This document shows, piece after piece, positions 1-64,000 of a DNA stretch of 64,000 bases. Numbering within the stretch: position 1 is the first letter of the stretch; each line of letters opens with the position of its first letter. Both the position numbers and the translations under genes were made by a program. The DNA comes from Phycisphaera sp. (GTDB lineage Bacteria; Planctomycetota; Phycisphaerae; Phycisphaerales; Zrk34), in NCBI GenBank assembly GCA_016125285.1, contig WGMA01000017.1, positions 1 through 64,000 of the forward strand. Reading direction: 5' to 3'. The notes beneath the pieces are model-generated. The model was given only the letters and a program-made list of their open reading frames with translations. It was not told the DNA's origin and searched no databases.

Positions 1-1
1 C

Positions 2-16
2 AAGGGCGAGGCCTGA
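2..16 (+). CDS. 3' end of an upstream phage gene (partial)
   Basis: Only five codons (Lys-Gly-Glu-Ala-stop) lie inside the window. In tailed phages the gene just before a DUF2190 decoration protein is usually the major capsid protein, so that is the best guess. The identity rests on gene order only. Confidence 0.3.
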   Translation, partial: KGEA

Positions 17-77
17 TCCTCGTCCCTGATCCCTGGCCGAACCTGACTTTTCTCAAGCACTCAAGGAGCAACGACCC

Positions 78-419
78 ATGACGGTTCAATTCATCCATGA
101 CGGCGATGCCATCGACTACACCCCCTCGGCCGACGTGGCCGCCGGCGACGTGGTGGTCCAGGAGGACCTGATCGGCGTGGCCAAGCTCGACATCCCCGCC
201 GACACGCTCGGAGCCCTGCACGTGACCGGCGTGTTCGACTTCCCCAAGGCAATCGGTTCGGGCACGGCCATCGCGGCCGGCCTCGAGGTCAACTGGGACG
301 CGGTGAACAAGGAGGCGTATCCGCGCCTCGGCGGGTCCGCCAGTGACAAGCTGCTGGGCAAGTCGGTCGCCGCCGCCGGCGACAACGACGCCACGGTGCG
401 CGTCCGCCTCGTTCAATGA
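78..419 (+). CDS. DUF2190-family phage capsid decoration/cement protein
   Basis: The 113-aa product looks like a small head-decoration (DUF2190) protein that stabilises the capsid lattice. It is all-beta in character and rich in Gly, Ala and Asp, with the family pattern of a DGD.IDYTP start, a GD.V...LIG segment and a repeated GTAIAAG. No signal peptide is seen. AAGGAG lies 9 nt before the ATG and supports this start. It opens a run of + strand phage genes with short gaps or 4-nt overlaps, so it is probably part of the late structural operon. Assignment is by pattern and context. Confidence 0.7.
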   Translation: MTVQFIHDGDAIDYTPSADVAAGDVVVQEDLIGVAKLDIPADTLGALHVTGVFDFPKAIGSGTAIAAGLEVNWDAVNKEAYPRLGGSASDKLLGKSVAAAGDNDATVRVRLVQ

Positions 420-444
420 GGCGCACTGGTAGAGGGGCGCCACG

Positions 445-807
445 ATGGCAGACCTGCTCAAACGAGGGTCGGATTGGCTGCAGCAGATGCGCACGGCGCA
501 CATGACCAGCCCCGTCGAGTATCAGCGGGCTACCGAGCCGCCGCAGGTGCTGATGGTCAACGCCACGTTCGGGCAGACGCGATACGAGGTGGTTGATGAG
601 ACGGGCCTGACCGTCGGGTCGCACGTGTGGGACTTCCTGATCCTCGCGGCTGACCTGGGAGTTGAACCCACACCCGCCGACGTGATCGTGGCCAACGGAC
701 GCAAATACGAGGTCATGAACTTCGGGACGGAACGAGCGTGGCGGTGGAGCGACCCATACCGCACCACCTACCGCATCCACACAAGAGACATCGGAGCGGC
801 AACGTGA
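445..807 (+). CDS. Phage head-tail joining-like protein
   Basis: The 120-aa protein has a helical N-terminus (about residues 1-22) followed by a beta-rich body, in the position where head-closure or head-tail connector proteins are encoded. The segment VTATFG-like/RYEVVDETG and a C-terminal W.DPYR.TYRIHT resemble small joining proteins, but no motif is decisive. It lies between the decoration gene and a small membrane protein. Its stop overlaps the next start (GTGA), which suggests translational coupling. Function is inferred from order. Confidence 0.5.
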   Translation: MADLLKRGSDWLQQMRTAHMTSPVEYQRATEPPQVLMVNATFGQTRYEVVDETGLTVGSHVWDFLILAADLGVEPTPADVIVANGRKYEVMNFGTERAWRWSDPYRTTYRIHTRDIGAAT

Positions 808-1040
808 ACGAGACCGTGATCGAAGCAATCGAGAAGCAATTGGACGCGATCAACGCCAAGCTCGATCGACTCGACGAGGCGATTCGCGGCACGCCCGGCA
901 ACGGCACCAAGCCCGGCATCCTCATCCGCCTCGACCGGCTGGAGCAGGACGCCAGGCGGCAGGGCAAGCTCATCTGGCTGATCGTCGGCGCTGCGGTGAC
1001 GGGACTGACCTCAGCCATCGTCATGTGGATCACGGGATAA
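804..1040 (+). CDS. Small phage membrane protein, coiled coil plus C-terminal TM
   Basis: The start is placed at the GTG overlapping the previous stop, with CGGAGCGG about 6 nt upstream. An ATG further upstream in this frame would lie inside the previous gene. The 78-aa product has a charged heptad-like helix (residues about 3-50, LDRLDEAI and RLDRLEQDARR) and one C-terminal membrane helix (LIWLIVGAAVTGLTSAIVMW). This is the layout of XhlA-type phage proteins that assist lysis or anchor to the membrane. A holin accessory role is possible but unproven. Confidence 0.55.
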   Translation: MNETVIEAIEKQLDAINAKLDRLDEAIRGTPGNGTKPGILIRLDRLEQDARRQGKLIWLIVGAAVTGLTSAIVMWITG

Positions 1041-1043
1041 ACC

Positions 1044-1475
1044 ATGAGCATCGCGACCGACATCGCCGACGCCGTGACGACCGAACTCAACGCATCGGGT
1101 GTTGTGCCGCCGCCGGTGACGGCGCTGCGCATGGTCCTGCCCGAGTTCGAGCTGGCCGATCTGGCGGAACTGAAGGTGGCCGTCGTGCCCAAGTCGGTGC
1201 TGATCACCGGCGGCACGCGGGCGGCGAGCCAATATGACATCGCCGTGGATGTGGGCGTGCAGAAGAAGCTCGGCAAGGACCTCGACACTGAGGTCGCCGC
1301 TCTCGGCACGCTCGTCGATCAGATCGCCGATCACCTGCGGCGGCGAGCGCTGAGCGCCGTGCCCTACGCGACGTGGGTGTCGATCGCCAACGAGCCGGTG
1401 TACGCCCCCGAGCACCTGGCCGAGCAGCGCGTCTTCACCAGCGTACTGACGGTCACCTACAGGGCCATCAAATGA
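1044..1475 (+). CDS. Phage tail terminator/completion-like protein
   Basis: The 143-aa protein has an N-terminal helix, a beta-strand core (LKVAVVPKS, YDIAVDVGVQ) and a C-terminal strand (FTSVLTVTYRAI). This fold order is common in tail terminator (gpU/DUF3168-like) proteins that stop tail-tube polymerisation and join the tail to the head. The start follows the previous stop by 3 nt. The stop overlaps the next start as ATGA. The family call is by architecture and place in the operon; another joining protein would also fit. Confidence 0.5.
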   Translation: MSIATDIADAVTTELNASGVVPPPVTALRMVLPEFELADLAELKVAVVPKSVLITGGTRAASQYDIAVDVGVQKKLGKDLDTEVAALGTLVDQIADHLRRRALSAVPYATWVSIANEPVYAPEHLAEQRVFTSVLTVTYRAIK

Positions 1476-1888
1476 TCGGCTTCGAGATCACCAAGCTGTT
1501 CTTCGACAAGAAGGCGGTCACGAGCAAGACCGACCGCGCGACACGGAAGGTGCTCAGTCGATTCGGCGCGTTCGTGCGGCGCACGGCGCGACAGAGCATC
1601 CGCAAACGCAAGAAGCCAGCGACACCTGGATCGCCGCCGAGCAGTCACATCGGCCTGCTGAAGAAGTTCATCTTCTTCGGCTACGAGCCGCAGAAGCGAT
1701 CGGTGGTGATCGGGCCGGTACGACTGTCTCAGAAGGGTCGCGGCGAAGCGCCGGCCCTGCTCGAGCACGGCGGCACCGGCAAGGTGCGACGAAAGCGGGT
1801 CCGCTACCGACCCCGACCGTATATGGGACCCGCTTTCGAGAAGGAACGACCCCAACTGCCCGCCATGTGGCGCGACAGCATCAAGTAA
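1472..1888 (+). CDS. HK97 gp10-like phage neck/minor tail protein
   Basis: The start is the ATG overlapping the upstream TGA. The 138-aa product is very basic (RRTARQSIRKRKKPATPG; VRRKRVRYRPRPYMGPAFEK). The ending R.YMGPAF.KE is the hallmark of HK97 gp10-type head-tail connection proteins, where it reads RP.RPFL.PA. LEHGG in the middle also matches the family. The protein probably sits at the neck or in tail completion. It is flanked by the terminator-like and tail-tube genes, the expected order. Confidence 0.65.
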   Translation: MIGFEITKLFFDKKAVTSKTDRATRKVLSRFGAFVRRTARQSIRKRKKPATPGSPPSSHIGLLKKFIFFGYEPQKRSVVIGPVRLSQKGRGEAPALLEHGGTGKVRRKRVRYRPRPYMGPAFEKERPQLPAMWRDSIK

Positions 1889-1900
1889 GGAGGCATCCCG

Positions 1901-2338
1901 ATGCCGCAGACATTCCTGTTGGGCATGAACGCGAAGATTTACCAGGGGCCGGCGGGCACCGCCCTGGCTTCGCTGACCGAGATGGACAACGTCAAGGACG
2001 TGTCGCTGACGCTCGAGGCCGGCGAAGCTGACGTGACCACGCGCGCCAACCAGGGCTGGCGCGCCACCGCACCGACGCTGCGCGAGTGCAGCGCCGAGTT
2101 TGAGATGCTCTGGAAGCCCGGCGACGCGGGTTTCGATGCGATCAAGACCGCGTTCCTCACGTCAACTCCGCTGGCCCTGGCCGTGCTCACCGGCGATCAG
2201 GCCGCCAGCGGCACCGAGGGGCCGCGCGGCGACTTCTCGATCACCAACTTCAGTCGCAACGAACCGCTCGAAGAAGGCGTGACGGTCAGCGTGACCGCGA
2301 AGCTCGCCGAGTTCGAGGAATGGGTGGAGGTGGCCTGA
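1901..2338 (+). CDS. Phage major tail (tube) protein
   Basis: The 145-aa protein matches tail-tube proteins. It opens with MPQTFLLGMNAKIY, followed by the element VKDVSLTLEAGEADVTTRANQGWRA (read in pieces around residues 30-55). An acidic beta-rich C-terminus, ITNFSRNEPLEEGV.V.VTAKL, is typical of the tube fold (gpV/TP901-1-like). GGAGG lies 9 nt before the ATG. The next gene starts inside its stop codon (TGATG). It would form the hexameric rings of a siphovirus tail tube. Confidence 0.75.
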   Translation: MPQTFLLGMNAKIYQGPAGTALASLTEMDNVKDVSLTLEAGEADVTTRANQGWRATAPTLRECSAEFEMLWKPGDAGFDAIKTAFLTSTPLALAVLTGDQAASGTEGPRGDFSITNFSRNEPLEEGVTVSVTAKLAEFEEWVEVA

Positions 2339-2817
2339 TGAAGACGTTCAATGACGCAGCCGGACGGACCTGGACGATCACCATGACCCTCGGCACGGCC
2401 ATGCACGTCAAAGCCAAGCTCGATGTCGATCTACTCCAGATCGAGAAAGGCGACCCGCCACTCCTGACACGCCTCGGCACTGACGAGATGCTGCTGGGCG
2501 AGGTGCTCTGCGCCATGCTCGAGTCGCAGTTCGAGGCGCACAAGGTGACGCCCGAGGATGTGCGAAACGCCTTCGACGGGCGCACGCTGCTGGCGGCGCA
2601 GAAGGCATTCTACGAGGAGCTGATCGATTTTTTCCGGTCACGCGGCCGCACGGATCGGGCGAAGGCGGTCGCCAAGCAGATGAGCCTGATCGACGCGGCG
2701 ATCGCCGCGATCGAGACGCGCATCGACGACATCGACATCGATCAGACGATTGCTGGAGCGATGTCTGGCGCATGGCCGGAAGCCTCGGGATCGGACCCGC
2801 CGGGCTCCGCGGGCTGA
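2338..2817 (+). CDS. Tail assembly chaperone-like protein (gpG position)
   Basis: The start is the ATG overlapping the tail-tube stop. The 159-aa product sits where tail assembly chaperones are encoded. It has an N-terminal beta element (KTFNDAAGRTWTITM) and a helical rest, with LLGEVLCAMLESQ, TPEDVRNAFDG and a C-terminal helix AIAAIETRIDDIDID. The next frame (-1) overlaps its 3' end, and a T TTT TTC heptamer in phase lies at codons 97-99. This is the arrangement of phage G/GT chaperone genes. A role in folding or loading the tape measure is inferred, although no tape-measure gene follows here. Confidence 0.6.
   Translation: MKTFNDAAGRTWTITMTLGTAMHVKAKLDVDLLQIEKGDPPLLTRLGTDEMLLGEVLCAMLESQFEAHKVTPEDVRNAFDGRTLLAAQKAFYEELIDFFRSRGRTDRAKAVAKQMSLIDAAIAAIETRIDDIDIDQTIAGAMSGAWPEASGSDPPGSAG
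2628..2634 (+). promoter_or_regulatory. Candidate -1 ribosomal slippery heptamer T TTT TTC
   Basis: In the frame of the chaperone gene the codons read GAT TTT TTC, which gives the X XXY YYZ pattern. A run of six T is unusual in this GC-rich gene, where Phe is normally TTC. The -1 frame stays open from here through the next gene to 3092. The site lies 180 nt before the 0-frame stop, and the bridge reads as an Arg/Asp-rich stretch, so slippage is only a possibility. Confidence 0.35.
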
Positions 2818-3092
2818 CCCTGCGGCAACTGCTCTGGATGGCCGAGGGCCTGGGGCGCGAGCGCTGGGCGCATACGTCGTTGATCTGCGCTCTGATCGCC
2901 AACACCCATCGCGACCCCAAGAAGCAGAAGCCGGTCAAGCCCGACGACTTCAACCCGTATGTCGCCCCCACGGAGCGTGCCGAGGTCATCGAAGTCACGC
3001 CCGACACGATCGCACTCATGCGGCAGGCCTTCGCCCCTGGAGGGGCCGGCCACCGCGAACAGAACACCTCTTCAGAAAGGACGCACCCATGA
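2772..3092 (+). CDS. Phage tail assembly protein in the -1 overlapping frame (gpT position)
   Basis: The 106-aa frame overlaps the upstream chaperone gene by 46 nt in the -1 phase. It carries a recognisable phage pattern: LTLRQLLWMAEG, a W..TSLICALIANTHRDPKK core and KPDDFNPY. These words recur in small proteins after the tail tube in many prophages. Only a distant GGAG (13 nt) precedes the ATG. It may therefore be made by coupling or by -1 frameshifting as a GT-like fusion. Its TGA overlaps the next ATG. Confidence 0.6.
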   Translation: MAGSLGIGPAGLRGLTLRQLLWMAEGLGRERWAHTSLICALIANTHRDPKKQKPVKPDDFNPYVAPTERAEVIEVTPDTIALMRQAFAPGGAGHREQNTSSERTHP

Positions 3093-3727
3093 TGTCACGG
3101 AAGACCATCGCAATCATCGTGTTCGTCGCCGCCATCGCGGCCATCCCCGCCTGTGAGAGCACCCAGACACCGGGGGTGACCCCCGATCAGGTCACGCAGA
3201 TCGAGCAGCAGCTGCAGCAGGCGCGCGAGGGCCTGACGACACTGCCGGCCGACGATCCCGGACGCATCGCCGCCGAGGAGAAGATCGCCGAGCTCGAGAA
3301 GCTCGTCGCCGCCTACAAGGCCAACCGCGAGCGGCAGACCGCCGATGATCCCGAGGCGTCGATCGCCGCCGGCGTGCAGACCGTCGCGCCGTTCCTGCCG
3401 CCGCCGTGGAACGCCGTTCTTCTGATTGCGGGTGGTCTACTTCCGGGGGTCGCGGGCTGGATCAGGGAAGCGATCCGTCGATCCAATGCGCAGCAGGCGG
3501 GCCAGGACTTGGCGCGTGCGATCAAGGCGGCGGCCGTCGCCAACGGCGGCGTGCTCGACTTCACCGACCTGACCGTCCGCGAGTCGCTCAAGGCCGCGAT
3601 GCCCGACGCAGCCCGCGCCATCGTCAAGGACGCCGGTGCCAACGTCCCTCTGCCCTTTGTGATCGAAGCGCCGACCAGCAGCGGCACCGCTCCCCTCGCC
3701 GGGAGTTCCGCCCCCGTCGCCGCTTGA
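3089..3727 (+). CDS. Prophage lipoprotein with coiled coil and hydrophobic segment
   Basis: The start is the ATG overlapping the previous stop, with AGAAAGG upstream. The 212-aa product has a lipoprotein signal (residues 1-22, ending AAIPAC, with Cys22 as the likely lipidated residue). A Gln/Glu-rich coiled coil (QVTQIEQQLQQAREGL) follows, then LAAEEKIAELEKLVAAYKAN-like heptads. A Pro-rich hydrophobic stretch (APFLPPPWNAVLLIAGGLLPGVAGW) and a helical tail close it. A periplasmic lysis accessory (spanin-like) or a superinfection-exclusion lipoprotein would fit, but no family was recognised. It sits where a tape-measure gene is expected. Confidence 0.55.
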   Translation: MMSRKTIAIIVFVAAIAAIPACESTQTPGVTPDQVTQIEQQLQQAREGLTTLPADDPGRIAAEEKIAELEKLVAAYKANRERQTADDPEASIAAGVQTVAPFLPPPWNAVLLIAGGLLPGVAGWIREAIRRSNAQQAGQDLARAIKAAAVANGGVLDFTDLTVRESLKAAMPDAARAIVKDAGANVPLPFVIEAPTSSGTAPLAGSSAPVAA

Positions 3728-4208
3728 CCCATCGTGGAGCGGCAACGCGCCCGACTTCGGCGGCGCGATCGGCGTCACGCAAGACAGCGTCGAGGGCGTG
3801 GACATCACGATTCCCGTCTACACCTTCTCAGAAACCCATTACCTGTCCGCGGGCACGGTGACCAACGCCTACAAGGGCACGCTCTTCAACCTGACCGGCA
3901 AGGTCAATTCCGGCGGGTTCAAGGGGCTGGCGGCGGGCGAGTGTCTGTTCCTCGGCGCAGCGGGATCGCAGCGCGGCGTCGGCGAGGATTGGGAGATCAC
4001 GTTCCGCTTCGCCGGCAGCCCGAACAAGACGGGCCTGACCGTCGGCGACATCGCCGGCATCAGCAAGAAGGGCTGGGAGTACCTCTGGGTCCGCTACCAG
4101 GACACCGAGGACAACAACGCCAAGATGCTGATCAAAAAACCCATCGCAGCCTACGTCGAGAAGGTCTACGACGAAGGCAACTTCGCCTCGCTTGGGATTG
4201 GCACGTAA
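3663..4208 (+). pseudogene. 5'-truncated phage tail-associated gene
   Basis: The clear protein runs from a GTG at 3798 to 4208 (136 aa: ITIPVYTFSETHYL..., KGWEYLWVRYQD, VEKVYDEGNFASLGIGT). The same frame upstream also reads like the protein, with SWSGNAPDFGGAIGVTQDSV and then EGVD directly before ITIPVY. It stays open back to a TGA at 3660-3662, without an ATG, GTG or TTG before 3798. The gene has therefore lost its start and overlaps the lipoprotein 3' end in another frame. A truncated tail or virion protein is the likely reading. Initiation at GTG 3798 could still give a short product. Confidence 0.55.
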
Positions 4209-4211
4209 AAC

Positions 4212-5816
4212 ATGGCCGACGAGCTGAAAAAGGTGAAGCGCGGCGACCCGCTGGTCATTCCGGCAGCGACGTTCAATGCGTTCGTCGATGCGGCGTTCGA
4301 TTACCGACGCCGGCAGCGCGACGTGACGCGCGATGCCTCGCATACGTTCCGGCAACTCGGCATCATCCCGATCCGCAACGACACGGGCGAGGACCTTGAC
4401 CGATTCAGCGCCGTCGGCATCGCCGGCCCCATCATCGGCCCAGACGACAACCCCGACGAGTTTAAGAACCGGGCGATGGCATCGGGCATCAAGCCGATCG
4501 TGCCCGACCATCGCGGGCGCTTCGCCGTGATGCTCGAACCTGTCAAGGACGGCAAGGTCGCGATGGGCTGCGTCAGCGGCGTGATTCCCTGCCGGATCAA
4601 CGTCGATGAGGAGACGCACCTGCGGGCCGACATCGAGCACGACGAGACGATCCTGCTGACCGGTCACCACGGGGGCGCGGAGATTCTGTGGAAGGAGGAA
4701 GGCAAGGGCATCAAGTGGTCGATCATCAAGGTCGGCATCGCCGAGCCGCTGGCGATCACGTTCGATGTGAAGCTCGTGCAGCGGTACGGCGAGGCTGGCG
4801 AGAACTGCAAGAAGGACTGCACGTACACCTATGACATTTACGACATCCACACCGACGAGAAACTCAACGACGACGACCCGCAGGCTCCGATCGATCCGAG
4901 GCCTGAGAAAACGCAGATGATCGTCGCGACGCGCGGCACGGCGTTCTGGACGGTCAAGGAAGTGGACGGCAAGCCGGCCATCGCCGTCCAGCTCGAGGAG
5001 GCATTCGAGGAGCCCACGCCGCGCAAGCAGCAGTACGTCGTCACCGGAATCTCATGTGACGAAGGGAGCGGATCGGGCGGCGGCACGGCCGGACATGGGT
5101 CGGGCGGCTGCTGTGACTTCACGCTGAAGTATCACACGGCCAAGGTCTGCTATCCGCCGGGCACGAAGATCGAACCCGGCCCGACGTTCACCGTGCGCTG
5201 CGGCAGTTCCTCGAGCGGTTCATCGTCGGGGTCGGGATCGAGCTTCGATTCGTCGAGCGGATCGTCCAGTGGGTCGAGTGGCTCGTCGGGCTCACCGTCG
5301 AGCAGCGACTCGAGTTCGGGGAGCTCCGGTAGCCCGAGCGGCAGTTCATCGCCATCCGGCAGCCCACCGCCGTCGTCGGGGCCGTCAGGGTCATCTTCCG
5401 GGGGCTCCGGATCGGACAAATCCACCGCCATCGTTCCGGCGAGCTGGTCGCCGACGGGATACACGGCGCTGTTCGTCGAAGAGTCGCCCGAGGTGCGGTT
5501 CAACGACGTGATGGTGGTCGAGGTGCCCGCGCGGGACACGCGGCTCAGCATCGATCCGAGATTCCTCGAGGTCTGTGCCCCCGGCAGCTTGGAGGTCACA
5601 GCGTGCCAGCCCGACGCGCCGGTGCTCGTAGGCGCGCGTGTCGATGGCGGCGAAGTGGTACTCCAGTTCGCGCAGCAGAGCGCCGCGGTGGTGCGCTTGG
5701 TCATCAGCCTGACCGGCATCCGCAAGGGCTTCAGCGGTCTGCGATTCCCCGACCGCACGCAACGCCAGTTCGAGGCCAACGAGCGGTTCATCCGGAGCGC
5801 GTACCCCCATGACTGA
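4212..5816 (+). CDS. Prophage structural protein with Ser/Gly-rich linker
   Basis: The 534-aa protein has three parts. Residues 1-310 are a folded beta-rich region (DTGEDLDRFSAVGI, CVSGVIPCRINVDEETHL, a CKKDCTYTYDIYDI segment). Residues about 334-398 are almost only Ser, Gly, Pro and Asp. Residues about 399-534 form a second folded region (SPTGYTALFVEESPEVRFNDV, then RKGFSGLRFPDRTQRQFEANE). It is probably a virion-surface or tail component. The low-complexity stretch could be a flexible or glycosylated linker, since a glycosyltransferase gene lies two genes downstream. It starts 3 nt after the previous stop and overlaps the next gene by 8 nt. No named family was recognised. Confidence 0.55.
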   Translation: MADELKKVKRGDPLVIPAATFNAFVDAAFDYRRRQRDVTRDASHTFRQLGIIPIRNDTGEDLDRFSAVGIAGPIIGPDDNPDEFKNRAMASGIKPIVPDHRGRFAVMLEPVKDGKVAMGCVSGVIPCRINVDEETHLRADIEHDETILLTGHHGGAEILWKEEGKGIKWSIIKVGIAEPLAITFDVKLVQRYGEAGENCKKDCTYTYDIYDIHTDEKLNDDDPQAPIDPRPEKTQMIVATRGTAFWTVKEVDGKPAIAVQLEEAFEEPTPRKQQYVVTGISCDEGSGSGGGTAGHGSGGCCDFTLKYHTAKVCYPPGTKIEPGPTFTVRCGSSSSGSSSGSGSSFDSSSGSSSGSSGSSGSPSSSDSSSGSSGSPSGSSSPSGSPPPSSGPSGSSSGGSGSDKSTAIVPASWSPTGYTALFVEESPEVRFNDVMVVEVPARDTRLSIDPRFLEVCAPGSLEVTACQPDAPVLVGARVDGGEVVLQFAQQSAAVVRLVISLTGIRKGFSGLRFPDRTQRQFEANERFIRSAYPHD

Positions 5817-6129
5817 TTACGGCAGCGCGAAATCCTCATCCTCCGTCAGCGAGTCCGAAAGCAGCGAGCACTCGTCGAGCGGATCGAGCGCCAGCGGCTC
5901 GCCCGGTTCATCGTCCAGCGGCAGCGGGTCGGTGCCGCCGTCCGGTTCAAGCGGCGAATCATCTCGACCACCATCGTCGAGCGGATCACCGAGTGGGTCG
6001 AGCGGCACGCCTTCATCCGGCCCCTCGTCAGGTTCATCATCCAGCAGCGGAAGCCCCGGAACCTCCGGAAGCCCCGGAAGTTCCGGGGGGCCGAGCAGCG
6101 GTTCGACGCCGCCCAGCGGTTCCGATTAA
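5809..6129 (+). CDS. Serine-rich low-complexity prophage protein
   Basis: The 106-aa product is almost wholly Ser, Gly and Pro with a few Glu or Thr (for example SSGSSASGSPGSSSSGSGS), in one continuous disordered run. It begins within the last codons of the preceding gene, whose internal linker has the same composition, so the two probably share an origin. It ends PPSGSD. No signal peptide or membrane segment is seen. It may act as an O-glycosylated or flexible spacer on the virion. Composition alone cannot fix a function, and such frames can also arise by repeat expansion. Confidence 0.5.
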   Translation: MTDYGSAKSSSSVSESESSEHSSSGSSASGSPGSSSSGSGSVPPSGSSGESSRPPSSSGSPSGSSGTPSSGPSSGSSSSSGSPGTSGSPGSSGGPSSGSTPPSGSD

Positions 6130-6158
6130 TTCTCCAGCGACAGCGAGGGATCATCCTC

Positions 6159-6993
6159 ATGGACATGAAGCATTTCTTCGATCGTGTGGTCTGCATCAAC
6201 CTCGACCGGCGTGGCGACCGCTGGCATCGGTTCCAGGAGAACGTCGACAGCGCCGGCTGGCCGTTCGTCGAGATCGAGCGCTTCAGCGCCGTCGACGGTC
6301 ACAAGGTGCCGTCGCCCGGATGGTGGCGCGCCGGCGGCGGCGCGTGGGGCTGTCACCAGTCCCACGTCCACATCCTCCAACAGGCCATCCAGGACGGCGT
6401 ACAGTCCCTGCTGATCCTCGAGGACGACGCCGTGCTGCCGCAGCGATTCCCCGAGGTGGTCGAGGCCTTCCTGTCGCGGGTGCCCACCGAATGGGACGCC
6501 ATCATGCTCGGGGGCCAGCACTTGCGGCCGCCGGACATCGTGGACGAGGGGGTGGTCAGGGTCCACAACGGCAACCGCACGCATGCCCACGCTCTGCGCG
6601 GCAACTATATTAAGGATGCATACCGCCACCTCTGTGATTACCCCAACCACGCCCACCGGCCCCGGTTCCACGTCGATCACCGGCTCGGGATGCTCCACGA
6701 GAGCGGCAAGTACAAGGTCTACGCCCCCGATCCGTGGATGATCGGCCAGGCCAACGGCCGCAGCGACATCGCCGGCGCGGAGTTCTCGCTCCGCTTCTGG
6801 TCGGGCGACCCCCGGAACCCGGAAGCGCTCCCGCCCTTCGTGGCCGTCATCGGCCTTCACCGGTCCGGCTCCAGCGCCCTGGCCGGCGTCCTGCACCATC
6901 TCGGCGTCCACCTCGGCAACAAGCTCGGCGGCTACGAACCGGCCGGCGGGTTCGAGGCGGTCACGCTGGCGCATCTGTGCGAACGGGCGTACC
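6159..6993 (+). pseudogene. Glycosyltransferase family 25 fused to a sulfotransferase domain, truncated
   Basis: Residues 1-200 match GT25/LPS-type glycosyltransferases: VVCINLDRRGDRWHRF, ERFSAVDG, GCHQSHVHILQQAI and LILEDDAVLP with the acidic EDD. From about residue 226 a sulfotransferase-like start appears (FVAVIGLHRSGSSALAGVL, a PAPS-loop-like sequence). Coding character stops after LCERAYP near 6993. The open frame continues to 7466, but there it is the complement of a ParB-like gene. The protein is thus cut inside its second domain. It may have glycosylated a phage or cell-surface target, perhaps the adjacent Ser-rich proteins. Confidence 0.75.
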
Positions 6994-7000
6994 CGCGTTC
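6981..7000. other. Recombination junction centred on an imperfect palindrome
   Basis: The 20 bp GAACGGGCGTACCCGCGTTC pair in 8 of 10 positions around a central GT/AC. The + strand glycosyltransferase and the minus strand ParB-like gene both lose coding sense at 6987-6994 (GCGTACCC, shared by both). The point lies about 360 bp beyond a large serine recombinase gene. It could be a recombined attachment site or a deletion joint. Confidence 0.45.
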
Positions 7001-7357
7001 CTTCATCGCGGCGATCTCACCCAACAACTCAGCCGTGTGCGCCTGCCGGCGTGCCATGTTTTCCACGAGGCTCATCAACAACAAGTCTTCGCTGGCTACG
7101 CTCAACAGCCGTGCCGGGATCATTGACTCCCCGAGGGTTCTGAAGGCCAAGAGTCGGCCCTCTCCGCACACCAGGTCATACTTGCCTCCACCGTACTTGC
7201 CGCTGGCGAGTGTGACGGTGATCGGCTTCTTGAGACCGAGCTGCTTGATGCTCGCGACGATCTCTTTGAACTTCTCCTTGCCACGTAAGCGGGTGTTGAC
7301 GATGTTGATTTCATCGACGGGGATCATTTCGACGGGTTCTTCTTGTTTGCGTGTCAT
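6990..7357 (-). pseudogene. ParB-like N-terminal domain protein, truncated
   Basis: Read on the minus strand, the product starts MTRKQEEPVEMIPVDEINIV and carries ParB/Sulfiredoxin-fold motifs: GLKKPITV, CGEGRLLAFRTLG...IPA and LLLMSLVENMAR. These are the DNA-binding and nuclease-like N-domain elements of ParB/RepB relatives. It stops making sense after AAMKERGY, where the helix-turn-helix part should follow. The remaining frame to 6932 is antisense to the glycosyltransferase gene. Its start overlaps the recombinase stop by 4 nt, so the two form an operon. Such pairs are common on integrative elements. Confidence 0.75.
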
Positions 7358-8910
7358 GCGCGCCTCTCGATCTTGGTTCGTTGGGCCAGTTGGGCGAAGC
7401 CATCGAGCGAATCAAATCGGTACGCGTCCACGTATGCCGCGTTGTGTTCGGCCAATCGCAACGTAGGAGCGTGGAGATCGATCAACGGCAGAAGGTAAAA
7501 ATCGCACGGCTGTTCGTTTGAAGCATCCATGCGCACAAGAATCGTGATGTCCGGCAACCGACGATCGGACAAGCGAACGGTCCAACGCGAGGCGCCGGCT
7601 TGTGTATGACGGCAACGGGAGATCGCGATCGCGGCGGTGTATTGACCATTGACTCGCAAGTGGTCCTGGTCCAGTTCCGTTACCACGGACGCGCCGACCG
7701 CCTCGAGCCGCCCGATTGCGTCCTCCAGAAGGTTGGGATAAAGCTCACGGATTCGGCGGTTGATCTGAATGTATTCAAAGTCTCGGTTCGGCACGTAGCC
7801 GGCCAGCCGGTACGCATCGCCCAGGGTTCCGAATCGAGCGCGAAAGCACGCGCTCGATGGCAAACCATCGGTGTCGTCAATCAAATGCGCGGTCAGGTCA
7901 GAATGCTGCGCCAGCAGCTTCTTGAGCAGTTCAATCATCTCCTCATCGCTGAATCGGCGGCTGCGCTCTTGGATGATGCCTTGGGCCGTGTAGAACGTGG
8001 CGGGGTCCACGATCCCCTCAAACGCGCCGTCGGCTCTGATCCACATGTCCGGTGGGTTGACCACGCGCTTCTGCTTGAGCTTGAACGACCTGCGGTTGTA
8101 GACGTTGTTACCGATGTACTTCTCGTTGGTCAGCACCTGCCGCACGGTCGCACGCGTCCAGTCACGCCCCAACTCCGTCTTGATTCCCTGGCCGTTGAGA
8201 TACTCAGCGATCTCCGATTCGACCTTGTGCTGTCTGATGAACATCTCGTAAATAAGGAGAACGATGCGCACCTCTTCGTCTGGCCCCGGCACCAGGATCA
8301 CGCGGTCGGTCTGCAGGCTCTTGTGCTCGCCGCGCTTCAGCAGGCCCTTCGAGGCCCCGCTCTGATCGATCAACATGCGCCGCAGACCGTAACCCGCGGG
8401 GCCGCCCTGACGAAAGCCCTTCTCGATGAGGTTGCACTGGCCCTGAAAGACCTTGACTGACAGCTCCCGGCTGTACTCGCCCGCCATCGTGCGCTTCAGC
8501 CCCTTGAGCACGTTCGCCTGGATGCTGCCGTCGTTCTCGAACTGCTCGTTGCAGTAGTGGACGCGGACCCCGGCGCGTTTGCAGATGAACTCGTAGTAGG
8601 CGCTTTCATCTGCGTCAAGAAACCGACCCCAGCGGCTGATGTCGTAAACCAAGATGTTCTTGAACTCGGTACGGCCGTCCTGCACGTCCTTGATCAGTTG
8701 CTGTAGCGACTGGCGTCCGCCGAAGGTCAAGCCGCTCTTGCCGCCGTCTTCGTAGCTCGCCACAACTTCGTATCCACGCTGCTGGGCGTATTGCGTGATG
8801 ACCTTCGCCTGGTTCTCGGTGGAGTATTGCTGGTGCTCCGTGGACATTCGAATGTACTGCGCCGCGGGAATGGGAGCGGGCGACTCTGTCGTCGAAGATA
8901 TGGGCATCAC
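7354..8910 (-). CDS. Large serine recombinase (site-specific integrase/invertase family)
   Basis: The 518-aa protein has a resolvase-type catalytic domain (residues about 16-165) with YIRMSTEHQ holding catalytic Ser23 beside Arg21, followed by YEDGGKSG and ILVYDISRWGRF. The recombinase domain comes next, with KGFRQGGPAGYGLRR, LGRDWTRATVRQVLTNEKYIGNNVYNR and a C-terminal region rich in RFSDEEMIELL-like helices. It would cut and rejoin DNA at att sites through a Ser-DNA link. It looks full length. It is followed by the overlapping ParB-like gene. No strong ribosome binding site precedes the ATG. Confidence 0.9.
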   Translation of the reverse strand: MMPISSTTESPAPIPAAQYIRMSTEHQQYSTENQAKVITQYAQQRGYEVVASYEDGGKSGLTFGGRQSLQQLIKDVQDGRTEFKNILVYDISRWGRFLDADESAYYEFICKRAGVRVHYCNEQFENDGSIQANVLKGLKRTMAGEYSRELSVKVFQGQCNLIEKGFRQGGPAGYGLRRMLIDQSGASKGLLKRGEHKSLQTDRVILVPGPDEEVRIVLLIYEMFIRQHKVESEIAEYLNGQGIKTELGRDWTRATVRQVLTNEKYIGNNVYNRRSFKLKQKRVVNPPDMWIRADGAFEGIVDPATFYTAQGIIQERSRRFSDEEMIELLKKLLAQHSDLTAHLIDDTDGLPSSACFRARFGTLGDAYRLAGYVPNRDFEYIQINRRIRELYPNLLEDAIGRLEAVGASVVTELDQDHLRVNGQYTAAIAISRCRHTQAGASRWTVRLSDRRLPDITILVRMDASNEQPCDFYLLPLIDLHAPTLRLAEHNAAYVDAYRFDSLDGFAQLAQRTKIERRA

Positions 8911-9060
8911 GGTTCGTCTCGGCTACGAGGATGGTTGCGGACTCCATCCCGTTGCCTCGGGCACGAACCCGACGAAAGCGGTCTTCCCTGACGGCCGCCG
9001 CCAGTATGACGAGGACCAGGTACAAACCAGGGTACATCCGCGTGACATTTGCGTGACATT

Positions 9061-9546
9061 TTAAGAGGTGCCGTTGTCGATGAAGAGGCCGCAGCATCTG
9101 CCTCGAGCTTGTATGGCGCTCGCTAGGTCGGGCATGTCCGCATCCAGGAGGGTTCGACGCAGTCGCTTCACCGATGCCCGGACTGCGTCATCGGAACAGC
9201 GGCGCTGCCAGACCTCATTCATGAGTAGATCGAACGAGTAGTAGCGACCCGGATGCTGTGAAATGCGGTGGAACAAACGGAACAGCAGCGATGGTCCGAG
9301 CGCACATTGTCGTCCTCGCCACTCGACACGACAAGTCGCGACGCTGACGACGAGTTCGCCGTGCCGCGCCGTCAGGTCAGCGTGAGGCCTTGGGCGCTGG
9401 GCAACCTTTCCTCGCGGTGTGTCAGCTGCGACACCCGACTTCGCCGCTCGCCGGCTTGAGCATGTGAGCCGGTGGATTGACGGAAAGATCGAAACGGGTT
9501 GGGTGTTCCTCGACAAAGAAGAAACCGCCGAACTCGTTAAATACAT
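9061..9546 (-). CDS. Winged-helix DNA-binding protein (OmpR/PhoB type), start uncertain
   Basis: The last 100 residues form a transcriptional-regulator winged helix: VEWRGRQCALGPSLLFRLF, YYSFDLLMNEVWQRRCSDDA, and the recognition helix VRASVKRLRRTLLDADMP. No receiver domain is present. Similar small proteins accompany serine recombinases on mobile elements and probably regulate them. The frame is open to 9546, but its first 50 residues lie opposite another gene fragment and look non-coding. The real start is probably near 9400 and could not be fixed, because no ATG or GTG is in frame there. Confidence 0.55.
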   Translation of the reverse strand: MYLTSSAVSSLSRNTQPVSIFPSIHRLTCSSRRAAKSGVAADTPRGKVAQRPRPHADLTARHGELVVSVATCRVEWRGRQCALGPSLLFRLFHRISQHPGRYYSFDLLMNEVWQRRCSDDAVRASVKRLRRTLLDADMPDLASAIQARGRCCGLFIDNGTS

Positions 9547-9604
9547 TAATGTCCTTACCCAACCAGCCCACTCGAAACCCGAGGAGCAATCGCGTGTCCC
9601 GTAA
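9440..9604 (+). pseudogene. 3' remnant of the gene that preceded the substrate-binding protein
   Basis: The frame reads RWIDGKIETGWVFLDKEET, then AELVKYINVLTQPAHSKPEE, and stops at 9602-9604. That stop overlaps the downstream GTG start, as in an operon. AAA, GAA, ATT and AAT codons match the neighbouring substrate-binding gene rather than the GC-rich surroundings. Upstream of about 9440 the sequence turns into the antisense of the winged-helix gene. This looks like the end of an operon partner cut by arrival of the recombinase segment. The family is unknown. Confidence 0.4.
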
Positions 9605-10967
9605 ACAGTTCGCCGTAATCAGCGTCATCATCATCCTATTGGCCGCGGGGGCTGCCTACTGGCTTTGGCGGACCGAGCAACGGCCAATCGGTAACGCGAC
9701 GCCCGTGAGTGTGCGTCTGCCCATTCCAATCATCGAAGCTGGGTCGGCGCCGTTCTTCGTAGCCCAGGATCGCGGCTATTACGCCGAAGAAGGGCTCGAT
9801 GTCAAATTCGAGATGGGCTCCCGCGAGCTTAACCCCGTCAAGACCGTGGCTGCCGGGACCGACACGTTCGGCGTCCTTGGCGGGCCCGACACGCTTCTTG
9901 TCGCCCGCTCCAAGGGGCAACCGCTGAAAGCCATCATGGTCGTCCACAGGAACTCGAACTTCCCCGTGCTCATTTCGCTGGCGTCGTCCAATGTAAGCGA
10001 AGTCGAAGATCTGCAAGGTCAGAGGGTCGGGTTTTTCTACGGGCATATTTCGACCGATGTGCTGAGGAACCTGTTCCGCAAAAAAAACGTGCAGGTCACC
10101 GAGGTCGATGTGGGATTCGACTACAGCCAATTGCTCTCAGGTGAGCTTAAAGCGTGCTGGGGCTTCCGCACAACCGCTGGGCTGGACCTGCCGGCTAAGG
10201 GAGTGGAAATCACCATGATCAACCCGGCGGATGCCGCCGGGATCATCAGCCACGGCTATACCGTCTTCGCCACGGAAAAGACCATTGCCGGTGACCCCGA
10301 GTTGGTCGAGAGATTTGTCCGGGCCACCCTCCGCGGCATCCGCTACACCGTGGATCACCCGGAAGAAGCCAACAAGTCGCTTCTGAAACGAGACCCCAAC
10401 CTTGATGAAGCGCTCTCCCTGAAGCGCCTGAAGATGTACAACGCGGTCACCAGCGCGAGTGAAGCATATCCGCCGGGATATATGGACAAGGATATGTTTC
10501 AATCCACCTACGTCCGGCTTCGCGAGGAAGGCGTGATCGAAAAGGAATTCGATGTCACGGCGGCGTTCAACGACAGCCGCGCCCACCGGCTAGCTCGGTG
10601 GGCCTTTGAGGGCCATCCGTGGCACGTCATCGTCAGCAACGGCGCGTTCGCCGCGCTGATGCATCGAATTCTCCTAGAACACAGCGACGGCCGTGCCATC
10701 CCACCTTATGGGGGTTCGACCACCACCGTCGAATTCCAAGGTGTCACTGTGGAACTCCCGACGCGGCTGCTTAGTTTGATAGCGCGAGATGACCACGACT
10801 TCGATCTGCTGGTCGAAGGGATCATCGAAGGTCCCCACCATGAAGTAGCTGCGAATGTGATTATCCTTACGTTGCTCGAAGCGCTCTTCGACGTGGCCGC
10901 CGGCGGCGTGTCGGACTCGCACCCGGTCGACGGGCCGGAGGAGGGGAACGATGCGGCGACTTGCTGA
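9594..10967 (+). CDS. ABC-type substrate-binding protein (NMT1/SsuA-like) with an aberrant C-terminal fusion
   Basis: The start is the GTG at 9594 with GAGGAG 7 nt upstream (457 aa). An N-terminal membrane anchor or signal (residues 3-22, FAVISVIIILLAAGAAYWLW) precedes a NMT1/THI5-type binding protein: APFFVAQDRGYYAEEGLDV, GVLGGPDTLLVARSKG, LQGQRVGFFYGHISTDVLR, and FVRATLRGIRYTVDHPEEA. Such proteins deliver sulfonates, nitrates or pyrimidines to ABC importers. The native protein seems to end near residue 328 (FDVTAAFND). The frame then crosses a hairpin repeat and enters the 3' part of an unrelated gene. No permease or ATPase of its own is nearby. Confidence 0.75.
   Translation: MSRKQFAVISVIIILLAAGAAYWLWRTEQRPIGNATPVSVRLPIPIIEAGSAPFFVAQDRGYYAEEGLDVKFEMGSRELNPVKTVAAGTDTFGVLGGPDTLLVARSKGQPLKAIMVVHRNSNFPVLISLASSNVSEVEDLQGQRVGFFYGHISTDVLRNLFRKKNVQVTEVDVGFDYSQLLSGELKACWGFRTTAGLDLPAKGVEITMINPADAAGIISHGYTVFATEKTIAGDPELVERFVRATLRGIRYTVDHPEEANKSLLKRDPNLDEALSLKRLKMYNAVTSASEAYPPGYMDKDMFQSTYVRLREEGVIEKEFDVTAAFNDSRAHRLARWAFEGHPWHVIVSNGAFAALMHRILLEHSDGRAIPPYGGSTTTVEFQGVTVELPTRLLSLIARDDHDFDLLVEGIIEGPHHEVAANVIILTLLEALFDVAAGGVSDSHPVDGPEEGNDAATC
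10581..10603. repeat. REP-like hairpin at the fusion joint
   Basis: GCCCACCG and CGGTGGGC form a perfect 8-bp stem around GCTAGCT. The CCCACCG-GCTAGC-CGGTGGG form resembles short palindromes scattered between planctomycete genes. It sits inside an open frame, exactly where the substrate-binding protein stops resembling its family. Confidence 0.55.
10605..10967 (+). pseudogene. 3' fragment of an unknown gene linked to the transport cassette
   Basis: The last about 120 codons of the fused frame read as a separate globular domain: WHVIVSNGAFAALMHRILLE, IPPYGGSTTTVEFQGVTVEL, LIARDDHDFDLLVEGIIEG, and LTLLEALFDVAAGG. No start codon with a ribosome binding site precedes it, so it has probably lost its 5' part. 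Its stop overlaps the next start by 17 nt, which shows that it was the natural first gene of the downstream operon. The function was not recognised. Confidence 0.4.
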
Positions 10968-11649
10968 TTCGGTTCTACACAGCACGGTGGAGCTAGGAAC
11001 TCTCAGTGCCGCGCTGCTGCTCCTCCGGCTGTGCCTGGAGGACGGTGAAGGTGCGCTCGATGCCGCGCGCGAGGAGTGCAACCGCGCACTGCCCGTCTTC
11101 GATGCGCTCGGGCGAACGGTCCGGACACCGGAGGATCTGGCTAGATTCGAGCGACGGCTGGACCAGTTGGTTGAGCAGACGGGAGCTGAGCTGCGAGATA
11201 TTGAGACGTTGGTGTGCGCGGGGATGGAGGCCGAGCTGACCGACCGGCTCGCCGATCGGTTTCCGGAGCGGCGCCTGGTGATCGTGCCGCACGACGAGCG
11301 CGCCGACCGGAACCGGATTCGATCGAACTACGGCAGGAGCGTTCTGGTCACCGACACGGCGGGTGTCGAGGCGTTCGCGCATCCATTCGAGACGGCACTT
11401 GTCGTGCCGGTGTTCGACGGCGGTGAGGATTCACTTTTGACGACCTATCCCATCGCCGCGCGCATCCTCAACGACGATACCACACGGACGTTCGCCGAGG
11501 TCGTAGCGATCGACCTGCTCGGCGTGCCGCTCCACTACTATTCACCCGCGTTAGCGCGCATTCCAGACGTCCGGTTCACCCGGATCATCCCCGTCGATGT
11601 GAAGCCCGCGTTGCCCGCACCCGCCATCCCCGAGGAGGTGACCCGATGA
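10951..11649 (+). CDS. Unknown 232-aa protein of the permease/exporter cassette
   Basis: This protein was not recognised. Residues 1-110 are helical and rich in Leu, Glu and Arg (ELGTLSAALLLLRLCLEDGEG, ARFERRLDQLVEQTGAELRD). Residues about 110-215 alternate strand and helix like a Rossmann fold (RRLVIVPHDERADRNRIRSN, VLVTDTAGVEAFAHP, AEVVAIDLLGVPLHYYSP). There is no signal peptide or clear membrane segment, so it is probably cytoplasmic. It overlaps the upstream fragment by 17 nt and the downstream permease gene by 4 nt, so all three are coupled. A regulatory or enzymatic partner of the transporters is possible. Confidence 0.55.
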   Translation: MRRLADSVLHSTVELGTLSAALLLLRLCLEDGEGALDAAREECNRALPVFDALGRTVRTPEDLARFERRLDQLVEQTGAELRDIETLVCAGMEAELTDRLADRFPERRLVIVPHDERADRNRIRSNYGRSVLVTDTAGVEAFAHPFETALVVPVFDGGEDSLLTTYPIAARILNDDTTRTFAEVVAIDLLGVPLHYYSPALARIPDVRFTRIIPVDVKPALPAPAIPEEVTR

Positions 11650-12956
11650 GTACCGTTGCCATTTCGATCCTTGCCGCGTTCATCGCGACCATCGTTGTGC
11701 AGGCGGCATTGCCGCGGTGCCGCCTGCTAACTGTGCTGGCCGGTGCCACGACCTGCGCGTTGCTCGCCGTGGCCGGCGGCTACAGCGACATGGGAGACCT
11801 GTGGCGGAACGTCCCCTGGAACGTCATCGTGATCTTGGTGTGTCTGAAGCTCTTCACCGACCACGTCCTGCAGACGAACGCGCTGGGGCGGTCGGCAGTG
11901 CGGGCGTGCGAAATGAGCCGGGGCAGCGAGGCGGGGCTGTTGATCGTGTTCCCGATGCTGATGTTCGCGCTGTCCGGCGTCGTGAATAATCTGGCCGCCA
12001 TGCTGGTCTTGTTGCCCGTCCTGCTGGCCATCATGAAGGTCCTCGGTCCGGATCAGGGGTACGTCAGCTTGCTGCTGTCGATGCTGCTGGTCGCCTGCAA
12101 TCTGGGCGGAGCGGCCAGCCCGATCGGGGATTTCCCCGCCGTACTGCTGCTCGGCCAAGGGAAGATGTCCTTCAACGATTACCTGATGCACGCTGGCATC
12201 CCCGCGGTTCTCATAGCCGTGCTGGTGCAGACGGCTTTCGTCGCGGTGCATTGGGGGCGGCGCCGCGCCGCGCCCGATACGCTCGGTCGGCGGTTCGCGG
12301 TGGCGACGATCCAGCGGCTGTACCGCCGGACACGCGTGCGATGGGGCATGCTGACGCCGGCCGGAGCGGTCTTCCTAGGGATGATCATCGCATGGTCATG
12401 CAACGTCTCGCCAGACCTGGTCGCACTCGTGGGCGTCGCCGTGCTGCTCGCTCCCACCGGGAAGCGCGGTGATGATCTCATCCGGCAGGGGATCGACGTG
12501 GAGCCGGTCGTCTTCCTGCTCGGCTTGTTCGTGATGATCGCGGCTGTCGATGCCGCCGGCGTTCTCGATGCGATGGCCGCGCCGATCTTCGAGCTGGACG
12601 CCTCGCCGTGGCTGATATCGTGCATCTTCTTTGTGGCAGTCGGTGTCCTCACCGCGATCTTCTCCGCCGGGCCGTCGATGGCCGCGTTCCTGCCGCTCGC
12701 GGAGCGGATGACGGTCCACCTCCCCGCAGAAACCGTCTATGTCGGCCTCGCGCTATCGGTTTGCGCCGGGTCGTCGTTCTTCCTGACGGCCGCGACCAGC
12801 GGGGTGCTGACGCAGAGCCACGTCGACGCGGCGCGCATCGCCACGGCTGACGGGAGCCACGCGCGGTTCGGATTTGGGCAGTTCCTGCCGTACGGCGCCA
12901 TGTCCTTCGTGCTGATCCAGAGCGGCGCAATCGCATACGTCCTGCTGTTCAGTTGA
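11646..12956 (+). CDS. SLC13/ArsB-NhaD-type ion transporter permease
   Basis: The 436-aa protein has about 11 membrane helices. It carries features of the ion-transporter superfamily (DASS/ArsB/NhaD): FALSGVVNNLAAMLVLLPVL with the conserved NN, and LVACNLGGAASPIGDFPAVL, matching the N.GG..TP.G.P.N-type re-entrant motif. A second repeat holds LTAIFSAGPSMAAFLPLAE. It would move an oxyanion, dicarboxylate or sodium across the inner membrane. The substrate cannot be told. It overlaps the 232-aa gene by ATGA and is followed after 12 nt by an ABC exporter gene. Confidence 0.75.
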   Translation: MSTVAISILAAFIATIVVQAALPRCRLLTVLAGATTCALLAVAGGYSDMGDLWRNVPWNVIVILVCLKLFTDHVLQTNALGRSAVRACEMSRGSEAGLLIVFPMLMFALSGVVNNLAAMLVLLPVLLAIMKVLGPDQGYVSLLLSMLLVACNLGGAASPIGDFPAVLLLGQGKMSFNDYLMHAGIPAVLIAVLVQTAFVAVHWGRRRAAPDTLGRRFAVATIQRLYRRTRVRWGMLTPAGAVFLGMIIAWSCNVSPDLVALVGVAVLLAPTGKRGDDLIRQGIDVEPVVFLLGLFVMIAAVDAAGVLDAMAAPIFELDASPWLISCIFFVAVGVLTAIFSAGPSMAAFLPLAERMTVHLPAETVYVGLALSVCAGSSFFLTAATSGVLTQSHVDAARIATADGSHARFGFGQFLPYGAMSFVLIQSGAIAYVLLFS

Positions 12957-12968
12957 AAGGAGGAGACC

Positions 12969-14750
12969 ATGCTTCACGTTCTGCACGAAACCGTAAGTAT
13001 GGCACAGCGCGCCTTCCTGCTGTGTGGCAGGAGGCAGAGGGTACTGTTGCTGGTCGCCGTGATGCTGATGGCGCTCACCGGCGCATTGGCGACGGTCTCG
13101 CCGATCGTCGTCGGCGCGCTGGTGGACGACATGCTGCGAACCACTTACATGAACTTCGGGCCGGCCGTGCCGTACCTCGCGGTGATCGTTGTCACCGTGA
13201 TGGTAAAGGAGCTGCTGACCGTCGTCCGCAAATGGATCGTGGAAGACACGGCCACCCGGCTCCAGCAGCAGCAGACAACTTCGCTCGTCGCGCACTTGCT
13301 TCGCATCGATCTCTCATTCTTTGCCCGCCATCGCTCAGGCGCGCTCAACGGTCGCGTACACCGGAGCGTCGAGGGGCTGATCCGGCTGCTCAAGCTGGGC
13401 TTCCTGGATTTCTGCCCCGCAGCGTTCATGGCGGCCTGCGCCCTCGCGGTGGCGATGTGGAGGGAGCCGGTGGTCGGCGGCATTATGGCCGGTGGCATAT
13501 TGTCGGGCTTTGGGCTAATCCTCTGGCAGGTGGCCTCTCAGCGCGGCGTGCGCATCGATCTGCTGCGGGAACGCGAAGCGATGGACGGGACGGTCGTCGA
13601 GGTATTGGGCGGGATCGAGACCGTTCGCGCAGCGAATGCGGGGGACATCGAGGCGGGACGCGTCGACGAGGTGGCCGAGCGACTCCGGCGGCGGGAGATC
13701 CGACACCACATCCAGATGGCGTTGTTCGACGCGGCGAAGCTGCTGACCGAGAGCCTCTTCCACATCGCCGTGCTGAGCGTGTCGGTCTGGTTCGCCATCC
13801 GCGGCCTCATTTCGGTCGGAGAGGTGCTGACGTTCTCGATGCTGTACCTTAATGTCGCCGCTCCCCTCCGCGAGCTGCACCGAATCGTCGATGAAGCGCA
13901 CGAGAGCACGCTGCGTGTGCTGGACCTCTTCAGCCTGTATGCCTCGCCGCCCGACCGGTCGTTCCTTCTGGAGAGCGGCTGCATGCCGATGACGACTCGT
14001 ATGCCCGCGACGGGGCCGGTCCTCGAGCTCTCGCACATCCGGTTCTCGTATCCGGGTTCGAATGGAAGCGGGCCGACACTGGACGACTTTAATCTCACGA
14101 TCAATGCGGGGGAATGCGTCGGGGTGGTCGGACGGACGGGTTGCGGAAAATCTACGGTCAGTAAGCTGGCCCTCCGGCTCATGCACACCGACAGCGGCAC
14201 AATCCGCTTCCGGGGGGTTCCAATCGAATGCGTTTCGCGCGAAGTGATCGCGTCACAGGTCGGGTACGTGGCACAGAGCGGATTCCTGTTCTCCGGCTCG
14301 ATCGCCGACAACATCGCGTACGGCCGCGGGAAGGTCACGCAGGCCGACATCGAAGTCGCGGCGCGGCGCGCCGGCATTCACGACGAGGTCGTGCATGAAC
14401 TCGGCGGCTATGCGGCGAGGCTCGCCGAGCGCGGTTCCAACATCTCCGGCGGACAGCGACAGAGATTGCTCCTGGCCCGCCTGTTCCTGCACGATCCGCC
14501 ACTCCTCGTGCTCGATGAGGCGACGTCCGCACTCGACAACCGGACAGAAGCCGTCGTGCAGGAGGCGCTCGACGAACTGATGATCGGCCGCACTACACTC
14601 GTCATCGCCCATCGGCTCCATACCCTCCGCAATGTGGATCGGATCATTGTGATGGACGCCGGCAAGATCGTGGAGGAGGGCACGTATTCTGATTTGCTGA
14701 GTGCGAGCGGACAGTTTGCTGAATTGCATCGGTCGACCGCCGTTCGATAA
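12969..14750 (+). CDS. ABC exporter, fused permease and ATPase
   Basis: The 593-aa protein has a six-helix type I exporter domain (residues about 25-320) and an ATPase domain (about 345-590). The Walker A GRTGCGKST is near residue 387, the Q-loop is in VGYVAQSGFLFSGSIADNIAYG (in part), the signature is SGGQRQRLLLARL, Walker B is LLVLDEATSAL and the H-loop is VIAHR. All catalytic elements are present, and it should work as a homodimer. AAAGGAGGAGA lies before the ATG. No peptidase C39 domain is present, so a cleaved-leader peptide substrate is not indicated. It closes the cassette, and a strong terminator lies 180 nt downstream. Confidence 0.9.
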   Translation: MLHVLHETVSMAQRAFLLCGRRQRVLLLVAVMLMALTGALATVSPIVVGALVDDMLRTTYMNFGPAVPYLAVIVVTVMVKELLTVVRKWIVEDTATRLQQQQTTSLVAHLLRIDLSFFARHRSGALNGRVHRSVEGLIRLLKLGFLDFCPAAFMAACALAVAMWREPVVGGIMAGGILSGFGLILWQVASQRGVRIDLLREREAMDGTVVEVLGGIETVRAANAGDIEAGRVDEVAERLRRREIRHHIQMALFDAAKLLTESLFHIAVLSVSVWFAIRGLISVGEVLTFSMLYLNVAAPLRELHRIVDEAHESTLRVLDLFSLYASPPDRSFLLESGCMPMTTRMPATGPVLELSHIRFSYPGSNGSGPTLDDFNLTINAGECVGVVGRTGCGKSTVSKLALRLMHTDSGTIRFRGVPIECVSREVIASQVGYVAQSGFLFSGSIADNIAYGRGKVTQADIEVAARRAGIHDEVVHELGGYAARLAERGSNISGGQRQRLLLARLFLHDPPLLVLDEATSALDNRTEAVVQEALDELMIGRTTLVIAHRLHTLRNVDRIIVMDAGKIVEEGTYSDLLSASGQFAELHRSTAVR

Positions 14751-14808
14751 GCGCCGCCCATACAACCGGTGTACTTTGCGCGGCCAATCGCCGCTCGTGA
14801 CCCTGCAA

Positions 14809-14830
14809 ATACAAGGTCATGACCCTGTAT
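14809..14830. repeat. 22-bp near-perfect palindrome
   Basis: ATACAAGGTCA is followed directly by TGACCCTGTAT, which pairs in 10 of 11 positions. It lies in a lower-GC gap between the exporter gene and the terminator. It could be an operator or an end of a small element; no partner gene is obvious. Confidence 0.4.
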
Positions 14831-14926
14831 CCTCCGTTAATTCCATGAGTTCCCGCCAAATGGCTTCTATACCACGTCGGCCACCCCGATTGAGTTTGAC
14901 TAACGAGTCCCGCCCGAACGGGACTT

Positions 14927-14965
14927 AACGACAAGGCGGCCCGAAAGGCCGCCTTGTCGTTTTTT
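14927..14965 (+). terminator. Rho-independent terminator
   Basis: A perfect 15-bp stem (AACGACAAGGCGGCC with GGCCGCCTTGTCGTT), a CGAAA loop and a T tract at 14960-14965 end the + strand island. A smaller hairpin (AGTCCCG/CGGGACT) precedes it at about 14906-14925. The sulfatase cluster on the minus strand ends 65 bp to the right. Confidence 0.9.
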
Positions 14966-15029
14966 ACGGATTCCCTGTTCGCCCGACCTGCCCGGGCCGC
15001 CGACCCGCACGTTGCGGCGACCCGACGCG

Positions 15030-16445
15030 CTACTCGTCCTTGTCCTTGCCCTTCCTCACGTACGGCACGACCGGTGCGCGCTCGCCGGGAGTGGGCAACT
15101 CGGCCGCGAGGGCCTTCTTGATCGCGGCAAACTCGGCGACCGACGCCACGTTCTTCCACTCGTGCGGGTCGGTTTCTCGATCGTACAGTTCCTCGGAGCC
15201 GTCGCCGTATTGGATGTAGCGGTAACGCTCGGTGCGGACGCAAAGATGATTCTGATAGGCCGTGACGACGGGCCGCTCGCGCGCGGCGCTGGGGTCCTTG
15301 AGCAGCGGGACGAGCGAAACGCCGTCGAGGTGGGCCGGCTTGGGCAGGCCGGTCAGTTCGGCGAGCGTCGGATAGATGTCGAGCAGGGAGACGGGGCGCT
15401 CGCACGTCTGGTGCGGCGCGGTGACACCGGGCACGCGGAACATGAGCAGGCAGTTGGTCGCCTCCTCCCACAGCGTGCCCTTCTGCCAGTGCAGCTTCTC
15501 GCCGACGTGGTAACCATGATCGCTCAGCAGCACGACGATCGTGTTGTCGCGGTACGGGCTGGCGTCGAGGGCGTCGAGCACGCGGCCCATCTGCGTGTCG
15601 GAATACGTCGAGCTGGCGAGGTAGCCCTGCAGCCCGCCCTTGTACTGACCGTTCGCCTTCGCCCACGCGTACGTGCCGCTGATCAGCTTCTGCCCGGCCG
15701 CGGGCACGTCGTCGAGGTCGTGCTCGTTGATCGGCGGCGCGACGATCTGGTCCTGCGGGTACATATCGAGGTACTTCTGCGGCACGTAGTACGGCGCGTG
15801 CGGGTGGAACACGCCGCACGCGAGGAAGAACGGCTTGTCGTGCTTCTGCCCCAGCTGCGCGATCGCCAGATCCGCCATCTTCGTGTCGTTCATCTCCGAT
15901 TCGGCGAGGTGCGTCGGGCCCCAGTCGTTCTCGCTCTTGCGCGAGTTGCCGTTGAGCATCGCGCCCGGCGGGATCGGGTCGCGCTTGTGCGACGCCTGCG
16001 CGTCCCAGATCTTCTTGAGGTCGTATCCGTGCGAAACCTTGCCGAACGACGCGATGAAGTAGCCGTTCTCCTTGAACAACTCGGGCATGGATATCTTGCC
16101 GGGCAGGACCTTCGAGTCGGCGACGGCGACACCGTTGTCGGTCACGCCGGACTTCCACGGCGCCACGCCGCTGAGGAACGACGTGCGCGACGGGCAGCAC
16201 TTCGGCGCCGCGGCAAAGGCGTGCGTGAAGTTGACGCCGCTGTCGGCGAGCTTGTGGATGTTCGGCGTAACGACCTTGCCCGTGTAGCGGTTGGGGTCCT
16301 GAAGCAGCCACGTGTTCAGGTCGTCGATGACCAGGAACAGGACGTTCATCCGCTTGTCCGGCTCCGCGGTCCGTGCGGGGCGATGCACGCCGAACAACGC
16401 GGCGACGACCAACGCGATCATGAAATACTTGCGATGCTTTGTCAT
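15030..16445 (-). CDS. Secreted sulfatase, iduronate-2-sulfatase-like
   Basis: The 471-aa protein has a signal peptide (residues 1-27, ending ARTA) and a type I sulfatase fold. The metal site opens with VLFLVIDDLNTW. The formylglycine motif is CCPSRTSFLSG with Cys83 (C-x-P-S-R). Later conserved parts include FFLACGVFHPHAPYYVP, VLLSDHGYHVGEKLHW and LYDRETDPHEWKNV. It should hydrolyse sulfate esters from glycans in the periplasm after Cys is matured by a formylglycine-generating enzyme, which is not in this window. It is the last gene of the minus strand sulfatase run, 24 nt after the deleted paralogue. Confidence 0.9.
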   Translation of the reverse strand: MTKHRKYFMIALVVAALFGVHRPARTAEPDKRMNVLFLVIDDLNTWLLQDPNRYTGKVVTPNIHKLADSGVNFTHAFAAAPKCCPSRTSFLSGVAPWKSGVTDNGVAVADSKVLPGKISMPELFKENGYFIASFGKVSHGYDLKKIWDAQASHKRDPIPPGAMLNGNSRKSENDWGPTHLAESEMNDTKMADLAIAQLGQKHDKPFFLACGVFHPHAPYYVPQKYLDMYPQDQIVAPPINEHDLDDVPAAGQKLISGTYAWAKANGQYKGGLQGYLASSTYSDTQMGRVLDALDASPYRDNTIVVLLSDHGYHVGEKLHWQKGTLWEEATNCLLMFRVPGVTAPHQTCERPVSLLDIYPTLAELTGLPKPAHLDGVSLVPLLKDPSAARERPVVTAYQNHLCVRTERYRYIQYGDGSEELYDRETDPHEWKNVASVAEFAAIKKALAAELPTPGERAPVVPYVRKGKDKDE

Positions 16446-16469
16446 CGTGGTGTGGCCTCTCGGGCTGGG

Positions 16470-16955
16470 TTATTGCGCCGACTTCTTCTTCCTGCGTGAG
16501 TCCTTCGAACTGTCTTCGTCCGCTGGCTTGTACTCCGACTCGATCGACATGAAGGCGTTGAGGATCGGCTGGAGCCGCTCGCGATCGGTGCTGAAGTCGC
16601 TGCTGGCGGCCTGATGCTCGCTGTATCGCTCCTTGTCGGAGGTGATCGGGATGTCGTACAGCTTGCCGTCCTGGTTGAGGCGAAAACGTGCGTCGCGAAC
16701 GAAGTAGCCCTTCTTGAGATTGACCAGCACGTGGTCGCGGTCTCTGCCGTCGGTCCCCATCAGGTAAGCGTTGTTGAACCGCAGCCCTTCACGCGCCATC
16801 TGGTCGAGGGTCGGCGTCGTGTAGATCGTGCTGCCGTAACAGCCCAGCCCCTCGGCGCCGATGTCGTCGGCCATGATCACGATGACGTTGGGTCGATCCG
16901 CGCCGAAGGCGCAGCTCGCGAGGACGGCCACAATCAGGAGGATTCGCTTGATCAT
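16470..16955 (-). pseudogene. Sulfatase with large internal in-frame deletion
   Basis: Residues 1-66 give a normal sulfatase N-terminus: signal peptide, RPNVIVIMADDIGAEGLGCYG with the metal-binding DD, and EGLRFNNAY. The sequence then jumps at about 16757 to what is normally the C-terminal end (GTDGRDRDHVLVNLKKGYFV, RDARFRLNQDGKLYDIPI, and a Lys-rich tail). The formylglycine motif CxPxR and the catalytic centre are absent, so it cannot be active. About 300 residues are missing compared with neighbours of 470-500 aa. The reading frame is kept, and its start overlaps the previous sulfatase stop by 4 nt. Confidence 0.85.
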
Positions 16956-18385
16956 TTGGCTTCACTCTCCGCATCACCCGGCGGCCTGAGATTCTGCTGA
17001 AAATCAGCGTGAAAGGCATCCATCAGTTGCTTCAGCCGAGCGGCGATCTCGGGATGCTCATCAATAAGGTTCTTCTGCTCACCGATGTCGTCACGCAGAT
17101 TGAACAGCTGAACCGCAAGCTCGGCATTGACCTTCTGCGACTTGTCCTTCTTTTTCGATTCATGCTTGTCCGGCTTGTCCTTCGCATAGCGATACTTCCA
17201 GTCGCCCTCACGAAAGCCCTGGACCGACCTGCCCGCGAAGTAGCAGATGGCGTCGTGCGGCGACCTCGCGCCGGCCTCACCGGAGAGCAGCGGCCAGATG
17301 TCCTTGCCGTCGATGACACGATCGCTCGGAGCCGCGCCTCCCGCCAGCTTCACCAGCGTCGGCAGCAGGTCCATCACCGTGATCGGCTCACCGGTCTCAC
17401 GCCCCGCGGGAATCCGGCCCGGCCAACGCGCGATGAACGGCACGCGTGTGCCGCCCTCGTAGGTTGTTCCCTTGCCGCCCCGCAGCGGCCCCGCGCTGCC
17501 CATCTTCGAAAGGTTCGGACCGTTGTCCGACGTGAAGATCACCAGCGTGTTGTCGTCGAGGCCGAGGGCTTTGAGCGTTTTGAGGACCTCGCCGGTGCTC
17601 CAGTCGAGCTCCTGGATCGCGTCGCCGTAGATGCCGCGCCGGCTCTTGCCGACGAACGCCTCGGAGGCGTGCAGCGGCAGGTGCGGCATGTTGTGCGCCA
17701 GGTAGAGGAAGAACGGCACATCCTTGTGCTCGGTGATGAAACGGATCGATTCCTTCGTGTACCGCTGCGTGAACTGCGTCGGGTCCGCCGGCACTTCGAT
17801 GACCACGTTGTCACGGATGAGCGGGCACGGCGCCTCGTCCATCTTGAGGATCTTCTCGAGCGTGTAGCCCTCGCGAAAGACGCAGTCGCTGGCGTACTTC
17901 TTGAGCGTGGGATGATAGGTCTGGCTGTGCGAGGCCGGCGTTCCATACCACGTGTCGAAGCCGTGATTCATAGGCTGGAACATGTCTTCGTTGCCGAGGT
18001 GCCACTTGCCGATGATCGCCGTGGCGTAGCCCTGTCCCTTGAGCAGTTCAGGCAGGGTCACCTCGTCCGGGTTCAGCCCGATCGTGTTCCGGGGGAACAG
18101 CACGCCGCCGATACCCACGCGCTGGGCGATGCTCCCGGTCATCAGCGAGGCGCGCGTGGGAGAGCAGACCGGCGAGACGTAGAAGCTCGAAAACCTCGTG
18201 CCTTCCTTCGCCATCCGGTCGACGTTCGGCGTGGCGATGTCATCGGCGCCGTAGCAGCCCAGATCACCATAGCCGAGGTCATCGGTGAGGATGATCACGA
18301 GGTTGGGCCTATCCGCGGCGGCGACACCACTGGCAGCGCACGCGAGTCCGACGACGCACACCATCAACACGCCGAGTGTCTTCAT
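16952..18385 (-). CDS. Secreted arylsulfatase A-like sulfatase
   Basis: The start is placed at the ATG of MKTLGVLM with GGAGGAGC 6 nt upstream (477 aa). The signal peptide spans residues 1-24. The metal site is [18 protein letters not shown]. The formylglycine motif is [14 protein letters not shown] with Cys74. Other conserved segments are [42 protein letters not shown] and [20 protein letters not shown]. The sequence fits arylsulfatase or N-acetylgalactosamine-sulfatase types that act on exposed sulfate groups. A Lys-rich insert ([15 protein letters not shown]) lies near the C-terminus. The stop overlaps the start of the deleted paralogue. Confidence 0.9.
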
Positions 18386-18444
18386 CGTCCAAGCTCCTCC
18401 GTCGCTCACTGAAGTCGACATCCCGTTCACCGCAACAGCCCGCG

Positions 18445-19944
18445 CTAAGGATTGGTTTTCCAGTGGAAGGTCTCGCCTTCGATCACCAGGTTCTTTTTCT
18501 TGTTAAGGATGGGCCCGGGCTCGGCGAACGTCGTGGGCGCCGACTTGCGGAGCTCCGCGATGATCGCTTCGTGGCCGCCCTTCACCGCGAGGTTGTACCA
18601 CTCGTTGGGGTCGTCGCGAACGTTGTAGAGTTCCTCGCCGCCGTCGGCGTAGCGGATGTAGCGCCAGTCTCGGTTGATCACCGCGTACGCGCCCGGTTCC
18701 ATGTAAGGCAGATAGACGCTTCGATCTTTCGCCGTCGCGGGGTCGCGTAGGATCGACGCGATCGATTGCACTTCGAGTTTCTGGCCGGGCTTGGGCAGCG
18801 CGCACAGATCGACGAGCGTCGGGTAGATGTCGATCAGGCTGACGCTCGCGTCGGGCCGTGCGCCACGCGCGATCTTCGGCCCCGCCCACACAAACGGCAC
18901 ATGACTCGTGCGTTCCCACAGCGTGTGCTTGCCCCACTGACCCTTCTCGCCGTGGTGGTAGCCGTGGTCGCTCCACAGCACGACGATGGTGTTGTCGCGA
19001 TACGGGCTCCGATCCAGCGCGTCGAGCACACGCCCGACCATCGCATCCGCGTAGCTCATGCACGCGAGGTAGCCGTGGATCGCGTCCTTCACCGCGCCGA
19101 GTTCCTCGAGCCGCTCGTGGATCTTCGCGCGGTTCGTCATCTTCTTGCGGATGTCGTCCGGCAGGTCGTCGCGATCGTCATCCTTGTACGGCGGCAGCTG
19201 GATCTCGTCGGTCTTGTACAGATCAAAGTATTTCTGCGGACAATAGTTCGGGTAGTGCGGCGCGTAGAAGCCCACCGCCAGAAAGAACGGCTTGTCGCGC
19301 GGCTCGGCGAGCTTGCTCGCCACCCAATCGGCTCGACGCGTGTCGGCCAGCGCGGCCTCCTGATCGTTCGGCACGGCGCCCCAATCCAGGAACGCCGCCG
19401 GCGTCCACTTCTTGCCGCGGTTGTACACGCTGTGCGGCAAGGGATCGGGCATGGGCGTGTCGGCGGCCCACGAGTCGAGCGGCCAGCCGGTGCGACGCTG
19501 CTCGGGATTTCGGACGAAGAACTCCGTCCAGCCGCGCAGATCGAGATAGCCCGCCGGGTGGTGAAAGAGCTTGCCCGCGCCGAACGTCTCGTAGCCGGCT
19601 TCATGAAAGCTGACCTGCAGCGGTCGCAGGTCGGGGTGGTTGGCGAAATAGATCTGGGTTTCGTAACAGCCGGTCGTCGAGGCGTACTGTCCCGTGAAGA
19701 TCGACGCACGGGACGGAGCGCAGTAGACGCCCGCGGTGTGGGCGTTGGTGAAGCTGACACCGCGCGCCGCGAGCCGGTCGATGTTGGGCGTGATCGCGTG
19801 CGGCGTGGCGCCGAGGTGGCCGACCCAGTTGTTCATGTCATCCACCGCGATGAACACGACATTCGGCGGGGCCGCACCGCCTCGCACGGTGCACGCCATG
19901 CAAATCGCCATCACCACAATTGCGTTACAAATCCATCGAAGCAT
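18445..19944 (-). CDS. Secreted sulfatase, iduronate-2-sulfatase-like
   Basis: The start is placed at the ATG of [10 protein letters not shown] with GGGAG 7 nt upstream (499 aa). A signal peptide of about 24 residues precedes [20 protein letters not shown]. The formylglycine motif is [14 protein letters not shown] with Cys75. [52 protein letters not shown] and [20 protein letters not shown] are conserved sulfatase segments. It differs enough from the gene at 15030 to be a separate specificity. It lies third in the tandem run, 59 nt before the next gene, so it is probably cotranscribed. Confidence 0.9.
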
Positions 19945-20016
19945 CGATCGCTCCCGAATGCTGACCATTGACTTCATCCGCGACGCACACATGGAAAGGC
20001 TCGACATTCTGCTCAT

Positions 20017-21555
20017 CTACTTCTCGTCCTCCTCCAGCGGGCGCTGGCTCTCGAACGGCCCCCACTGCATGCGGATCTCGTAGGCCTTGTCCTTCTTGTA
20101 GACCTCGGGGTCGTAGTCGGGATTCACCATGGGGATGCGCGCGCCGACCTGCTTGAGGTAACTCATCATCTGCTCGAAGAGCTTGCGATGTTCTTCGGGG
20201 TGGTCGCGCGCGATGTTGTTGACCTCCCCCTCGTCCTTCGACAGATCGAACAGCATGGGGATGTCGGGGCGTTCGTAGAACACCATCACCTTGCGTGAGC
20301 CGCAGACCATCGCCGAGTGCGGCATCGACGTACGGTAGTGCGGGTAGTGGAAGTAGAGGCAGCGGTTGACGAACGCGTCGTCGGGCTTTTCGCCGGCCAT
20401 GTAACCGGCGAGGCTGACACCGTCGATATCCTTGAGGCTGAGCGGGTCGCCCCCGGCCCACTCGACGAACGTCGGCAGCAGGTCGATGTTCGCCACGTTC
20501 GCGTTGAACACCGAGCCCGGCTGGATGCCCGGCCCCTTCACGATCATCGGCACGCGGATGCCGCCCTGCCACACCCACCACTTCGCCGCGTGCAGCGGCT
20601 GCGTGAGCCCCGGCAGGAAGTGGTGCCGGTAGCCGTTGTCCGACATCATCACCACGTAGGTGTTGTCCTCGATGCCGAGCTGCCTGATGCGATCGAGCAC
20701 GGCGCCGATACGCCCGTCGAGGTCTTCGCCCATGCCGAGCCAGACCGCCGGATCGTCCTTGCGTTTGACCGTTGCGGCGGTCGTGCCGTGCTGCTTGTAG
20801 TAGGCCTGCACCTCGGGCAGCCGCGCGTACTTCTCACGCGTGGCGGGCAGGCACTCGCGGCCCTCGTGCATCGCGTAGTGCGAGATCTGCAGGTAGAACG
20901 GCTTGCCCGCCTTGACCTGATCCTCCATGAACGCGATCGCCTTCTTCGTGACGCTGAACATCAGCTTCGGATCGGTCAGATCGTCGGGCAGGTGAACCTT
21001 CCCGGCACCCTCGACCGTGTTGCCGGGGTTGTTGTCGGTCGCGCCGTCGTGCACGGCGTAGCCCTCGGCGCCGGGATCGCCCCGCATGTGCCACTTGCCG
21101 ATGTGGGCGCAGACGTACCCGAGCGGATTCAACGCCTTGGGGATCGTCACCGCGTCGGCGTCGATCGTCTCGTCCGAGATACACGGGATCACGGGAAACT
21201 TTTCGTGGCCCTTCTTGTCGTAATAGTCCTGCCCCTTGGCGTTCATGTACACGGTGAAGCCGCTGCGCGCCGAGGACTTGCCGGTCTGCACACACACCCG
21301 CGCGGGCGAGCACTGCGGCGACCCGTACGCGTTGCGGAACTTCATGCCCTCGCTCGCCAGCCGCTCGACGTTCGGCATCCGCAGCACGGGCATGTGCGAG
21401 TTGGGCATCGCGTCGTCCATCAGCACCGGCGTGCCGTTCCACGCCCAGTCGTCGATGTACAGCAGCACGATGTTCGGCTTGGCTTCGGCGCCGCGTGCGA
21501 ACATCGCCAGCGTCCATGCCACGATCAGCGCAACAAACAGCCGTCGCACGTTCAT
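20017..21555 (-). CDS. Secreted sulfatase
   Basis: The start is placed at [10 protein letters not shown] with AAAGGGA upstream; an ATG 15 nt earlier is possible. The 512-aa protein has a signal peptide (1-25) and [20 protein letters not shown]. The formylglycine motif is [14 protein letters not shown] with Cys82 (C-S-P-A-R, a rarer Ala at the fourth position). [36 protein letters not shown] and [20 protein letters not shown] follow. The chain ends in a charged EDEK tail. It is the first sulfatase after the sigma/anti-sigma pair, 87 nt downstream. Confidence 0.9.
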
Positions 21556-21642
21556 GTGTGTCCCTTTCATCCGGTTGGTCTTCCGCGATGCTTCCGCGCC
21601 TTCGATCACGCTGATCGCTCGCCGCGAGCGCCCATGCTGCGG

Positions 21643-22572
21643 CTACGGCGTGTCCGCCGGCATCGTGACGAGCTCCAATACCATGTCATCCACCTCGTAT
21701 GCGATGGCAGCCGTGCCGCCTTCAGCGGCGGTAGCGCCGATCGAGATCACCGCGTTGCGCGCCTCGGGCGGCAGCGGCAACCTGATCTCCAGCGTCACCC
21801 AGCCGCGCTGTGTCACGTCGCGCACACGCGACGCGAAGCTCAGCGCCTTCTCGCTGATACCACCTCCGGAGAACCAGGCGTCCTTCACCGCGGCAGGGTC
21901 CTCTGAGAAGGCCGCGAGTCGCAGCTTGTATCGGCGTGCCGACGGCGCGTCCTCCGCGGGTCTCACGGCAACGGTCAGACGCAGCTCGCGCCGCTCATGA
22001 TCCTGCGGTTGCGCAAGACGTGACACGTCAACGATCCGATTGACATAGCTGAATCGTCGATCCTCCGCCGGCCCGAAACGCAGGACCTGCCGTCCCTCCG
22101 CCGCGTCGTCGACATGCACGATCTCGCCCTGGGTCCCGTTCCACACACCGCTGACGTCGGGGAATCGCGGCGCGAGGCGCATGCCGGCGTCTTCGAAACT
22201 CTCGACAATCACGCTCTGTACGTGAACACCGCGGCGGGGAATGATCACCCCCCACACCAGCGACGTCGCGATGAAGCCGAAGACCAGGCCGATGACCGCC
22301 GCCGCGAGAGGCGTCCGCGAGAGGCGATGTGTTCGGGGCGCGACGTTGCGCGTATGCGGATTGTCTTCGTCCGCCGTGGTCGCGACCGCCCACTGCTGCA
22401 GCCTACGGCGCTTCATGGAACGCCGCAGGTCGTTGTGCAACAGCGAACGCTCCGCCAGGTATGCGACCGCGTCGGAATCGTCTTCCAGCCTGGTCAGCAG
22501 CGCTTCAGACTCCGCGTCTGACAGCTCGCCGTCCAGGTACAGGTCCACCTGTTGACGTTCGGCTTCGTTCAC
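21643..22572 (-). CDS. Membrane-anchored anti-sigma-like protein
   Basis: The start is the GTG overlapping the sigma-factor stop, with GGAGG upstream (309 aa). Residues 1-80 form a helical N-terminus (RQQVDLYLDGELSDAESEAL, DAVAYLAERSLLHNDLRRSM) like cytoplasmic anti-sigma domains of this phylum. One membrane helix follows (LAAAVIGLVFGFIATSLVWG). The rest is a periplasmic beta-rich domain with SFEDAGMRLAPRFPDVSGVW, resembling a jelly-roll binding domain. It probably holds the sigma factor until an outside signal is sensed. No FecR domain is evident. It is coupled to the sigma gene. Confidence 0.7.
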   Translation of the reverse strand: MNEAERQQVDLYLDGELSDAESEALLTRLEDDSDAVAYLAERSLLHNDLRRSMKRRRLQQWAVATTADEDNPHTRNVAPRTHRLSRTPLAAAVIGLVFGFIATSLVWGVIIPRRGVHVQSVIVESFEDAGMRLAPRFPDVSGVWNGTQGEIVHVDDAAEGRQVLRFGPAEDRRFSYVNRIVDVSRLAQPQDHERRELRLTVAVRPAEDAPSARRYKLRLAAFSEDPAAVKDAWFSGGGISEKALSFASRVRDVTQRGWVTLEIRLPLPPEARNAVISIGATAAEGGTAAIAYEVDDMVLELVTMPADTP

Positions 22573-23102
22573 GTCGCCTCCTTCGCGAGCTGGGCGTTGA
22601 CGCACTCCGCCAGCTGATTGCGAACGCGGAAAAGCATGACGCGTACCGACGCCGCGGTGGATTCCATCGCGTCAGCGACACTCTGCATCGATGCATCGTT
22701 CTCGTAGCGCAGCTCGATCAGGCGGCGGGGCTTTTCCGGCAGCTTGCCCAGACAATGCTCCAGCGCCTCCCGCCGCACCGCCACCTGGTGATTCTCCGAC
22801 AGCGCCCGCTCGAATCGCTCCAGCATGGTCGGAGAGAAGACGAGCCGGTCGCGCCCCGTCTTGCGGAAGTGATCGGCGATGCGCGACCGCGCCAGCCACA
22901 GCGCCCAGGCGAGGAACGGCCGCGTGTCGTCGTACTCGTCGAACCGCCGTGCAACGGTCAATGCCACCTGCTGCACGACGTCTTCCGCATCGTGCACCTC
23001 GCGCACGACGGCAAACACGTACGCCTGAACCGCCGGTTCCGCGTCCAGCCAGTAGCGGGTCAGCCGCTCGCGATCGTTGATGTCGGCCGATTGTTCCATC
23101 AC
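22569..23102 (-). CDS. ECF-type RNA polymerase sigma factor
   Basis: The 177-aa protein has sigma region 2 (VQAYVFAVVREVHDAEDVVQ, QQVALTVARRFDEYDDTRPF, LAWALWLARSRIADHFRK) and region 4 (ALEHCLGKLPEKPRRLIELR, NDASMQSVADAMESTAASVR, LFRVRNQLAECV). These are the core and promoter-binding parts of ECF factors of the planctomycete type. It starts the minus strand run that continues with the anti-sigma-like gene and five sulfatase genes, so it is likely to control them. No strong ribosome binding site precedes the ATG. Confidence 0.9.
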   Translation of the reverse strand: MMEQSADINDRERLTRYWLDAEPAVQAYVFAVVREVHDAEDVVQQVALTVARRFDEYDDTRPFLAWALWLARSRIADHFRKTGRDRLVFSPTMLERFERALSENHQVAVRREALEHCLGKLPEKPRRLIELRYENDASMQSVADAMESTAASVRVMLFRVRNQLAECVNAQLAKEAT

Positions 23103-23550
23103 ATGTATGCCGCGTGTGCCGCCAGAACGTTAACAGCGCCGCCGAAAATCCTGTGTAGAGACACCCGGGCCCGCGACCTCGCTCGCGTACAGGCGGCTTT
23201 CGAACGGAGCAGGTGTTGTCGCTGGCATGACAGCAGAACGCCTCGCTTTGACGATAAATACCATAATCATCTTATTTTAAACTACTTATGTTATTTATTG
23301 ACAATCCGCTTCACAGGCATGAATCGCCGGCTAATATATAGAGTGCAATGTTGATAATATTTCTGATATTTTCGAACTTTTCAATGCAGCGCTCCTGACG
23401 CGCGACTTTGCCAGGACCGATCCGTCGACCCTCGGCAATCCCTGAGACCACGAAAGCGTCGCCGCGACCAAGCCCGCGGCGGACATACATTCCAACCACA
23501 AACCGGATACGCTGGTGTCGCAGCATCAGTGTATTCGGCTGGGGATCACG
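23103..23550. promoter_or_regulatory. Divergent intergenic region with AT-rich core
   Basis: This 448-bp gap separates the sigma factor (minus) from the symporter (plus). Its middle (about 23245-23385) is strikingly AT-rich for this genome. It contains TTGACA at 23298-23303 and TAATATATA at 23332-23340, but with too long a spacer for a standard promoter. It should hold both divergent promoters. No gene could be supported in it. Confidence 0.5.
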
Positions 23551-26307
23551 ATGGCACCACCTCCACGAAGCGTCGCGCGACTGTTGACCACCGCGATCGT
23601 CATGCTTGCCGTGTCACCCGCGTTCACGGCGACCCCGAACACCGCGACAGCACCCAATGGCAAACTCATTTGGCAAGCGCTGCCCGATCTACCCGATCCG
23701 ATCGGTGTCGCAGGCCCGTTCGTCGGCGTGCACAACGACGCGCTGATCGTCGCGGGCGGCGCCAACTTTCCGGTCGCGCCGGGCGAAGACCTGTGGACGG
23801 CGACGAAGGTTTGGCACGACGACGCGTGGGTGCTGACGCGTGACGCCGACGACACCTATACCTGGCACAGCGGGTTCAAGCTCGACAAGCCCGTCGCGTA
23901 CGGGGCCTGCGTCTCGACGCCGCGCGGCGTCGTGTGCATCGGCGGCAACACCGGCGACACCACCTACGCCGACGTGTTCCTGCTCACGTGGGACCCCGCC
24001 ACGAAACAAATCGCGCAGACGCCCCTGCCGCCGCTGCCCCAGCCCTGCGCCAACATGGCCGCGACACTCATCGGCAGCACCGTCTACGTCGCCGGCGGAC
24101 ACACCGGCCCAACGCTCGCCAGCGCGGCGCACCTGTTCTACCGGCTCGACCTCTCAACGCTCGACGACCCCGCAGGCTCGCGGCAATGGGACGCGCTGCC
24201 GCCGTGGCCCGGGCCGGAGCGTGCGTTCAACCTCGTCGTCGCGCAGCACAACGGCTTCGACGACTGCGTCTACGTCATCGGCGGCCGACGGCAGACGCCC
24301 GGCGTCGAGGGCGACGCGGGCATCATCGCGATGGCCGATGTGTACGAGTTCGACCCCAAGCGCTACGACGCGTCGGCATTCGACGCGGCGACCGGCGCAT
24401 ACGCGGGCGTCGGGACGTTCGCCGAGCCGTGGCGGCGACGCGCCGATGCGCCGAAGCCGACCATGGCCGGGACTGGCGCGGCGATCGGCCAGTCGCACAT
24501 CTTCGTCCTCAGCGGCGCCGACGGCGAAATCATCAAGCGTATGCTCGCCGACCCGGACCTCGTCCAGCATCACCCCGGTTTTCCGAAGCGCGCATGGGCT
24601 TATCACACGATCACCGACACGTGGATCGACGCCGGGCCGATCCCATCGAACCAGGTCACCACGCCTGTCACACGCTGGGCTGATGCGCTGATCGTCGCCG
24701 CGGGCGAGGTGCGTCCGCGCGTGCGCACGGCGCAGGTCTGGCGCATCACGCCGCGCGTGGTGGATCGCTCGTTCGGCACACTCAACTTCGCGGTGCTCGG
24801 CGTCTACCTGCTCGCGACGGTCGGCGTCGGCGTGTACTTCATGCGCAAGAACCGCAGCACGGACGACTTCTTCCGCGGCGGCAAGCAAGTCGCGTGGTGG
24901 GCCGCGGGCTGCAGCATCTACGCGACCATGCTCAGCTCGATCACCTACATGGCGATCCCCGCCAAGGCGTTCGCGCAGGACTGGGTCTACCTGATGGGCA
25001 ACATGATGATCATCGCGGTCGCGCCGATCGCGGTGTACCTCGCGCTGCCGTTCTTCCGCCGGATCGACGCGACCAGCGCCTACGAGTACCTCGAGCAGCG
25101 GTTCAACCGCCCCGTGCGCCTCTTCGCCAGCGCGATGTTCACGCTGTTCCACGTGTTCCGCATGGCGATCGTGATGTCGCTCGCCGGGCTGGCGCTGGCG
25201 ACCGTCACGCCGATGACCGCGTGGCAGTGCGTGCTGATCATGGGCGTGCTGAGCATGCTCTATTCCACGCTCGGCGGCGTCGAGGCGGTGATCTGGACCG
25301 ACACCATCCAGACGTTCGTCCTGCTCGGCGGCGCCCTGCTCTGCTTCGCGCTGATGGTGCTCGGCACCGACGGCGGGTTCGGCAGCTTCGTCGACACCGC
25401 GCTGCGCGAGGGCAAGCTGCACACGTTCAATCTGCACCTCGACCCGTCGAGCGCGAACCTCGCGCTGTGGGTCGTGATCGTCGGCGCGCTCGGGCAGAAC
25501 ATCTCGAGCTACACCTCCGACCAGGCCGTGGTGCAACGCTACATGACGACCCCGACCGAGAAGCGAGCCGCGGCGTCGATCTGGATGGCGGCGATCCTCA
25601 CGGTGCCATCGACACTGTTGTTCTTCGCGCTGGGCACGGGGCTGTTCACGTTCTACCACTCGCACCCCGACAAGCTCGACCCGACGTTCATGACCGACCA
25701 GATCTTCCCGCTGTTCATTGCCGACGAGGTGCCGGTCGGCGTCGCGGGGCTGATCGTCGCGGGCATCTTCGCCGCGGCGCAGTCGACGATCTCCACCAGC
25801 ATGAACTCCACCGCCACCGCGCTCGTGACCGACTTCCTCCGGCCGTTCAACGTGTGCAGGTCCGAGCGGTCCTACCTCAACGTCGCCCGCACCGCGACGC
25901 TCGCGTTCGGCGTCGTCGGCACGCTGCTCGGCCTGCTGTTCGTCAGCCCGCACATCAAGAGCCTCTTCGACCAGTTCCTCAAGATCATCGGCCTGTTCAT
26001 GGGCGTGCTCGGCGGACTCTTCGCGCTCGGCATCCTCACGCGTCGATGCAACGGCCCCGGCGCGCTCGTCGGCGTCGTGTGCGGCGCCGCGGTGATGTTC
26101 GGCCTGCCGTTCGTCTCGAAGATCAACGGATTCCTCTACGCGACGATCGGCATCGCGACCTGCTTCGTCATCGGTTACGTCGTCAGCTTCGCCCTGCCCG
26201 CGCGCAGGCACGACCTGACCGGGCTGACCGTTCACACGCTCGCGCCGGCCGACACAGGCGACGTCAACCGTGGCCAGCGCGAGCCGGAATCAGTCGGCGG
26301 GAACTGA
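23551..26307 (+). CDS. Kelch (NanM-like mutarotase) domain fused to a sodium:solute symporter
   Basis: The start is placed at MAPPPRSVARLL (918 aa). A signal peptide precedes a six-bladed Kelch part (about residues 30-400) with repeated GG motifs: NDALIVAGGANFPVAPGEDL, VVCIGGNTGDTTYADVF, STVYVAGGHTG, DDCVYVIGGRRQTPG. This resembles N-acetylneuraminate epimerase NanM and cyclically permuted mutarotases. A SSS-family transporter (about 410-900) follows, with YFMRKNRSTDDFFRGGKQVAWW, GVEAVIWTDTIQTFVLLGGA and AAAQSTISTSMNSTATALVTD, the sodium-site segment. It probably converts a sugar anomer and imports it; sialic acid is suggested by the adjacent sialidase. It overlaps that gene convergently by 18 bp. 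Confidence 0.85.
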   Translation: MAPPPRSVARLLTTAIVMLAVSPAFTATPNTATAPNGKLIWQALPDLPDPIGVAGPFVGVHNDALIVAGGANFPVAPGEDLWTATKVWHDDAWVLTRDADDTYTWHSGFKLDKPVAYGACVSTPRGVVCIGGNTGDTTYADVFLLTWDPATKQIAQTPLPPLPQPCANMAATLIGSTVYVAGGHTGPTLASAAHLFYRLDLSTLDDPAGSRQWDALPPWPGPERAFNLVVAQHNGFDDCVYVIGGRRQTPGVEGDAGIIAMADVYEFDPKRYDASAFDAATGAYAGVGTFAEPWRRRADAPKPTMAGTGAAIGQSHIFVLSGADGEIIKRMLADPDLVQHHPGFPKRAWAYHTITDTWIDAGPIPSNQVTTPVTRWADALIVAAGEVRPRVRTAQVWRITPRVVDRSFGTLNFAVLGVYLLATVGVGVYFMRKNRSTDDFFRGGKQVAWWAAGCSIYATMLSSITYMAIPAKAFAQDWVYLMGNMMIIAVAPIAVYLALPFFRRIDATSAYEYLEQRFNRPVRLFASAMFTLFHVFRMAIVMSLAGLALATVTPMTAWQCVLIMGVLSMLYSTLGGVEAVIWTDTIQTFVLLGGALLCFALMVLGTDGGFGSFVDTALREGKLHTFNLHLDPSSANLALWVVIVGALGQNISSYTSDQAVVQRYMTTPTEKRAAASIWMAAILTVPSTLLFFALGTGLFTFYHSHPDKLDPTFMTDQIFPLFIADEVPVGVAGLIVAGIFAAAQSTISTSMNSTATALVTDFLRPFNVCRSERSYLNVARTATLAFGVVGTLLGLLFVSPHIKSLFDQFLKIIGLFMGVLGGLFALGILTRRCNGPGALVGVVCGAAVMFGLPFVSKINGFLYATIGIATCFVIGYVVSFALPARRHDLTGLTVHTLAPADTGDVNRGQREPESVGGN

Positions 26308-27435
26308 TTCGGCGGGCCACACGCCATCGACGATCGGCGTCAGCTTCAGCTTCGCCGGGTCCACCACGACGTGCTTGATGCTCTGCCGCTTCGACGTGTA
26401 GGTGATGTGCACGAGGCCGTCCGACGCCTGGATCACCGCGGGGTACGAGTACTCGCCGGGCGATCGCTCAAGCACGAGCGCGGCGTTCCACGCCTTGCCG
26501 TCGTCGCTCACCGCAACGTTCAGCATGTTGCGTCCTGACGGGAAGCCCTTCTCGCGTGTCGTGTGGTTGTAGACGAGCAGTTGCCGACCGTCCTTCAGCG
26601 TCACGGCGTCCGTGCCCGAGTTGGGGTTCGGCAGACCGGTCGATGACATCTCGCCCCACGTCTTGCCGCCGTCGGCGGACCACGCCTGCCCCACCACCGA
26701 TTCCTGCGTGCGGAACAGGATCTGCATGCGGCCGTCCGCGTAGGTCAGCACGCTCGGCTGGATCGAGTTGAACGTCGACGCGTCGTTGATCGGGCCGACG
26801 ACGGACCACGTCTTGCCGTTGTCGCGCGTCACTTCGAAGTGCGCACGCCAGCCCAGGAACTCCGTGCTGCTCGGGCAGATGATCGTCCCGTCGGCGAGTT
26901 GGATCGGCTTGTTCTTGACCGGTCCCGCCAGGTTCGTGTTGGCGGCGCCGAGTTGATCGGTCGTGCCGAGGCGCCGCGGCTTCGACCACGTCGCGCCGTT
27001 GTCCGTGCTCGTCATCAGCATGCCCCACCACGTGCGCGGGTCCGGGCCGACCTTGTAGAACAGCATCAGCGGCCCGCCCTTCGGCAGGAACAGCACGGGG
27101 TTCCAGCACGGGAAATCCTGCGATTCGCCCTCGGCGCCGTCGACGAGTTCGACGGGCTTCGTCCACGCGCCGTCGACGTGTCGTGACAGCCAGATGCCGA
27201 CGTCGACGTGCTTCTCGTGCGTGCCGCCGAACCACGCCGCGACGAGCCCGCCGGGCGTCTCGACGATCGTCGACGCGTGACACTGCGGCGTCGGCCGTCC
27301 GTCGATCGCGTAGATCAACTCGCCGCTCCGATACCCGGGCTGGTCGGCGATCGATCTGGCCTGGGCGAACGCCGCGCCGGTGATGGCGAACGTCGCGGCG
27401 ACACCAAGGATGGTGACGGCTTGAAGGTGCTGCAT
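26290..27435 (-). CDS. Secreted sialidase-family (BNR-repeat) exo-glycosidase
   Basis: The start is placed at MQHLQAVTIL with GAGAGGG upstream (381 aa). A signal peptide ends at AAFA near residue 24. The six-bladed propeller carries Asp-box-like repeats (STDNGATWSKP, TRDNGKTWSVV, SADGGKTWGEM, SDDGKAWNAA). FRIP-like and acidic catalytic regions appear as PTPQCHASTIVETPGG and CPSSTEFLGWRAHFE. These proteins release terminal sialic acids or act on related glycans. The gene converges with the Kelch-symporter gene. A leader of more than 100 nt on its 5' side contains a hairpin followed by a U tract on the transcript. Confidence 0.8.
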   Translation of the reverse strand: MQHLQAVTILGVAATFAITGAAFAQARSIADQPGYRSGELIYAIDGRPTPQCHASTIVETPGGLVAAWFGGTHEKHVDVGIWLSRHVDGAWTKPVELVDGAEGESQDFPCWNPVLFLPKGGPLMLFYKVGPDPRTWWGMLMTSTDNGATWSKPRRLGTTDQLGAANTNLAGPVKNKPIQLADGTIICPSSTEFLGWRAHFEVTRDNGKTWSVVGPINDASTFNSIQPSVLTYADGRMQILFRTQESVVGQAWSADGGKTWGEMSSTGLPNPNSGTDAVTLKDGRQLLVYNHTTREKGFPSGRNMLNVAVSDDGKAWNAALVLERSPGEYSYPAVIQASDGLVHITYTSKRQSIKHVVVDPAKLKLTPIVDGVWPAESVPAD

Positions 27436-27542
27436 GTCGTGCCCTCTCGCAGAGAATCTGTCCCGACGCATTATCGCGACATTCCACCTTCACGCCCAAT
27501 GCCGGACACCCACACCTGCCCACCAACGCCGGCTGTGCGCAC

Positions 27543-27593
27543 AAAAAAAGACGGTCGCATCCGCCCACCATTTGGGCAAGACCTACGACCGTC
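27543..27593 (-). terminator. Terminator/attenuator-like hairpin in the sialidase leader
   Basis: On the minus strand, GACGGTCG and CGACCGTC (8-bp outer stem, + positions 27550-27557 and 27586-27593) enclose a second GCCCA/TGGGC stem. Seven U residues follow (27543-27549 as A on +). No minus gene lies to its right, so it would act in the leader of the sialidase transcript. Confidence 0.45.
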
Positions 27594-27733
27594 TGGGCAC
27601 GTCGAGATTGTCAGTCGCTGTGGAGGGCGTGTTTCGCCTCTCCCTCACAGCCGACACATTAAACCCGTGCACCCGGGGCTGGACAAGCCGAATTTGCGAA
27701 AGGTATTTCGATTTTGCGCACAACATTGCGTAC

Positions 27734-27739
27734 TATAAT
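27734..27739 (+). promoter_or_regulatory. -10 box TATAAT upstream of the xylR-like gene
   Basis: TATAAT stands in ACTATAATACG, with ATTTTG 17 nt upstream as a weak -35. It would give a 5' untranslated region of about 165 nt. Confidence 0.45.
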
Positions 27740-27907
27740 ACGCCCAGAGAACGAATATCATCGACCCTATATCGCATTTGTGCGCGATTCAACGAGGTTT
27801 CTGCACGCCAGCGACACACCCCAGCACCCACTATTGCCACAACCCACCATACTTGCCTTCGAGATTGCGCACACCACGATCACCCCCTCCTCCATCATGA
27901 GACGCCC

Positions 27908-29089
27908 ATGGCCAAACAACGCCGCAACAAACGAGACCGGCCCCATGTCGCGCTGGTGATCGAGACATCGATCAACTACGGGCGCGGCGTGCTGCGCGGC
28001 ATCGCGCGGTATCAGCACGAGCACGGGCCCTGGTCGGTGTTCATCGAGCAGCGCGAGCTCGGCGCGGCGCTGCCCACGTGGATCGACCAGTGGGAAGGCG
28101 ACGGCATCATCACGCGCAGCGACGATCGGCGCATCCTCAAGGCGGGCGTGCCGACGGTCGGCCTGTACGACCGCAGCCGCGGCAAGCGCGGCGTGCCGAT
28201 GCTCATCAACGACAACCACGCCGTAGGACGACTCGCCGCCGAGCACCTGATCGAGCGCGGCTTCCGGCAGTTCGCGTTCTACGGATCGAGCGACGAGTAC
28301 TGGGCCATGCAGCGCCTGCAGGGCATGACGGACGCGATGCGCGAGCGGACGACGATCGCGCAGTTCACCAAGCCGCTGCAGGGCAACCGCCGGCAGACGT
28401 GGGAGTCGCACCAGGACGCGCTGGCGTCGTGGATCGCGAGCCTGCCGAAGCCGGTCGGCCTCGTCGCGTGCAACGACATGCACGGGCTGCGGGCGTTGGA
28501 CGCGTGTCGTCGCGCAAGCGTCGTGGTGCCGGAGGAGGCCGCGGTGATCGGCGCGGACAACGACGCCGAGCTGTGCGACCTGTCGGACCCGCCGCTGACG
28601 AGCGTCGCGTTCAACCCCGAGCACGTGGGCTACGAGGCGGCCGCCCTGCTCGACCGCATGATGCGCGGCGAGGCGGCGCCCGCGACCGAAACGCTCATCC
28701 CGCCGCGCGGCGTGGCGACACGCCAGTCGACCGACGTGCTGGCCATCGAGGATCCGGTCGTCGCGCAGGCGCTGCACTTCATCCGCCGACACGCCTGCGA
28801 GCGCATCACTGTCGAACGCGTGCTCGACGCGGTGCCGGCCTCGCGGCGTACGCTCGAGAAGCGGTTCCGCGAACTGCTCGGCCGCACGCCCAAGGAGGAG
28901 ATCGAACGCGTGCGCATGGACCGCGCCAAGGCGCTGCTGGCCGACACCGAGCAGACCGTCACGCAGATCGCCTACCAGACCGGGTACCACAAGCCGCCGT
29001 ACTTCAGCTCGTCGTTCCGCCGCATCGTCGGCATGACGCCGATCGAGTACCGCCGCCAGTTCGCGTCAGACAACGAGGCGTACGACTGA
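27908..29089 (+). CDS. XylR-type regulator (LacI-like sensor plus AraC helix-turn-helix)
   Basis: The start is placed at MAKQRRNKRDRPHVALVIET; the frame is open further upstream but is not coding-like there. The 393-aa length equals that of E. coli XylR (392). Residues about 10-275 form a LacI-type periplasmic-binding fold (YGRGVLRGIARYQHEHGPW, DGIITRSDD, VPTVGLYDRS, NDNHAVGRLAAEHLIERGF, GLVACNDMHGLRALDACR, VPEEAAVIGADND). Residues about 280-385 form an AraC domain with PASRRTLEKRFRELLGRTPK and VTQIAYQTGYHKPPYFSSSF. It should bind a sugar and control a nearby glycan gene, probably itself or the sialidase. Confidence 0.9.
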   Translation: MAKQRRNKRDRPHVALVIETSINYGRGVLRGIARYQHEHGPWSVFIEQRELGAALPTWIDQWEGDGIITRSDDRRILKAGVPTVGLYDRSRGKRGVPMLINDNHAVGRLAAEHLIERGFRQFAFYGSSDEYWAMQRLQGMTDAMRERTTIAQFTKPLQGNRRQTWESHQDALASWIASLPKPVGLVACNDMHGLRALDACRRASVVVPEEAAVIGADNDAELCDLSDPPLTSVAFNPEHVGYEAAALLDRMMRGEAAPATETLIPPRGVATRQSTDVLAIEDPVVAQALHFIRRHACERITVERVLDAVPASRRTLEKRFRELLGRTPKEEIERVRMDRAKALLADTEQTVTQIAYQTGYHKPPYFSSSFRRIVGMTPIEYRRQFASDNEAYD

Positions 29090-29135
29090 TCCCGGGCCCG
29101 GTCGCACGCGTTCCGTGCCGCACGGACGCAGCCGG

Positions 29136-29141
29136 TATAAT
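29136..29141 (+). promoter_or_regulatory. -10 box TATAAT upstream of the beta-propeller gene
   Basis: TATAAT in GCCGGTATAATCGCC lies 48 nt before the ATG at 29189, which fits a short leader. No good -35 is seen. It matches TANAAT boxes before several other + genes. Confidence 0.6.
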
Positions 29142-29188
29142 CGCCGTCTCACACCGAGCCACTCCACCCGCACCCACCGGACAGGACG

Positions 29189-30802
29189 ATGACAGACGAC
29201 ACGCCCGAAGCGACACCCGAGCCAGCGCATGACGTCGTGCGACCGCGCGTGCGTTGGTGGCCGGCGATCGTCGTCTTGCTGCTCGCGCTTGCGGGGCTGA
29301 CCGCTATCTGGACCTTGCGCGGCGGTGAGCGCCAGCCCAAGGTGCTGATGACGCTCGCGCTCAGCATCGCCACCGTGATGCTCCTGTTCGCCTGGGCGGT
29401 GCTCTTTTCCCGCCTGCCGGGCAAACGACGCCTCGCGATCCTGATCGTGGGCCTCGTGATCGGCGTAGCGGTGCTGGGGTCGATTCGATTCGAGCAGGTC
29501 AGCGGCGACCTCGTGCCGGTCATCGTCTGGCGGTGGACGCCGAAGCACGATCAAACGCTCGAGCAGCGGGCGGGCGTCGCGTCGGCCGATGCGACGCAAG
29601 CGGTTCCATCGCTCGACGGCGCGGCCGACTCACCGCAGTTCCTCGGCCCGAACCGCGACGGCATCTACGCGGGTCCGGCGCTGGCGCGTAACTGGGCCGC
29701 ACGCCCGCCGCGCGAGGTTTGGCGCATCGAGATCGGGGCCGGGTGGTCGGGCTTCGCGGTGAAGGACGGGCGCGCGTACACGCAGGAGCAGCGCGGCGAC
29801 CTAGAGATGGTCACGTGCTACGAACTGGCGACCGGCAGGCAGCTCTGGGCGCACGGCGACGCGACGCGGTTCGACACGACGATCGGCGGCGTGGGCCCGC
29901 GCGGCACGCCGACCATCGGCGACGGGCGCGTCTACGCCCACGGGGCGACCGGCGTGCTCAACTGCCTCGATGCGCTGACGGGCGAACTCGTCTGGCAGCA
30001 CAAGCTCAAGGACGAATACGCCGCGGCACAGCTCGAGTGGGGAGACGCCGCGTCGCCGCTGATCGTGGATGGGCGCGTGGTGATCAACGCCGGAGCGTCG
30101 GGCGGCAAGATGCTCATGGCGTTCGACGCCGCGACGGGCGACGTCGCGTGGTCGGCCGGTGACGACGGCCCGACGTACAGCTCGCCGCAGCTGCGCGAGC
30201 TGGCGGGCGTGCGGCAGATCATCTCGTTCAACGACGCGAGCGTCACCGGTCACGATCCGGCGACCGGCAAGGTGCTGTGGTCGACGCCGTGGCAGGCGCG
30301 CACCCCGAAGGTGGCCCAGCCGCTGGTCGTTGGCGCGGCGCAGGACCGGCTGTTCTACTCCAGCAGCTACGGCGCGGGCGCGACTTTATACGCGTTCGCG
30401 AAGGCGGACGACGGCACGCTGTCCCCGACACGCGTGTGGAAGAGCCTGCGCATGAAGGCGAAGTTCAGCAACATGATCGCGCACGGCGATGTCGTGTACG
30501 GGTTCGACGACGGCGTGATGGCGTGCATCGGCATCGCCACGGGCGACCGCCGCTGGAAAGGCGGACGCTACGGCCACAGCCAGATGATCGCGGTGGGTGA
30601 TGTGCTGGTGATCCTCAGCGAGGACGGCGACGTGCTGATGGTCGACATGGACCCCGACAAGCTCGTTGAGCTGACGCGGTTCCACGCGTTCGACAGCAAG
30701 TGCTGGAACACGCCGGCGCTCGCCGGGCGTTACCTGCTCGTGCGGAACGACCGCGAGGCGGCGATGTACGAACTGCCCGTCGCCGAGTCGACGACGAACT
30801 GA
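29189..30802 (+). CDS. PQQ-like beta-propeller protein with N-terminal membrane helices
   Basis: The 537-aa protein begins with three hydrophobic helices (about residues 25-45, 54-72 and 79-97). A BamB/PQQ-type eight-bladed propeller follows, with blade words such as CYELATGRQLWAHGD, NCLDALTGELVWQHKL, AFDAATGDVAWSAGDDGPTY, GHDPATGKVLWSTPWQ and CIGIATGDRRWKGG. A DSPQFLGPNRDGIYAGPALA entry segment is common in planctomycete members. The propeller probably lies in the periplasm. Whether it binds PQQ or acts as a scaffold is unknown. It has its own TATAAT promoter and converges with the acyl-CoA dehydrogenase gene, 11 bp away. Confidence 0.85.
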   Translation: MTDDTPEATPEPAHDVVRPRVRWWPAIVVLLLALAGLTAIWTLRGGERQPKVLMTLALSIATVMLLFAWAVLFSRLPGKRRLAILIVGLVIGVAVLGSIRFEQVSGDLVPVIVWRWTPKHDQTLEQRAGVASADATQAVPSLDGAADSPQFLGPNRDGIYAGPALARNWAARPPREVWRIEIGAGWSGFAVKDGRAYTQEQRGDLEMVTCYELATGRQLWAHGDATRFDTTIGGVGPRGTPTIGDGRVYAHGATGVLNCLDALTGELVWQHKLKDEYAAAQLEWGDAASPLIVDGRVVINAGASGGKMLMAFDAATGDVAWSAGDDGPTYSSPQLRELAGVRQIISFNDASVTGHDPATGKVLWSTPWQARTPKVAQPLVVGAAQDRLFYSSSYGAGATLYAFAKADDGTLSPTRVWKSLRMKAKFSNMIAHGDVVYGFDDGVMACIGIATGDRRWKGGRYGHSQMIAVGDVLVILSEDGDVLMVDMDPDKLVELTRFHAFDSKCWNTPALAGRYLLVRNDREAAMYELPVAESTTN

Positions 30803-30813
30803 GCGATGGCGCG

Positions 30814-32643
30814 TCAGTCGTCGTCTTCGTCGCCCTCGTGCGACTCATCGGCCTTTTCTTCGTCAAAACCGAGCACCTTGTCCGCCACCGCGATCGTTTC
30901 GTTGTCGCGGTTGTGGAACAGGTCATCGAGCAGACGATCGGCGCGGTCCGCGGCGTCATGGCAGAACGACGTGCCGACGGCGAGGTCCTGCGCGATGTGT
31001 TCGACGCCGCCGTTCGACTCCGCCTTGCCGATCATCCAGTTGAGCCTCGCGAGTACGGCGGTGGAGGCGTACATGTTGATCGTCGCCCACGCGATGCGCT
31101 TCTGGAGCAGCTGCATGTCGATGATCTTCTCGCGGTGACCGGCGAGCAGCCGCGTGACACAGCGCGCCAGCGAGCGTGTCTGGTGTGCGAGCTCGTCGCC
31201 CTCACGGTGCAGGCTCGGGTGAAGGCCGTCGGCGTGGTGGCCCACCAGCACGTCGGACCACTCGTGCCGCGCGAACTCCGCGAGCCGGCCCATGTTGCCG
31301 ATCGGGTGCGTGATCGCGTGCAGCACCTCCTCGAACTCCTCGCCGACGCCCTTCATGCCCATCAGCGCCACAAAGCTCGTCATCACCTCGGTCGCGCCCT
31401 CGACGATCGTGTTGATGCGGCCGTCACGCCACATCCGCTCGATGCCGTGGTCCGCCATGTAGCCCTCGCCGCCCCAGATCTGCAGCGTCTCGTCGGCGAT
31501 CTCTTTCAGCGCCTCGCTGCAGAAGATCTTGGTGATCGCGGTCTCGAGCATCATGTCGTCCTCGTGGCGATCGACCATGCCGGCCGAGAGATACGTCAGC
31601 GACTCCATCGCGAACGTGAGCTGCGCGATGCGGGCGATCTTCTGCTTGATCATCTGGAAGTCGCCGAGGCGTCGGCCGAACTGCTTCCGCTCGGTCGCGC
31701 GACGCACGGCCATCTCCAGCAGCACCTTCGCCGCACCGAGGCACCCGGCGCTGAGCGTGCACCGGCCGTAGTTCAGCACGCCGAGTGCGACCTTCAGGCC
31801 CTTGCCGACCTCGCCGAGCACGCGGTCGGTCGGCACATACATGTTGTTGAAACGCAGCTCCGCCTGCCACGTGCCGCGGATGCCGAGCTTGTCGCGGTTC
31901 GGCCTGACGACCTCGAAGCCGGGCAGGTCCGGCGTGACGATGAACGCGGTGACCTTCGTCCTGCCGGGGTTCGCCGGGTCGGGCGTCCGCGCCATGACGG
32001 TCATCACCTTCGCCAGCGCACCGTTCGTGATGAACTTCTTGCTGCCGTTGAGCGTCCAGTGATCGCTGCCGGGCTCGAGCACGGCGGTCGTCTGCACATT
32101 GGCCGCGTCGGAACCGGCCTCGGGCTCGGTCAGCGCGAACGCTGCGAGCTCTTCACCGCTGGCCAGCTTCGGCAGGAACCTTTGCTTCTGCTCCTCGGTG
32201 CCCATCAGCACGATCGCCTTGAGGCCGATGGACTGGTGCGCGCCGACAAGCACGGCCGTCGACGCGCACGTGCGGCTGATCCGCTCGAGCGCCCGGCAGT
32301 AGCCGGTGTGGCTGAACCCGCCGCCGCCGTACTCCTGCGGCACCGTCATGCCGAACACGCCCAGCGACGCCAGGCCACGGATCACGCGGTCGGGGATCTC
32401 CTGGTGGCGGTCGATCCAGTCGGGGTTGACGCTGAGGTCGAGGAACACGTCGAGCTTACGCAGCAGCGACTTCGTCCGCTTCGCCTCGGCCTCGTCCTGC
32501 ACCGGATACGGCAGCACCTTGTCGAGGCGCAACCGCCCGAAGAACAGGTTGCGTACGAAACCCATCTCCGTCGTCGGCCCGGTGTCGATCAGGTCCTTGG
32601 CCTTGTCCATCTCACGCTGGTCATGACTGTTGAGCCTCACCAT
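30814..32643 (-). CDS. Acyl-CoA dehydrogenase, long form
   Basis: The 609-aa protein matches VLCAD/FadE-like acyl-CoA dehydrogenases, which carry out the first beta-oxidation step with FAD. Conserved parts are GVFGMTVPQEYGGGGFSHTG, AFALTEPEAGSDAANVQTTA, LNGSKKFITNGALAKVMTV, GIRGTWQAELRFNNMYVP, ERKQFGRRLGDFQMIKQKIA, and QIWGGEGYMADHGIERMWRD followed by RINTIVEGATEVM, which includes the catalytic Glu region. About 200 extra C-terminal residues form a helical domain as in the long family, ending in an acidic tail. It is the last gene of the beta-oxidation operon, 21 nt after the multienzyme gene. Confidence 0.92.
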   Translation of the reverse strand: MVRLNSHDQREMDKAKDLIDTGPTTEMGFVRNLFFGRLRLDKVLPYPVQDEAEAKRTKSLLRKLDVFLDLSVNPDWIDRHQEIPDRVIRGLASLGVFGMTVPQEYGGGGFSHTGYCRALERISRTCASTAVLVGAHQSIGLKAIVLMGTEEQKQRFLPKLASGEELAAFALTEPEAGSDAANVQTTAVLEPGSDHWTLNGSKKFITNGALAKVMTVMARTPDPANPGRTKVTAFIVTPDLPGFEVVRPNRDKLGIRGTWQAELRFNNMYVPTDRVLGEVGKGLKVALGVLNYGRCTLSAGCLGAAKVLLEMAVRRATERKQFGRRLGDFQMIKQKIARIAQLTFAMESLTYLSAGMVDRHEDDMMLETAITKIFCSEALKEIADETLQIWGGEGYMADHGIERMWRDGRINTIVEGATEVMTSFVALMGMKGVGEEFEEVLHAITHPIGNMGRLAEFARHEWSDVLVGHHADGLHPSLHREGDELAHQTRSLARCVTRLLAGHREKIIDMQLLQKRIAWATINMYASTAVLARLNWMIGKAESNGGVEHIAQDLAVGTSFCHDAADRADRLLDDLFHNRDNETIAVADKVLGFDEEKADESHEGDEDDD

Positions 32644-32664
32644 GGCATTGCCCCTTCCTAATTG

Positions 32665-34863
32665 TCAGTTCGACGACGGCGTGTGCCGCGACGTCGGGGA
32701 GTCCTTGTGTTGCGCGTCGACACGACCGTGCGTGATCGACGGCTGGTCGTTCGCGAGCGGCGGCTGCACGAGCAGCAACCGCGTGTGCGGCGACGGGTCG
32801 AACCGCTCGCCGTGCGACTCGGCCAGGGCGTGCATCTGTTCGATGACGTTGTCCATGCCCACGTCCTGCGCGTGATGCACCAGTCCGCCGCGAAACGGCG
32901 CCAGGCCGAGGCCGAGCACCGTGGCGAGATCGATCACGTCGGTCGACTGCACGATCTGCTCGCCGAGCGCACGCGCCGCTTCGTTGATCATCGGCAGCAC
33001 GAGGCGGCGCTGGATCGCGGAGGCGTCGGGTTCGTCCGACAGCGGCCCGCCGTGCGCCATGTGCAGCATCTGCACCGCCTCGACATTTACCGACGGCGTC
33101 TTGCGGCTGTGGTAGACGTAGAACCCGCGCCCGGCCTTGCGTCCGAGCATGCCCGCGTTGACCACGTCCTCGATGCCGCGCGGCTCGGGCATCGGATGAT
33201 GCAGACGCCCGCCGATCGACGGCAGGATCGCCGCGACGATGTCGAGGCCCACCGTGTCGAGCAGCTCGAACGGCCCCATCGGCATGCCCCACTGTTTCAT
33301 CGCCGCGTCGATCTTGCGGATACACACACCCTCGCCCGCCATCACCATCGCCTCGGCCAGATACGGGATCAGCAGCCGATTGACCAGGAAGCCCGGCGCG
33401 TCGTTCACCACGATCGGCGTCTTGCCGACACGCAACGCGAGCTCCACGCCCGTCGCCATCGCTTCGTCCGATGCGCCGTTGTGCCGCACGACTTCCACCA
33501 GCGGCATCTTCGGCACGGGATTGAAGAAGTGCAGGCCGATCACGCGTGACGGGTTGTTCGTCGCCGCGGCGATCTCCGCGACGCTCAGCGAGCTCGTGTT
33601 GGTCGCGAGAATCGTGTCGCTGCGCGTCGCCGCGTCGAGCCTCGCGAACACCTGCCGCTTGACCGACATCTTCTCGGCCACGGCCTCGATCACGAAGTCC
33701 GCGAAGCGCAGCCCGTCGAAGCTCGTGGTCGGCGACACGCGCTGCATCGCGTGCTTCTTCTCCAGCGGACCGATCCGCTTGGCGCGCACGTCGTCGGTCA
33801 GCATGTCGTCGATTCGTCGCAGCGCCGCGGAGACCGCCTCGTGGTTGACCTCTATCAGCCGAACCGAAATGCCCGCGCGGATCAGGCTGTGCACGATGCC
33901 CGCGCCCATCGTCCCGCCGCCGACCACCGCGGCGTGCGACACGGGGTGCGTCTCGGCCCTGAACCGCTTGCGTGCGTCCTTCTTCGCGTCGTTCCGCAGC
34001 ATGAACAGGCGGATCAGATTCTGCGCGGTCGGCGTCTCGACGAGGATCATCAGCCGCTCGCGCTCGGCGCGGAAGCCCGCGACCATCCCGTCGGTCAGGC
34101 CGGTCTCCACGACATCGATCAACGCCATCACCGCGGGATAGTGTCCGTAGGTCTGCTCCATCGTCTTCCGCCGCGTGTAGTCGCACAGCATGCGCGTTCC
34201 CATGGGCATGGCGACGATCACGCGATCGAGGAAACCAGGCTGATGGCGCGGGCCGCGCTTGCGCACGAGGCGGATCGCCGCGTCGACGACCGCCTCGGGT
34301 CGCACGACCTCGTCGACCACGCCGAGCTTCTGCGCCTTGCGCGGCGTGAGCGTCTTGCCGGCGAGCATCATCGGCAGCGCCTTGGTCACGCCGATGATCC
34401 GCGGCAGCCGCGTCGAGCCGCCCCACCCGGGCAGGATGCCGAGCTTCGTCTCGGGCAGGCCGATCGCGATCGCTCCGTCGTCGGCCGCGACGCGGTAGTC
34501 GCACGCCAAGGCGAGCTCGCACCCGCCGCCGAGGCATGTGCCGTTGATCGCCGCGGCGGTCGGCACGCCGAGCCGCGCAACGCGGTTGAACAGGTTCTGC
34601 CCGTGCTGGAGGTAGCGACGCATCTGCAGGCGGTTCATGCCGTTGATCTCGAACAGGTCGGCGCCCATGACGAACACGCCGGGCTTGGCGCTGGTGAACA
34701 CCACGCCGCGCAGCGTGTCGCGACCGTGCTCGAGGTCGACGAGCAGCACGTCGAGCTCGTCGAGCACGTCGGTCGACAGCGTGTTGACCGCACGGTCGGG
34801 GTAGTCGAGCGTGACGATGACGACGCCGTGGTCGTATCGGATGTCGAGGTATTTGTAGGTCAT
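32665..34863 (-). CDS. FadJ/FadB-like enoyl-CoA hydratase / 3-hydroxyacyl-CoA dehydrogenase
   Basis: The 732-aa multienzyme has an enoyl-CoA hydratase domain (residues about 1-190; KPGVFVMGADLFEI oxyanion hole, INGTCLGGGCELALACDYRV, LPETKLGILPGWGGSTRLPR) and an NAD-binding dehydrogenase domain (about 310-490; VVGGGTMGAGIVHSLIRAG, TNTSSLSVAEIAAATNNPSR, VIGLHFFNPVPKMPLVEVV with the catalytic His). C-terminal 3HCDH domains come last (DAPGFLVNRLLIPYLAEAM). It carries out the second and third beta-oxidation steps. Its length matches the family (about 715-730 aa). It is 44 nt downstream of the thiolase gene. Confidence 0.93.
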   Translation of the reverse strand: MTYKYLDIRYDHGVVIVTLDYPDRAVNTLSTDVLDELDVLLVDLEHGRDTLRGVVFTSAKPGVFVMGADLFEINGMNRLQMRRYLQHGQNLFNRVARLGVPTAAAINGTCLGGGCELALACDYRVAADDGAIAIGLPETKLGILPGWGGSTRLPRIIGVTKALPMMLAGKTLTPRKAQKLGVVDEVVRPEAVVDAAIRLVRKRGPRHQPGFLDRVIVAMPMGTRMLCDYTRRKTMEQTYGHYPAVMALIDVVETGLTDGMVAGFRAERERLMILVETPTAQNLIRLFMLRNDAKKDARKRFRAETHPVSHAAVVGGGTMGAGIVHSLIRAGISVRLIEVNHEAVSAALRRIDDMLTDDVRAKRIGPLEKKHAMQRVSPTTSFDGLRFADFVIEAVAEKMSVKRQVFARLDAATRSDTILATNTSSLSVAEIAAATNNPSRVIGLHFFNPVPKMPLVEVVRHNGASDEAMATGVELALRVGKTPIVVNDAPGFLVNRLLIPYLAEAMVMAGEGVCIRKIDAAMKQWGMPMGPFELLDTVGLDIVAAILPSIGGRLHHPMPEPRGIEDVVNAGMLGRKAGRGFYVYHSRKTPSVNVEAVQMLHMAHGGPLSDEPDASAIQRRLVLPMINEAARALGEQIVQSTDVIDLATVLGLGLAPFRGGLVHHAQDVGMDNVIEQMHALAESHGERFDPSPHTRLLLVQPPLANDQPSITHGRVDAQHKDSPTSRHTPSSN

Positions 34864-34907
34864 GGTGATCCGCTCCGTTGAATCGCGTGTCTACTCCGTG
34901 TGTCCGT

Positions 34908-36212
34908 TCAGTTCCGTTGCAGCAGCATGGCCGCGCCCTGGCCGCCGCCGACGCACAGCGTCGCGAGGCCGAACTCCACGTCGCGCCGCTGCATCTCCAG
35001 CAGCAAGTCGAGCACGATGCGGGCGCCGGTCGCGCCGACGGGGTGGCCCAGCGCGATCGCCCCGCCGTTGACGTTCAGCCGCTCGGGGTCGATCTCGCCG
35101 ATCGCCTCCGCTCGGCCGAGCTTCTCGCGGCAGAACGCGTCGCTGCTCAGGGCCTTGAGGCACGCCAGCACCTGCGCGGCGAACGCCTCATTGATCTCGA
35201 ACAGGTCGATGTTGTGCAGGTCGACGCCGGTCTCGTTGAGCATGCGATCGATCGCGAACACCGGGCCGAGGCCCATCCGCGCCGGGTCGAGGCCGACCGT
35301 GACGTACGACCGCACGAAGCCGAGCACGTCGAGCCCCTCGGCGCGGGCGACGTCGCCGTCGACGACGAGCATCATCGCCGCGCCATCGGTGACCTGGCAC
35401 GCGTTGCCCACGGTCACCGATCCGTCGCGCCGGTCGAAGATCGGCTTGAGCTTCGCCAGCGCCTCCATCGACTGCCCGTCACGCGGGCCGACGTCCGCGA
35501 CGATCGGCTCGTGCCGCTTGCCGACGTACATCGGCACGATGCGGTCGGCGAACACGTCGCCGGCGATCGCGCGGCAGGCCCGGCGATGCGACTCCACGGC
35601 GTAGGCGTCCTGCGCGTCGCGGTCGATGTCGAACTCGTGCGCCAGCACCTCCGCCGTCTTGCCCATGATCATGCCGCACGTGGGGTCCGTAAGCCCCATC
35701 AGCAGCCCTGAACGCGGGGCGAAGTGACGCGGACGCAGCGCTGTGACGGCTCGCAGTTTCTGCATCACGCCGCGCGCCTTGGCGATGTTCGCGATCGGCT
35801 CGCTGGCGTCGTCGGGGAACATCATCGGCACGAGGCTCATCGACTCGGCCCCGCCGGCCAGCATCGCCGTCGCCGCCCCGCTGTTGATGCGCGACGCGGC
35901 GATCGCCACCGCCTCCATGCCCGACGCGCAGTTGCGCTGCACCGTCATTGCGGGGATCGACAGCGGCACGCCCGCCTCGATGGCCGCGACGCGCGCGGGG
36001 TTCGTCGCGTCGGCCGGCATCACGACGTTGCCGAGCAGCACCTCGTCGAGTCGCGCTGCCGGCCAGCCCGTGCGGTACAGCGTCTCGGCCATCGCCGTGC
36101 GCGCCAGCTCCGTCACGTGCACCGATTTCAGCGCCGTGCCCGCCTTCGCCAGCGGCGTCCGCACGCCGCCGACGACCGCGATGTCCTTACGTGTTGATTT
36201 CGGGGCAACCAT
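34908..36212 (-). CDS. Acetyl-CoA C-acyltransferase (thiolase, FadI-like)
   Basis: The 434-aa thiolase carries the acyl-accepting Cys95 in VQRNCASGMEAV, the His in GGAIALGHPVGATGARI and the second Cys in LATLCVGGGQGAAMLL. The N-terminus IAVVGGVRTPLAKAGTALK is typical. It cleaves 3-ketoacyl-CoA to acetyl-CoA and a shortened acyl-CoA, the last step of the beta-oxidation spiral. At 434 aa it fits the FadI type paired with FadJ. Its start overlaps the acyl-CoA ligase stop by one base, which shows tight coupling. Confidence 0.93.
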   Translation of the reverse strand: MVAPKSTRKDIAVVGGVRTPLAKAGTALKSVHVTELARTAMAETLYRTGWPAARLDEVLLGNVVMPADATNPARVAAIEAGVPLSIPAMTVQRNCASGMEAVAIAASRINSGAATAMLAGGAESMSLVPMMFPDDASEPIANIAKARGVMQKLRAVTALRPRHFAPRSGLLMGLTDPTCGMIMGKTAEVLAHEFDIDRDAQDAYAVESHRRACRAIAGDVFADRIVPMYVGKRHEPIVADVGPRDGQSMEALAKLKPIFDRRDGSVTVGNACQVTDGAAMMLVVDGDVARAEGLDVLGFVRSYVTVGLDPARMGLGPVFAIDRMLNETGVDLHNIDLFEINEAFAAQVLACLKALSSDAFCREKLGRAEAIGEIDPERLNVNGGAIALGHPVGATGARIVLDLLLEMQRRDVEFGLATLCVGGGQGAAMLLQRN

Positions 36213-38182
36213 CAGTTCCGCTCCTTCCGTGCGCTGCCGTTGTCGGGTGTCTTCTTGGCGGACGCAGCGGGAGCGGCCTGCGTATCGTCGATACGCATCC
36301 GGTCGCTCCCGCTAACGTCCTGGTGATCCGTCATCGCCTCCTCGTCGAGGCGCGGCATATCGATTTCGTCGGCGTCCAGATCGAGGCTGTCACGCTTCTC
36401 CTCCGCGAGCCGGTGCTTCATCAGCTTGCCCAGCGCCGACCGCGGCAGCTCGTTGACGATCTCGAACCGGCTGGGCACCTCGTAGGGCGCCAGGTGCTCG
36501 CGGCACAGCGCCCGCAGCTCCTCGGCCAGAGCGTCGAAGCCGTCGACCGACTCGCTCGGCACCACCACCGCCGTGACCACCTCGCTGTACACCGGGTCCG
36601 GCCGACCGATCACCGCCACGTCCTTCACACGCGGGTGCATCGACAGGACACGCTCGACCTTGGCCGGCCACACCTTCAGGCCCGCGCGATTGATCATGTG
36701 CTTGCGACGGTCTACAACGTAGTAGAACCCGTCGTCGTCGACGCTCACCACGTCGCCCGTGTGCAGCCAGCGATGGCCGTCGCGGTCGACGTGCAGCACC
36801 TTGTCGGTCTCTTCGGGGTTGTGCAGGTATCCGCCGAACACCTGCGGGCCGCTGACGAGCAGCTCGCCCGACTCGCCCGGTGTGACGTCCTTCGTCGGAT
36901 CGTTGAGGTCGACCACGCGCACGTCGGTATCGGGCATCGGCAGGCCGATCGATCCGCTGCGCGGGTCGTCGATCGGGTTCGCGTGCGTCACGGGCGACGA
37001 CTCGGTCAGGCCGTAGCCCTGGACGATCTTCGCGCCGGTGAGCATCTCGAATCGCTGCGACGTGGCGAGCGACAGCGGCGCCGAGCCGCTGATCACGGTG
37101 CAGTGCTGCAGCACGTCGCACACGTCGGGCCGCGGGTCCGCCTCGATCGCGTCGCACATCGCCTCGGCGATCAGCGGCACGATCGGCAGCACCGTCGGCC
37201 GACAGCGTGTGATCACGTCGAGCAGCTGCTCGACCTGGAAGCGCGTCAGTGGCACGATCAGCCCGCCGGTGAAGATCGGCGCGAGCATGCAGACCGACAG
37301 GCCGAACACGTGGAACATCGGCAGCACGGTCACGACGCGTTCCTGGCCGTGACGCAGGTCGACCCACGTCGCCATCTGCACGACGTTCGACAGGATGTTG
37401 CGGTGCGTGAGGCGGGCGACCTTGAGCGTGCCCGTCGTGCCGCCGGTCGGCTGCAGCACCGCCACGTCGTCCGGGTCCGGCTGCACCGTCGGCGGCACCG
37501 GCGGCGCGGCCTCGAGCACGTCATTCATCGTCAGCTGGTCGTGACCGGCCGGCAGCTCCGGGTGCGACTGCCACAGCTTCACGTGATACCCCAGCCACTT
37601 CCACATCGACTGGTACTCGATCAGCGACACCCACAGCCACTTCAGCTTCGGCCGGTCCAGGCCCGCCGGGGTGATCATCGTCGCCTGCAGATCGAGGCCG
37701 ACCACGACGCGCGGCTCGGTCATCTCGATGAGCCGCCGCAGGTCGTCCACGCCGATCAGCGGCCCGGCGTTCACCACCACCGCGCCCAGCTTCTGCGCCG
37801 CCATGAACACCGTGACAAACTCCGGGCAGTTCGGCAGGGCCATCAGCACGCGATCGCCCTTGCGAACCCCGAGGTTCGCCAGCCCACCGGCGACACGCTG
37901 GGTTTTCTGGCGCAGTTGATGGTAGTCCCAGCGCAGATCGCCGTACTCCAGGGCCGGCGCCTCGGGGAATCGGTCCGCGGTCTGATCGAGCACGCGCCCG
38001 ATCGACGTCGTGGGATAGTTCAGCGAGCGCGGGATACGAAGCCGCTGGTAGGGCGTCTCGTGCACCTGTCGCCGCTCGGACGAACGGTTCACCTCCCGCG
38101 TCACGCGACTGCTGCGCGCGCCGTCGTCGGGGCCGCCTCCGCCGCTCCACCACCTACGCATTGCGTTCATCCGGTCAGACAT
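36212..38182 (-). CDS. Long-chain fatty acid-CoA ligase (AMP-binding)
   Basis: The start is placed at MSDRMNAMRRWW, with GGGAGTGG upstream (656 aa). An ATG 12 nt later would overlap the hydrolase stop by only 4 nt and is an alternative. The adenylate-forming fold shows LQPTGGTTGTLKVARLTHRN (P-loop; the usual S-G-T-T-G-x-P-K is altered to G-G-T-T-G-T-L-K), VQGYGLTESSPVTHANP, WLHTGDVVSVDDDGFYYVVD, RRKHMINRAGLKVWPAKVE and the C-terminal Lys in PRSALGKLMKHRL. It activates fatty acids for the downstream enzymes. Confidence 0.9.
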   Translation of the reverse strand: MSDRMNAMRRWWSGGGGPDDGARSSRVTREVNRSSERRQVHETPYQRLRIPRSLNYPTTSIGRVLDQTADRFPEAPALEYGDLRWDYHQLRQKTQRVAGGLANLGVRKGDRVLMALPNCPEFVTVFMAAQKLGAVVVNAGPLIGVDDLRRLIEMTEPRVVVGLDLQATMITPAGLDRPKLKWLWVSLIEYQSMWKWLGYHVKLWQSHPELPAGHDQLTMNDVLEAAPPVPPTVQPDPDDVAVLQPTGGTTGTLKVARLTHRNILSNVVQMATWVDLRHGQERVVTVLPMFHVFGLSVCMLAPIFTGGLIVPLTRFQVEQLLDVITRCRPTVLPIVPLIAEAMCDAIEADPRPDVCDVLQHCTVISGSAPLSLATSQRFEMLTGAKIVQGYGLTESSPVTHANPIDDPRSGSIGLPMPDTDVRVVDLNDPTKDVTPGESGELLVSGPQVFGGYLHNPEETDKVLHVDRDGHRWLHTGDVVSVDDDGFYYVVDRRKHMINRAGLKVWPAKVERVLSMHPRVKDVAVIGRPDPVYSEVVTAVVVPSESVDGFDALAEELRALCREHLAPYEVPSRFEIVNELPRSALGKLMKHRLAEEKRDSLDLDADEIDMPRLDEEAMTDHQDVSGSDRMRIDDTQAAPAASAKKTPDNGSARKERN

Positions 38183-38991
38183 GATGCCACTCCCGTCTCG
38201 TCGACGACGCCGTCCTTGAAGAACCGCCGAAGGATCGGCAGCACACACTGCGGACACTCCAGCAGCGGGTTGTGCCCCGCGCCGCGCATCAGCACGAAGC
38301 GGCTGTCGGGGATCTCGGACGCCATCTGACGCTGGTAGCAGTTGGGGATGAGCACGTCGTACTCACCGGCCAGCACCAGCGTCGGTGCTTGGATGTGATA
38401 TTCCTCGTGATGCAGCTCGCTGCTCATCAGGCAGCGCAGCTGCTCGACCAGCACCTTGCGCGACACGGGCTGGTCCGGGTTCGGGTCGACGCCGATCACG
38501 TGCGGGTTCTCGTCGAGGTACAGCGGGCTCGACCCGAGGATGTCCATCGTCCGCTCGAACAGCTCCTTGGGGAACCGCCGCAGCGTATGACCGACCAGCA
38601 GCGCCATCTCGCGCAGGTAAGGCCCGAACCGGTGGGCGCACGAGATCAGCGTCAGGCGATTGACACGCGACGGGTGATCGACCGCCAGACGCTGCGCGAT
38701 GATGCCGCCGAGCGAGATGCCCGCGACGTGCGCCCGTTCGATCTGTAGATGGTCGAGCAGTTCGATGATGTCCGCCGCGTAGTCGCGCACGCGGTGAGGC
38801 GTGCGGTAAGGCGTCGAACGCCCTACGCCCCGCATGTCGACCGCGAGCGTGCAGAACTGCTCGGACAGCGGCGTGACAACCGGGTCCCAGATCCGGCAGC
38901 TACAGCCGAGGCCCGGGATCAGCACGATCGGTTCGCCGCGGCCGTGCTCTTCGTAATAACACAAGACATCTGTCAACTGCGCCTGTGACAT
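38167..38991 (-). CDS. Alpha/beta-fold hydrolase
   Basis: The start is placed at MSQAQLTDVLCYYEEHGRGE with GAGGGAGAG upstream (274 aa). The nucleophile elbow is VAGISLGGIIAQRLAV (G-x-S-x-G). The oxyanion segment is IVLIPGLGCSCRIWDPVV. The acid lies near LAGEYDVLIP, and the His is in RGAGHNPLLECP. It belongs to the serine hydrolases of the 3-oxoadipate enol-lactonase/esterase type. As first gene of the beta-oxidation operon it may release fatty acids from esters. It overlaps the ligase gene. Confidence 0.85.
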   Translation of the reverse strand: MSQAQLTDVLCYYEEHGRGEPIVLIPGLGCSCRIWDPVVTPLSEQFCTLAVDMRGVGRSTPYRTPHRVRDYAADIIELLDHLQIERAHVAGISLGGIIAQRLAVDHPSRVNRLTLISCAHRFGPYLREMALLVGHTLRRFPKELFERTMDILGSSPLYLDENPHVIGVDPNPDQPVSRKVLVEQLRCLMSSELHHEEYHIQAPTLVLAGEYDVLIPNCYQRQMASEIPDSRFVLMRGAGHNPLLECPQCVLPILRRFFKDGVVDETGVASCLTG

Positions 38992-39040
38992 GGTGTCTCT
39001 CCCTCTGTAAGAAGTATACGCACGGACCAGAGGGAAAGAT

Positions 39041-39082
39041 CGTGAAACGCGTAACGTATAGGTGTTTGTAACGCTTTTCACG
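39041..39082. promoter_or_regulatory. Inverted repeat before the beta-oxidation operon
   Basis: CGTGAAACGCGTAAC (39041-39055) and GTAACGCTTTTCACG (39068-39082) pair in 13 of 15 positions across a 12-nt spacer, 50 bp before the hydrolase start. This is operator-like and could bind a TetR/FadR-type repressor. It has no U tract, so it is not a terminator. Confidence 0.5.
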
Positions 39083-39136
39083 GACCGGGCAGATCGCCCA
39101 CGTGTAAAGATATGCGTCAGGCCAACCCGGGCTCGA

Positions 39137-40375
39137 TCAATGCTCCGCCGACGACGCTTCCGCGACGAACAGGCGCGTCCACCTCCCGTCGCTGACATTG
39201 AAATAGATCCGCTTGCCGTCGGGGCTGAACGCCGGGTGCGGGTGCGACTTCCGCCACGACTTCGCCCCCTGCGCGTGATCGAAGCGATAGAGCATCACCG
39301 ACTCACCGGTCTTGGTGTCGCCCACGAGGATCTGCCACCAGTCCTTCGGCGCGCCGAACTTCTCGGCCATCGAGTCGAGCGTGAACAGCTTGCCGTCCGG
39401 GCTGCACGACGGGTGATACGCGCCCTGTGTCGCGGGGAAGTTCGGGATCTTCGTCGCCTTGCCCGTCGTGCCGTCGATGAACACGCCGCCGTATTGAATG
39501 ATGCGACACGAGTCGTTGCACCACGCCGGGTGCCCCCACCGCTCGGTCAGGCTCAGCACCTTGGCGTGTTCGAGGTCGTAGCAGATCAGGCCGTACCGGT
39601 TGCTCGCCTGCTTGCTGCGGAAGTCGCCCCCGGCGGGCGTGGCGACCTTGAAGATCACGCGGCTGAGGTCCGGGCTGAGTATCGGAAAGAATACAGACGT
39701 CGGCGCGTCGCCGAACGTCTTGCTGTACCACCCGGGGTAGGCCTGGCGCACCGCTTCGGTCGTAGCCGCTGTCCGCGTGATCTCGCCCGTCTCGACATTC
39801 AGCAGCGCCAGGTCGCGGTGATCGCCCGGGTTCCAGTGCGGCCCGTACATCGGCACGACGTCGTGCGTCGGCTGGCCGAAGCCGAGCTGCCAACCGCGCG
39901 CCAGGATCCGCGTCTCGCCGCTCGGCACGTCCGCCGTCATCACCACCCACTCGCCGCTGTCCAGCACGTTGTGGTACACGACGCGTCGGCCGCCGCTGAT
40001 CCATTGCTGACACGCCGCACGGTGCGCGTCCTCGACGGTGACGCCGCGGGCCAGCACCGTCTCCCTGCCCGTCGCGCGCTCGATGATGCGCAGCTCGCCC
40101 TCGTAGCCGGTGTCGATTGTCGAGGCGTAGAACAGCACGTAGCGACCGTCCGGGCTCTCGGGCGACGTGTTGAAGTACGTGTGGATCGAGTGATGTGCAC
40201 CGTCAGACACCGGCGCGATCTTCACGCCCTGCTTCCACAGCGTCAGCGGGCTCGGCGCGGCGGGCGGCGCCGCGGCGCGCGACACGTGCGCGGCGCACGC
40301 GATCGTCAACGTGAGGGCGGCGGCCCACACGACGTGGCATATCCCAGTGCTCGCGCGTAGGGTTCGTCGCGTCAT
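39137..40375 (-). CDS. TolB-like/oligogalacturonate lyase-like beta-propeller protein
   Basis: The start is placed at MTRRTLRASTGICHVV (412 aa); the frame runs further upstream but is antisense there. A signal peptide ends near AAHVSRAAA. WD40/PD40-like blades appear as TSPESPDGRYVLFYAST, FPILSPDLSRVIFKVAT, HPSCSPDGKLFTLDSMAE and HPAFSPDGKRIYFNVSDGRW. The His-rich positions and general form recall oligogalacturonate lyase-type propellers, but catalysis is not certain. It is the last gene after the DUF1501 gene, 14 nt away, so it is probably part of the surface operon. Confidence 0.75.
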   Translation of the reverse strand: MTRRTLRASTGICHVVWAAALTLTIACAAHVSRAAAPPAAPSPLTLWKQGVKIAPVSDGAHHSIHTYFNTSPESPDGRYVLFYASTIDTGYEGELRIIERATGRETVLARGVTVEDAHRAACQQWISGGRRVVYHNVLDSGEWVVMTADVPSGETRILARGWQLGFGQPTHDVVPMYGPHWNPGDHRDLALLNVETGEITRTAATTEAVRQAYPGWYSKTFGDAPTSVFFPILSPDLSRVIFKVATPAGGDFRSKQASNRYGLICYDLEHAKVLSLTERWGHPAWCNDSCRIIQYGGVFIDGTTGKATKIPNFPATQGAYHPSCSPDGKLFTLDSMAEKFGAPKDWWQILVGDTKTGESVMLYRFDHAQGAKSWRKSHPHPAFSPDGKRIYFNVSDGRWTRLFVAEASSAEH

Positions 40376-40389
40376 CGGCGATCCTTGTC

Positions 40390-41715
40390 TCACGCAAACA
40401 GCTGCGGCACCGGCTTGCCCATGTCCGTGATCGGCACGGGGCGGTCGCCGTCGTGCAGCTCGGTGCTCGGGTCGATGCCCATCTGCGCCACGATCGTCGC
40501 GAACAGGTCCGGCACCGACACCGGCTGCTCGAGGATCTCCTTCGACAGCTCGTCGGTCTGCCCGATGATCTGCCCGTTGCACGCCCCGCCGGCCAGCGCG
40601 ACGGTGAAGCACGAGCCCTGGTGACCGCGACCGCCGCCGCCGTCGAACTTCGCCGGCCGGCCGAACTCGCTGGTGACGACGATCAGCGTCTTGTCCAGCA
40701 TCTTGTGCTGCTCGAGATCACGCACGAGCGTCGACAGCGCCTTGTCCATCTCCTGGATCAGCACGTGCTGGTTGAGGATGCCGCTGTTGTGGATGTCCCA
40801 GCCGGTGCCGTTGACGAAGTTGAGGTTGTGCGACACCTCGATGAACCGCACGCCGGACTGGCACAGGCGGCGCGCCAGCAGGCAGCGCTGGCCGAACTCG
40901 CCGCCGTAGCTGTCGCGCAGCGTGCGCGGCTCCTCGTCGAGGTTGAACACGTTCATGAACCGCGGCCCCGACAGGTTCGACGCCTTGGCGATCATCTGGT
41001 CGTACGCGGTGATCTGCTTGTCGACCTGCGCGTGCGTCATGTACCCCTCGCGGACCTGCGCGAGCAGCGCGTCGCGGCGGGCCTGGCGGTCGGCGCCGAT
41101 GTTCGCGGCGCGGGTCAGCGCGGCCGGACCGGCCGACGTGTCGGTCAGGTACAGGTACGTGTGCGCCGCGCCGAGGAAGCCCGGCCCGCGCGTCAGGTTC
41201 GGGTAGCCGATCAGCACGTACTCCGGCACGCCCTTCTCCGCGGCGCCCTTCTCGTGCGAGATCAGCGACCCGATCGACGGGTACACGATCGTGCCGCTGG
41301 TCGGCCGGCCGGTGTGCATGCGGTTCGTCGCCGCGGCGTGCTCGTCGATCACGTCGTGATGCACCGTGCGGACCAGCGCGAAGCGGTCCAGCACGTTGGC
41401 GACGTTCGGCAGGTGCTCGCACACCTGCGCGCCCTTCACCGCCGTGTCGATCGACGCGTAATACGACCCGGCCTGCTTCTTCTTCGCGTCGCCCTTCGCC
41501 TTCGGGTCGAACGTGTCGATCTGCGCCATGCCGCCGCCCAGCCAGACCTGGATGCAGTGCTCGACGTCCCCGAGCTTCACGCCCGGCTTCGCGGCCAGCG
41601 CGACCGATCCACCCAGACCCGGCAGGCTCGTCACGCTCAAGGCGCCGGCCGCGCCCACGGCGGCGCCCGCGGCGAGGAAGTCGCGTCGGTTCATCTGATG
41701 CGTGTGGTTCTTCAT
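40390..41715 (-). CDS. DUF1501 protein with TAT signal
   Basis: The start is placed at MKNHTHQMNRRDFLAAGAAV (441 aa). A twin-arginine signal (NRRDFLAAG plus hydrophobic run) is followed by DUF1501 motifs: CIQVWLGGGMAQIDTFDPK, FALVRTVHHDVIDEHAAATN, CLLARRLCQSGVRFIEVSHN, LIVVTSEFGRPAKFDGGGGR and HQGSC. The alkaline-phosphatase-like fold suggests a sulfatase or phosphatase relative, but the physiological role is unknown. DUF1501 genes follow DUF1549/DUF1553 genes throughout Planctomycetes, as here. Confidence 0.9.
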   Translation of the reverse strand: MKNHTHQMNRRDFLAAGAAVGAAGALSVTSLPGLGGSVALAAKPGVKLGDVEHCIQVWLGGGMAQIDTFDPKAKGDAKKKQAGSYYASIDTAVKGAQVCEHLPNVANVLDRFALVRTVHHDVIDEHAAATNRMHTGRPTSGTIVYPSIGSLISHEKGAAEKGVPEYVLIGYPNLTRGPGFLGAAHTYLYLTDTSAGPAALTRAANIGADRQARRDALLAQVREGYMTHAQVDKQITAYDQMIAKASNLSGPRFMNVFNLDEEPRTLRDSYGGEFGQRCLLARRLCQSGVRFIEVSHNLNFVNGTGWDIHNSGILNQHVLIQEMDKALSTLVRDLEQHKMLDKTLIVVTSEFGRPAKFDGGGGRGHQGSCFTVALAGGACNGQIIGQTDELSKEILEQPVSVPDLFATIVAQMGIDPSTELHDGDRPVPITDMGKPVPQLFA

Positions 41716-41777
41716 GATTCTGCTCACTTCCGTAATCGCGCGGCGTGCCGCGCTGTGCCCAACAATCGTTCACTCAT

Positions 41778-44700
41778 TCACGGCAGGTACACGAACTCGG
41801 GGCTGTTGATCAGCACCCACACCATGTCCTCGGCACGCTCGCGCCAGTCGGCCGCGAGGTGCGTCGTGGGAGGATCGCCCGCGCGGACCTCCTTCTCCAG
41901 ATCGATCTTGATCCGGTTCGCCTCGGCGCTGAGGTGGTTCGACCACGACACCGCCAGACGCTTGTGCTGCTTGTGCTCGACCGGCTTGAAGTCCTTGTTC
42001 ACGCGCGTGTCGAAACCCTCGCCGATCAGGCCCCCGAACAGCTTCACCTCCTCCGGCCGCGCGTGGCGGCTGAGGATCCGCATGTACATCGCGTCGATGA
42101 ACGCCTGCGGGCTCTGGGCATCGAGCGCCAACCGCGTGAACGCGCTGTCGTCGGACAGCGACGCGATCGACCGGATCGCCACGCCGTTGGCCAGGATCGC
42201 CGGCTGCTGCACGGTCGGCGTCGGGTCGCGCTTCGACAGCGGGTTCTGCCGGCTCTCGCGCCAGCCGAACGCCTGCAGCACGTCCACCACCGACTGCGCC
42301 CGCGGCATCGCCAGCGACGGACGGTCACGCTCGTTGCTCAGCGACGTGAACTGCCACGCCCGCGTCGGCTTGCCGAAGTTCAGGAACGTCTGCTCGTCGA
42401 GCCGGTGGTCCACGTCCAGCGTCATCAGCTCGCTCTTGATCCGCTTGCCCGCCGTGGCGAACAGCGAGTCGACCACCTGCTCGGCGCTCATCCGCCGACG
42501 CGCCGGCGACGCGAACAGGTGATGGTGGTCGTCGTACGGCTCGTCCTTGCCCGCCACGACCTGCCGCTGGTACGCCGCCGAGCTGAAGATCAGCTTCGCG
42601 ATGTGCTTCATGTCGTAACCGCTCAGCACGAACTCACGCCCCAGCCACGCCAGCAGCTCGGGGTGCGACGCGGTGGCGTCCTGCCAGTCGTCGACCGGGT
42701 CGATCAGGCCGAAGCCCATGTACCGCGCCCACAGGCGGTTGGCGATCACCTGCGGGAACCGCGTGTTGCGGTGCCACGTGATCAGCGCCGCGAGCTGCTC
42801 GCGCGGGTCGTTCTTGCCGCGGATCAGCACCGCCGGCACGTCCGTCGAACCGCCCTCGATCAGGTCGGGGAACGGCCACTCCGGATCAACGTCCGAGCCC
42901 GGCTTCAGCGTCACCTCCACCAGCAGGCTCTTGATCGCATCGGGGCCCAGCGGGATCGTGCTGGTCTTCGGCACGTGCTGCGGGCTGCGCTTGAGCATCG
43001 CCGCCATGCTGAACAGGTTCTGCTGCTTGACGTCGTGGAACGGCGCGTCGTGGCAGCGGGCGCACTTCATCTCCACGCCGAGGAACGCCTGGCCGATGAT
43101 GTGCGCCTTCGCGGCCATCGGCACGTCGTTCTGGCTCGCCATCTCGAAGCCCTTCGGCCCGCCGAAGTACTTGCTGCCCTCCATCATCAGCAGCTCGGTG
43201 ACGAACTCGTCCATCCGCTTGTTGTCACGCAGCGCCTCGTAGATCCAGTAGCGGAACGGGCCGGTGTTGTTCAGCGACGGCTTGAGGATGCCGGGGTTCT
43301 CCGCCAGCACGTCCTGCCAGTAGCCCGTCCACTCGTCCGCCCAGCGCTCGTCGGCCAGCAGCCGGTCGATCGCCTTCGCGCGACGCGTCGCGGCCGGCTC
43401 CGCGAAGAACGCGGTGATCTCCGCCGGCGTCGGCGGCACGCCCACCGTGTCCAGCGACAGCCGACGCAGGAACGCGTAGTCGTCCGTCATCGGCGCCGGC
43501 GTCACGCCCTCCTTCTCCAGCCGCGCCTGGATGAAACGGTCGATCGTGTTGAACACCGTCGACGCGTCCTTCACGTCCGGAACCTGCGGCCCCGGCGTCG
43601 CGGCGGTCTCCTTGCGCGCCAGCTCGCGGCGCGTCTCCCAGTACTTCGCCTCGTGCGCCTCGGCCACGGCGCGCCGATCGGTGCTGATCTGATCCAGCTC
43701 GCGTGTCTGCGTCGACTCGAACGCCTCCCAGCCGTCGTCGTTCACCGCGATCGCCAGATCGCTGCGCGGGCTGAGCATGTAGTACATGCCGTCCGACTTC
43801 ATCATGCTCACCGCGAACTCGCCGGTCTCCGGCCGCAGCTTCTTGCCGCCGACGTGCATCTCGACGACCACCAGGTGCTGGCCGCCCTGGCTGTTGAAGG
43901 TCGCCAGTCCGTCGACGTGGCCCGCCGGCAGCATGCGGATGTTGTCGATCTCTTCGGTCAGCTCCGGCACGTCCTCGTGCGCCGAGCCGTTGGGACGCAG
44001 GAACCGGTTCGTCACGAGCACCTTGCCGTCGATGCTCAGCCGCGCCCCGTTCAGCGACCGCATCAGCAGCTTCTGCGGACCCGGCGGCAGGTCGACCATC
44101 GCCGACATCCGCACGAGCACGACCTCCTTGCGATCGTCGATCACGCCGGTGTTCGTGTACTTGTGAGGCAGGTCCACCAGGCCGAACGCGTCGACGGTGA
44201 AGCTCTCGGAGACCTTCGGGCGGTCGAAGTTCCACTGGCCCTCCGGCGCGCCCTCCATGACCTCCACGAGCACCCTGCCCGCGGGCAGGTCCACCGGCGC
44301 GGCGACCTCGACCTTCGGCGCGACGTAGTGGTAGTGACGCGCCACCGCGTCGGCGTCGAGCGCCTTGCGGTACAGCGCCACCTCGTCGAGGTAGCCGTCG
44401 AACGCGTTGCCCGTGTTGCCGCCGTTGCCCGCGCCGATCCACACCTCGTCGTTGTCCACGACCGGCGCGTCGTCCGACGCCCCGCCCATGTCCCAGTGAC
44501 CGTCGCTCGCCACGCCGTCGATGTACGCCTTGGCGCTCGACGACTTGCCGAACGTGTAAGTCACCACGACGTGGTGCCAGCCGGTGCCGTCGGCGAACCC
44601 GGCGTCCGACGTCCAGCGGTGCCAGTCGCTGTTGGCGGCGTTGAGGTGGCTGCGGAACAGGAAGCTGACGCACGCCGAGCCGCCCTCGCCGCGCAGACGC

Positions 44701-45260
44701 AGCGACCAGTTCTGGTTGTCCTTCGCGAAGCCCGCGTTGCCCGTGCGGCCCTTGCCGATGATGTAGATGTTCGAGTTCTCGCCCACGCGACCCGTCGGGT
44801 TCACCCACGCCTCGATCGTGATCGCCTCGCCGTTGGTGAAGTCCAGCGCGCTGCGCTCGCCGGGGTCCTTCACGATGATGCGCCCGTTGCCGTCGAAACC
44901 GCCGGCCGTGTGGTCCGGCCGGAAGTCGACGTGCCCCGCGTCGCCCGGCGCGGGGCGCGGCCCGGGCTCGCCGAGCTTCACCGACTTCACCACGCCGTCC
45001 AGCTGCGCCGCGTCCGCGCCCGCCGCGCTGTTCCGCACGCTCGGACCCGCCGCGTCACCCAGCCGGTAGTACAGCACCGGCCCGTCCGACAGCACCGTCT
45101 GCGAGTAGCCCGGCGATGAAGCGCCGTCGGACTCCGCCCGCGCACTCGTCACCGGCGCCAGCGCCGCGAACGCCATCGCCACGGTCAGCATCCCCACCGC
45201 CACGGCGCTCCGGTTCGCGTGCGTCACCGCTCGTCTCGTCTGCGAAGACTTCCACTTCAT
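41778..45260 (-). CDS. LamG + DUF1549/DUF1553 protein with CxxCH motif (PSD1 type)
   Basis: The start is placed at MKWKSSQTRRAVTHANRSAV with GAGGTG upstream (1160 aa). After the signal peptide (ending SARA) come a LamG/concanavalin-like domain (about 50-270; NGEAITIEAWVNPTGRVGE, AYIDGVASDGHWDMGG, GYLDEVALYRKALDADAVAR), a central beta-rich domain, DUF1549 (about 585-830; FIQARLEKEGVTPAPMTDDY, AFLRRLSLDTVGVPPTPAEI) with CARCH near residues 732-736, a possible haem site, and DUF1553 (about 860-1130; VIANRLWARYMGFGLIDPVD). It is a planctomycete exported protein of unknown role, paired with DUF1501. Confidence 0.9.
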   Translation of the reverse strand: MKWKSSQTRRAVTHANRSAVAVGMLTVAMAFAALAPVTSARAESDGASSPGYSQTVLSDGPVLYYRLGDAAGPSVRNSAAGADAAQLDGVVKSVKLGEPGPRPAPGDAGHVDFRPDHTAGGFDGNGRIIVKDPGERSALDFTNGEAITIEAWVNPTGRVGENSNIYIIGKGRTGNAGFAKDNQNWSLRLRGEGGSACVSFLFRSHLNAANSDWHRWTSDAGFADGTGWHHVVVTYTFGKSSSAKAYIDGVASDGHWDMGGASDDAPVVDNDEVWIGAGNGGNTGNAFDGYLDEVALYRKALDADAVARHYHYVAPKVEVAAPVDLPAGRVLVEVMEGAPEGQWNFDRPKVSESFTVDAFGLVDLPHKYTNTGVIDDRKEVVLVRMSAMVDLPPGPQKLLMRSLNGARLSIDGKVLVTNRFLRPNGSAHEDVPELTEEIDNIRMLPAGHVDGLATFNSQGGQHLVVVEMHVGGKKLRPETGEFAVSMMKSDGMYYMLSPRSDLAIAVNDDGWEAFESTQTRELDQISTDRRAVAEAHEAKYWETRRELARKETAATPGPQVPDVKDASTVFNTIDRFIQARLEKEGVTPAPMTDDYAFLRRLSLDTVGVPPTPAEITAFFAEPAATRRAKAIDRLLADERWADEWTGYWQDVLAENPGILKPSLNNTGPFRYWIYEALRDNKRMDEFVTELLMMEGSKYFGGPKGFEMASQNDVPMAAKAHIIGQAFLGVEMKCARCHDAPFHDVKQQNLFSMAAMLKRSPQHVPKTSTIPLGPDAIKSLLVEVTLKPGSDVDPEWPFPDLIEGGSTDVPAVLIRGKNDPREQLAALITWHRNTRFPQVIANRLWARYMGFGLIDPVDDWQDATASHPELLAWLGREFVLSGYDMKHIAKLIFSSAAYQRQVVAGKDEPYDDHHHLFASPARRRMSAEQVVDSLFATAGKRIKSELMTLDVDHRLDEQTFLNFGKPTRAWQFTSLSNERDRPSLAMPRAQSVVDVLQAFGWRESRQNPLSKRDPTPTVQQPAILANGVAIRSIASLSDDSAFTRLALDAQSPQAFIDAMYMRILSRHARPEEVKLFGGLIGEGFDTRVNKDFKPVEHKQHKRLAVSWSNHLSAEANRIKIDLEKEVRAGDPPTTHLAADWRERAEDMVWVLINSPEFVYLP

Positions 45261-45336
45261 TTCAAACACCTCGAATGAAAGTTCGTGCCCGTTCGACCGT
45301 CCGCCCGCGCGGCCGATCCTCGCGCCGTCACGCGCC

Positions 45337-46086
45337 TCACCGCATCGTGTCCATCTCTTTGTAGAACGCGGCCTGCGTGATCGTCGGCTGTCCGACATTG
45401 GTGATGTTGCTGGTCAGCTTGCCGGGGTTCGCCCACGTGACCGACCCGTCGCCGAACAGCATGTTGAACCCGTCGCCGCGGTGCGGCGCGTAGATGTAGT
45501 TGATCTGGATGCCGCCGCCCTTGAAGCCGTCGGTGCCCACGAAGTCGGAGTAGATCACCTTGTTCGCGTAGTCCCCGACGCGCCAGCCGATGATCTTGTT
45601 CGCCGGCACGATCTTCGTCTCGGCCTGGTCGCTGTACAGCAGCCGCGACGGGAACGCCGTGCGGAACTTGTCCGAGCCCCAAGGGTTGTCCGGCGAGTCG
45701 TAACGCAGCGCCTCGTCCTCCAGACGCTCCTTCCACGGACAGTAGAAGATGTCGGGCGTCATCGTGTACTTGCTCTTGGTCAGCAGGCCGAGGCTGACCA
45801 GCCCCTTGCCCGGATACGCCATCCAGTAGGTCGTGAACGAGGTGCTGGAGCGGAAGAACGTCGGCAGATTTTCCTGGTTCTCCTGCGCGTAGCCGAACGC
45901 CGAGACGCCGACCTGGTGAAGGTTCGTGCCGCACAGCACCTTGAGCGTCGTCTGCCGCGCCTCGACGAGGCTCGGCAGAAGGATCGCCACGAGCAGCGCG
46001 ATGATGCTGACCACGACGAGCAGTTCGATCAGCGTGAAGCCGCGACGCGAGCGGCGGGTGTGTTGTGCGGTGATCAGTTGACCCAT
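45337..46086 (-). CDS. Type II secretion/prepilin-like protein
   Basis: The start is placed at MGQLITAQHTRRSRRG (249 aa). The prepilin signal is RRGFTLIELLVVVSIIALLV, with cleavage expected after Gly and Phe as the first mature residue. A beta-rich body holds FYCPWKERLEDEALRYDSPD and ends with HRGDGFNMLFGDGSVTWANP, the H...DG tail motif of planctomycete pseudopilin-like proteins. These are processed by prepilin peptidase and anchored in the inner membrane. It lies 76 bp before the LamG-DUF1549 gene and 33 bp after its paralogue. Confidence 0.88.
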   Translation of the reverse strand: MGQLITAQHTRRSRRGFTLIELLVVVSIIALLVAILLPSLVEARQTTLKVLCGTNLHQVGVSAFGYAQENQENLPTFFRSSTSFTTYWMAYPGKGLVSLGLLTKSKYTMTPDIFYCPWKERLEDEALRYDSPDNPWGSDKFRTAFPSRLLYSDQAETKIVPANKIIGWRVGDYANKVIYSDFVGTDGFKGGGIQINYIYAPHRGDGFNMLFGDGSVTWANPGKLTSNITNVGQPTITQAAFYKEMDTMR

Positions 46087-46119
46087 CGGTGTGCCTCCGA
46101 ATCGGCGTCCGTCCAACGC

Positions 46120-46869
46120 TCAGTTCAGCTTGTCCATCGCCTGCCACCAGTTCAGCATCTGCGTCGCGGTCGGGGACGCGGCGGTCGGCTCGGCGAGAAA
46201 CGCCGCGTCACGCAGCATCCGCACCGACCCGTCGCCGAACAACCGGTTGACCAGCTCGCCGCGGTGCGGCAGAAAGATCCGGTTGTGCGTGATGCCGCCG
46301 CCCTGAAAGCCGTGCGTCCCCGGGAAGTCGCTGTAGATCACCTTCGACGCGTAGTCGCGCGCCCGCCACTCGTAATACTTGCCCGAGGTCTGCGGCGTGC
46401 CGTCGTCGTTGGTGAGCATCCGGCCGAGGTACGCGCTGCGGAACTTCCATCCGTCCCACGGATTGTCCGGCTGGGCGTCGTACACAAGCACCTCGTCCTG
46501 GTTGACTTCCTTCGACACGCAATAGAAGAGCTGAGGGTCCAGCGTGTCGCGATACGTGTCCCATATGATGCCGAGGTTCACGTAGGGCTTGTTAGTGTTT
46601 TCCTTCATGAAATAGTTCGTGAACGGCGACGACGTGCGGTACGCCGTGGGCATCGCGTTGAAGTGGTCGATGTTGTAATCGAGCACCGCCAGCTCCAGCT
46701 GATGCAGGCCCGACGCGCAGTGAGCGATCCACGTGGCGTCACGCGACTTACGCATCGCCGGCATCAGGATCGACAGCAGCAGGATGATGATCGAGACCAC
46801 CACCATCAGCTCCACGATCGTGAAGCCCCCCGAACGAACGTTACGCGACGTGCCCTTCGCGTCCGTCAT
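46120..46869 (-). CDS. Type II secretion/prepilin-like protein, paralogue
   Basis: The start is the ATG that overlaps the FecR-protein stop (249 aa). The prepilin signal is SGGFTIVELMVVVSIIILLL. The body shares the layout of the neighbour: FYCVSKEVNQDEVLVYDAQP matches its FYCPWKE...YDSPD, and HRGELVNRLFGDGSVRMLRD matches HRGDGFNMLFGDGSV. The two are tandem duplicates that have diverged strongly. They may form a minor pseudopilin complex with the products of the same operon. Confidence 0.85.
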   Translation of the reverse strand: MTDAKGTSRNVRSGGFTIVELMVVVSIIILLLSILMPAMRKSRDATWIAHCASGLHQLELAVLDYNIDHFNAMPTAYRTSSPFTNYFMKENTNKPYVNLGIIWDTYRDTLDPQLFYCVSKEVNQDEVLVYDAQPDNPWDGWKFRSAYLGRMLTNDDGTPQTSGKYYEWRARDYASKVIYSDFPGTHGFQGGGITHNRIFLPHRGELVNRLFGDGSVRMLRDAAFLAEPTAASPTATQMLNWWQAMDKLN

Positions 46870-48386
46870 TTCGCGCCCTTTCCCGTGAACGTGTCCGCGC
46901 CCCGAGCCGTGCCCGGGTCCGCGTCCGTCGCACCGGCCGACGCCGCCGACTCGTACACCCGCACGTTGCGGAAGTAGCTGTCGGCGTTGCCGTCGATGTC
47001 GTCGTCGTTGATGAAATACAACAGCTTCGCCGCGCCCTGACGCAGCTCGCCGATCGGGATCACGTAGTGTTTCCAGTCGGCGTCCGGCCGGTAGTTCCAG
47101 TACATGCGGTTGATGCGCGGCCAGGTCTCCACGCCGAACACCTGCATCGCCGGGTCGCCGTGCTCGCGGTCGAACACGACGTCGTCGTCGAAGCCGAACC
47201 CGTGGATCTGCCCCTCGCTGGTGCTGCGGAAGTCGAACGACACGATCGTGCGCTTCGTGATCGTGTACGGCAGGTCGATCATCTTCCACGCGTTGCCGGA
47301 CAGCTTGAGCGTGCGGCCGTTGTCGAGCACGGCGAACGACGTCGGCAGGCCGTGCTGCCCGTCCTGCCAGCCGTCGCCCATCTTGCCGTAAGGCTTGATC
47401 GTGTAATCGTCGAAGTTGACCGACACGCCCGGCCCGGTCGCGGCCTCTTCCTCGAGCGTCGGGCCCAGCGTACGGCCGAAACGCTCGGTGTCGATCGCCA
47501 CCGGCTCGGCCGTCTGCGCCGCGGCGTCCATCCGCAGAGCCTGCGACGCGGTCAGCTGCGTGACGCGCGGCGCGCCGCTCTTCGTCCGCAGCTCGGCACG
47601 CACGTGACCCTGGATTACGTGCACCTCCGCCGCGCCCGTCGCGTCGTCGACCGACACGCCGAACTCCGTGCCGAGGTCGACCACGTCGCCGCTGTCGGTC
47701 GTGATCGTGAACCCGTGCGCGTCCTTCGGCACCCACACCAGCACGCGGCCGGACTTGAGATAGCCACGCTTCGGGCCGACCACCCGGAACTCCGCGGGCC
47801 CCAGCACGTCGACCACCGCCCCGCTGGCGAACACCATCTGCGTCGCGCCGTTGGCCAGCTCGACCGTGCCGCCGTTGAGCTGTGCGCCGACCTGCGGCTC
47901 GTCGGACGCCGCCGCTTCACCGGACCACGCCGCGTCACGCACGTCGCTGATCACCGCGTACGCCGTGGGCTCGGCGGGCCTGGGCCTCGCGGTCTCGGTC
48001 GCCGGGCCGTTGTCGACGTTGGAGATCACCGCAATGAACACCGTCACCGCGACGGCGAGCACCGCGGCCTGCGCCAGCGGCGACCGCACGACCGCGCCGA
48101 TCCGCCCGATCACCGTCGGACGCGCCGCAGCACGCGCCGCATGCCGCGTCGCCCCCGCCGCACGGTCCGCGCCCAGCACGCGGCCCACCAGCGACCGGCC
48201 CAGGCTGAACGACACGAACTGCTCCCGCGCCGCCGCGTCGTCGCGCAGCAGATCGGCCAGCTCGACGGCCTCAGTGCCCTCGAGGTCGTCCTCGAAGTAC
48301 CGGCCGATCAGCTCCGCGACGCGAGCCTCGTGCTCGTCCAGCGGGCGGGATGTGTCGTGTGTCGTGTCCATCGTCTCGTCGTTCAC
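46866..48386 (-). CDS. FecR-domain membrane protein (anti-sigma/sensor type)
   Basis: The 506-aa protein has a helical cytoplasmic N-terminus (about 1-75, VAELIGRYFEDDLEGTEAVE), one membrane helix (LAQAAVLAVAVTVFIAVISN) and a FecR domain (about 145-285; NGGTVELANGATQMVFASGA, VVDVLGPAEFRV, GDVVDLGTEFGVSVDD, VHVIQGHVRAEL). A C-terminal carbohydrate-binding-like jelly roll follows (about 320-490). It follows the sigma gene and probably transmits an outside signal to it. The stop overlaps the next prepilin gene, so the regulator and pilin genes share a transcript. Confidence 0.85.
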   Translation of the reverse strand: MNDETMDTTHDTSRPLDEHEARVAELIGRYFEDDLEGTEAVELADLLRDDAAAREQFVSFSLGRSLVGRVLGADRAAGATRHAARAAARPTVIGRIGAVVRSPLAQAAVLAVAVTVFIAVISNVDNGPATETARPRPAEPTAYAVISDVRDAAWSGEAAASDEPQVGAQLNGGTVELANGATQMVFASGAVVDVLGPAEFRVVGPKRGYLKSGRVLVWVPKDAHGFTITTDSGDVVDLGTEFGVSVDDATGAAEVHVIQGHVRAELRTKSGAPRVTQLTASQALRMDAAAQTAEPVAIDTERFGRTLGPTLEEEAATGPGVSVNFDDYTIKPYGKMGDGWQDGQHGLPTSFAVLDNGRTLKLSGNAWKMIDLPYTITKRTIVSFDFRSTSEGQIHGFGFDDDVVFDREHGDPAMQVFGVETWPRINRMYWNYRPDADWKHYVIPIGELRQGAAKLLYFINDDDIDGNADSYFRNVRVYESAASAGATDADPGTARGADTFTGKGAK

Positions 48387-48405
48387 CTTCGTGCTGCTTG
48401 CCGCG

Positions 48406-48927
48406 TCACTCAGCCGCCCCGGCCAGCGTCCGCTGAATGCACTCCGCCAGCGACTTATGCGTGCGCGTCAACGCGACGTACACCGTCGTGACCTTCCGCC
48501 CCAGCCGCTCGGCGATCGCCGCGGGCTTCGTCCCGTCGGCGTAACGCATATCCACCAGCTGCCGGGCGTACGGGCTGAGCTTCTCGACGCAGCCCCGCAA
48601 CGCGTCGACCATGTCCGAGCTGCGCGCCGCGTCGTACTTCGTCCACTCGCCCTCGATCAGGTCCAGCAGCTGCCCGTCCAGCACCGCCGGCCCGCGCCCG
48701 CGCTGCCGCAGCGCATGCAGCGACTTGTTCCGCGCCGCCGCACGCACCCACGCCGCGAAGTGCGACTCGCCGTCGATCTCGTCGCGTTTGTTGATCGCCA
48801 GCAGCGACACGTCCTGGAACACATCCTCCGCCACGTGGTCGTCCCGCACGATCGCCCAGATGTAGGCGTGCAGCTTGTCGCGGTCGGCCAGCAGGAGTCG
48901 CACAATGTTGTCGTGGTCTATCGCCAT
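48406..48927 (-). CDS. ECF-type RNA polymerase sigma factor
   Basis: The 173-aa protein shows sigma region 2 (LHAYIWAIVRDDHVAEDVFQ, DVSLLAINKRDEIDGESHFA, AWVRAAARNKSLHALRQRGR) and region 4 (ALRGCVEKLSPYARQLVDMR, ADGTKPAAIAERLGRKVTTV, YVALTRTHKSLAECI). It belongs to the planctomycete/verrucomicrobial ECF groups that sit with FecR genes. It begins the minus strand operon that ends with the TolB-like gene at 39137. It is distinct from the sigma factor at 22569. Confidence 0.9.
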   Translation of the reverse strand: MAIDHDNIVRLLLADRDKLHAYIWAIVRDDHVAEDVFQDVSLLAINKRDEIDGESHFAAWVRAAARNKSLHALRQRGRGPAVLDGQLLDLIEGEWTKYDAARSSDMVDALRGCVEKLSPYARQLVDMRYADGTKPAAIAERLGRKVTTVYVALTRTHKSLAECIQRTLAGAAE

Positions 48928-49392
48928 GGCTCTACCGTTATTCCCCTGAGGTGAACGAATCGATACGTGCCCCGCACAGAAAATCTTTCTCCGCCGGGAC
49001 CGGCGCGACGCAAAAACTCAACGCCCGATCCCCGCGCGATACCGCCGACTCCCCGCTCGCGCCACCCGCCCCGTCGGGCACGCAGCGACGGCACTTACGA
49101 CGATTCTACCCGCTGGGGGCGACATAAATCGTTGATTTCCGTCCGCAATCAGGTAATTCGCCCGGTACATCAACGGGGCGCAAAAGGGGCGCGCATGGGC
49201 AGAATCGGGTCGTCATATCGCCGCTTCGGTGCGCGAAACGGGCCCTGATACACCCGATCGGAACCGTCAGGGCCGACAAGAAAACTCAATCGCCCGTCGG
49301 CTCTGTGCGCAGGAATTGACACGAGGCGGCACGCGTATCGCCGAAGTAGAATGCTCGTCGTTACGGGACACACCCCAACAAAGGAAACTCAG
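48928..49392. promoter_or_regulatory. Divergent intergenic region, sigma factor / cupin
   Basis: This 465-bp gap has no supportable gene. On + it ends with TAGAAT at 49347-49352, a TANAAT -10 box, 41 nt before the cupin ATG. TTGACA at 49316-49321 lies too far (25 nt) to be a standard -35. The sigma operon promoter must lie near its left end. Confidence 0.45.
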
Positions 49393-49875
49393 ATGAACAT
49401 GACGCAACCGCCTGTCGTGCGTGTCGCCGGTGAGGGCCGGCTGGTCTCGGTGGTCGGCGATGTGTACCGCTTCCTGGTCACCGGCGCCGAGAGCGATGGC
49501 CGGTACGCGATGATCGAGGCGCTGGTGCCGCCCGGCGGCGGGCCCCCGCCCCACGTGCACAGCCGCGAGCAGGAGACGTTCTACGTCCTCGACGGCGAGA
49601 TCACCTTCAACATCAACGGCCAGACGCTCACCGCCGGCCCCGGCACGTTCGCCAATATGCCCATCGGCTGCGAGCACGCGTTCAGGAACAACACCGACGG
49701 CCCCGCCCGCATGATCGTCTCCATCGCCCCCGCGGGCTTCGAGAACTTCTTCCTTGAGGTCGGCACACCGATCGAGCCCGGCCAGACCCCGCCGACACCC
49801 ACACCCGCCGACTTCGAAAAGCTGCTGGCGACCGCGCCGAAATACGGCGTCGACATCCGCGTGCCGGGGCATTGA
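49393..49875 (+). CDS. Cupin-domain protein
   Basis: The start is placed at MNMTQPPVVRVAGEGRLVSV with AAGGAAA upstream (160 aa). A single cupin barrel shows motif 1, GGGPPPHVHSREQETFYVLDGE (split here; His, His, Glu ligands), and motif 2, PGTFANMPIGCEHAFRNN with the last His. It resembles the small quercetin-dioxygenase-like cupins. It probably binds Fe, Mn or Ni, but the substrate is unknown. The C-terminus carries a short Pro-rich strip (GQTPPTPTPADF). It is a single-gene unit with its own TANAAT box. Confidence 0.85.
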   Translation: MNMTQPPVVRVAGEGRLVSVVGDVYRFLVTGAESDGRYAMIEALVPPGGGPPPHVHSREQETFYVLDGEITFNINGQTLTAGPGTFANMPIGCEHAFRNNTDGPARMIVSIAPAGFENFFLEVGTPIEPGQTPPTPTPADFEKLLATAPKYGVDIRVPGH

Positions 49876-49923
49876 GGCGGGGCGACGAGCCTGTACCCCT
49901 CGACGCCACAGGCGTCGCACAAC

Positions 49924-50080
49924 GTAGCCCGGGGCAACGCCCCGGGTCCGCCGCCGCGCGAACCCGAAGCCCTGAAGGGGCGCCACAACGCGCCATTCCG
50001 TTTGTCGCCCCTCCAGGGCTTCGATCGGGATGAGCAACGGTGAGTCCCCGCCGATCACCCGGGGCGTTGCCCCGGGTAAC
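49924..50080. repeat. Nested REP-like palindromic element
   Basis: Outer 24-bp arms (49924-49947 and 50057-50080) each contain CCCGGGGCAACGCCCCGGG or its complement and are inverted to each other with two mismatches. Inner arms GAAGCCCTGAAGGGGCG (49966-49982) and CGCCCCTCCAGGGCTTC (50006-50022) pair with one mismatch. The whole could fold into a cruciform. It lies between the ends of two convergent genes, where such elements are common. Confidence 0.8.
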
Positions 50081-50118
50081 CTGTTAGACGCCTTCAGCGT
50101 CATGGCGGAACCCGCGTG

Positions 50119-51723
50119 TCAGTGAAACTGCACTTCCTCGATCAGGATCCAGTGGTTGCCCGGTTCGGTTTTGGGTGCGCCGAGTTGGATCCAGTAGTAG
50201 CGTGACGCGGCGACGCTGGACTTGGGCAGCGGCAGGTCGTGCCAGCCGGTCTTTTCGGGCACGGGGGTCAGCTCGGCGATCAAGCGGCCGGGCTTGGCGT
50301 CGGTGCCGGTGTAGACGCGCACGAAGGTCGGCGCCTGCGTGCCGCCCACCGCGTCCTTGCACTGCAGGTACACCCGCACCTGCGTCGGCTTCACGACCCG
50401 GCCGAAGTCGAACACCACCGGGCACGGCTTGGCCTGCGACAGGTTCCACGCCACCGATTTGCCGTGATATTGCGGGCGGAACACGTTGTCGGTCAGGTGC
50501 GTGTAATCCGGGTCGTCGTACTTGAACGAGCCGGTGCTCATGTTCTGCTCGAGCCAGCGGTACTTCACCTTCGTGCGGTCCTTCTCCCAATCGACCTTTG
50601 CGGCCGAGGACGGCGCGCGCACCACGTTCGCCGCCGCGAGCTTCTCGAGGTCCGCGTTGATCGACTTGAGCGTCAGCGTCGAGACCGTCTTGCCCTTCAG
50701 GTCCTCGGCGCCGTGCACAGCGACGTACCGCTCGTAGTACCCCCGCGCGCGCTCGAGCGCCACGAGCTTGCCCCGGCTCGACGCCGTCGACGCCAGGTCC
50801 TGATACCACTTGGCCAGCTGCTCGGCCTGCGCCTCGTCGAGGTCTTCGGCGTCTTTCGCCGCGAGCGGCACGTTCGCCTTCAGCGCCGCGTCGTCGGTGA
50901 GGAACGTGTACTTGCGCGCCTCCTGGGGATCGTCCATCTCCACGACCAGCAGCCGCAGCAGCTCGTCGGCCCCGGCCTTGACCTGCGCCGCGTTCGACGC
51001 CGCCTGCGCCGCCTTGATGTTGTTGCGCAGCTGGTCGACCTTCGCCGCGAGCTGCTGGCGTTCCTGCACGAACGTCAGCGCCGCCTGGATGTCGCCCCGC
51101 CGCGCCGGATCGGCGCGCGACGCCACGCCCAGCGCCTGGCGGTACAGCGTCAGCGCCGCCGCCCAGTCCTCCGCGGCCACCTTCGCCTCGGCCACCGCGA
51201 GCTGATCGTCCAGCCACGCCTCGCCGATCGCCTTCCGCTCGTCGCCCCGCGCCGCGGTGTACTGCCGCTGCCGCAGCGCCAGCAGGTCCGTGTAGCGACC
51301 CTCTGCGTGATCCGGGTCGCGCTCGATCAGCAGCCGCAGCGCGTCGACCGCCGTCGCGAAGCCCTCCGGCGACGTCGACGCGAGCTTGTACGCCTGCTCC
51401 AGCATCACCGTCGACACCGCCGCGACCTGCGTCTGCCCCTGCGCCACCGACAGCATCTGCTGCGCGAACGCCACGTCGTCCGCCTTCGACGGCGTCCCGC
51501 TGATCCGCTGCAGCTCCGCGCCGAACGTCTGCTTGAACAACGCCTGCGCCTCGTCGGCCGTCATCGCCGCCTTGCCCGCGCCGTCCGCGCCAGGCGCGCC
51601 CGGCGCGCTCACCGCCGCGTCCGCCTGCGCCCACGCCGCGGCGTGCGCCGACAGGCACAGCGCCGCGCCCAGCACACACACACGCATCGTGATTCGATGG
51701 TTCTTCCGCTTCATCGCCGTCAT
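50119..51723 (-). CDS. Secreted helical protein with C-terminal discoidin-like domain
   Basis: The start is placed at MTAMKRKNHRITMRVCVLGA (534 aa); an ATG three codons later is possible. A signal peptide ends at AAAWAQA. Residues about 45-330 are helical, Ala/Gln/Glu-rich and coiled-coil or TPR-like (AVAEAKVAAEDWAAALTLYR, FVQERQQLAAKVDQLRNNIK). Residues about 370-534 form an F5/8-type (discoidin) binding domain with FDFGRVVKPTQVRVYLQCKD and SRYYWIQLGAPKTEPGNHWI. It probably binds carbohydrate outside the membrane. No enzymatic motif was found. Confidence 0.65.
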   Translation of the reverse strand: MTAMKRKNHRITMRVCVLGAALCLSAHAAAWAQADAAVSAPGAPGADGAGKAAMTADEAQALFKQTFGAELQRISGTPSKADDVAFAQQMLSVAQGQTQVAAVSTVMLEQAYKLASTSPEGFATAVDALRLLIERDPDHAEGRYTDLLALRQRQYTAARGDERKAIGEAWLDDQLAVAEAKVAAEDWAAALTLYRQALGVASRADPARRGDIQAALTFVQERQQLAAKVDQLRNNIKAAQAASNAAQVKAGADELLRLLVVEMDDPQEARKYTFLTDDAALKANVPLAAKDAEDLDEAQAEQLAKWYQDLASTASSRGKLVALERARGYYERYVAVHGAEDLKGKTVSTLTLKSINADLEKLAAANVVRAPSSAAKVDWEKDRTKVKYRWLEQNMSTGSFKYDDPDYTHLTDNVFRPQYHGKSVAWNLSQAKPCPVVFDFGRVVKPTQVRVYLQCKDAVGGTQAPTFVRVYTGTDAKPGRLIAELTPVPEKTGWHDLPLPKSSVAASRYYWIQLGAPKTEPGNHWILIEEVQFH

Positions 51724-51864
51724 GACCTGCCCCACGCGACCCGCCCGCCCCGGCGTTCCCGCGTCGCGCGATACCAGTGTATCGCGCATTCGATGCGGAA
51801 CCAACGGAATCCGGCCCCGCAGCCAATCCGACGGATTATTGCGCGTTGGTCCGGTCACACCGGC

Positions 51865-51870
51865 TACAAT
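51865..51870 (+). promoter_or_regulatory. -10 box TACAAT upstream of the small acidic protein
   Basis: TACAAT in CCGGCTACAATTGGG lies 50 nt before the ATG at 51921. TTGGTC about 20 nt upstream is a weak -35. Confidence 0.5.
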
Positions 51871-51920
51871 TGGGCGACGGGCGAAAGAGACCCGCCATCC
51901 ACAAGTTCGAGGGGTTGATC

Positions 51921-52079
51921 ATGCAAGACGACAAGGAAGCGCAGAAGGAGATGCCGCCGGTGGAGCGGCCGAAGAGCGCGCCGAAGGAGGCGCACAAGTC
52001 GCTGCCGCCGGTCGAGGCGCCGCGCACGGTCGAGCCGCACGACGTCGAGCCGCTGGAGCTGGAGCCGGAGGACGACTGA
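51921..52079 (+). CDS. Small acidic Pro/Glu-rich protein (52 aa)
   Basis: The start is the ATG with GAGGGG 7 nt upstream and a TACAAT box before it. The product starts MQDDKEAQKEMPPVERPK and ends PLELEPEDD. It contains two related units, KEMPPVERPKSAPKEA and KSLPPVEAPRTVEPHD. It has no hydrophobic segment and is probably disordered. The promoter, ribosome binding site and internal repeat support a real gene, but no function is known. Confidence 0.55.
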   Translation: MQDDKEAQKEMPPVERPKSAPKEAHKSLPPVEAPRTVEPHDVEPLELEPEDD

Positions 52080-52255
52080 ACGCGGCGGCCCGGGGGCGGC
52101 ATGCGTGGGCTTGAGTTGGCCGGATCGGTGGCGCGCCGCAGAAGGCTTGGGTGGGGTTCGTGCACGCGGTACCATTGAGTGCGGTGTAGCCGAGCGGCGT
52201 CGCGGGCGTCGCTTCCACATCGAAATCGCATCGACTCACACAACGAGGAGTGGCC

Positions 52256-54409
52256 ATGTCGATCAACCGTTTCATCGTGAGATCAACGGTTGTCGCGATC
52301 GCTGTGGGTCTGTTGATGAGCGGCCCGTGCGCGGCGCGTGTGCGAGCGGAGGGGCTGCCAAGCGCGGTGCGCGAGCGGCTGCACCAGGCGACCGTGCTGA
52401 TCGAGGCGCGGTACCGCCCGATCGGCGAACCGGACGCGAAGATGACAGGGTCGGCGCAGGGGTCGGGGTTCGTGATCGCCGGCGAAGGGCTGATCGTGAC
52501 CAACGCGCACTGCGTCGATCCGACGATGGTGATCGACCTGAGCACGGGCAAGGCCGCGGACGGCGACACGCCGGTGGAGCGACGGATGGTGATGACGCTG
52601 TCGGAGGTGGAGGTTCGCCTGCGCAGCGGTCGACCGGACACGCGTGTCTACGCCGCGAGCCTGCTGTGCTCGCGACCGTTCCCCACGGACCTGGCGATCC
52701 TGCGGATCCACCCCGACGCGCCGCTGACGGCGTTGGAGCTGCTGCCGAACGACGCGTTCGCCGGGATCGCGGAGACGGACTCGGTGTGGGCGATCGGTTT
52801 CCCGCTGGGCACGGCGCCCGAGGCGATCCTCGCCGGTCAGCCGAAGCTGGATCGCAATCCCAACGGGATCGACCTGAGCTTCCGGGGCGGGTCGATCCGT
52901 TCGCTGCGGCTCGCGGAGAACGGCCAGGTCAAGGCGATCGATCACAGCTGCGAGATCACGCACGGCAACAGCGGCGGGCCGCTGGTCGACGCGCAGGGTC
53001 GCGTGGTGGGCGTGAACTACTACGGCGGCGCGACGTTCAGCTTCGCCATCCCGATCCCGCTGGTGCGTGAAACACTGAAGCGGTTGTTCGAGTACCGCCT
53101 CGGTGAGGGCGCGAAGGCCGACGAGATCGACGGCGCCGTTCACGCGGTCGCGCCCGGCGACAAGGCGTTCGACAGGATCCAGGAGCTGGCGTTGTCTCAC
53201 AAGCTGGGCACCACCATCGCGCTCGGCGCGGGGGATTACCGCGTCGACCGCCTGCTGCGTCTATCGTCGCTGGGGATGTACCTGCGGGGCGCGGGCCGGG
53301 ACAAGACACGCCTGGTCCTCGGACCGAAGGGTCGGATCGAGTGTCACAACTACTGCGCGGAGGTTTCCGACCTGACGATCGTGGTCGACGATCCGGCGGG
53401 CGACGGCAAGGCGCTGCGGGCGATGTCGGAGGCGGACCTGTACGAGATGCGATTGCGGAACGTGGCGTTCGGCGCGAGCGACGTGTCGCGCGTCCGCATG
53501 ATCGGCACGAACGCCGCGAACCTCTTCCTGCACGACGTGACGATCGAGACGCAGAACCTGCCGGGGCTGGGCGTGGCCTGCAACAACGGCACGGTGGACG
53601 TGACCCGCGTCACGGCACGGATCGCCCACGAGGACGAGGCCAAGGCGGTCGTCGTCAGGGGCGTGGGCCAGAACGCTACGGACTCGACGCCGCGGTTCAT
53701 CGGCTGCGACTTCGAACGGGTCGAAAGCGATGGCGCCGTGTCGCCGTCGTACCTGGCGTGCCGATTCTTCGCGAAGGGGTTGGGGCTGCCGGCACACGAC
53801 GCGGCGTTGCTGAGCGCGTTGTCGGGAGCGCAGGCGACGGTGGACGGATGCTGGTTCGACGTGCCGGACCAGGACCCGGACACGGTGTTCGGGGCCGTGG
53901 GGTTGACGGTGCACGCCGCACGGCTCAACGCAAGCGACAACCTGTTCGACCTGTGGGCGGCGAAGCGTCTGAACGACGAGGGCGGCTCGGTGATCATGCC
54001 CGGCTTTCCCGGCGCGAGGGACGCGTGCGGGATCGACATCCTGCCGGGGTCGCGCGGAGAGATCCGACACAACCTCTTTCGGGCCCGGCGCGGCCCGAGC
54101 AGCGTGCACGATCTGCCGTGGCCGATCCGCTCGCGCGGCAAGGGCGAGGTCGGCGGGTATCGATCGAAGCTGCGGTGCTACAACTTCGCCTACGGCTTAC
54201 GCGCCGACTTCGACGGGCGCGCCAACTACGTCACGCCGACGGACTGGGTCATCCGCGACAACCTGTTCGACAACGCCGGGTGGGTCAGCGTCCACAACCT
54301 CGACCTCCAATCGGGCGGCGACAAAGGGACGATGCCCGAAGCCGACCGGCAGGCGTGGTATGAGGCGATGAAGAACAACACGTACATCCGCACGCCGGTC
54401 GATCGTTGA
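52256..54409 (+). CDS. Trypsin-like serine protease fused to a right-handed beta-helix domain
   Basis: The start is placed at the ATG after GAGGAG (717 aa). After a signal peptide (1-32), a Deg/trypsin-like domain (about 40-285) carries the full triad: His85 in VTNAHCV, Asp145 in TDLAILRI and Ser239 in THGNSGGPLV. No PDZ domain follows. Residues about 300-700 are a parallel beta-helix (TTIALGAGDYRVDRLLRLSS, MYLRGAGRDKTRLVLGPKG, ANLFLHDVTIETQNLPGLGV, ASDNLFDLWAAKRLNDEGG). It should be exported and proteolytically active, with the helix binding glycan or cell wall. Confidence 0.85.
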   Translation: MSINRFIVRSTVVAIAVGLLMSGPCAARVRAEGLPSAVRERLHQATVLIEARYRPIGEPDAKMTGSAQGSGFVIAGEGLIVTNAHCVDPTMVIDLSTGKAADGDTPVERRMVMTLSEVEVRLRSGRPDTRVYAASLLCSRPFPTDLAILRIHPDAPLTALELLPNDAFAGIAETDSVWAIGFPLGTAPEAILAGQPKLDRNPNGIDLSFRGGSIRSLRLAENGQVKAIDHSCEITHGNSGGPLVDAQGRVVGVNYYGGATFSFAIPIPLVRETLKRLFEYRLGEGAKADEIDGAVHAVAPGDKAFDRIQELALSHKLGTTIALGAGDYRVDRLLRLSSLGMYLRGAGRDKTRLVLGPKGRIECHNYCAEVSDLTIVVDDPAGDGKALRAMSEADLYEMRLRNVAFGASDVSRVRMIGTNAANLFLHDVTIETQNLPGLGVACNNGTVDVTRVTARIAHEDEAKAVVVRGVGQNATDSTPRFIGCDFERVESDGAVSPSYLACRFFAKGLGLPAHDAALLSALSGAQATVDGCWFDVPDQDPDTVFGAVGLTVHAARLNASDNLFDLWAAKRLNDEGGSVIMPGFPGARDACGIDILPGSRGEIRHNLFRARRGPSSVHDLPWPIRSRGKGEVGGYRSKLRCYNFAYGLRADFDGRANYVTPTDWVIRDNLFDNAGWVSVHNLDLQSGGDKGTMPEADRQAWYEAMKNNTYIRTPVDR

Positions 54410-54459
54410 CCGGCGAGCGATACCCCGCGTTCATCCCCCGTAAACGGTGGCCCACCCAC

Positions 54460-55005
54460 GTGCTGAAGACCTGCCCAAACTGCCAGACCCGCGTGGTGCC
54501 GATGACCGACGGCATCTGTCCGAGCTGTCGCCAGCCGATGGCGCCGAGCGAATGCGCGCCGTCGTCCGCGGTGTCCGCCGGCCCCGCGGAATCGGTCGCT
54601 GCCCCGCCGCTGCCCGCGACCGAGCAACCGACCGGCGACGCGACACCCGCAGCCAACGGCGCCCCGCCGGCCGCGCCAAAGCGACCCACGGAGGACTGGC
54701 CCCCCGCGCTCGGCATCGCCTGCCCCTACGTGGTGCTCCTCGTACTGGAGCTGGGGCTGATGGCGGTGGGCGCGTTGGACGGGCCGACAGTCGTCGGAGT
54801 GTTCTTCGCGGTATCGCTCTTCGCCGGGTTGATCAGCCGCAGGTTGAGTTTCCGTGAGCCGGCCGCGGCTTTCCCGGGCCTGTACCACGAAGAAACCTTC
54901 GCCAGCCGGTTCAAGCAGCACGCCGTCGCGATCCTCATCGCAGCCGTCCTTCTGATCGTTTACCTCGTGTTCTTCCACAAACCCGACGCGGAGGTCTCGC
55001 CGTAA
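54460..55005 (+). CDS. Zinc-ribbon membrane protein
   Basis: The start is placed at the GTG before LKTCPNCQTRVVPMTDGICPSC (181 aa); a TTG 54 nt earlier overlaps the protease stop. The N-terminal zinc ribbon has CPNC...CPSC. A Pro/Ala-rich linker follows (about 30-85). Three membrane helices come next (YVVLLVLELGLMAVGAL, TVVGVFFAVSLFAGLI, HAVAILIAAVLLIVYLVFF). Such proteins are common and uncharacterised in Planctomycetes. It may be cotranscribed with the protease. Confidence 0.65.
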   Translation: MLKTCPNCQTRVVPMTDGICPSCRQPMAPSECAPSSAVSAGPAESVAAPPLPATEQPTGDATPAANGAPPAAPKRPTEDWPPALGIACPYVVLLVLELGLMAVGALDGPTVVGVFFAVSLFAGLISRRLSFREPAAAFPGLYHEETFASRFKQHAVAILIAAVLLIVYLVFFHKPDAEVSP

Positions 55006-55119
55006 CGACGTCGGATCCGCGCGTGCGGATGACCCACCCGCGCTAGCGGTCAGCTGGCGCGACCCGCATCGGCGGCGGGGTTCGATGAGGGTGCCCCGCG
55101 ATCGCCGGTCCCTCGCGCG

Positions 55120-56061
55120 TCACTTGTTCAACGCCGCGAGCTTCGCGCGGACCATCGCGGACTGGTCGTCGTCGAGCACCTGCCAGCAGGCCAGGCCGTT
55201 GCCGACGAGGTCGAAGTTGTCGAACGTCCAGACGACCTTCTTGTCGTGCGTGATCTCGAAGATCTGCGGATTGTCGGGCCCGGCGTGGCAGTTGCCGATG
55301 AGGTAGTTGCCGTTGGGCAGTTCCTGCAGGCAGGTCATCCAGCCGAGGCTGATCTTCGTGCCGGGCGCCTGGTCCTTGATCTCCCACGCGATCTGCTTGT
55401 CGGGCGTGACCTCGACGACGCTGTGCCCGTTGCCGGAGGCGACGAGCGTGTTGCCGTTGCGGAGGCGGATCGCGCCGTAGACGCGTGTCTTGATGAGGTA
55501 ATCCCACACGACCTTGCCGTCGTTGTCGTACTCGGTGACGACGCCGGGGTTCTCGGCGGCGACGAGGTAGTGGCCGTCGTCGGTCATGCGCATCAGGCGT
55601 GTGTGCTGCGTGCCGCCGGGCGCAAGGGGGAACTGGTGGACGAGCTTGCCGTCGGGGTCGACGGTGATGATGCGGCCGACGCCGCTCTCGACGATGACCG
55701 TGTCGCCGTTGGGCAGGCGCTTGAACGCGTGGACGTCGACGCCCTTGCCGGCGTTGCCGTTGGCGGTGGCCGAGTCGTACGTCCACACGACCTGCTTGTC
55801 GAGCGTCAGCTCGCTGAGCTTCGTCCAACTGTCGTGGAAGAGGATGTTGCCGTTGGGCAGCAGCTGCACGTCGTGATGACCGGCGTGCCCCTGCTTGGGG
55901 CCTTCGGTCTGGTAGGTCCACAGCGGTTTCCCGTCGGCGTCGCAGATGGCGATGATGTTCTTGCCGTAGGACGCGGCGACGAGGACGAGGCGCTCGGCGC
56001 GGGCGGTGGCGGCGGTGAACAGGCAGGCGAGCGCGACGGCGAGGAGCGTGCGGTTTTTCAT
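55120..56061 (-). CDS. Secreted beta-propeller (NHL/arylsulfotransferase-like) protein
   Basis: The start is placed at MKNRTLLAVALACLFTAATA (313 aa). A signal peptide of 22 residues precedes six repeats of the type ICDADGKPLWTYQTEGPKQG, HDVQLLPNGNILFHDSWTKL, VHAFKRLPNGDTVIVESGVG and LQELPNGNYLIGNCHAGPDN. The D..G...W/LPNGN pattern is that of planctomycete PQQ-like/arylsulfotransferase-type propellers. Catalytic residues of an arylsulfotransferase cannot be confirmed. It is divergent from the SGNH hydrolase gene. Confidence 0.75.
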   Translation of the reverse strand: MKNRTLLAVALACLFTAATARAERLVLVAASYGKNIIAICDADGKPLWTYQTEGPKQGHAGHHDVQLLPNGNILFHDSWTKLSELTLDKQVVWTYDSATANGNAGKGVDVHAFKRLPNGDTVIVESGVGRIITVDPDGKLVHQFPLAPGGTQHTRLMRMTDDGHYLVAAENPGVVTEYDNDGKVVWDYLIKTRVYGAIRLRNGNTLVASGNGHSVVEVTPDKQIAWEIKDQAPGTKISLGWMTCLQELPNGNYLIGNCHAGPDNPQIFEITHDKKVVWTFDNFDLVGNGLACWQVLDDDQSAMVRAKLAALNK

Positions 56062-56259
56062 GGGCGTTGCGTTTCGTATGCGAGGAGGGTGTGGCGTGCC
56101 GGTGTGCGGCGCGGTCGACATGCCGCGCGACGCGAGCGCAGTATAGGGCGGCGCGGATGGGCGTGTCGCCGTGTCGCGCGATCGTTTGGTGTGTTTGAAA
56201 AAGCGGGGTGAAATGCAAACGGCGGTGACGCCGCGCCTCGCCCGTCGCGTGGTGTGCCG

Positions 56260-56265
56260 TACAAT
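56260..56265 (+). promoter_or_regulatory. -10 box TACAAT upstream of the SGNH hydrolase gene
   Basis: TACAAT in GTGCCGTACAATGGGG lies 82 nt before the ATG at 56347. It is of the same TANAAT class as other boxes here. Confidence 0.45.
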
Positions 56266-56346
56266 GGGGCAGGCACGACGTGGCCCCGTTTCGCGGTGTG
56301 GGACGGGGCGGGTTCCGAGACCTTCCATTCCCGTGAGGTGGTCGTG

Positions 56347-57558
56347 ATGATTCGTCGTGCCCTGGCCTGTCTGCTGTTGTTGTTGTCGCTGATCACGCAC
56401 GCGGTGGTCGCCGCCGAACCCGCGCCCGCGGCGAAGGTGGACACCCACTCCTATGACGTGCTGCGCGACGGGCTGAACAACTGCCGCGTGAAGTTCGAAC
56501 AGGATAAGACCGGCCGCGTCGCGTTCCTCGGCGGGTCGATCACCGCGATGAACGGCTGGCGTCAGATGGTGATGGCGGACCTCGAGAAGCGGTTCCCGCA
56601 GACGAAGTTCGAGTTCATCGGCGCGGGCATCCCGTCGCTGGGCTCGGTGCCGCACGCGTTCCGGCTGGAGCGGGACGTGCTGGCGCACGGGCCGATCGAC
56701 CTGCTGTTCGTCGAGGCGGCGGTGAACGATTCGTCGAACACCGGCGACCACCCCGAGCAGATCCTGCGCGGCATGGAGGGCGTGATCCGGCACGTGCGGA
56801 CGGTGAGCCCGATGACGGACATCGTGCAGATGCACTTCGCGATGACGTCGCACTTCGCGGACTACAAGGCCGGGCGTCTGCCGGTGTCGATCGCGCAGCA
56901 CGAACGTGTGGCGGAACACTACGGCAACGCGTCGGTGGACCTGTCGCACGAGACGTGCGATCGGATCAACGCCGGTGAGTTCACGTGGGCGGGCGCGTTC
57001 GGCAGCGTGCACCCCAAGCCGCCGGGCCAGAAGCTTTACGCCGACGGCATCGCGCGGCTGCTGGACGCGGCGTGGGCGCAGCCGGTCGGGCCGGTCAAGG
57101 CGCACGCGCTGCCGGCCGAGCCGCTCGACCCGCTCTGCTACGCGCGCGGTCGGTTCGGCGACATCGCCGACGCGAAGATCATCCAGGGGTTCAAGGTCGT
57201 GGAGAACTGGAAGCCGTCGCGCCGGGCCGGGACGCGCGGCGGGTACGTCAACGTGCCCGTGCTCGAGGCGACCGAGCCCGACGCCGCGTTCGAGTTCGCG
57301 TTCGACGGCACCGGCGCGGGGCTGATGATCGGCGCCGGGCCGGACACCGGCGTGATCGAGGTGACGTGCGACGACGGGCCGACGAAGACGATCGACACGT
57401 TCACGAACTGGAGCAAGGGGCTGTAACTGCCTTGGGCGTTGATCCTCGACGACGAGCTGAAGCCGGGCCACCATGTCGTGCGCGTCCGGCTGACCGGCGA
57501 GCACAACGCCCGCGGCTCGGGCACGGCGCTGTACGTGTATCAGCTGCTGGAGAACTGA
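56347..57558 (+). pseudogene. SGNH/GDSL-type hydrolase with an in-frame stop
   Basis: The start is placed at MIRRALACLLLLLSLITHAV with GAGGTGG upstream. A signal peptide is followed by an SGNH esterase fold: VAFLGGSITAMNGWRQMVMA (GGSI block), FEFIGAGIPSLGS, LLFVEAAVNDSS (N-D block) and FGSVHPKPPGQKLYADGI (His block). The frame meets TAA at 57424-57426 after TNWSKGL. It then continues in the same frame as coding-like sequence (LPWALILDDELKPGHHVVRV, ending ALYVYQLLEN and TGA at 57556). One base change would restore a 403-aa protein. It acts, if functional, as a periplasmic acylhydrolase. Confidence 0.85.
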
Positions 57559-57622
57559 CGCAGCGAGACGCCCCGACGCCCACCCCCGCGGCGGCTACGG
57601 GCCATGCGTGCGGGGCTTGGGT

Positions 57623-57628
57623 TACAAT
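57623..57628 (+). promoter_or_regulatory. -10 box TACAAT directly before the CorA-type gene
   Basis: TACAAT in GGGTTACAATGACGG ends 6 nt before the GTG start at 57635. Transcription from it would begin at or near the start codon and give a leaderless message. Confidence 0.45.
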
Positions 57629-57634
57629 GACGGC

Positions 57635-58642
57635 GTGACCGACGGCTCGTCCAGTTCGGCGACGGCGTACCCCGGGTGTGTGATCTCGGCGGTCGCGTTC
57701 TATTTTCCCAACAAGGTCGAGCAGGCGATCAGCGTCGAGGAGGCGTCGGACGCGATGGCGCGCGGCGGGTACGTGTGGGTCGACGTGACCGTCACCGACA
57801 CCGCCGAGGCGGCGCCGACGCTGCGCGAGCTGGGGCTGGTCGACGCGGGCGTGATCGAGGCGGCGATGACCGGCGAGGAGGCGACGCTGCACGCGCGCCA
57901 CGACGAGTTTTTGCACCTGGTGCTGACGGGCTGCCGGCTTGCGGGGCGCGACGTCGAGCTCGAGCGTGTCGACGCCGTGCTGCGACGCGGCGGCATGGTC
58001 ACGCTGCACCGCGGACGCGTGGCGTTCATCGACGCGATGCACCGCGAGTGCTCGGCGGACTTCCACCGCCACGCCCAGACGCCCAGCTTCCTGATCTACG
58101 AGCTGTGGGACCACCTCATCGAAAACTACCAGCACGTGCAGAACCAGGTCGAGGACATGGTCGAGGCGGTGCAGCGCGACCTGATGACGGCGGTGAGCGA
58201 ACGCGTGTTCACGCACATCGCCGAGCTCGGCACCGACATCCTGCACTTCCGCAAGATCCTCCTGCCGGCCCGGTCGGTGCTCACGGAGCTGGCGACGCGC
58301 AAGAGCGTGTTCGTCAGCGAGGCGACGCAGCCGTACCTGATCAACATGGTCGGCTCGCTGGAGCGTGTGCTGCAGGACCTGCTCGTCGACCACGAGGTGC
58401 TCAACAACGCGCTGAACCTCCACATGTCGATGGCCAGCCACCGCATGAACCAGATCATGCAGCGGCTGACCGTCATCTCCGTGATCTTCCTGCCGCTGAC
58501 GTTTCTCTGCGGCGTGTACGGCATGAACTTCAAGTACCTGCCGGAGTTCGACTGGCGCTACGGGTACTTCCTGTTCTGGCTCGTCGTGGCGCTGGTCGTG
58601 ATCGCGCAGCTGGTTTACCTTTGGCGGAAGCGCTGGCTCTGA
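57635..58642 (+). CDS. CorA-family magnesium/divalent cation transporter
   Basis: The start is placed at the GTG of VTDGSSSSATAYPG (335 aa); an ATG 27 nt upstream overlaps the promoter box. The cytoplasmic funnel domain holds YVWVDVTVTDTAEAAPTLRE and FLIYELWDHLIENYQHVQNQ. The long stalk helix contains VSERVFTHIAELGTDILHFR. Two C-terminal membrane helices flank the signature YGMNF (LPLTFLCGVYGMNFKYLPEF). The basic KRWL C-terminus is usual. It would form a pentameric channel for Mg or Co. It is of CorA rather than MgtE type. Confidence 0.92.
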   Translation: MTDGSSSSATAYPGCVISAVAFYFPNKVEQAISVEEASDAMARGGYVWVDVTVTDTAEAAPTLRELGLVDAGVIEAAMTGEEATLHARHDEFLHLVLTGCRLAGRDVELERVDAVLRRGGMVTLHRGRVAFIDAMHRECSADFHRHAQTPSFLIYELWDHLIENYQHVQNQVEDMVEAVQRDLMTAVSERVFTHIAELGTDILHFRKILLPARSVLTELATRKSVFVSEATQPYLINMVGSLERVLQDLLVDHEVLNNALNLHMSMASHRMNQIMQRLTVISVIFLPLTFLCGVYGMNFKYLPEFDWRYGYFLFWLVVALVVIAQLVYLWRKRWL

Positions 58643-58694
58643 GACGAACCCGTTGCCGCCATGTCGGCGGTGGCCCAACCCGGGAGGTGTGGCG

Positions 58695-59057
58695 TTGAAT
58701 CAGTTCTGGGTATTGCCGATGGTCGTGACGTGGCTGATCGGCGCCGCATTGACGTTTCGGATGGTCAAGCATCAGCGGCGGGCGTTCGTGCTCGTGCCGA
58801 TCGGGATGCTTGCGTCCGCGATGATCGCGCTCTTCACGGCGTACTACTACGCGGCCGTCCCGCAGATGGCCGAGAAGGGTCACTGGGACTTCGAGAAGAC
58901 CAACGACGTCGTGCGGATGTTCAACATGATCTCCCACGGGCTGCACATCGGCGCGCTCGGGGTGTTGATCGCGGGCATCGTCCGCGGCGTACGGCCCGAC
59001 GCGTCGACGCAAGACGCGTACCTCGACGACGAGCCGCTCGACGACCCGATGCGATGA
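58695..59057 (+). CDS. Small integral membrane protein
   Basis: The start is placed at the TTG with GGGAGG 7 nt upstream (120 aa). Three membrane helices are predicted: VLPMVVTWLIGAALTFRMV, RAFVLVPIGMLASAMIALFT and IGALGVLIAGIVRGV. An acidic tail follows (DAYLDDEPLDDPM). It was not recognised. It lies 52 nt after the CorA gene on the same strand, so a shared transcript is possible, and it converges with the sulfatase gene to its right. Confidence 0.6.
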   Translation: MNQFWVLPMVVTWLIGAALTFRMVKHQRRAFVLVPIGMLASAMIALFTAYYYAAVPQMAEKGHWDFEKTNDVVRMFNMISHGLHIGALGVLIAGIVRGVRPDASTQDAYLDDEPLDDPMR

Positions 59058-59071
59058 ACGCTGCGCCGCGG

Positions 59072-60484
59072 TCAGTGGGAAGGCGGGTACGCGGGCAGCG
59101 ACTGCAGGCGCTCGGTCAGGGCGCGGACGACGTCGGGCTTCTTCTTCGCGACGTCGTGCATTTCTTCGGGGTCGCGGCTGTGATCGTAGAGCTCGACCTC
59201 GCCGGTCGACCAGCGTGTGAAGCGCCACGGGCCGAGCGTCACGCTCTGCGCGTAGGCCTTCGGGCCGCGGCTCACGAGCGTGAACGCGGCGTCCTTGATC
59301 ACGGCGTCGGGGTCGCGGAGGATCGGCGCGAAGGACTTGCCCGCAAGATCGTTCGGCGGGGTCAGGCCGGCGAACTCGGCGACGGTCGGGTAGAGGTCGA
59401 CGAACTCGACGATGGAACGCGTGGACTGCCCGCCCTTGACGCCCGGCGCGGCGACGACGAACGGCGCGCGGCACGAGCGTTCGAACAGCGTGTTCTTGTT
59501 CCACCAGTTGCGCTCGCCGGTGTGGTAGCCGTGGTCGCCGACGAAGACGACGAGCGTGCGGTCCCACAGGTGGCGCCTGTCGAGCGTGTCGAGGACGCGG
59601 CCGAGCTGCGCGTCCATGAACGTCGTGCCCGCGCAGTAGGCGCGGAGGAACTCCATGCGGTCGGCGTCGGTGAACCTGCCGAACGCCTCGCCGTACGCGC
59701 CGAAGCTCACGGCCAGCGGCGGCGCGGGCGTCGTGTTCTCGTCGTCGCGCCACAGCGTCAGCGAGCCGGGCGGGTACAGGTCGAAGTACTTCTTCGGCGC
59801 GATGAACGGGTCGTGCGGCTTCATGAAACCGCAGCCGATGAACCACGGCTTGTCGCCCTGCTTCTCGATGTCGGCGATCACCGCGGAGGCGATCTGCCCG
59901 TCGGGCTGGTCGTTGTCGTCGCCGTCCGCCGCGCCCCACGTGCACCACTTGAGCTTGCCCGCCGTGAGGTTGCGGCCCTCGATCATGCGGCGACCGACGT
60001 CGGTGGCCTTGTACGCCACGGCCTCGTCCCACGAGTTCGCCTTGTCGGACCACAGGTCGCTCGTCGGGCCGTCGTGTCCGCCGAGGTGGAAGATCTTGCC
60101 GAACGCCGCGGTGTGCCAGCCGTGCGTGCGGAACAGCTGCGGCAGGGTCACGACGTCGGGCATGGCCTGGCGCAGCGGCACGGTGTTGGTGACGACACCC
60201 GTCTGCTCGGCGCGCAGCCCGGTGAGCATGGAGCACCGGCTCGGATTGCAGACGGGGTACTGCACGTAGGCGTGTTCGAACGTCATGCCGCGGGCGCGCA
60301 GGCGATCGAGGTTCGGCGTCTTGACCACGTCGTGCAGGTACGCCCCGCCGAAGTCGCGCAGGTCGTCGGCCATGATGAGCAGCACGTTGCGCTGCGGCGG
60401 ATCGGCCGCCATCGCACGCCCGCCGAGCAGACACGCCGCCACCACCAGTCCGATCGCACACCATCCGCGTCGCGTCATCGCCAT
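59072..60484 (-). CDS. Secreted sulfatase, iduronate-2-sulfatase-like
   Basis: The 470-aa protein has a signal peptide (1-27), the metal site VLLIMADDLRDFGGAYL and the formylglycine motif PVCNPSRCSMLTG with Cys79. It continues with AAFGKIFHLGGHDGP, FIGCGFMKPHDPFIAPKKYF, LVVFVGDHGYHTGERNWWNK and LYDHSRDPEEMHDVAKKKPD. All catalytic parts are present. It lies alone, far from the cluster at 15030-21555, but resembles its iduronate-2-sulfatase-like members and shares the FFLA/FIGCGF...PH pattern. GGAGG lies just before the ATG. Confidence 0.9.
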   Translation of the reverse strand: MAMTRRGWCAIGLVVAACLLGGRAMAADPPQRNVLLIMADDLRDFGGAYLHDVVKTPNLDRLRARGMTFEHAYVQYPVCNPSRCSMLTGLRAEQTGVVTNTVPLRQAMPDVVTLPQLFRTHGWHTAAFGKIFHLGGHDGPTSDLWSDKANSWDEAVAYKATDVGRRMIEGRNLTAGKLKWCTWGAADGDDNDQPDGQIASAVIADIEKQGDKPWFIGCGFMKPHDPFIAPKKYFDLYPPGSLTLWRDDENTTPAPPLAVSFGAYGEAFGRFTDADRMEFLRAYCAGTTFMDAQLGRVLDTLDRRHLWDRTLVVFVGDHGYHTGERNWWNKNTLFERSCRAPFVVAAPGVKGGQSTRSIVEFVDLYPTVAEFAGLTPPNDLAGKSFAPILRDPDAVIKDAAFTLVSRGPKAYAQSVTLGPWRFTRWSTGEVELYDHSRDPEEMHDVAKKKPDVVRALTERLQSLPAYPPSH

Positions 60485-60634
60485 GCCTGCCTCCAGTGTC
60501 TATCGCCGTTGAAACCCCGCGCGTCGTAACGTCAGCCGGCACAGGGTTATTGCACAGCATACACGCCGCGGGCCCCGCGGGGCGGCATCGCGTGCGGGAT
60601 CGCAACAAGTTCGTCGCCGCGGGCGCTGCGCCGG

Positions 60635-60640
60635 TATAAT
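60635..60640 (+). promoter_or_regulatory. -10 box TATAAT upstream of the TAT-exported gene
   Basis: TATAAT in GCGCCGGTATAATCATC lies 40 nt before the ATG at 60680. It shares the CCGGTATAATC context with the box at 29136. Confidence 0.6.
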
Positions 60641-60679
60641 CATCGAGTTCGATTCCCCTCACCTCGCTGGAGACACGGC

Positions 60680-61735
60680 ATGTCCAATCCGCATCGGCCC
60701 GCGCGTAACGCCCACCGTCGTGACCTGATCGACTCGCTGACCCGGCGAGACATCCTCCGCAGCGGCGCGGCGCTCGGCGCGGTCGCGGCCGGACTCCCGC
60801 TCGTCACCGCCCCGCTCGTGCGCGCCGCCGCCCCCGCCGGTCCGCCCGAAACGCTCGTCAAGCAGTTCTACGACTCGCTGAGCGACGCGCAGAAGAAGGT
60901 CATCTGCTTCAAGTGGGACCACACCGAAGAGAAGCGCGGCCTGCTCCGCACACGCATCTCCAACAACTGGCACATCACCCAGCCCGCCATCTACTCCGAC
61001 TTCTACACGAAGGATCAGCACGAGATGTCCCGCGCGATCTTCGAGGGCATCATCCAGCCCGACTGGCACAGCCGCATCGACAAGCAGCTGCAGGACGACG
61101 CCGGCGGGTTCGGCAAGTCGCAGAACATCGCGATCTTCGGCGAGCCCGGCGCCGGCAAGTTCGAGCTGGTGATGACCGGGCGGCACATGACGCTGCGCTG
61201 CGACGGCGACAGCGCCGAGCACGTGGCGTTCGGCGGGCCGATCTTCTACGGCCACGCCGCGTCGGGCTTCCACGAGAAGGTCGGCCACCCGGGCAACGTG
61301 TTCTGGCCGCAGGCGCAGGAGGCCAACAAGCTGTACCAGATGCTCGACGGCAAGCAGCGCGAGCAGGCGCTGGTCATCCACGGCCTGCCCGACGAGGCGT
61401 TCGTCGACTTCCGCGGCAAGGACGGCAAGTTCCAGGGCATCGCGATCAAGGACCTGACCGCGGACCAGAAGGAGCACGCGCAGACCGTGCTGTCGAAGCT
61501 GATCGAGCCGTACCGCCAGAACGACCGCGACGAGGCGATCCGCTGCCTCAACGCGCAGGGCGGGCTCGACGCGTGCCACCTGGCGTTCTACGACGAGGGC
61601 GACATCGGCGACGACAAGATCTGGGACTGCTGGCGTCTGGAAGGCCCGAGCTTCGTGTGGCACTACCGCGGCTCGCCGCACGTGCACGTGTGGGTCAACG
61701 TCGCGGACTCGGCAGACGTTGAGCTGAATGCGTAG
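60680..61735 (+). CDS. TAT-exported DUF3500-like protein
   Basis: The 351-aa protein starts with a long twin-arginine leader (LTRRDILRSGAALGAVAAGL, cleaved after VRAAA). The mature part carries words typical of DUF3500 proteins: LSDAQKKVICFKWDHTEEKR, IFGEPGAGKFELVMTGRHMT, and HVAFGGPIFYGH near the middle. C-terminal WHYRGSPHVHVWVNVAD holds several His. Function is unknown; a metal-binding exported enzyme is possible. It is preceded by a TATAAT box and followed by a palindromic terminator-like sequence. Confidence 0.65.
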   Translation: MSNPHRPARNAHRRDLIDSLTRRDILRSGAALGAVAAGLPLVTAPLVRAAAPAGPPETLVKQFYDSLSDAQKKVICFKWDHTEEKRGLLRTRISNNWHITQPAIYSDFYTKDQHEMSRAIFEGIIQPDWHSRIDKQLQDDAGGFGKSQNIAIFGEPGAGKFELVMTGRHMTLRCDGDSAEHVAFGGPIFYGHAASGFHEKVGHPGNVFWPQAQEANKLYQMLDGKQREQALVIHGLPDEAFVDFRGKDGKFQGIAIKDLTADQKEHAQTVLSKLIEPYRQNDRDEAIRCLNAQGGLDACHLAFYDEGDIGDDKIWDCWRLEGPSFVWHYRGSPHVHVWVNVADSADVELNA

Positions 61736-61738
61736 CGA

Positions 61739-61761
61739 CCCCGGGGCAGGCCTGCCCCGGG
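61739..61761. terminator. Palindrome between convergent genes
   Basis: CCCGGGGCAGG and CCTGCCCCGGG form a perfect palindrome between the 3' ends of two convergent genes, followed on + by CTTTAGG. It could serve as a bidirectional terminator, though the U run is short. It resembles the arms of the element at 49924. Confidence 0.5.
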
Positions 61762-61763
61762 CT

Positions 61764-62369
61764 TTAGGCGCCGAGCGTTCGTATGTGGACGATGTACTTC
61801 TCGATACCCGACAGCAGCATCTGGATCGAGAGCGTGACGAGGATCATGCCCATCAGGCGTTCCATGGCGATCAGGCCGCGCTGGCCGATCCTGGCGCTGA
61901 GGGTTGTGCCGAAGTAGAGGACGGTCGCCGTGACGACCCACGCGAGCACCACGGCGCCGAGCATGGACAGCCAGTGGTCCGGCTCGCGGCTCATCAGCAG
62001 CATCTCGGTCGCCAGCACGCTCGGCCCGGCGATGTACGGCACGGCCAGGGGCACAATGAACGGCTCGCCGTCGATGTCCTCCTTGTACGGCCCGCGCACC
62101 GCGGGGAACACCATCCGCAGCGCGATCAGGAACAGCACCACGCCGCCGGCGATCGTCAGCGCGGGCTCGGAGATGCCCAGCACGCCGAGGAACCGCTGCC
62201 CGGCGAACAGGAACGCGAGCATCAGCGCGAAGGCGATGAGCAGCTCGCGCACCGTCACCCACCGCCGGCGTTCGGGCGACACGCGCTTCAGCTCCAGCGT
62301 GAAGTACAGCGTGTTGCCCACCGGGTCCATCACGAGCAGCAGCAGGATGGTGGCGGACCAGAGGGTCAT
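61764..62369 (-). CDS. MarC-family integral membrane protein
   Basis: The 201-aa protein has six membrane helices and MarC/UPF0056 features: LLLLVMDPVGNTLYFTLELK (the DP.GN motif), RELLIAFALMLAFLFAGQRF, ALTIAGGVVLFLIALRMVFP, PFIVPLAVPYIAGPSVLATE (P-L-A-P..AGP motif) and ERLMGMILVTLSIQMLLSGI. Its length is that of the family (about 200-220 aa). MarC proteins have no settled function despite an old link to antibiotic resistance. It stands alone between the DUF3500-like gene and the sensor gene. Confidence 0.9.
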   Translation of the reverse strand: MTLWSATILLLLVMDPVGNTLYFTLELKRVSPERRRWVTVRELLIAFALMLAFLFAGQRFLGVLGISEPALTIAGGVVLFLIALRMVFPAVRGPYKEDIDGEPFIVPLAVPYIAGPSVLATEMLLMSREPDHWLSMLGAVVLAWVVTATVLYFGTTLSARIGQRGLIAMERLMGMILVTLSIQMLLSGIEKYIVHIRTLGA

Positions 62370-62593
62370 GTCAATCCATACGTTCGAGGGCGTGATCTTA
62401 CACGGCGTCGGGGTGCGTCGCGAGCGGCTTCCGTCTGGCCGCGCCCCGCGCGTTCGGGTATCGTATCACACGTACACACAATGGATTCGGCGAGGCGCCG
62501 GGCACGCCGCCGCCGACATTTCTGTGACGGGTCCCGCGCACGAGTCGACACGCGTAGCACCGTTCCGTCTGGGGTTTGGACAAGGGTGGTGTG

Positions 62594-64000
62594 ATGCAGG
62601 AAACGCCGGAAGTTTCATCGAAAGCGCTGACGAGCCGCTCGAACTGGGAGCCGAAGGTGCTGATCGCATCGATCGGGCTGCTGGCGATCGCCGCGGTGAT
62701 CGGCAACGTGTTCTACCTGATCCCCGAGATCGGCGACATCCTCGAGAAGTCGTTCAACTACCGCTACCTGTCGGACAGCACGACGTACTCGGTGTGCGAG
62801 GCGCTGGTCGCGGCGCTGGTGGTGTTCACGGCGATGCTGGCGTTCGAGCAGATCCGCGCGGGGCTGCCGGGCGCCGGGCCGATCATCGGCCTGACCCTCG
62901 TGTGGGCCGGCGCGACGGACCTGTCGCACATGGTGCTGACCGATCAGCTCCTTTCGGGCATGCCGAGGTCGGGCATCCCCCACCAGTTGATCGACGTCAG
63001 CTCGTGGGTGTGGGTCGTCTGCCGCACGTTCAGCGTGATGATCCTGATGTTCGGCGTGGTGGTCGTGCTCAAGCGGAAGCACGCGATCGCGACGCGCGCC
63101 GACATGGTGCTGATCTTCATCACCAGCCCGTTGCTGTTCGCCGTGTCCTACTACCTCGCGTGGTACGGCGCGACGCACTGGATCCCCGAGGCCCTGCTCG
63201 AGGGCGAGCCGATCCTCCGGCCGTGGGACCTGGTGCCGATGATGCTGTGGGTCTGCACGGCGGTGTTCGTGCTGCCGGTGTTCTACCTGCGCCGCCGCAC
63301 GAACTTCACGCTGGCGCTGTGGCTCAGCGCCGTCCCGCAGATCGGCGCGCACGCGTACCTGGCGTTCATGTCCAACAACGTGTTCGACGTGCACTTCTAC
63401 GTCGCCCAGTTCCTGCGTGTCATCGGCTACTTCACCGTCTTCGTGGGCATGCTGCTCGATCACAGCCGCGTGTACATCGAGCTGCGCGAGGCCAACGAGG
63501 ACATGCTCAAGGCCGTTCTCGAACGCGACAAGGCCGAGACCACGATGGCCGAGACCGAGATCCTCTACGTCGGCCTCGTCGAATCGCTGCCGCTGGCCGT
63601 GTTCCACAAGGACCTCGAGGGCCGCTTCACCTTCGTCAACGACCGGCTGTGCCACCTCGTCGGCGAGGAGGAGGTTCAGCTGATCGGCAAGTCCGACGCG
63701 GACTTCTTCCCCGAGGAGCTGGCGCAGAAGTACCGTTCGGACGACCTGGCGGTGGTCGAGACGGGCGAGACGTTCGAGGACGTGGAGCGGTTCATCAGCC
63801 ACGACGGCCGCGAGATGTGGGTGCACGTGATGAAGAACCCGCTGTACAACCCCGAGGGCCGCGCGATCGGCATCCGCGGCATCTTCTGGGACATCACCGA
63901 CAAGGTGAAGGCCGAGAAGCTCGCCGCGGACGAGCGTCGGCTGCGCGGCGCCGCGGAGGATGCGCAGGCGAACATGGTGGCGATGTACTACGGGCTGATC
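62594..64000 (+). CDS. Multi-pass membrane PAS sensor protein (partial, 3' end cut)
   Basis: The start is the ATG with AAGGGTGG upstream; 469 codons are inside the window and the frame stays open. Residues about 20-290 give seven to eight membrane helices (VLIASIGLLAIAAVIGNVFY, VVCRTFSVMILMFGVVVVLK, MLLDHSRVYIELREANEDML at the end). A coiled coil leads to a PAS domain (about 320-430; VESLPLAVFHKDLEGRFTFV, IGIRGIFWDITDKVKAEK). The missing part is probably a histidine kinase, GGDEF or sigma-54-type output. The membrane part resembles MASE-type sensor domains. Confidence 0.8.
   Translation, partial: MQETPEVSSKALTSRSNWEPKVLIASIGLLAIAAVIGNVFYLIPEIGDILEKSFNYRYLSDSTTYSVCEALVAALVVFTAMLAFEQIRAGLPGAGPIIGLTLVWAGATDLSHMVLTDQLLSGMPRSGIPHQLIDVSSWVWVVCRTFSVMILMFGVVVVLKRKHAIATRADMVLIFITSPLLFAVSYYLAWYGATHWIPEALLEGEPILRPWDLVPMMLWVCTAVFVLPVFYLRRRTNFTLALWLSAVPQIGAHAYLAFMSNNVFDVHFYVAQFLRVIGYFTVFVGMLLDHSRVYIELREANEDMLKAVLERDKAETTMAETEILYVGLVESLPLAVFHKDLEGRFTFVNDRLCHLVGEEEVQLIGKSDADFFPEELAQKYRSDDLAVVETGETFEDVERFISHDGREMWVHVMKNPLYNPEGRAIGIRGIFWDITDKVKAEKLAADERRLRGAAEDAQANMVAMYYGLI

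Follow-up and report, generated by a model that had tools for sequence, protein, structure and literature searches.

Carriers and exporters nearest to the cassette

Permeases of the ion-transporter superfamily are secondary carriers that move small ions or anions by an elevator mechanism, and secondary carriers usually act as single proteins. In this work, we analyzed a gene cassette from Phycisphaera sp. (Planctomycetota) in which a permease of this superfamily is encoded next to two small proteins, X and p232, and an ABC exporter. The cassette lies in a stretch of 64,000 nt (assembly GCA_016125285.1, contig WGMA01000017.1), hereafter the window, to which coordinates refer unless another contig is named.

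The permease (436 aa; 11646-12956, + strand) matches the CitMHS family (PF03600) with 101.4 bits against a gathering score of 31.9, and has about 11-12 predicted membrane segments. The nearest named family is the magnetosome transporter MamN (NF040989), also of CitMHS type, with about 437 aa and a nearly full-length alignment. Six cassette permeases were tested against NCBIfam, and each had MamN as its top match, with scores of 68-130 bits (125 bits for the window permease) where the cut-off is 500; for several of them NhaD came next. Among the ORFs read near the window copy and at the other cassette loci, none was recognised as a magnetosome gene, and we know of no counterpart of X or p232 in the MamN system. 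These matches raise the alternative that the cassette permease might be an NhaD/MamN-like antiporter that exchanges monovalent cations for protons to control pH or sodium, and that p232 and X might serve it as regulatory subunits. Antiport, which would draw on the description of MamN as a homologue of a Na+/H+ antiporter (PMC3905215), seems unlikely to us: the window permease scores far under the cut-offs not only of MamN but also of NhaD (36.2 of 577 bits with TIGR00775 and 33.9 of 80 bits with NF038006), and an FPA motif follows the conserved GD in every aligned cassette permease.

The label "SLC13/ArsB-like", given to the permease in a preliminary description of this DNA, is fair in that ArsB and NhaD belong to the same superfamily; their models nevertheless return only 20-36 bits, far under the cut-offs (for ArsB, 23.8 of 457 and 20.1 of 760 bits), and no ArsA, ArsR or ArsC genes were recognised among the cassette neighbours read. 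The permease profile picked out just two kinds of solved structure, carriers of the VcINDY type (DASS carriers) and Pho90, a remote likeness confined to the N-terminal half of the permease; these structures belong to a Pfam family other than that of the permease.

The ABC exporter (593 aa; 12969-14750, +) resembles half-size exporters of the MsbA type in having one membrane domain (PF00664) and one ATPase domain (PF00005), with Walker A, signature, Walker B and H-loop all intact, so that the assignments first proposed for this gene and for the permease were both borne out. It differs from MsbA in its score, 313 bits with TIGR02203 against a cut-off of 602, and in sharing a coupled gene set with X, p232 and a secondary permease. 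With PADLOC, the cassette ABC proteins matched only ATPase/P-loop models and were assigned to no defence system.

A comparable set of genes lies on plasmid pRUMAL01 of Ruminococcus albus 7 (Bacillota; WP_013483454 to WP_013483457), where an ABC exporter, two small hypothetical proteins of 171 and 195 aa and an SLC13-type permease are encoded by adjacent genes on one strand. The same ABC-small-small-permease arrangement was found on the rumen contig L045 (IMG/VR, Bacillota), which also carries a conjugative coupling protein. The R. albus permease scores 117 bits with PF03600 and falls into the same clade as that of the window. Unlike in the window, the ABC gene stands first and not last, and the small Bacillota proteins resemble X and p232 in place and size only: they cannot be aligned above chance, and their profile scores are no better than chance.

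Gene order in the window and in other genomes

The cassette of the window begins inside a composite ORF (9477-10967, +), which encodes a solute-binding protein and, in frame with it, an X protein without its N-terminus (10572-10967), assigned by its similarity to the X family. It continues with the gene of p232 (232 aa; 10951-11649, +), a soluble, family-less protein, and with the permease and ABC genes. The four coupled frames overlap by 17 nt (X/p232) and 4 nt (p232/permease) or are separated by 12 nt (permease/ABC), exactly as first described, and since the genes overlap or nearly touch, a single transcript is indicated. This transcript probably ends at a hairpin with a perfect 15-bp repeat and a run of T behind it (14927-14961), an inverted repeat between the cassette and a converging sulfatase gene that is likely to be a terminator shared by both. 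An array of five sulfatase-like genes lies at 15030-21609 (-), one of which (16470-16955) encodes only 161 aa and appears internally deleted; such an abundance of sulfatase genes would point to Planctomycetota.

The order X-p232-permease-ABC recurs in another genome of the window's class (G781, contig L043), which was found with a profile of five p232 sequences. There, X occupies 604-1098, p236 (in the position of p232) 1101-1811, the permease 1790-3178 and the ABC gene 3178-4950; identities to the window proteins amount to 49% for the ABC protein at the same position, 40% for the permease, 33% for X (over 124 aa, E 6e-11) and 29% for p232. X-p232-permease is present in four further genomes of the phylum (loci L033, L034, L035 and L056), the last of which (G393) has no ABC gene, and L032 has p232 and the permease only. 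The p232 homologues of these six loci each adjoin the same permease type, and the permeases beside them in L032 to L035 are 38-53% identical to that of the window. Wherever p232 occurs, its gene lies immediately 5' of the permease gene and, if X is present, 3' of X. No locus was found with X or p232 but without a neighbouring permease of this subfamily. The L032 permease (5951-7262 of that locus) shows an apparent frameshift near 6700-6790, either a sequencing error in a low-completeness genome or the mark of a pseudogene.

That the four genes came together by accident is hardly credible, even granting that the ABC gene is sometimes missing: the trio X-p232-permease is found in six loci, the window included, whose contexts are otherwise unrelated, and the full order is repeated in G781. 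For the trio, this recurrence refutes a chance neighbourhood. The ABC gene adjoins the cassette in 4/9 loci and is missing beside the other five, so it may be a mere frequent neighbour. The core unit is X-p232-permease, to which ABC is added in some genomes, which qualifies the four-gene unit of the preliminary description.

A permease tree that included 20 other CitMHS proteins from relatives placed the eight cassette permeases, the Bacillota pair among them, in one clade (support 100/99). As judged from this tree, the cassette permeases share a single origin, and within the ion-transporter superfamily (CitMHS) they make up a new subfamily, with 10-14 membrane segments by a crude hydropathy count. 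The R. albus permease reaches 143 bits against that of the window, whereas the best other CitMHS protein in 200 relatives reaches at most 39.6 bits.

The cassette is rare. It was found in 6/392 genomes of the phylum and 2/397 of the class, the window's genome being counted in both; a p232 search of the 392 phylum genomes gave nearly full-length relatives in four genomes besides the window's, and a single-sequence search found no full-length p232 in 100 relatives, mostly of the same family or order. Beyond the phylum, the search extended to plasmids and viral contigs, and genome_contigs was scanned with two short patterns. No p232 relatives were found in genome_contigs or plasmids and no permease relatives in genome_contigs, and scans of viral_contigs with p232, the permease and alignments returned the plasmid-like contig L045 as their only match. 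No description of the cassette was found in the literature searched. The earlier view of an unrecognised system is thereby upheld, as the order recurs in other genomes and matches no known transport system.

The small proteins X and p232

The first gene of the cassette had been reported as an unknown domain (10605-10967). This fragment is indeed family-less, with no significant match in Pfam or NCBIfam, yet it is no stray scrap: it is the C-terminal part of the composite ORF and corresponds to X, since a profile built from the X proteins of five other loci gives it 32.4 bits (at most 8.6 bits in 1000 shuffles) and the gene order recurs. X consists of a module of about 40 aa present twice, each copy with a conserved GPxHHxxAN-like turn. 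The profile of repeat 1 recovered repeat 2 in 5/5 phylum proteins tested, above all 1800 shuffles, and by eye the Bacillota counterpart can also be read as two modules. On L045 (6905-7365), the X counterpart appears by eye as two consecutive small frames with one repeat each, a split which suggests that the two modules are able to function as separate polypeptides. In L033, L034 and L035, the small gene X stops right at the start of p232. Two roles considered for X were dropped: metal binding by its His-rich stretches, because the N-terminus of the L056 protein lacks them and the HH turn is missing in Bacillota, and that of a RiPP precursor, because no core region rich in Cys or Ser/Thr was seen in X.

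p232 likewise lacks a family: nothing in Pfam, NCBIfam or PHROGs matched it significantly, and its matches in the Protein Data Bank were due to chance only; the early remark that two proteins of the cassette could not be placed is therefore correct, while its designation of p232 as "Rossmann-like" found no support from profiles or structures. One weak PADLOC match to pAgo (12.6 bits, E 0.0086) was read as chance. An eIF2B/ISOCOT fold was rejected at the profile level, where hhalign of nine p232 sequences, Bacillota ones among them, against PF01008 proteins returned a probability of 0.1%. AlphaFold gave a pLDDT of 37.5 for p232 alone and of 32.0 for the counterpart from L045 when p232 was supplied as a second row. 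A p232 match in genome G354 was also rejected, as it was lost with the profile search and a search next to it found no cassette permease. Intact copies of X and p232 have neither a signal sequence nor a clear membrane span.

Proposed role, spread and state of the window copy

Our preferred interpretation, to which we assign a probability of about 0.4, is that of a horizontally spread accessory transport cassette, an efflux module with two soluble partners. Like others of its superfamily, the permease would operate as an elevator, carrying a small ion, carboxylate or oxyanion through the inner membrane, with export the likeliest direction. X and p232 would act in the cytosol as partners of the permease, binding the substrate or a signal and gating or supplying the carrier, and would take the place of soluble domains carried by some superfamily members. 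Where present, the ABC exporter might expel a related or modified compound, and the cassette as a whole would give tolerance to a toxic solute; the two-way transport or resistance role proposed at the outset is likewise conceivable for it. With some reserve, we also put forward that X and p232 may found two families, as soluble subunits of a multi-component permease that is ABC-coupled in some genomes and was transferred between phyla on plasmids. To our knowledge, no such multi-component permease with soluble subunits has been described. If the partners are real, the cassette would offer a test case for soluble proteins controlling or feeding elevator-type carriers, and a testable hypothesis for proteins annotated just as hypothetical, two of them in the sequenced R. 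albus 7.

Uptake has to be weighed against efflux. The permease could import a di-/tricarboxylate or another anion nutrient under the regulation of p232 and X, with the binding proteins as a scavenging context; uptake carriers prevail among CitMHS proteins and among the remotely similar structures of VcINDY and Pho90, and in two loci a gene of importer type lies upstream, that of an NMT1-type binding protein in the window and those of an ABC importer in L032 (5' of p232; ATPase and permease by Pfam, binding protein by eye), which would fit uptake and counts against efflux. However, the two loci do not have the same importer-type neighbours, and the remaining loci have none. We regard uptake as improbable and prefer efflux because the recurrent companion is an ABC exporter and not an importer, no catabolic genes travel with the cassette, and its distribution is patchy and partly plasmid-borne, which does not amount to proof.

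Several observations make horizontal spread likely: codon usage is atypical, a recombinase and a ParB gene lie upstream, two loci are plasmid-borne or plasmid-like (R. albus pRUMAL01 and L045), and the cassette is rare. Mean log codon scores, with a reference of just seven host genes neighbouring the cassette, were 0.02 for the binding protein, -0.01 for X and 0.11 for p232, against 0.32-0.51 for other genes. At 6932-8910 (-), an ORF with a ParB N-terminal domain adjoins a serine recombinase (PF00239, PF07508). Patchy distribution, plasmid carriage and atypical codons together suggest an accessory function. The ParB/recombinase pair cuts into a glycosyltransferase/sulfotransferase-like ORF (at 6159) at its 3' end, like the boundary of an element. 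Ahead of the recombinase, the region 78-6130 contains short coupled genes resembling phage structural genes (capsid and tail-like) and is possibly a prophage or phage-derived element.

The junction at the start of the cassette concerns the state of the window copy. Residues 90-298 of the composite ORF match NMT1/THI5 and belong to an SsuA-type solute-binding protein with an N-terminal membrane anchor (9549-10571, +; PF09084, 155 bits), and the X part follows without a stop. Of the 348 residues tested, alignments with relatives of the binding protein extend as far as residue 341-347, and the closest one (L058) ends at the matching place (...REQGVITREFDYRSAYSNEILERLQ; window ...REEGVIEKEFDVTAAFNDSRAHRLA); since relatives end at matching residues, the binding protein is nearly complete and X begins at once. 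To judge from these alignments, X was fused by a rearrangement to the 3' end of the binding-protein gene, which lies outside the conserved cassette: no comparable gene precedes X in the other loci whose upstream sequence was read. The fusion of X to the binding protein means that the window copy may be impaired.

A further reading, which we entertain tentatively, takes the window copy to be decaying or inactive, with X drawn into the wrong compartment by the exported binding protein and the cassette a passenger of a mobile element. The window X, about 35 N-terminal residues shorter than that of L043, lacks its N-terminal region and own start, which bears out the first report of a truncated gene, and the adjacent serine recombinase and ParB remnant and the atypical codon usage are in keeping with decay. 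Both repeats of X are kept, however, and p232, the permease and the ABC protein have conserved motifs and apparently intact frames; moreover, X may still arise from an internal start, and L032 has no X at all. Decay concerns the state of this one copy and is compatible with the cassette being an efflux module.

A winged-helix regulator-like ORF (9061-9546, -; PF00486 Trans_reg_C, 30.4 bits against a cut-off of 26.2) lies divergent to the composite ORF, and it is possible that it regulates the cassette or the neighbouring recombinase element. On the R. albus plasmid, a divergent gene 5' of the cassette (L044, 992-2689, -) starts with an OmpR-type winged helix that scores slightly under the cut-off (25.5 of 26.2 bits); the occurrence of such a gene in both places may be coincidence. 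No resistance genes of known type were recognised beside the cassettes except for CutA1, about 7 kb downstream in L045. This divalent-ion tolerance gene (PF03091, 108 bits) is found there together with an ORF that looks TIR-like by eye (14820-16747 of that contig).
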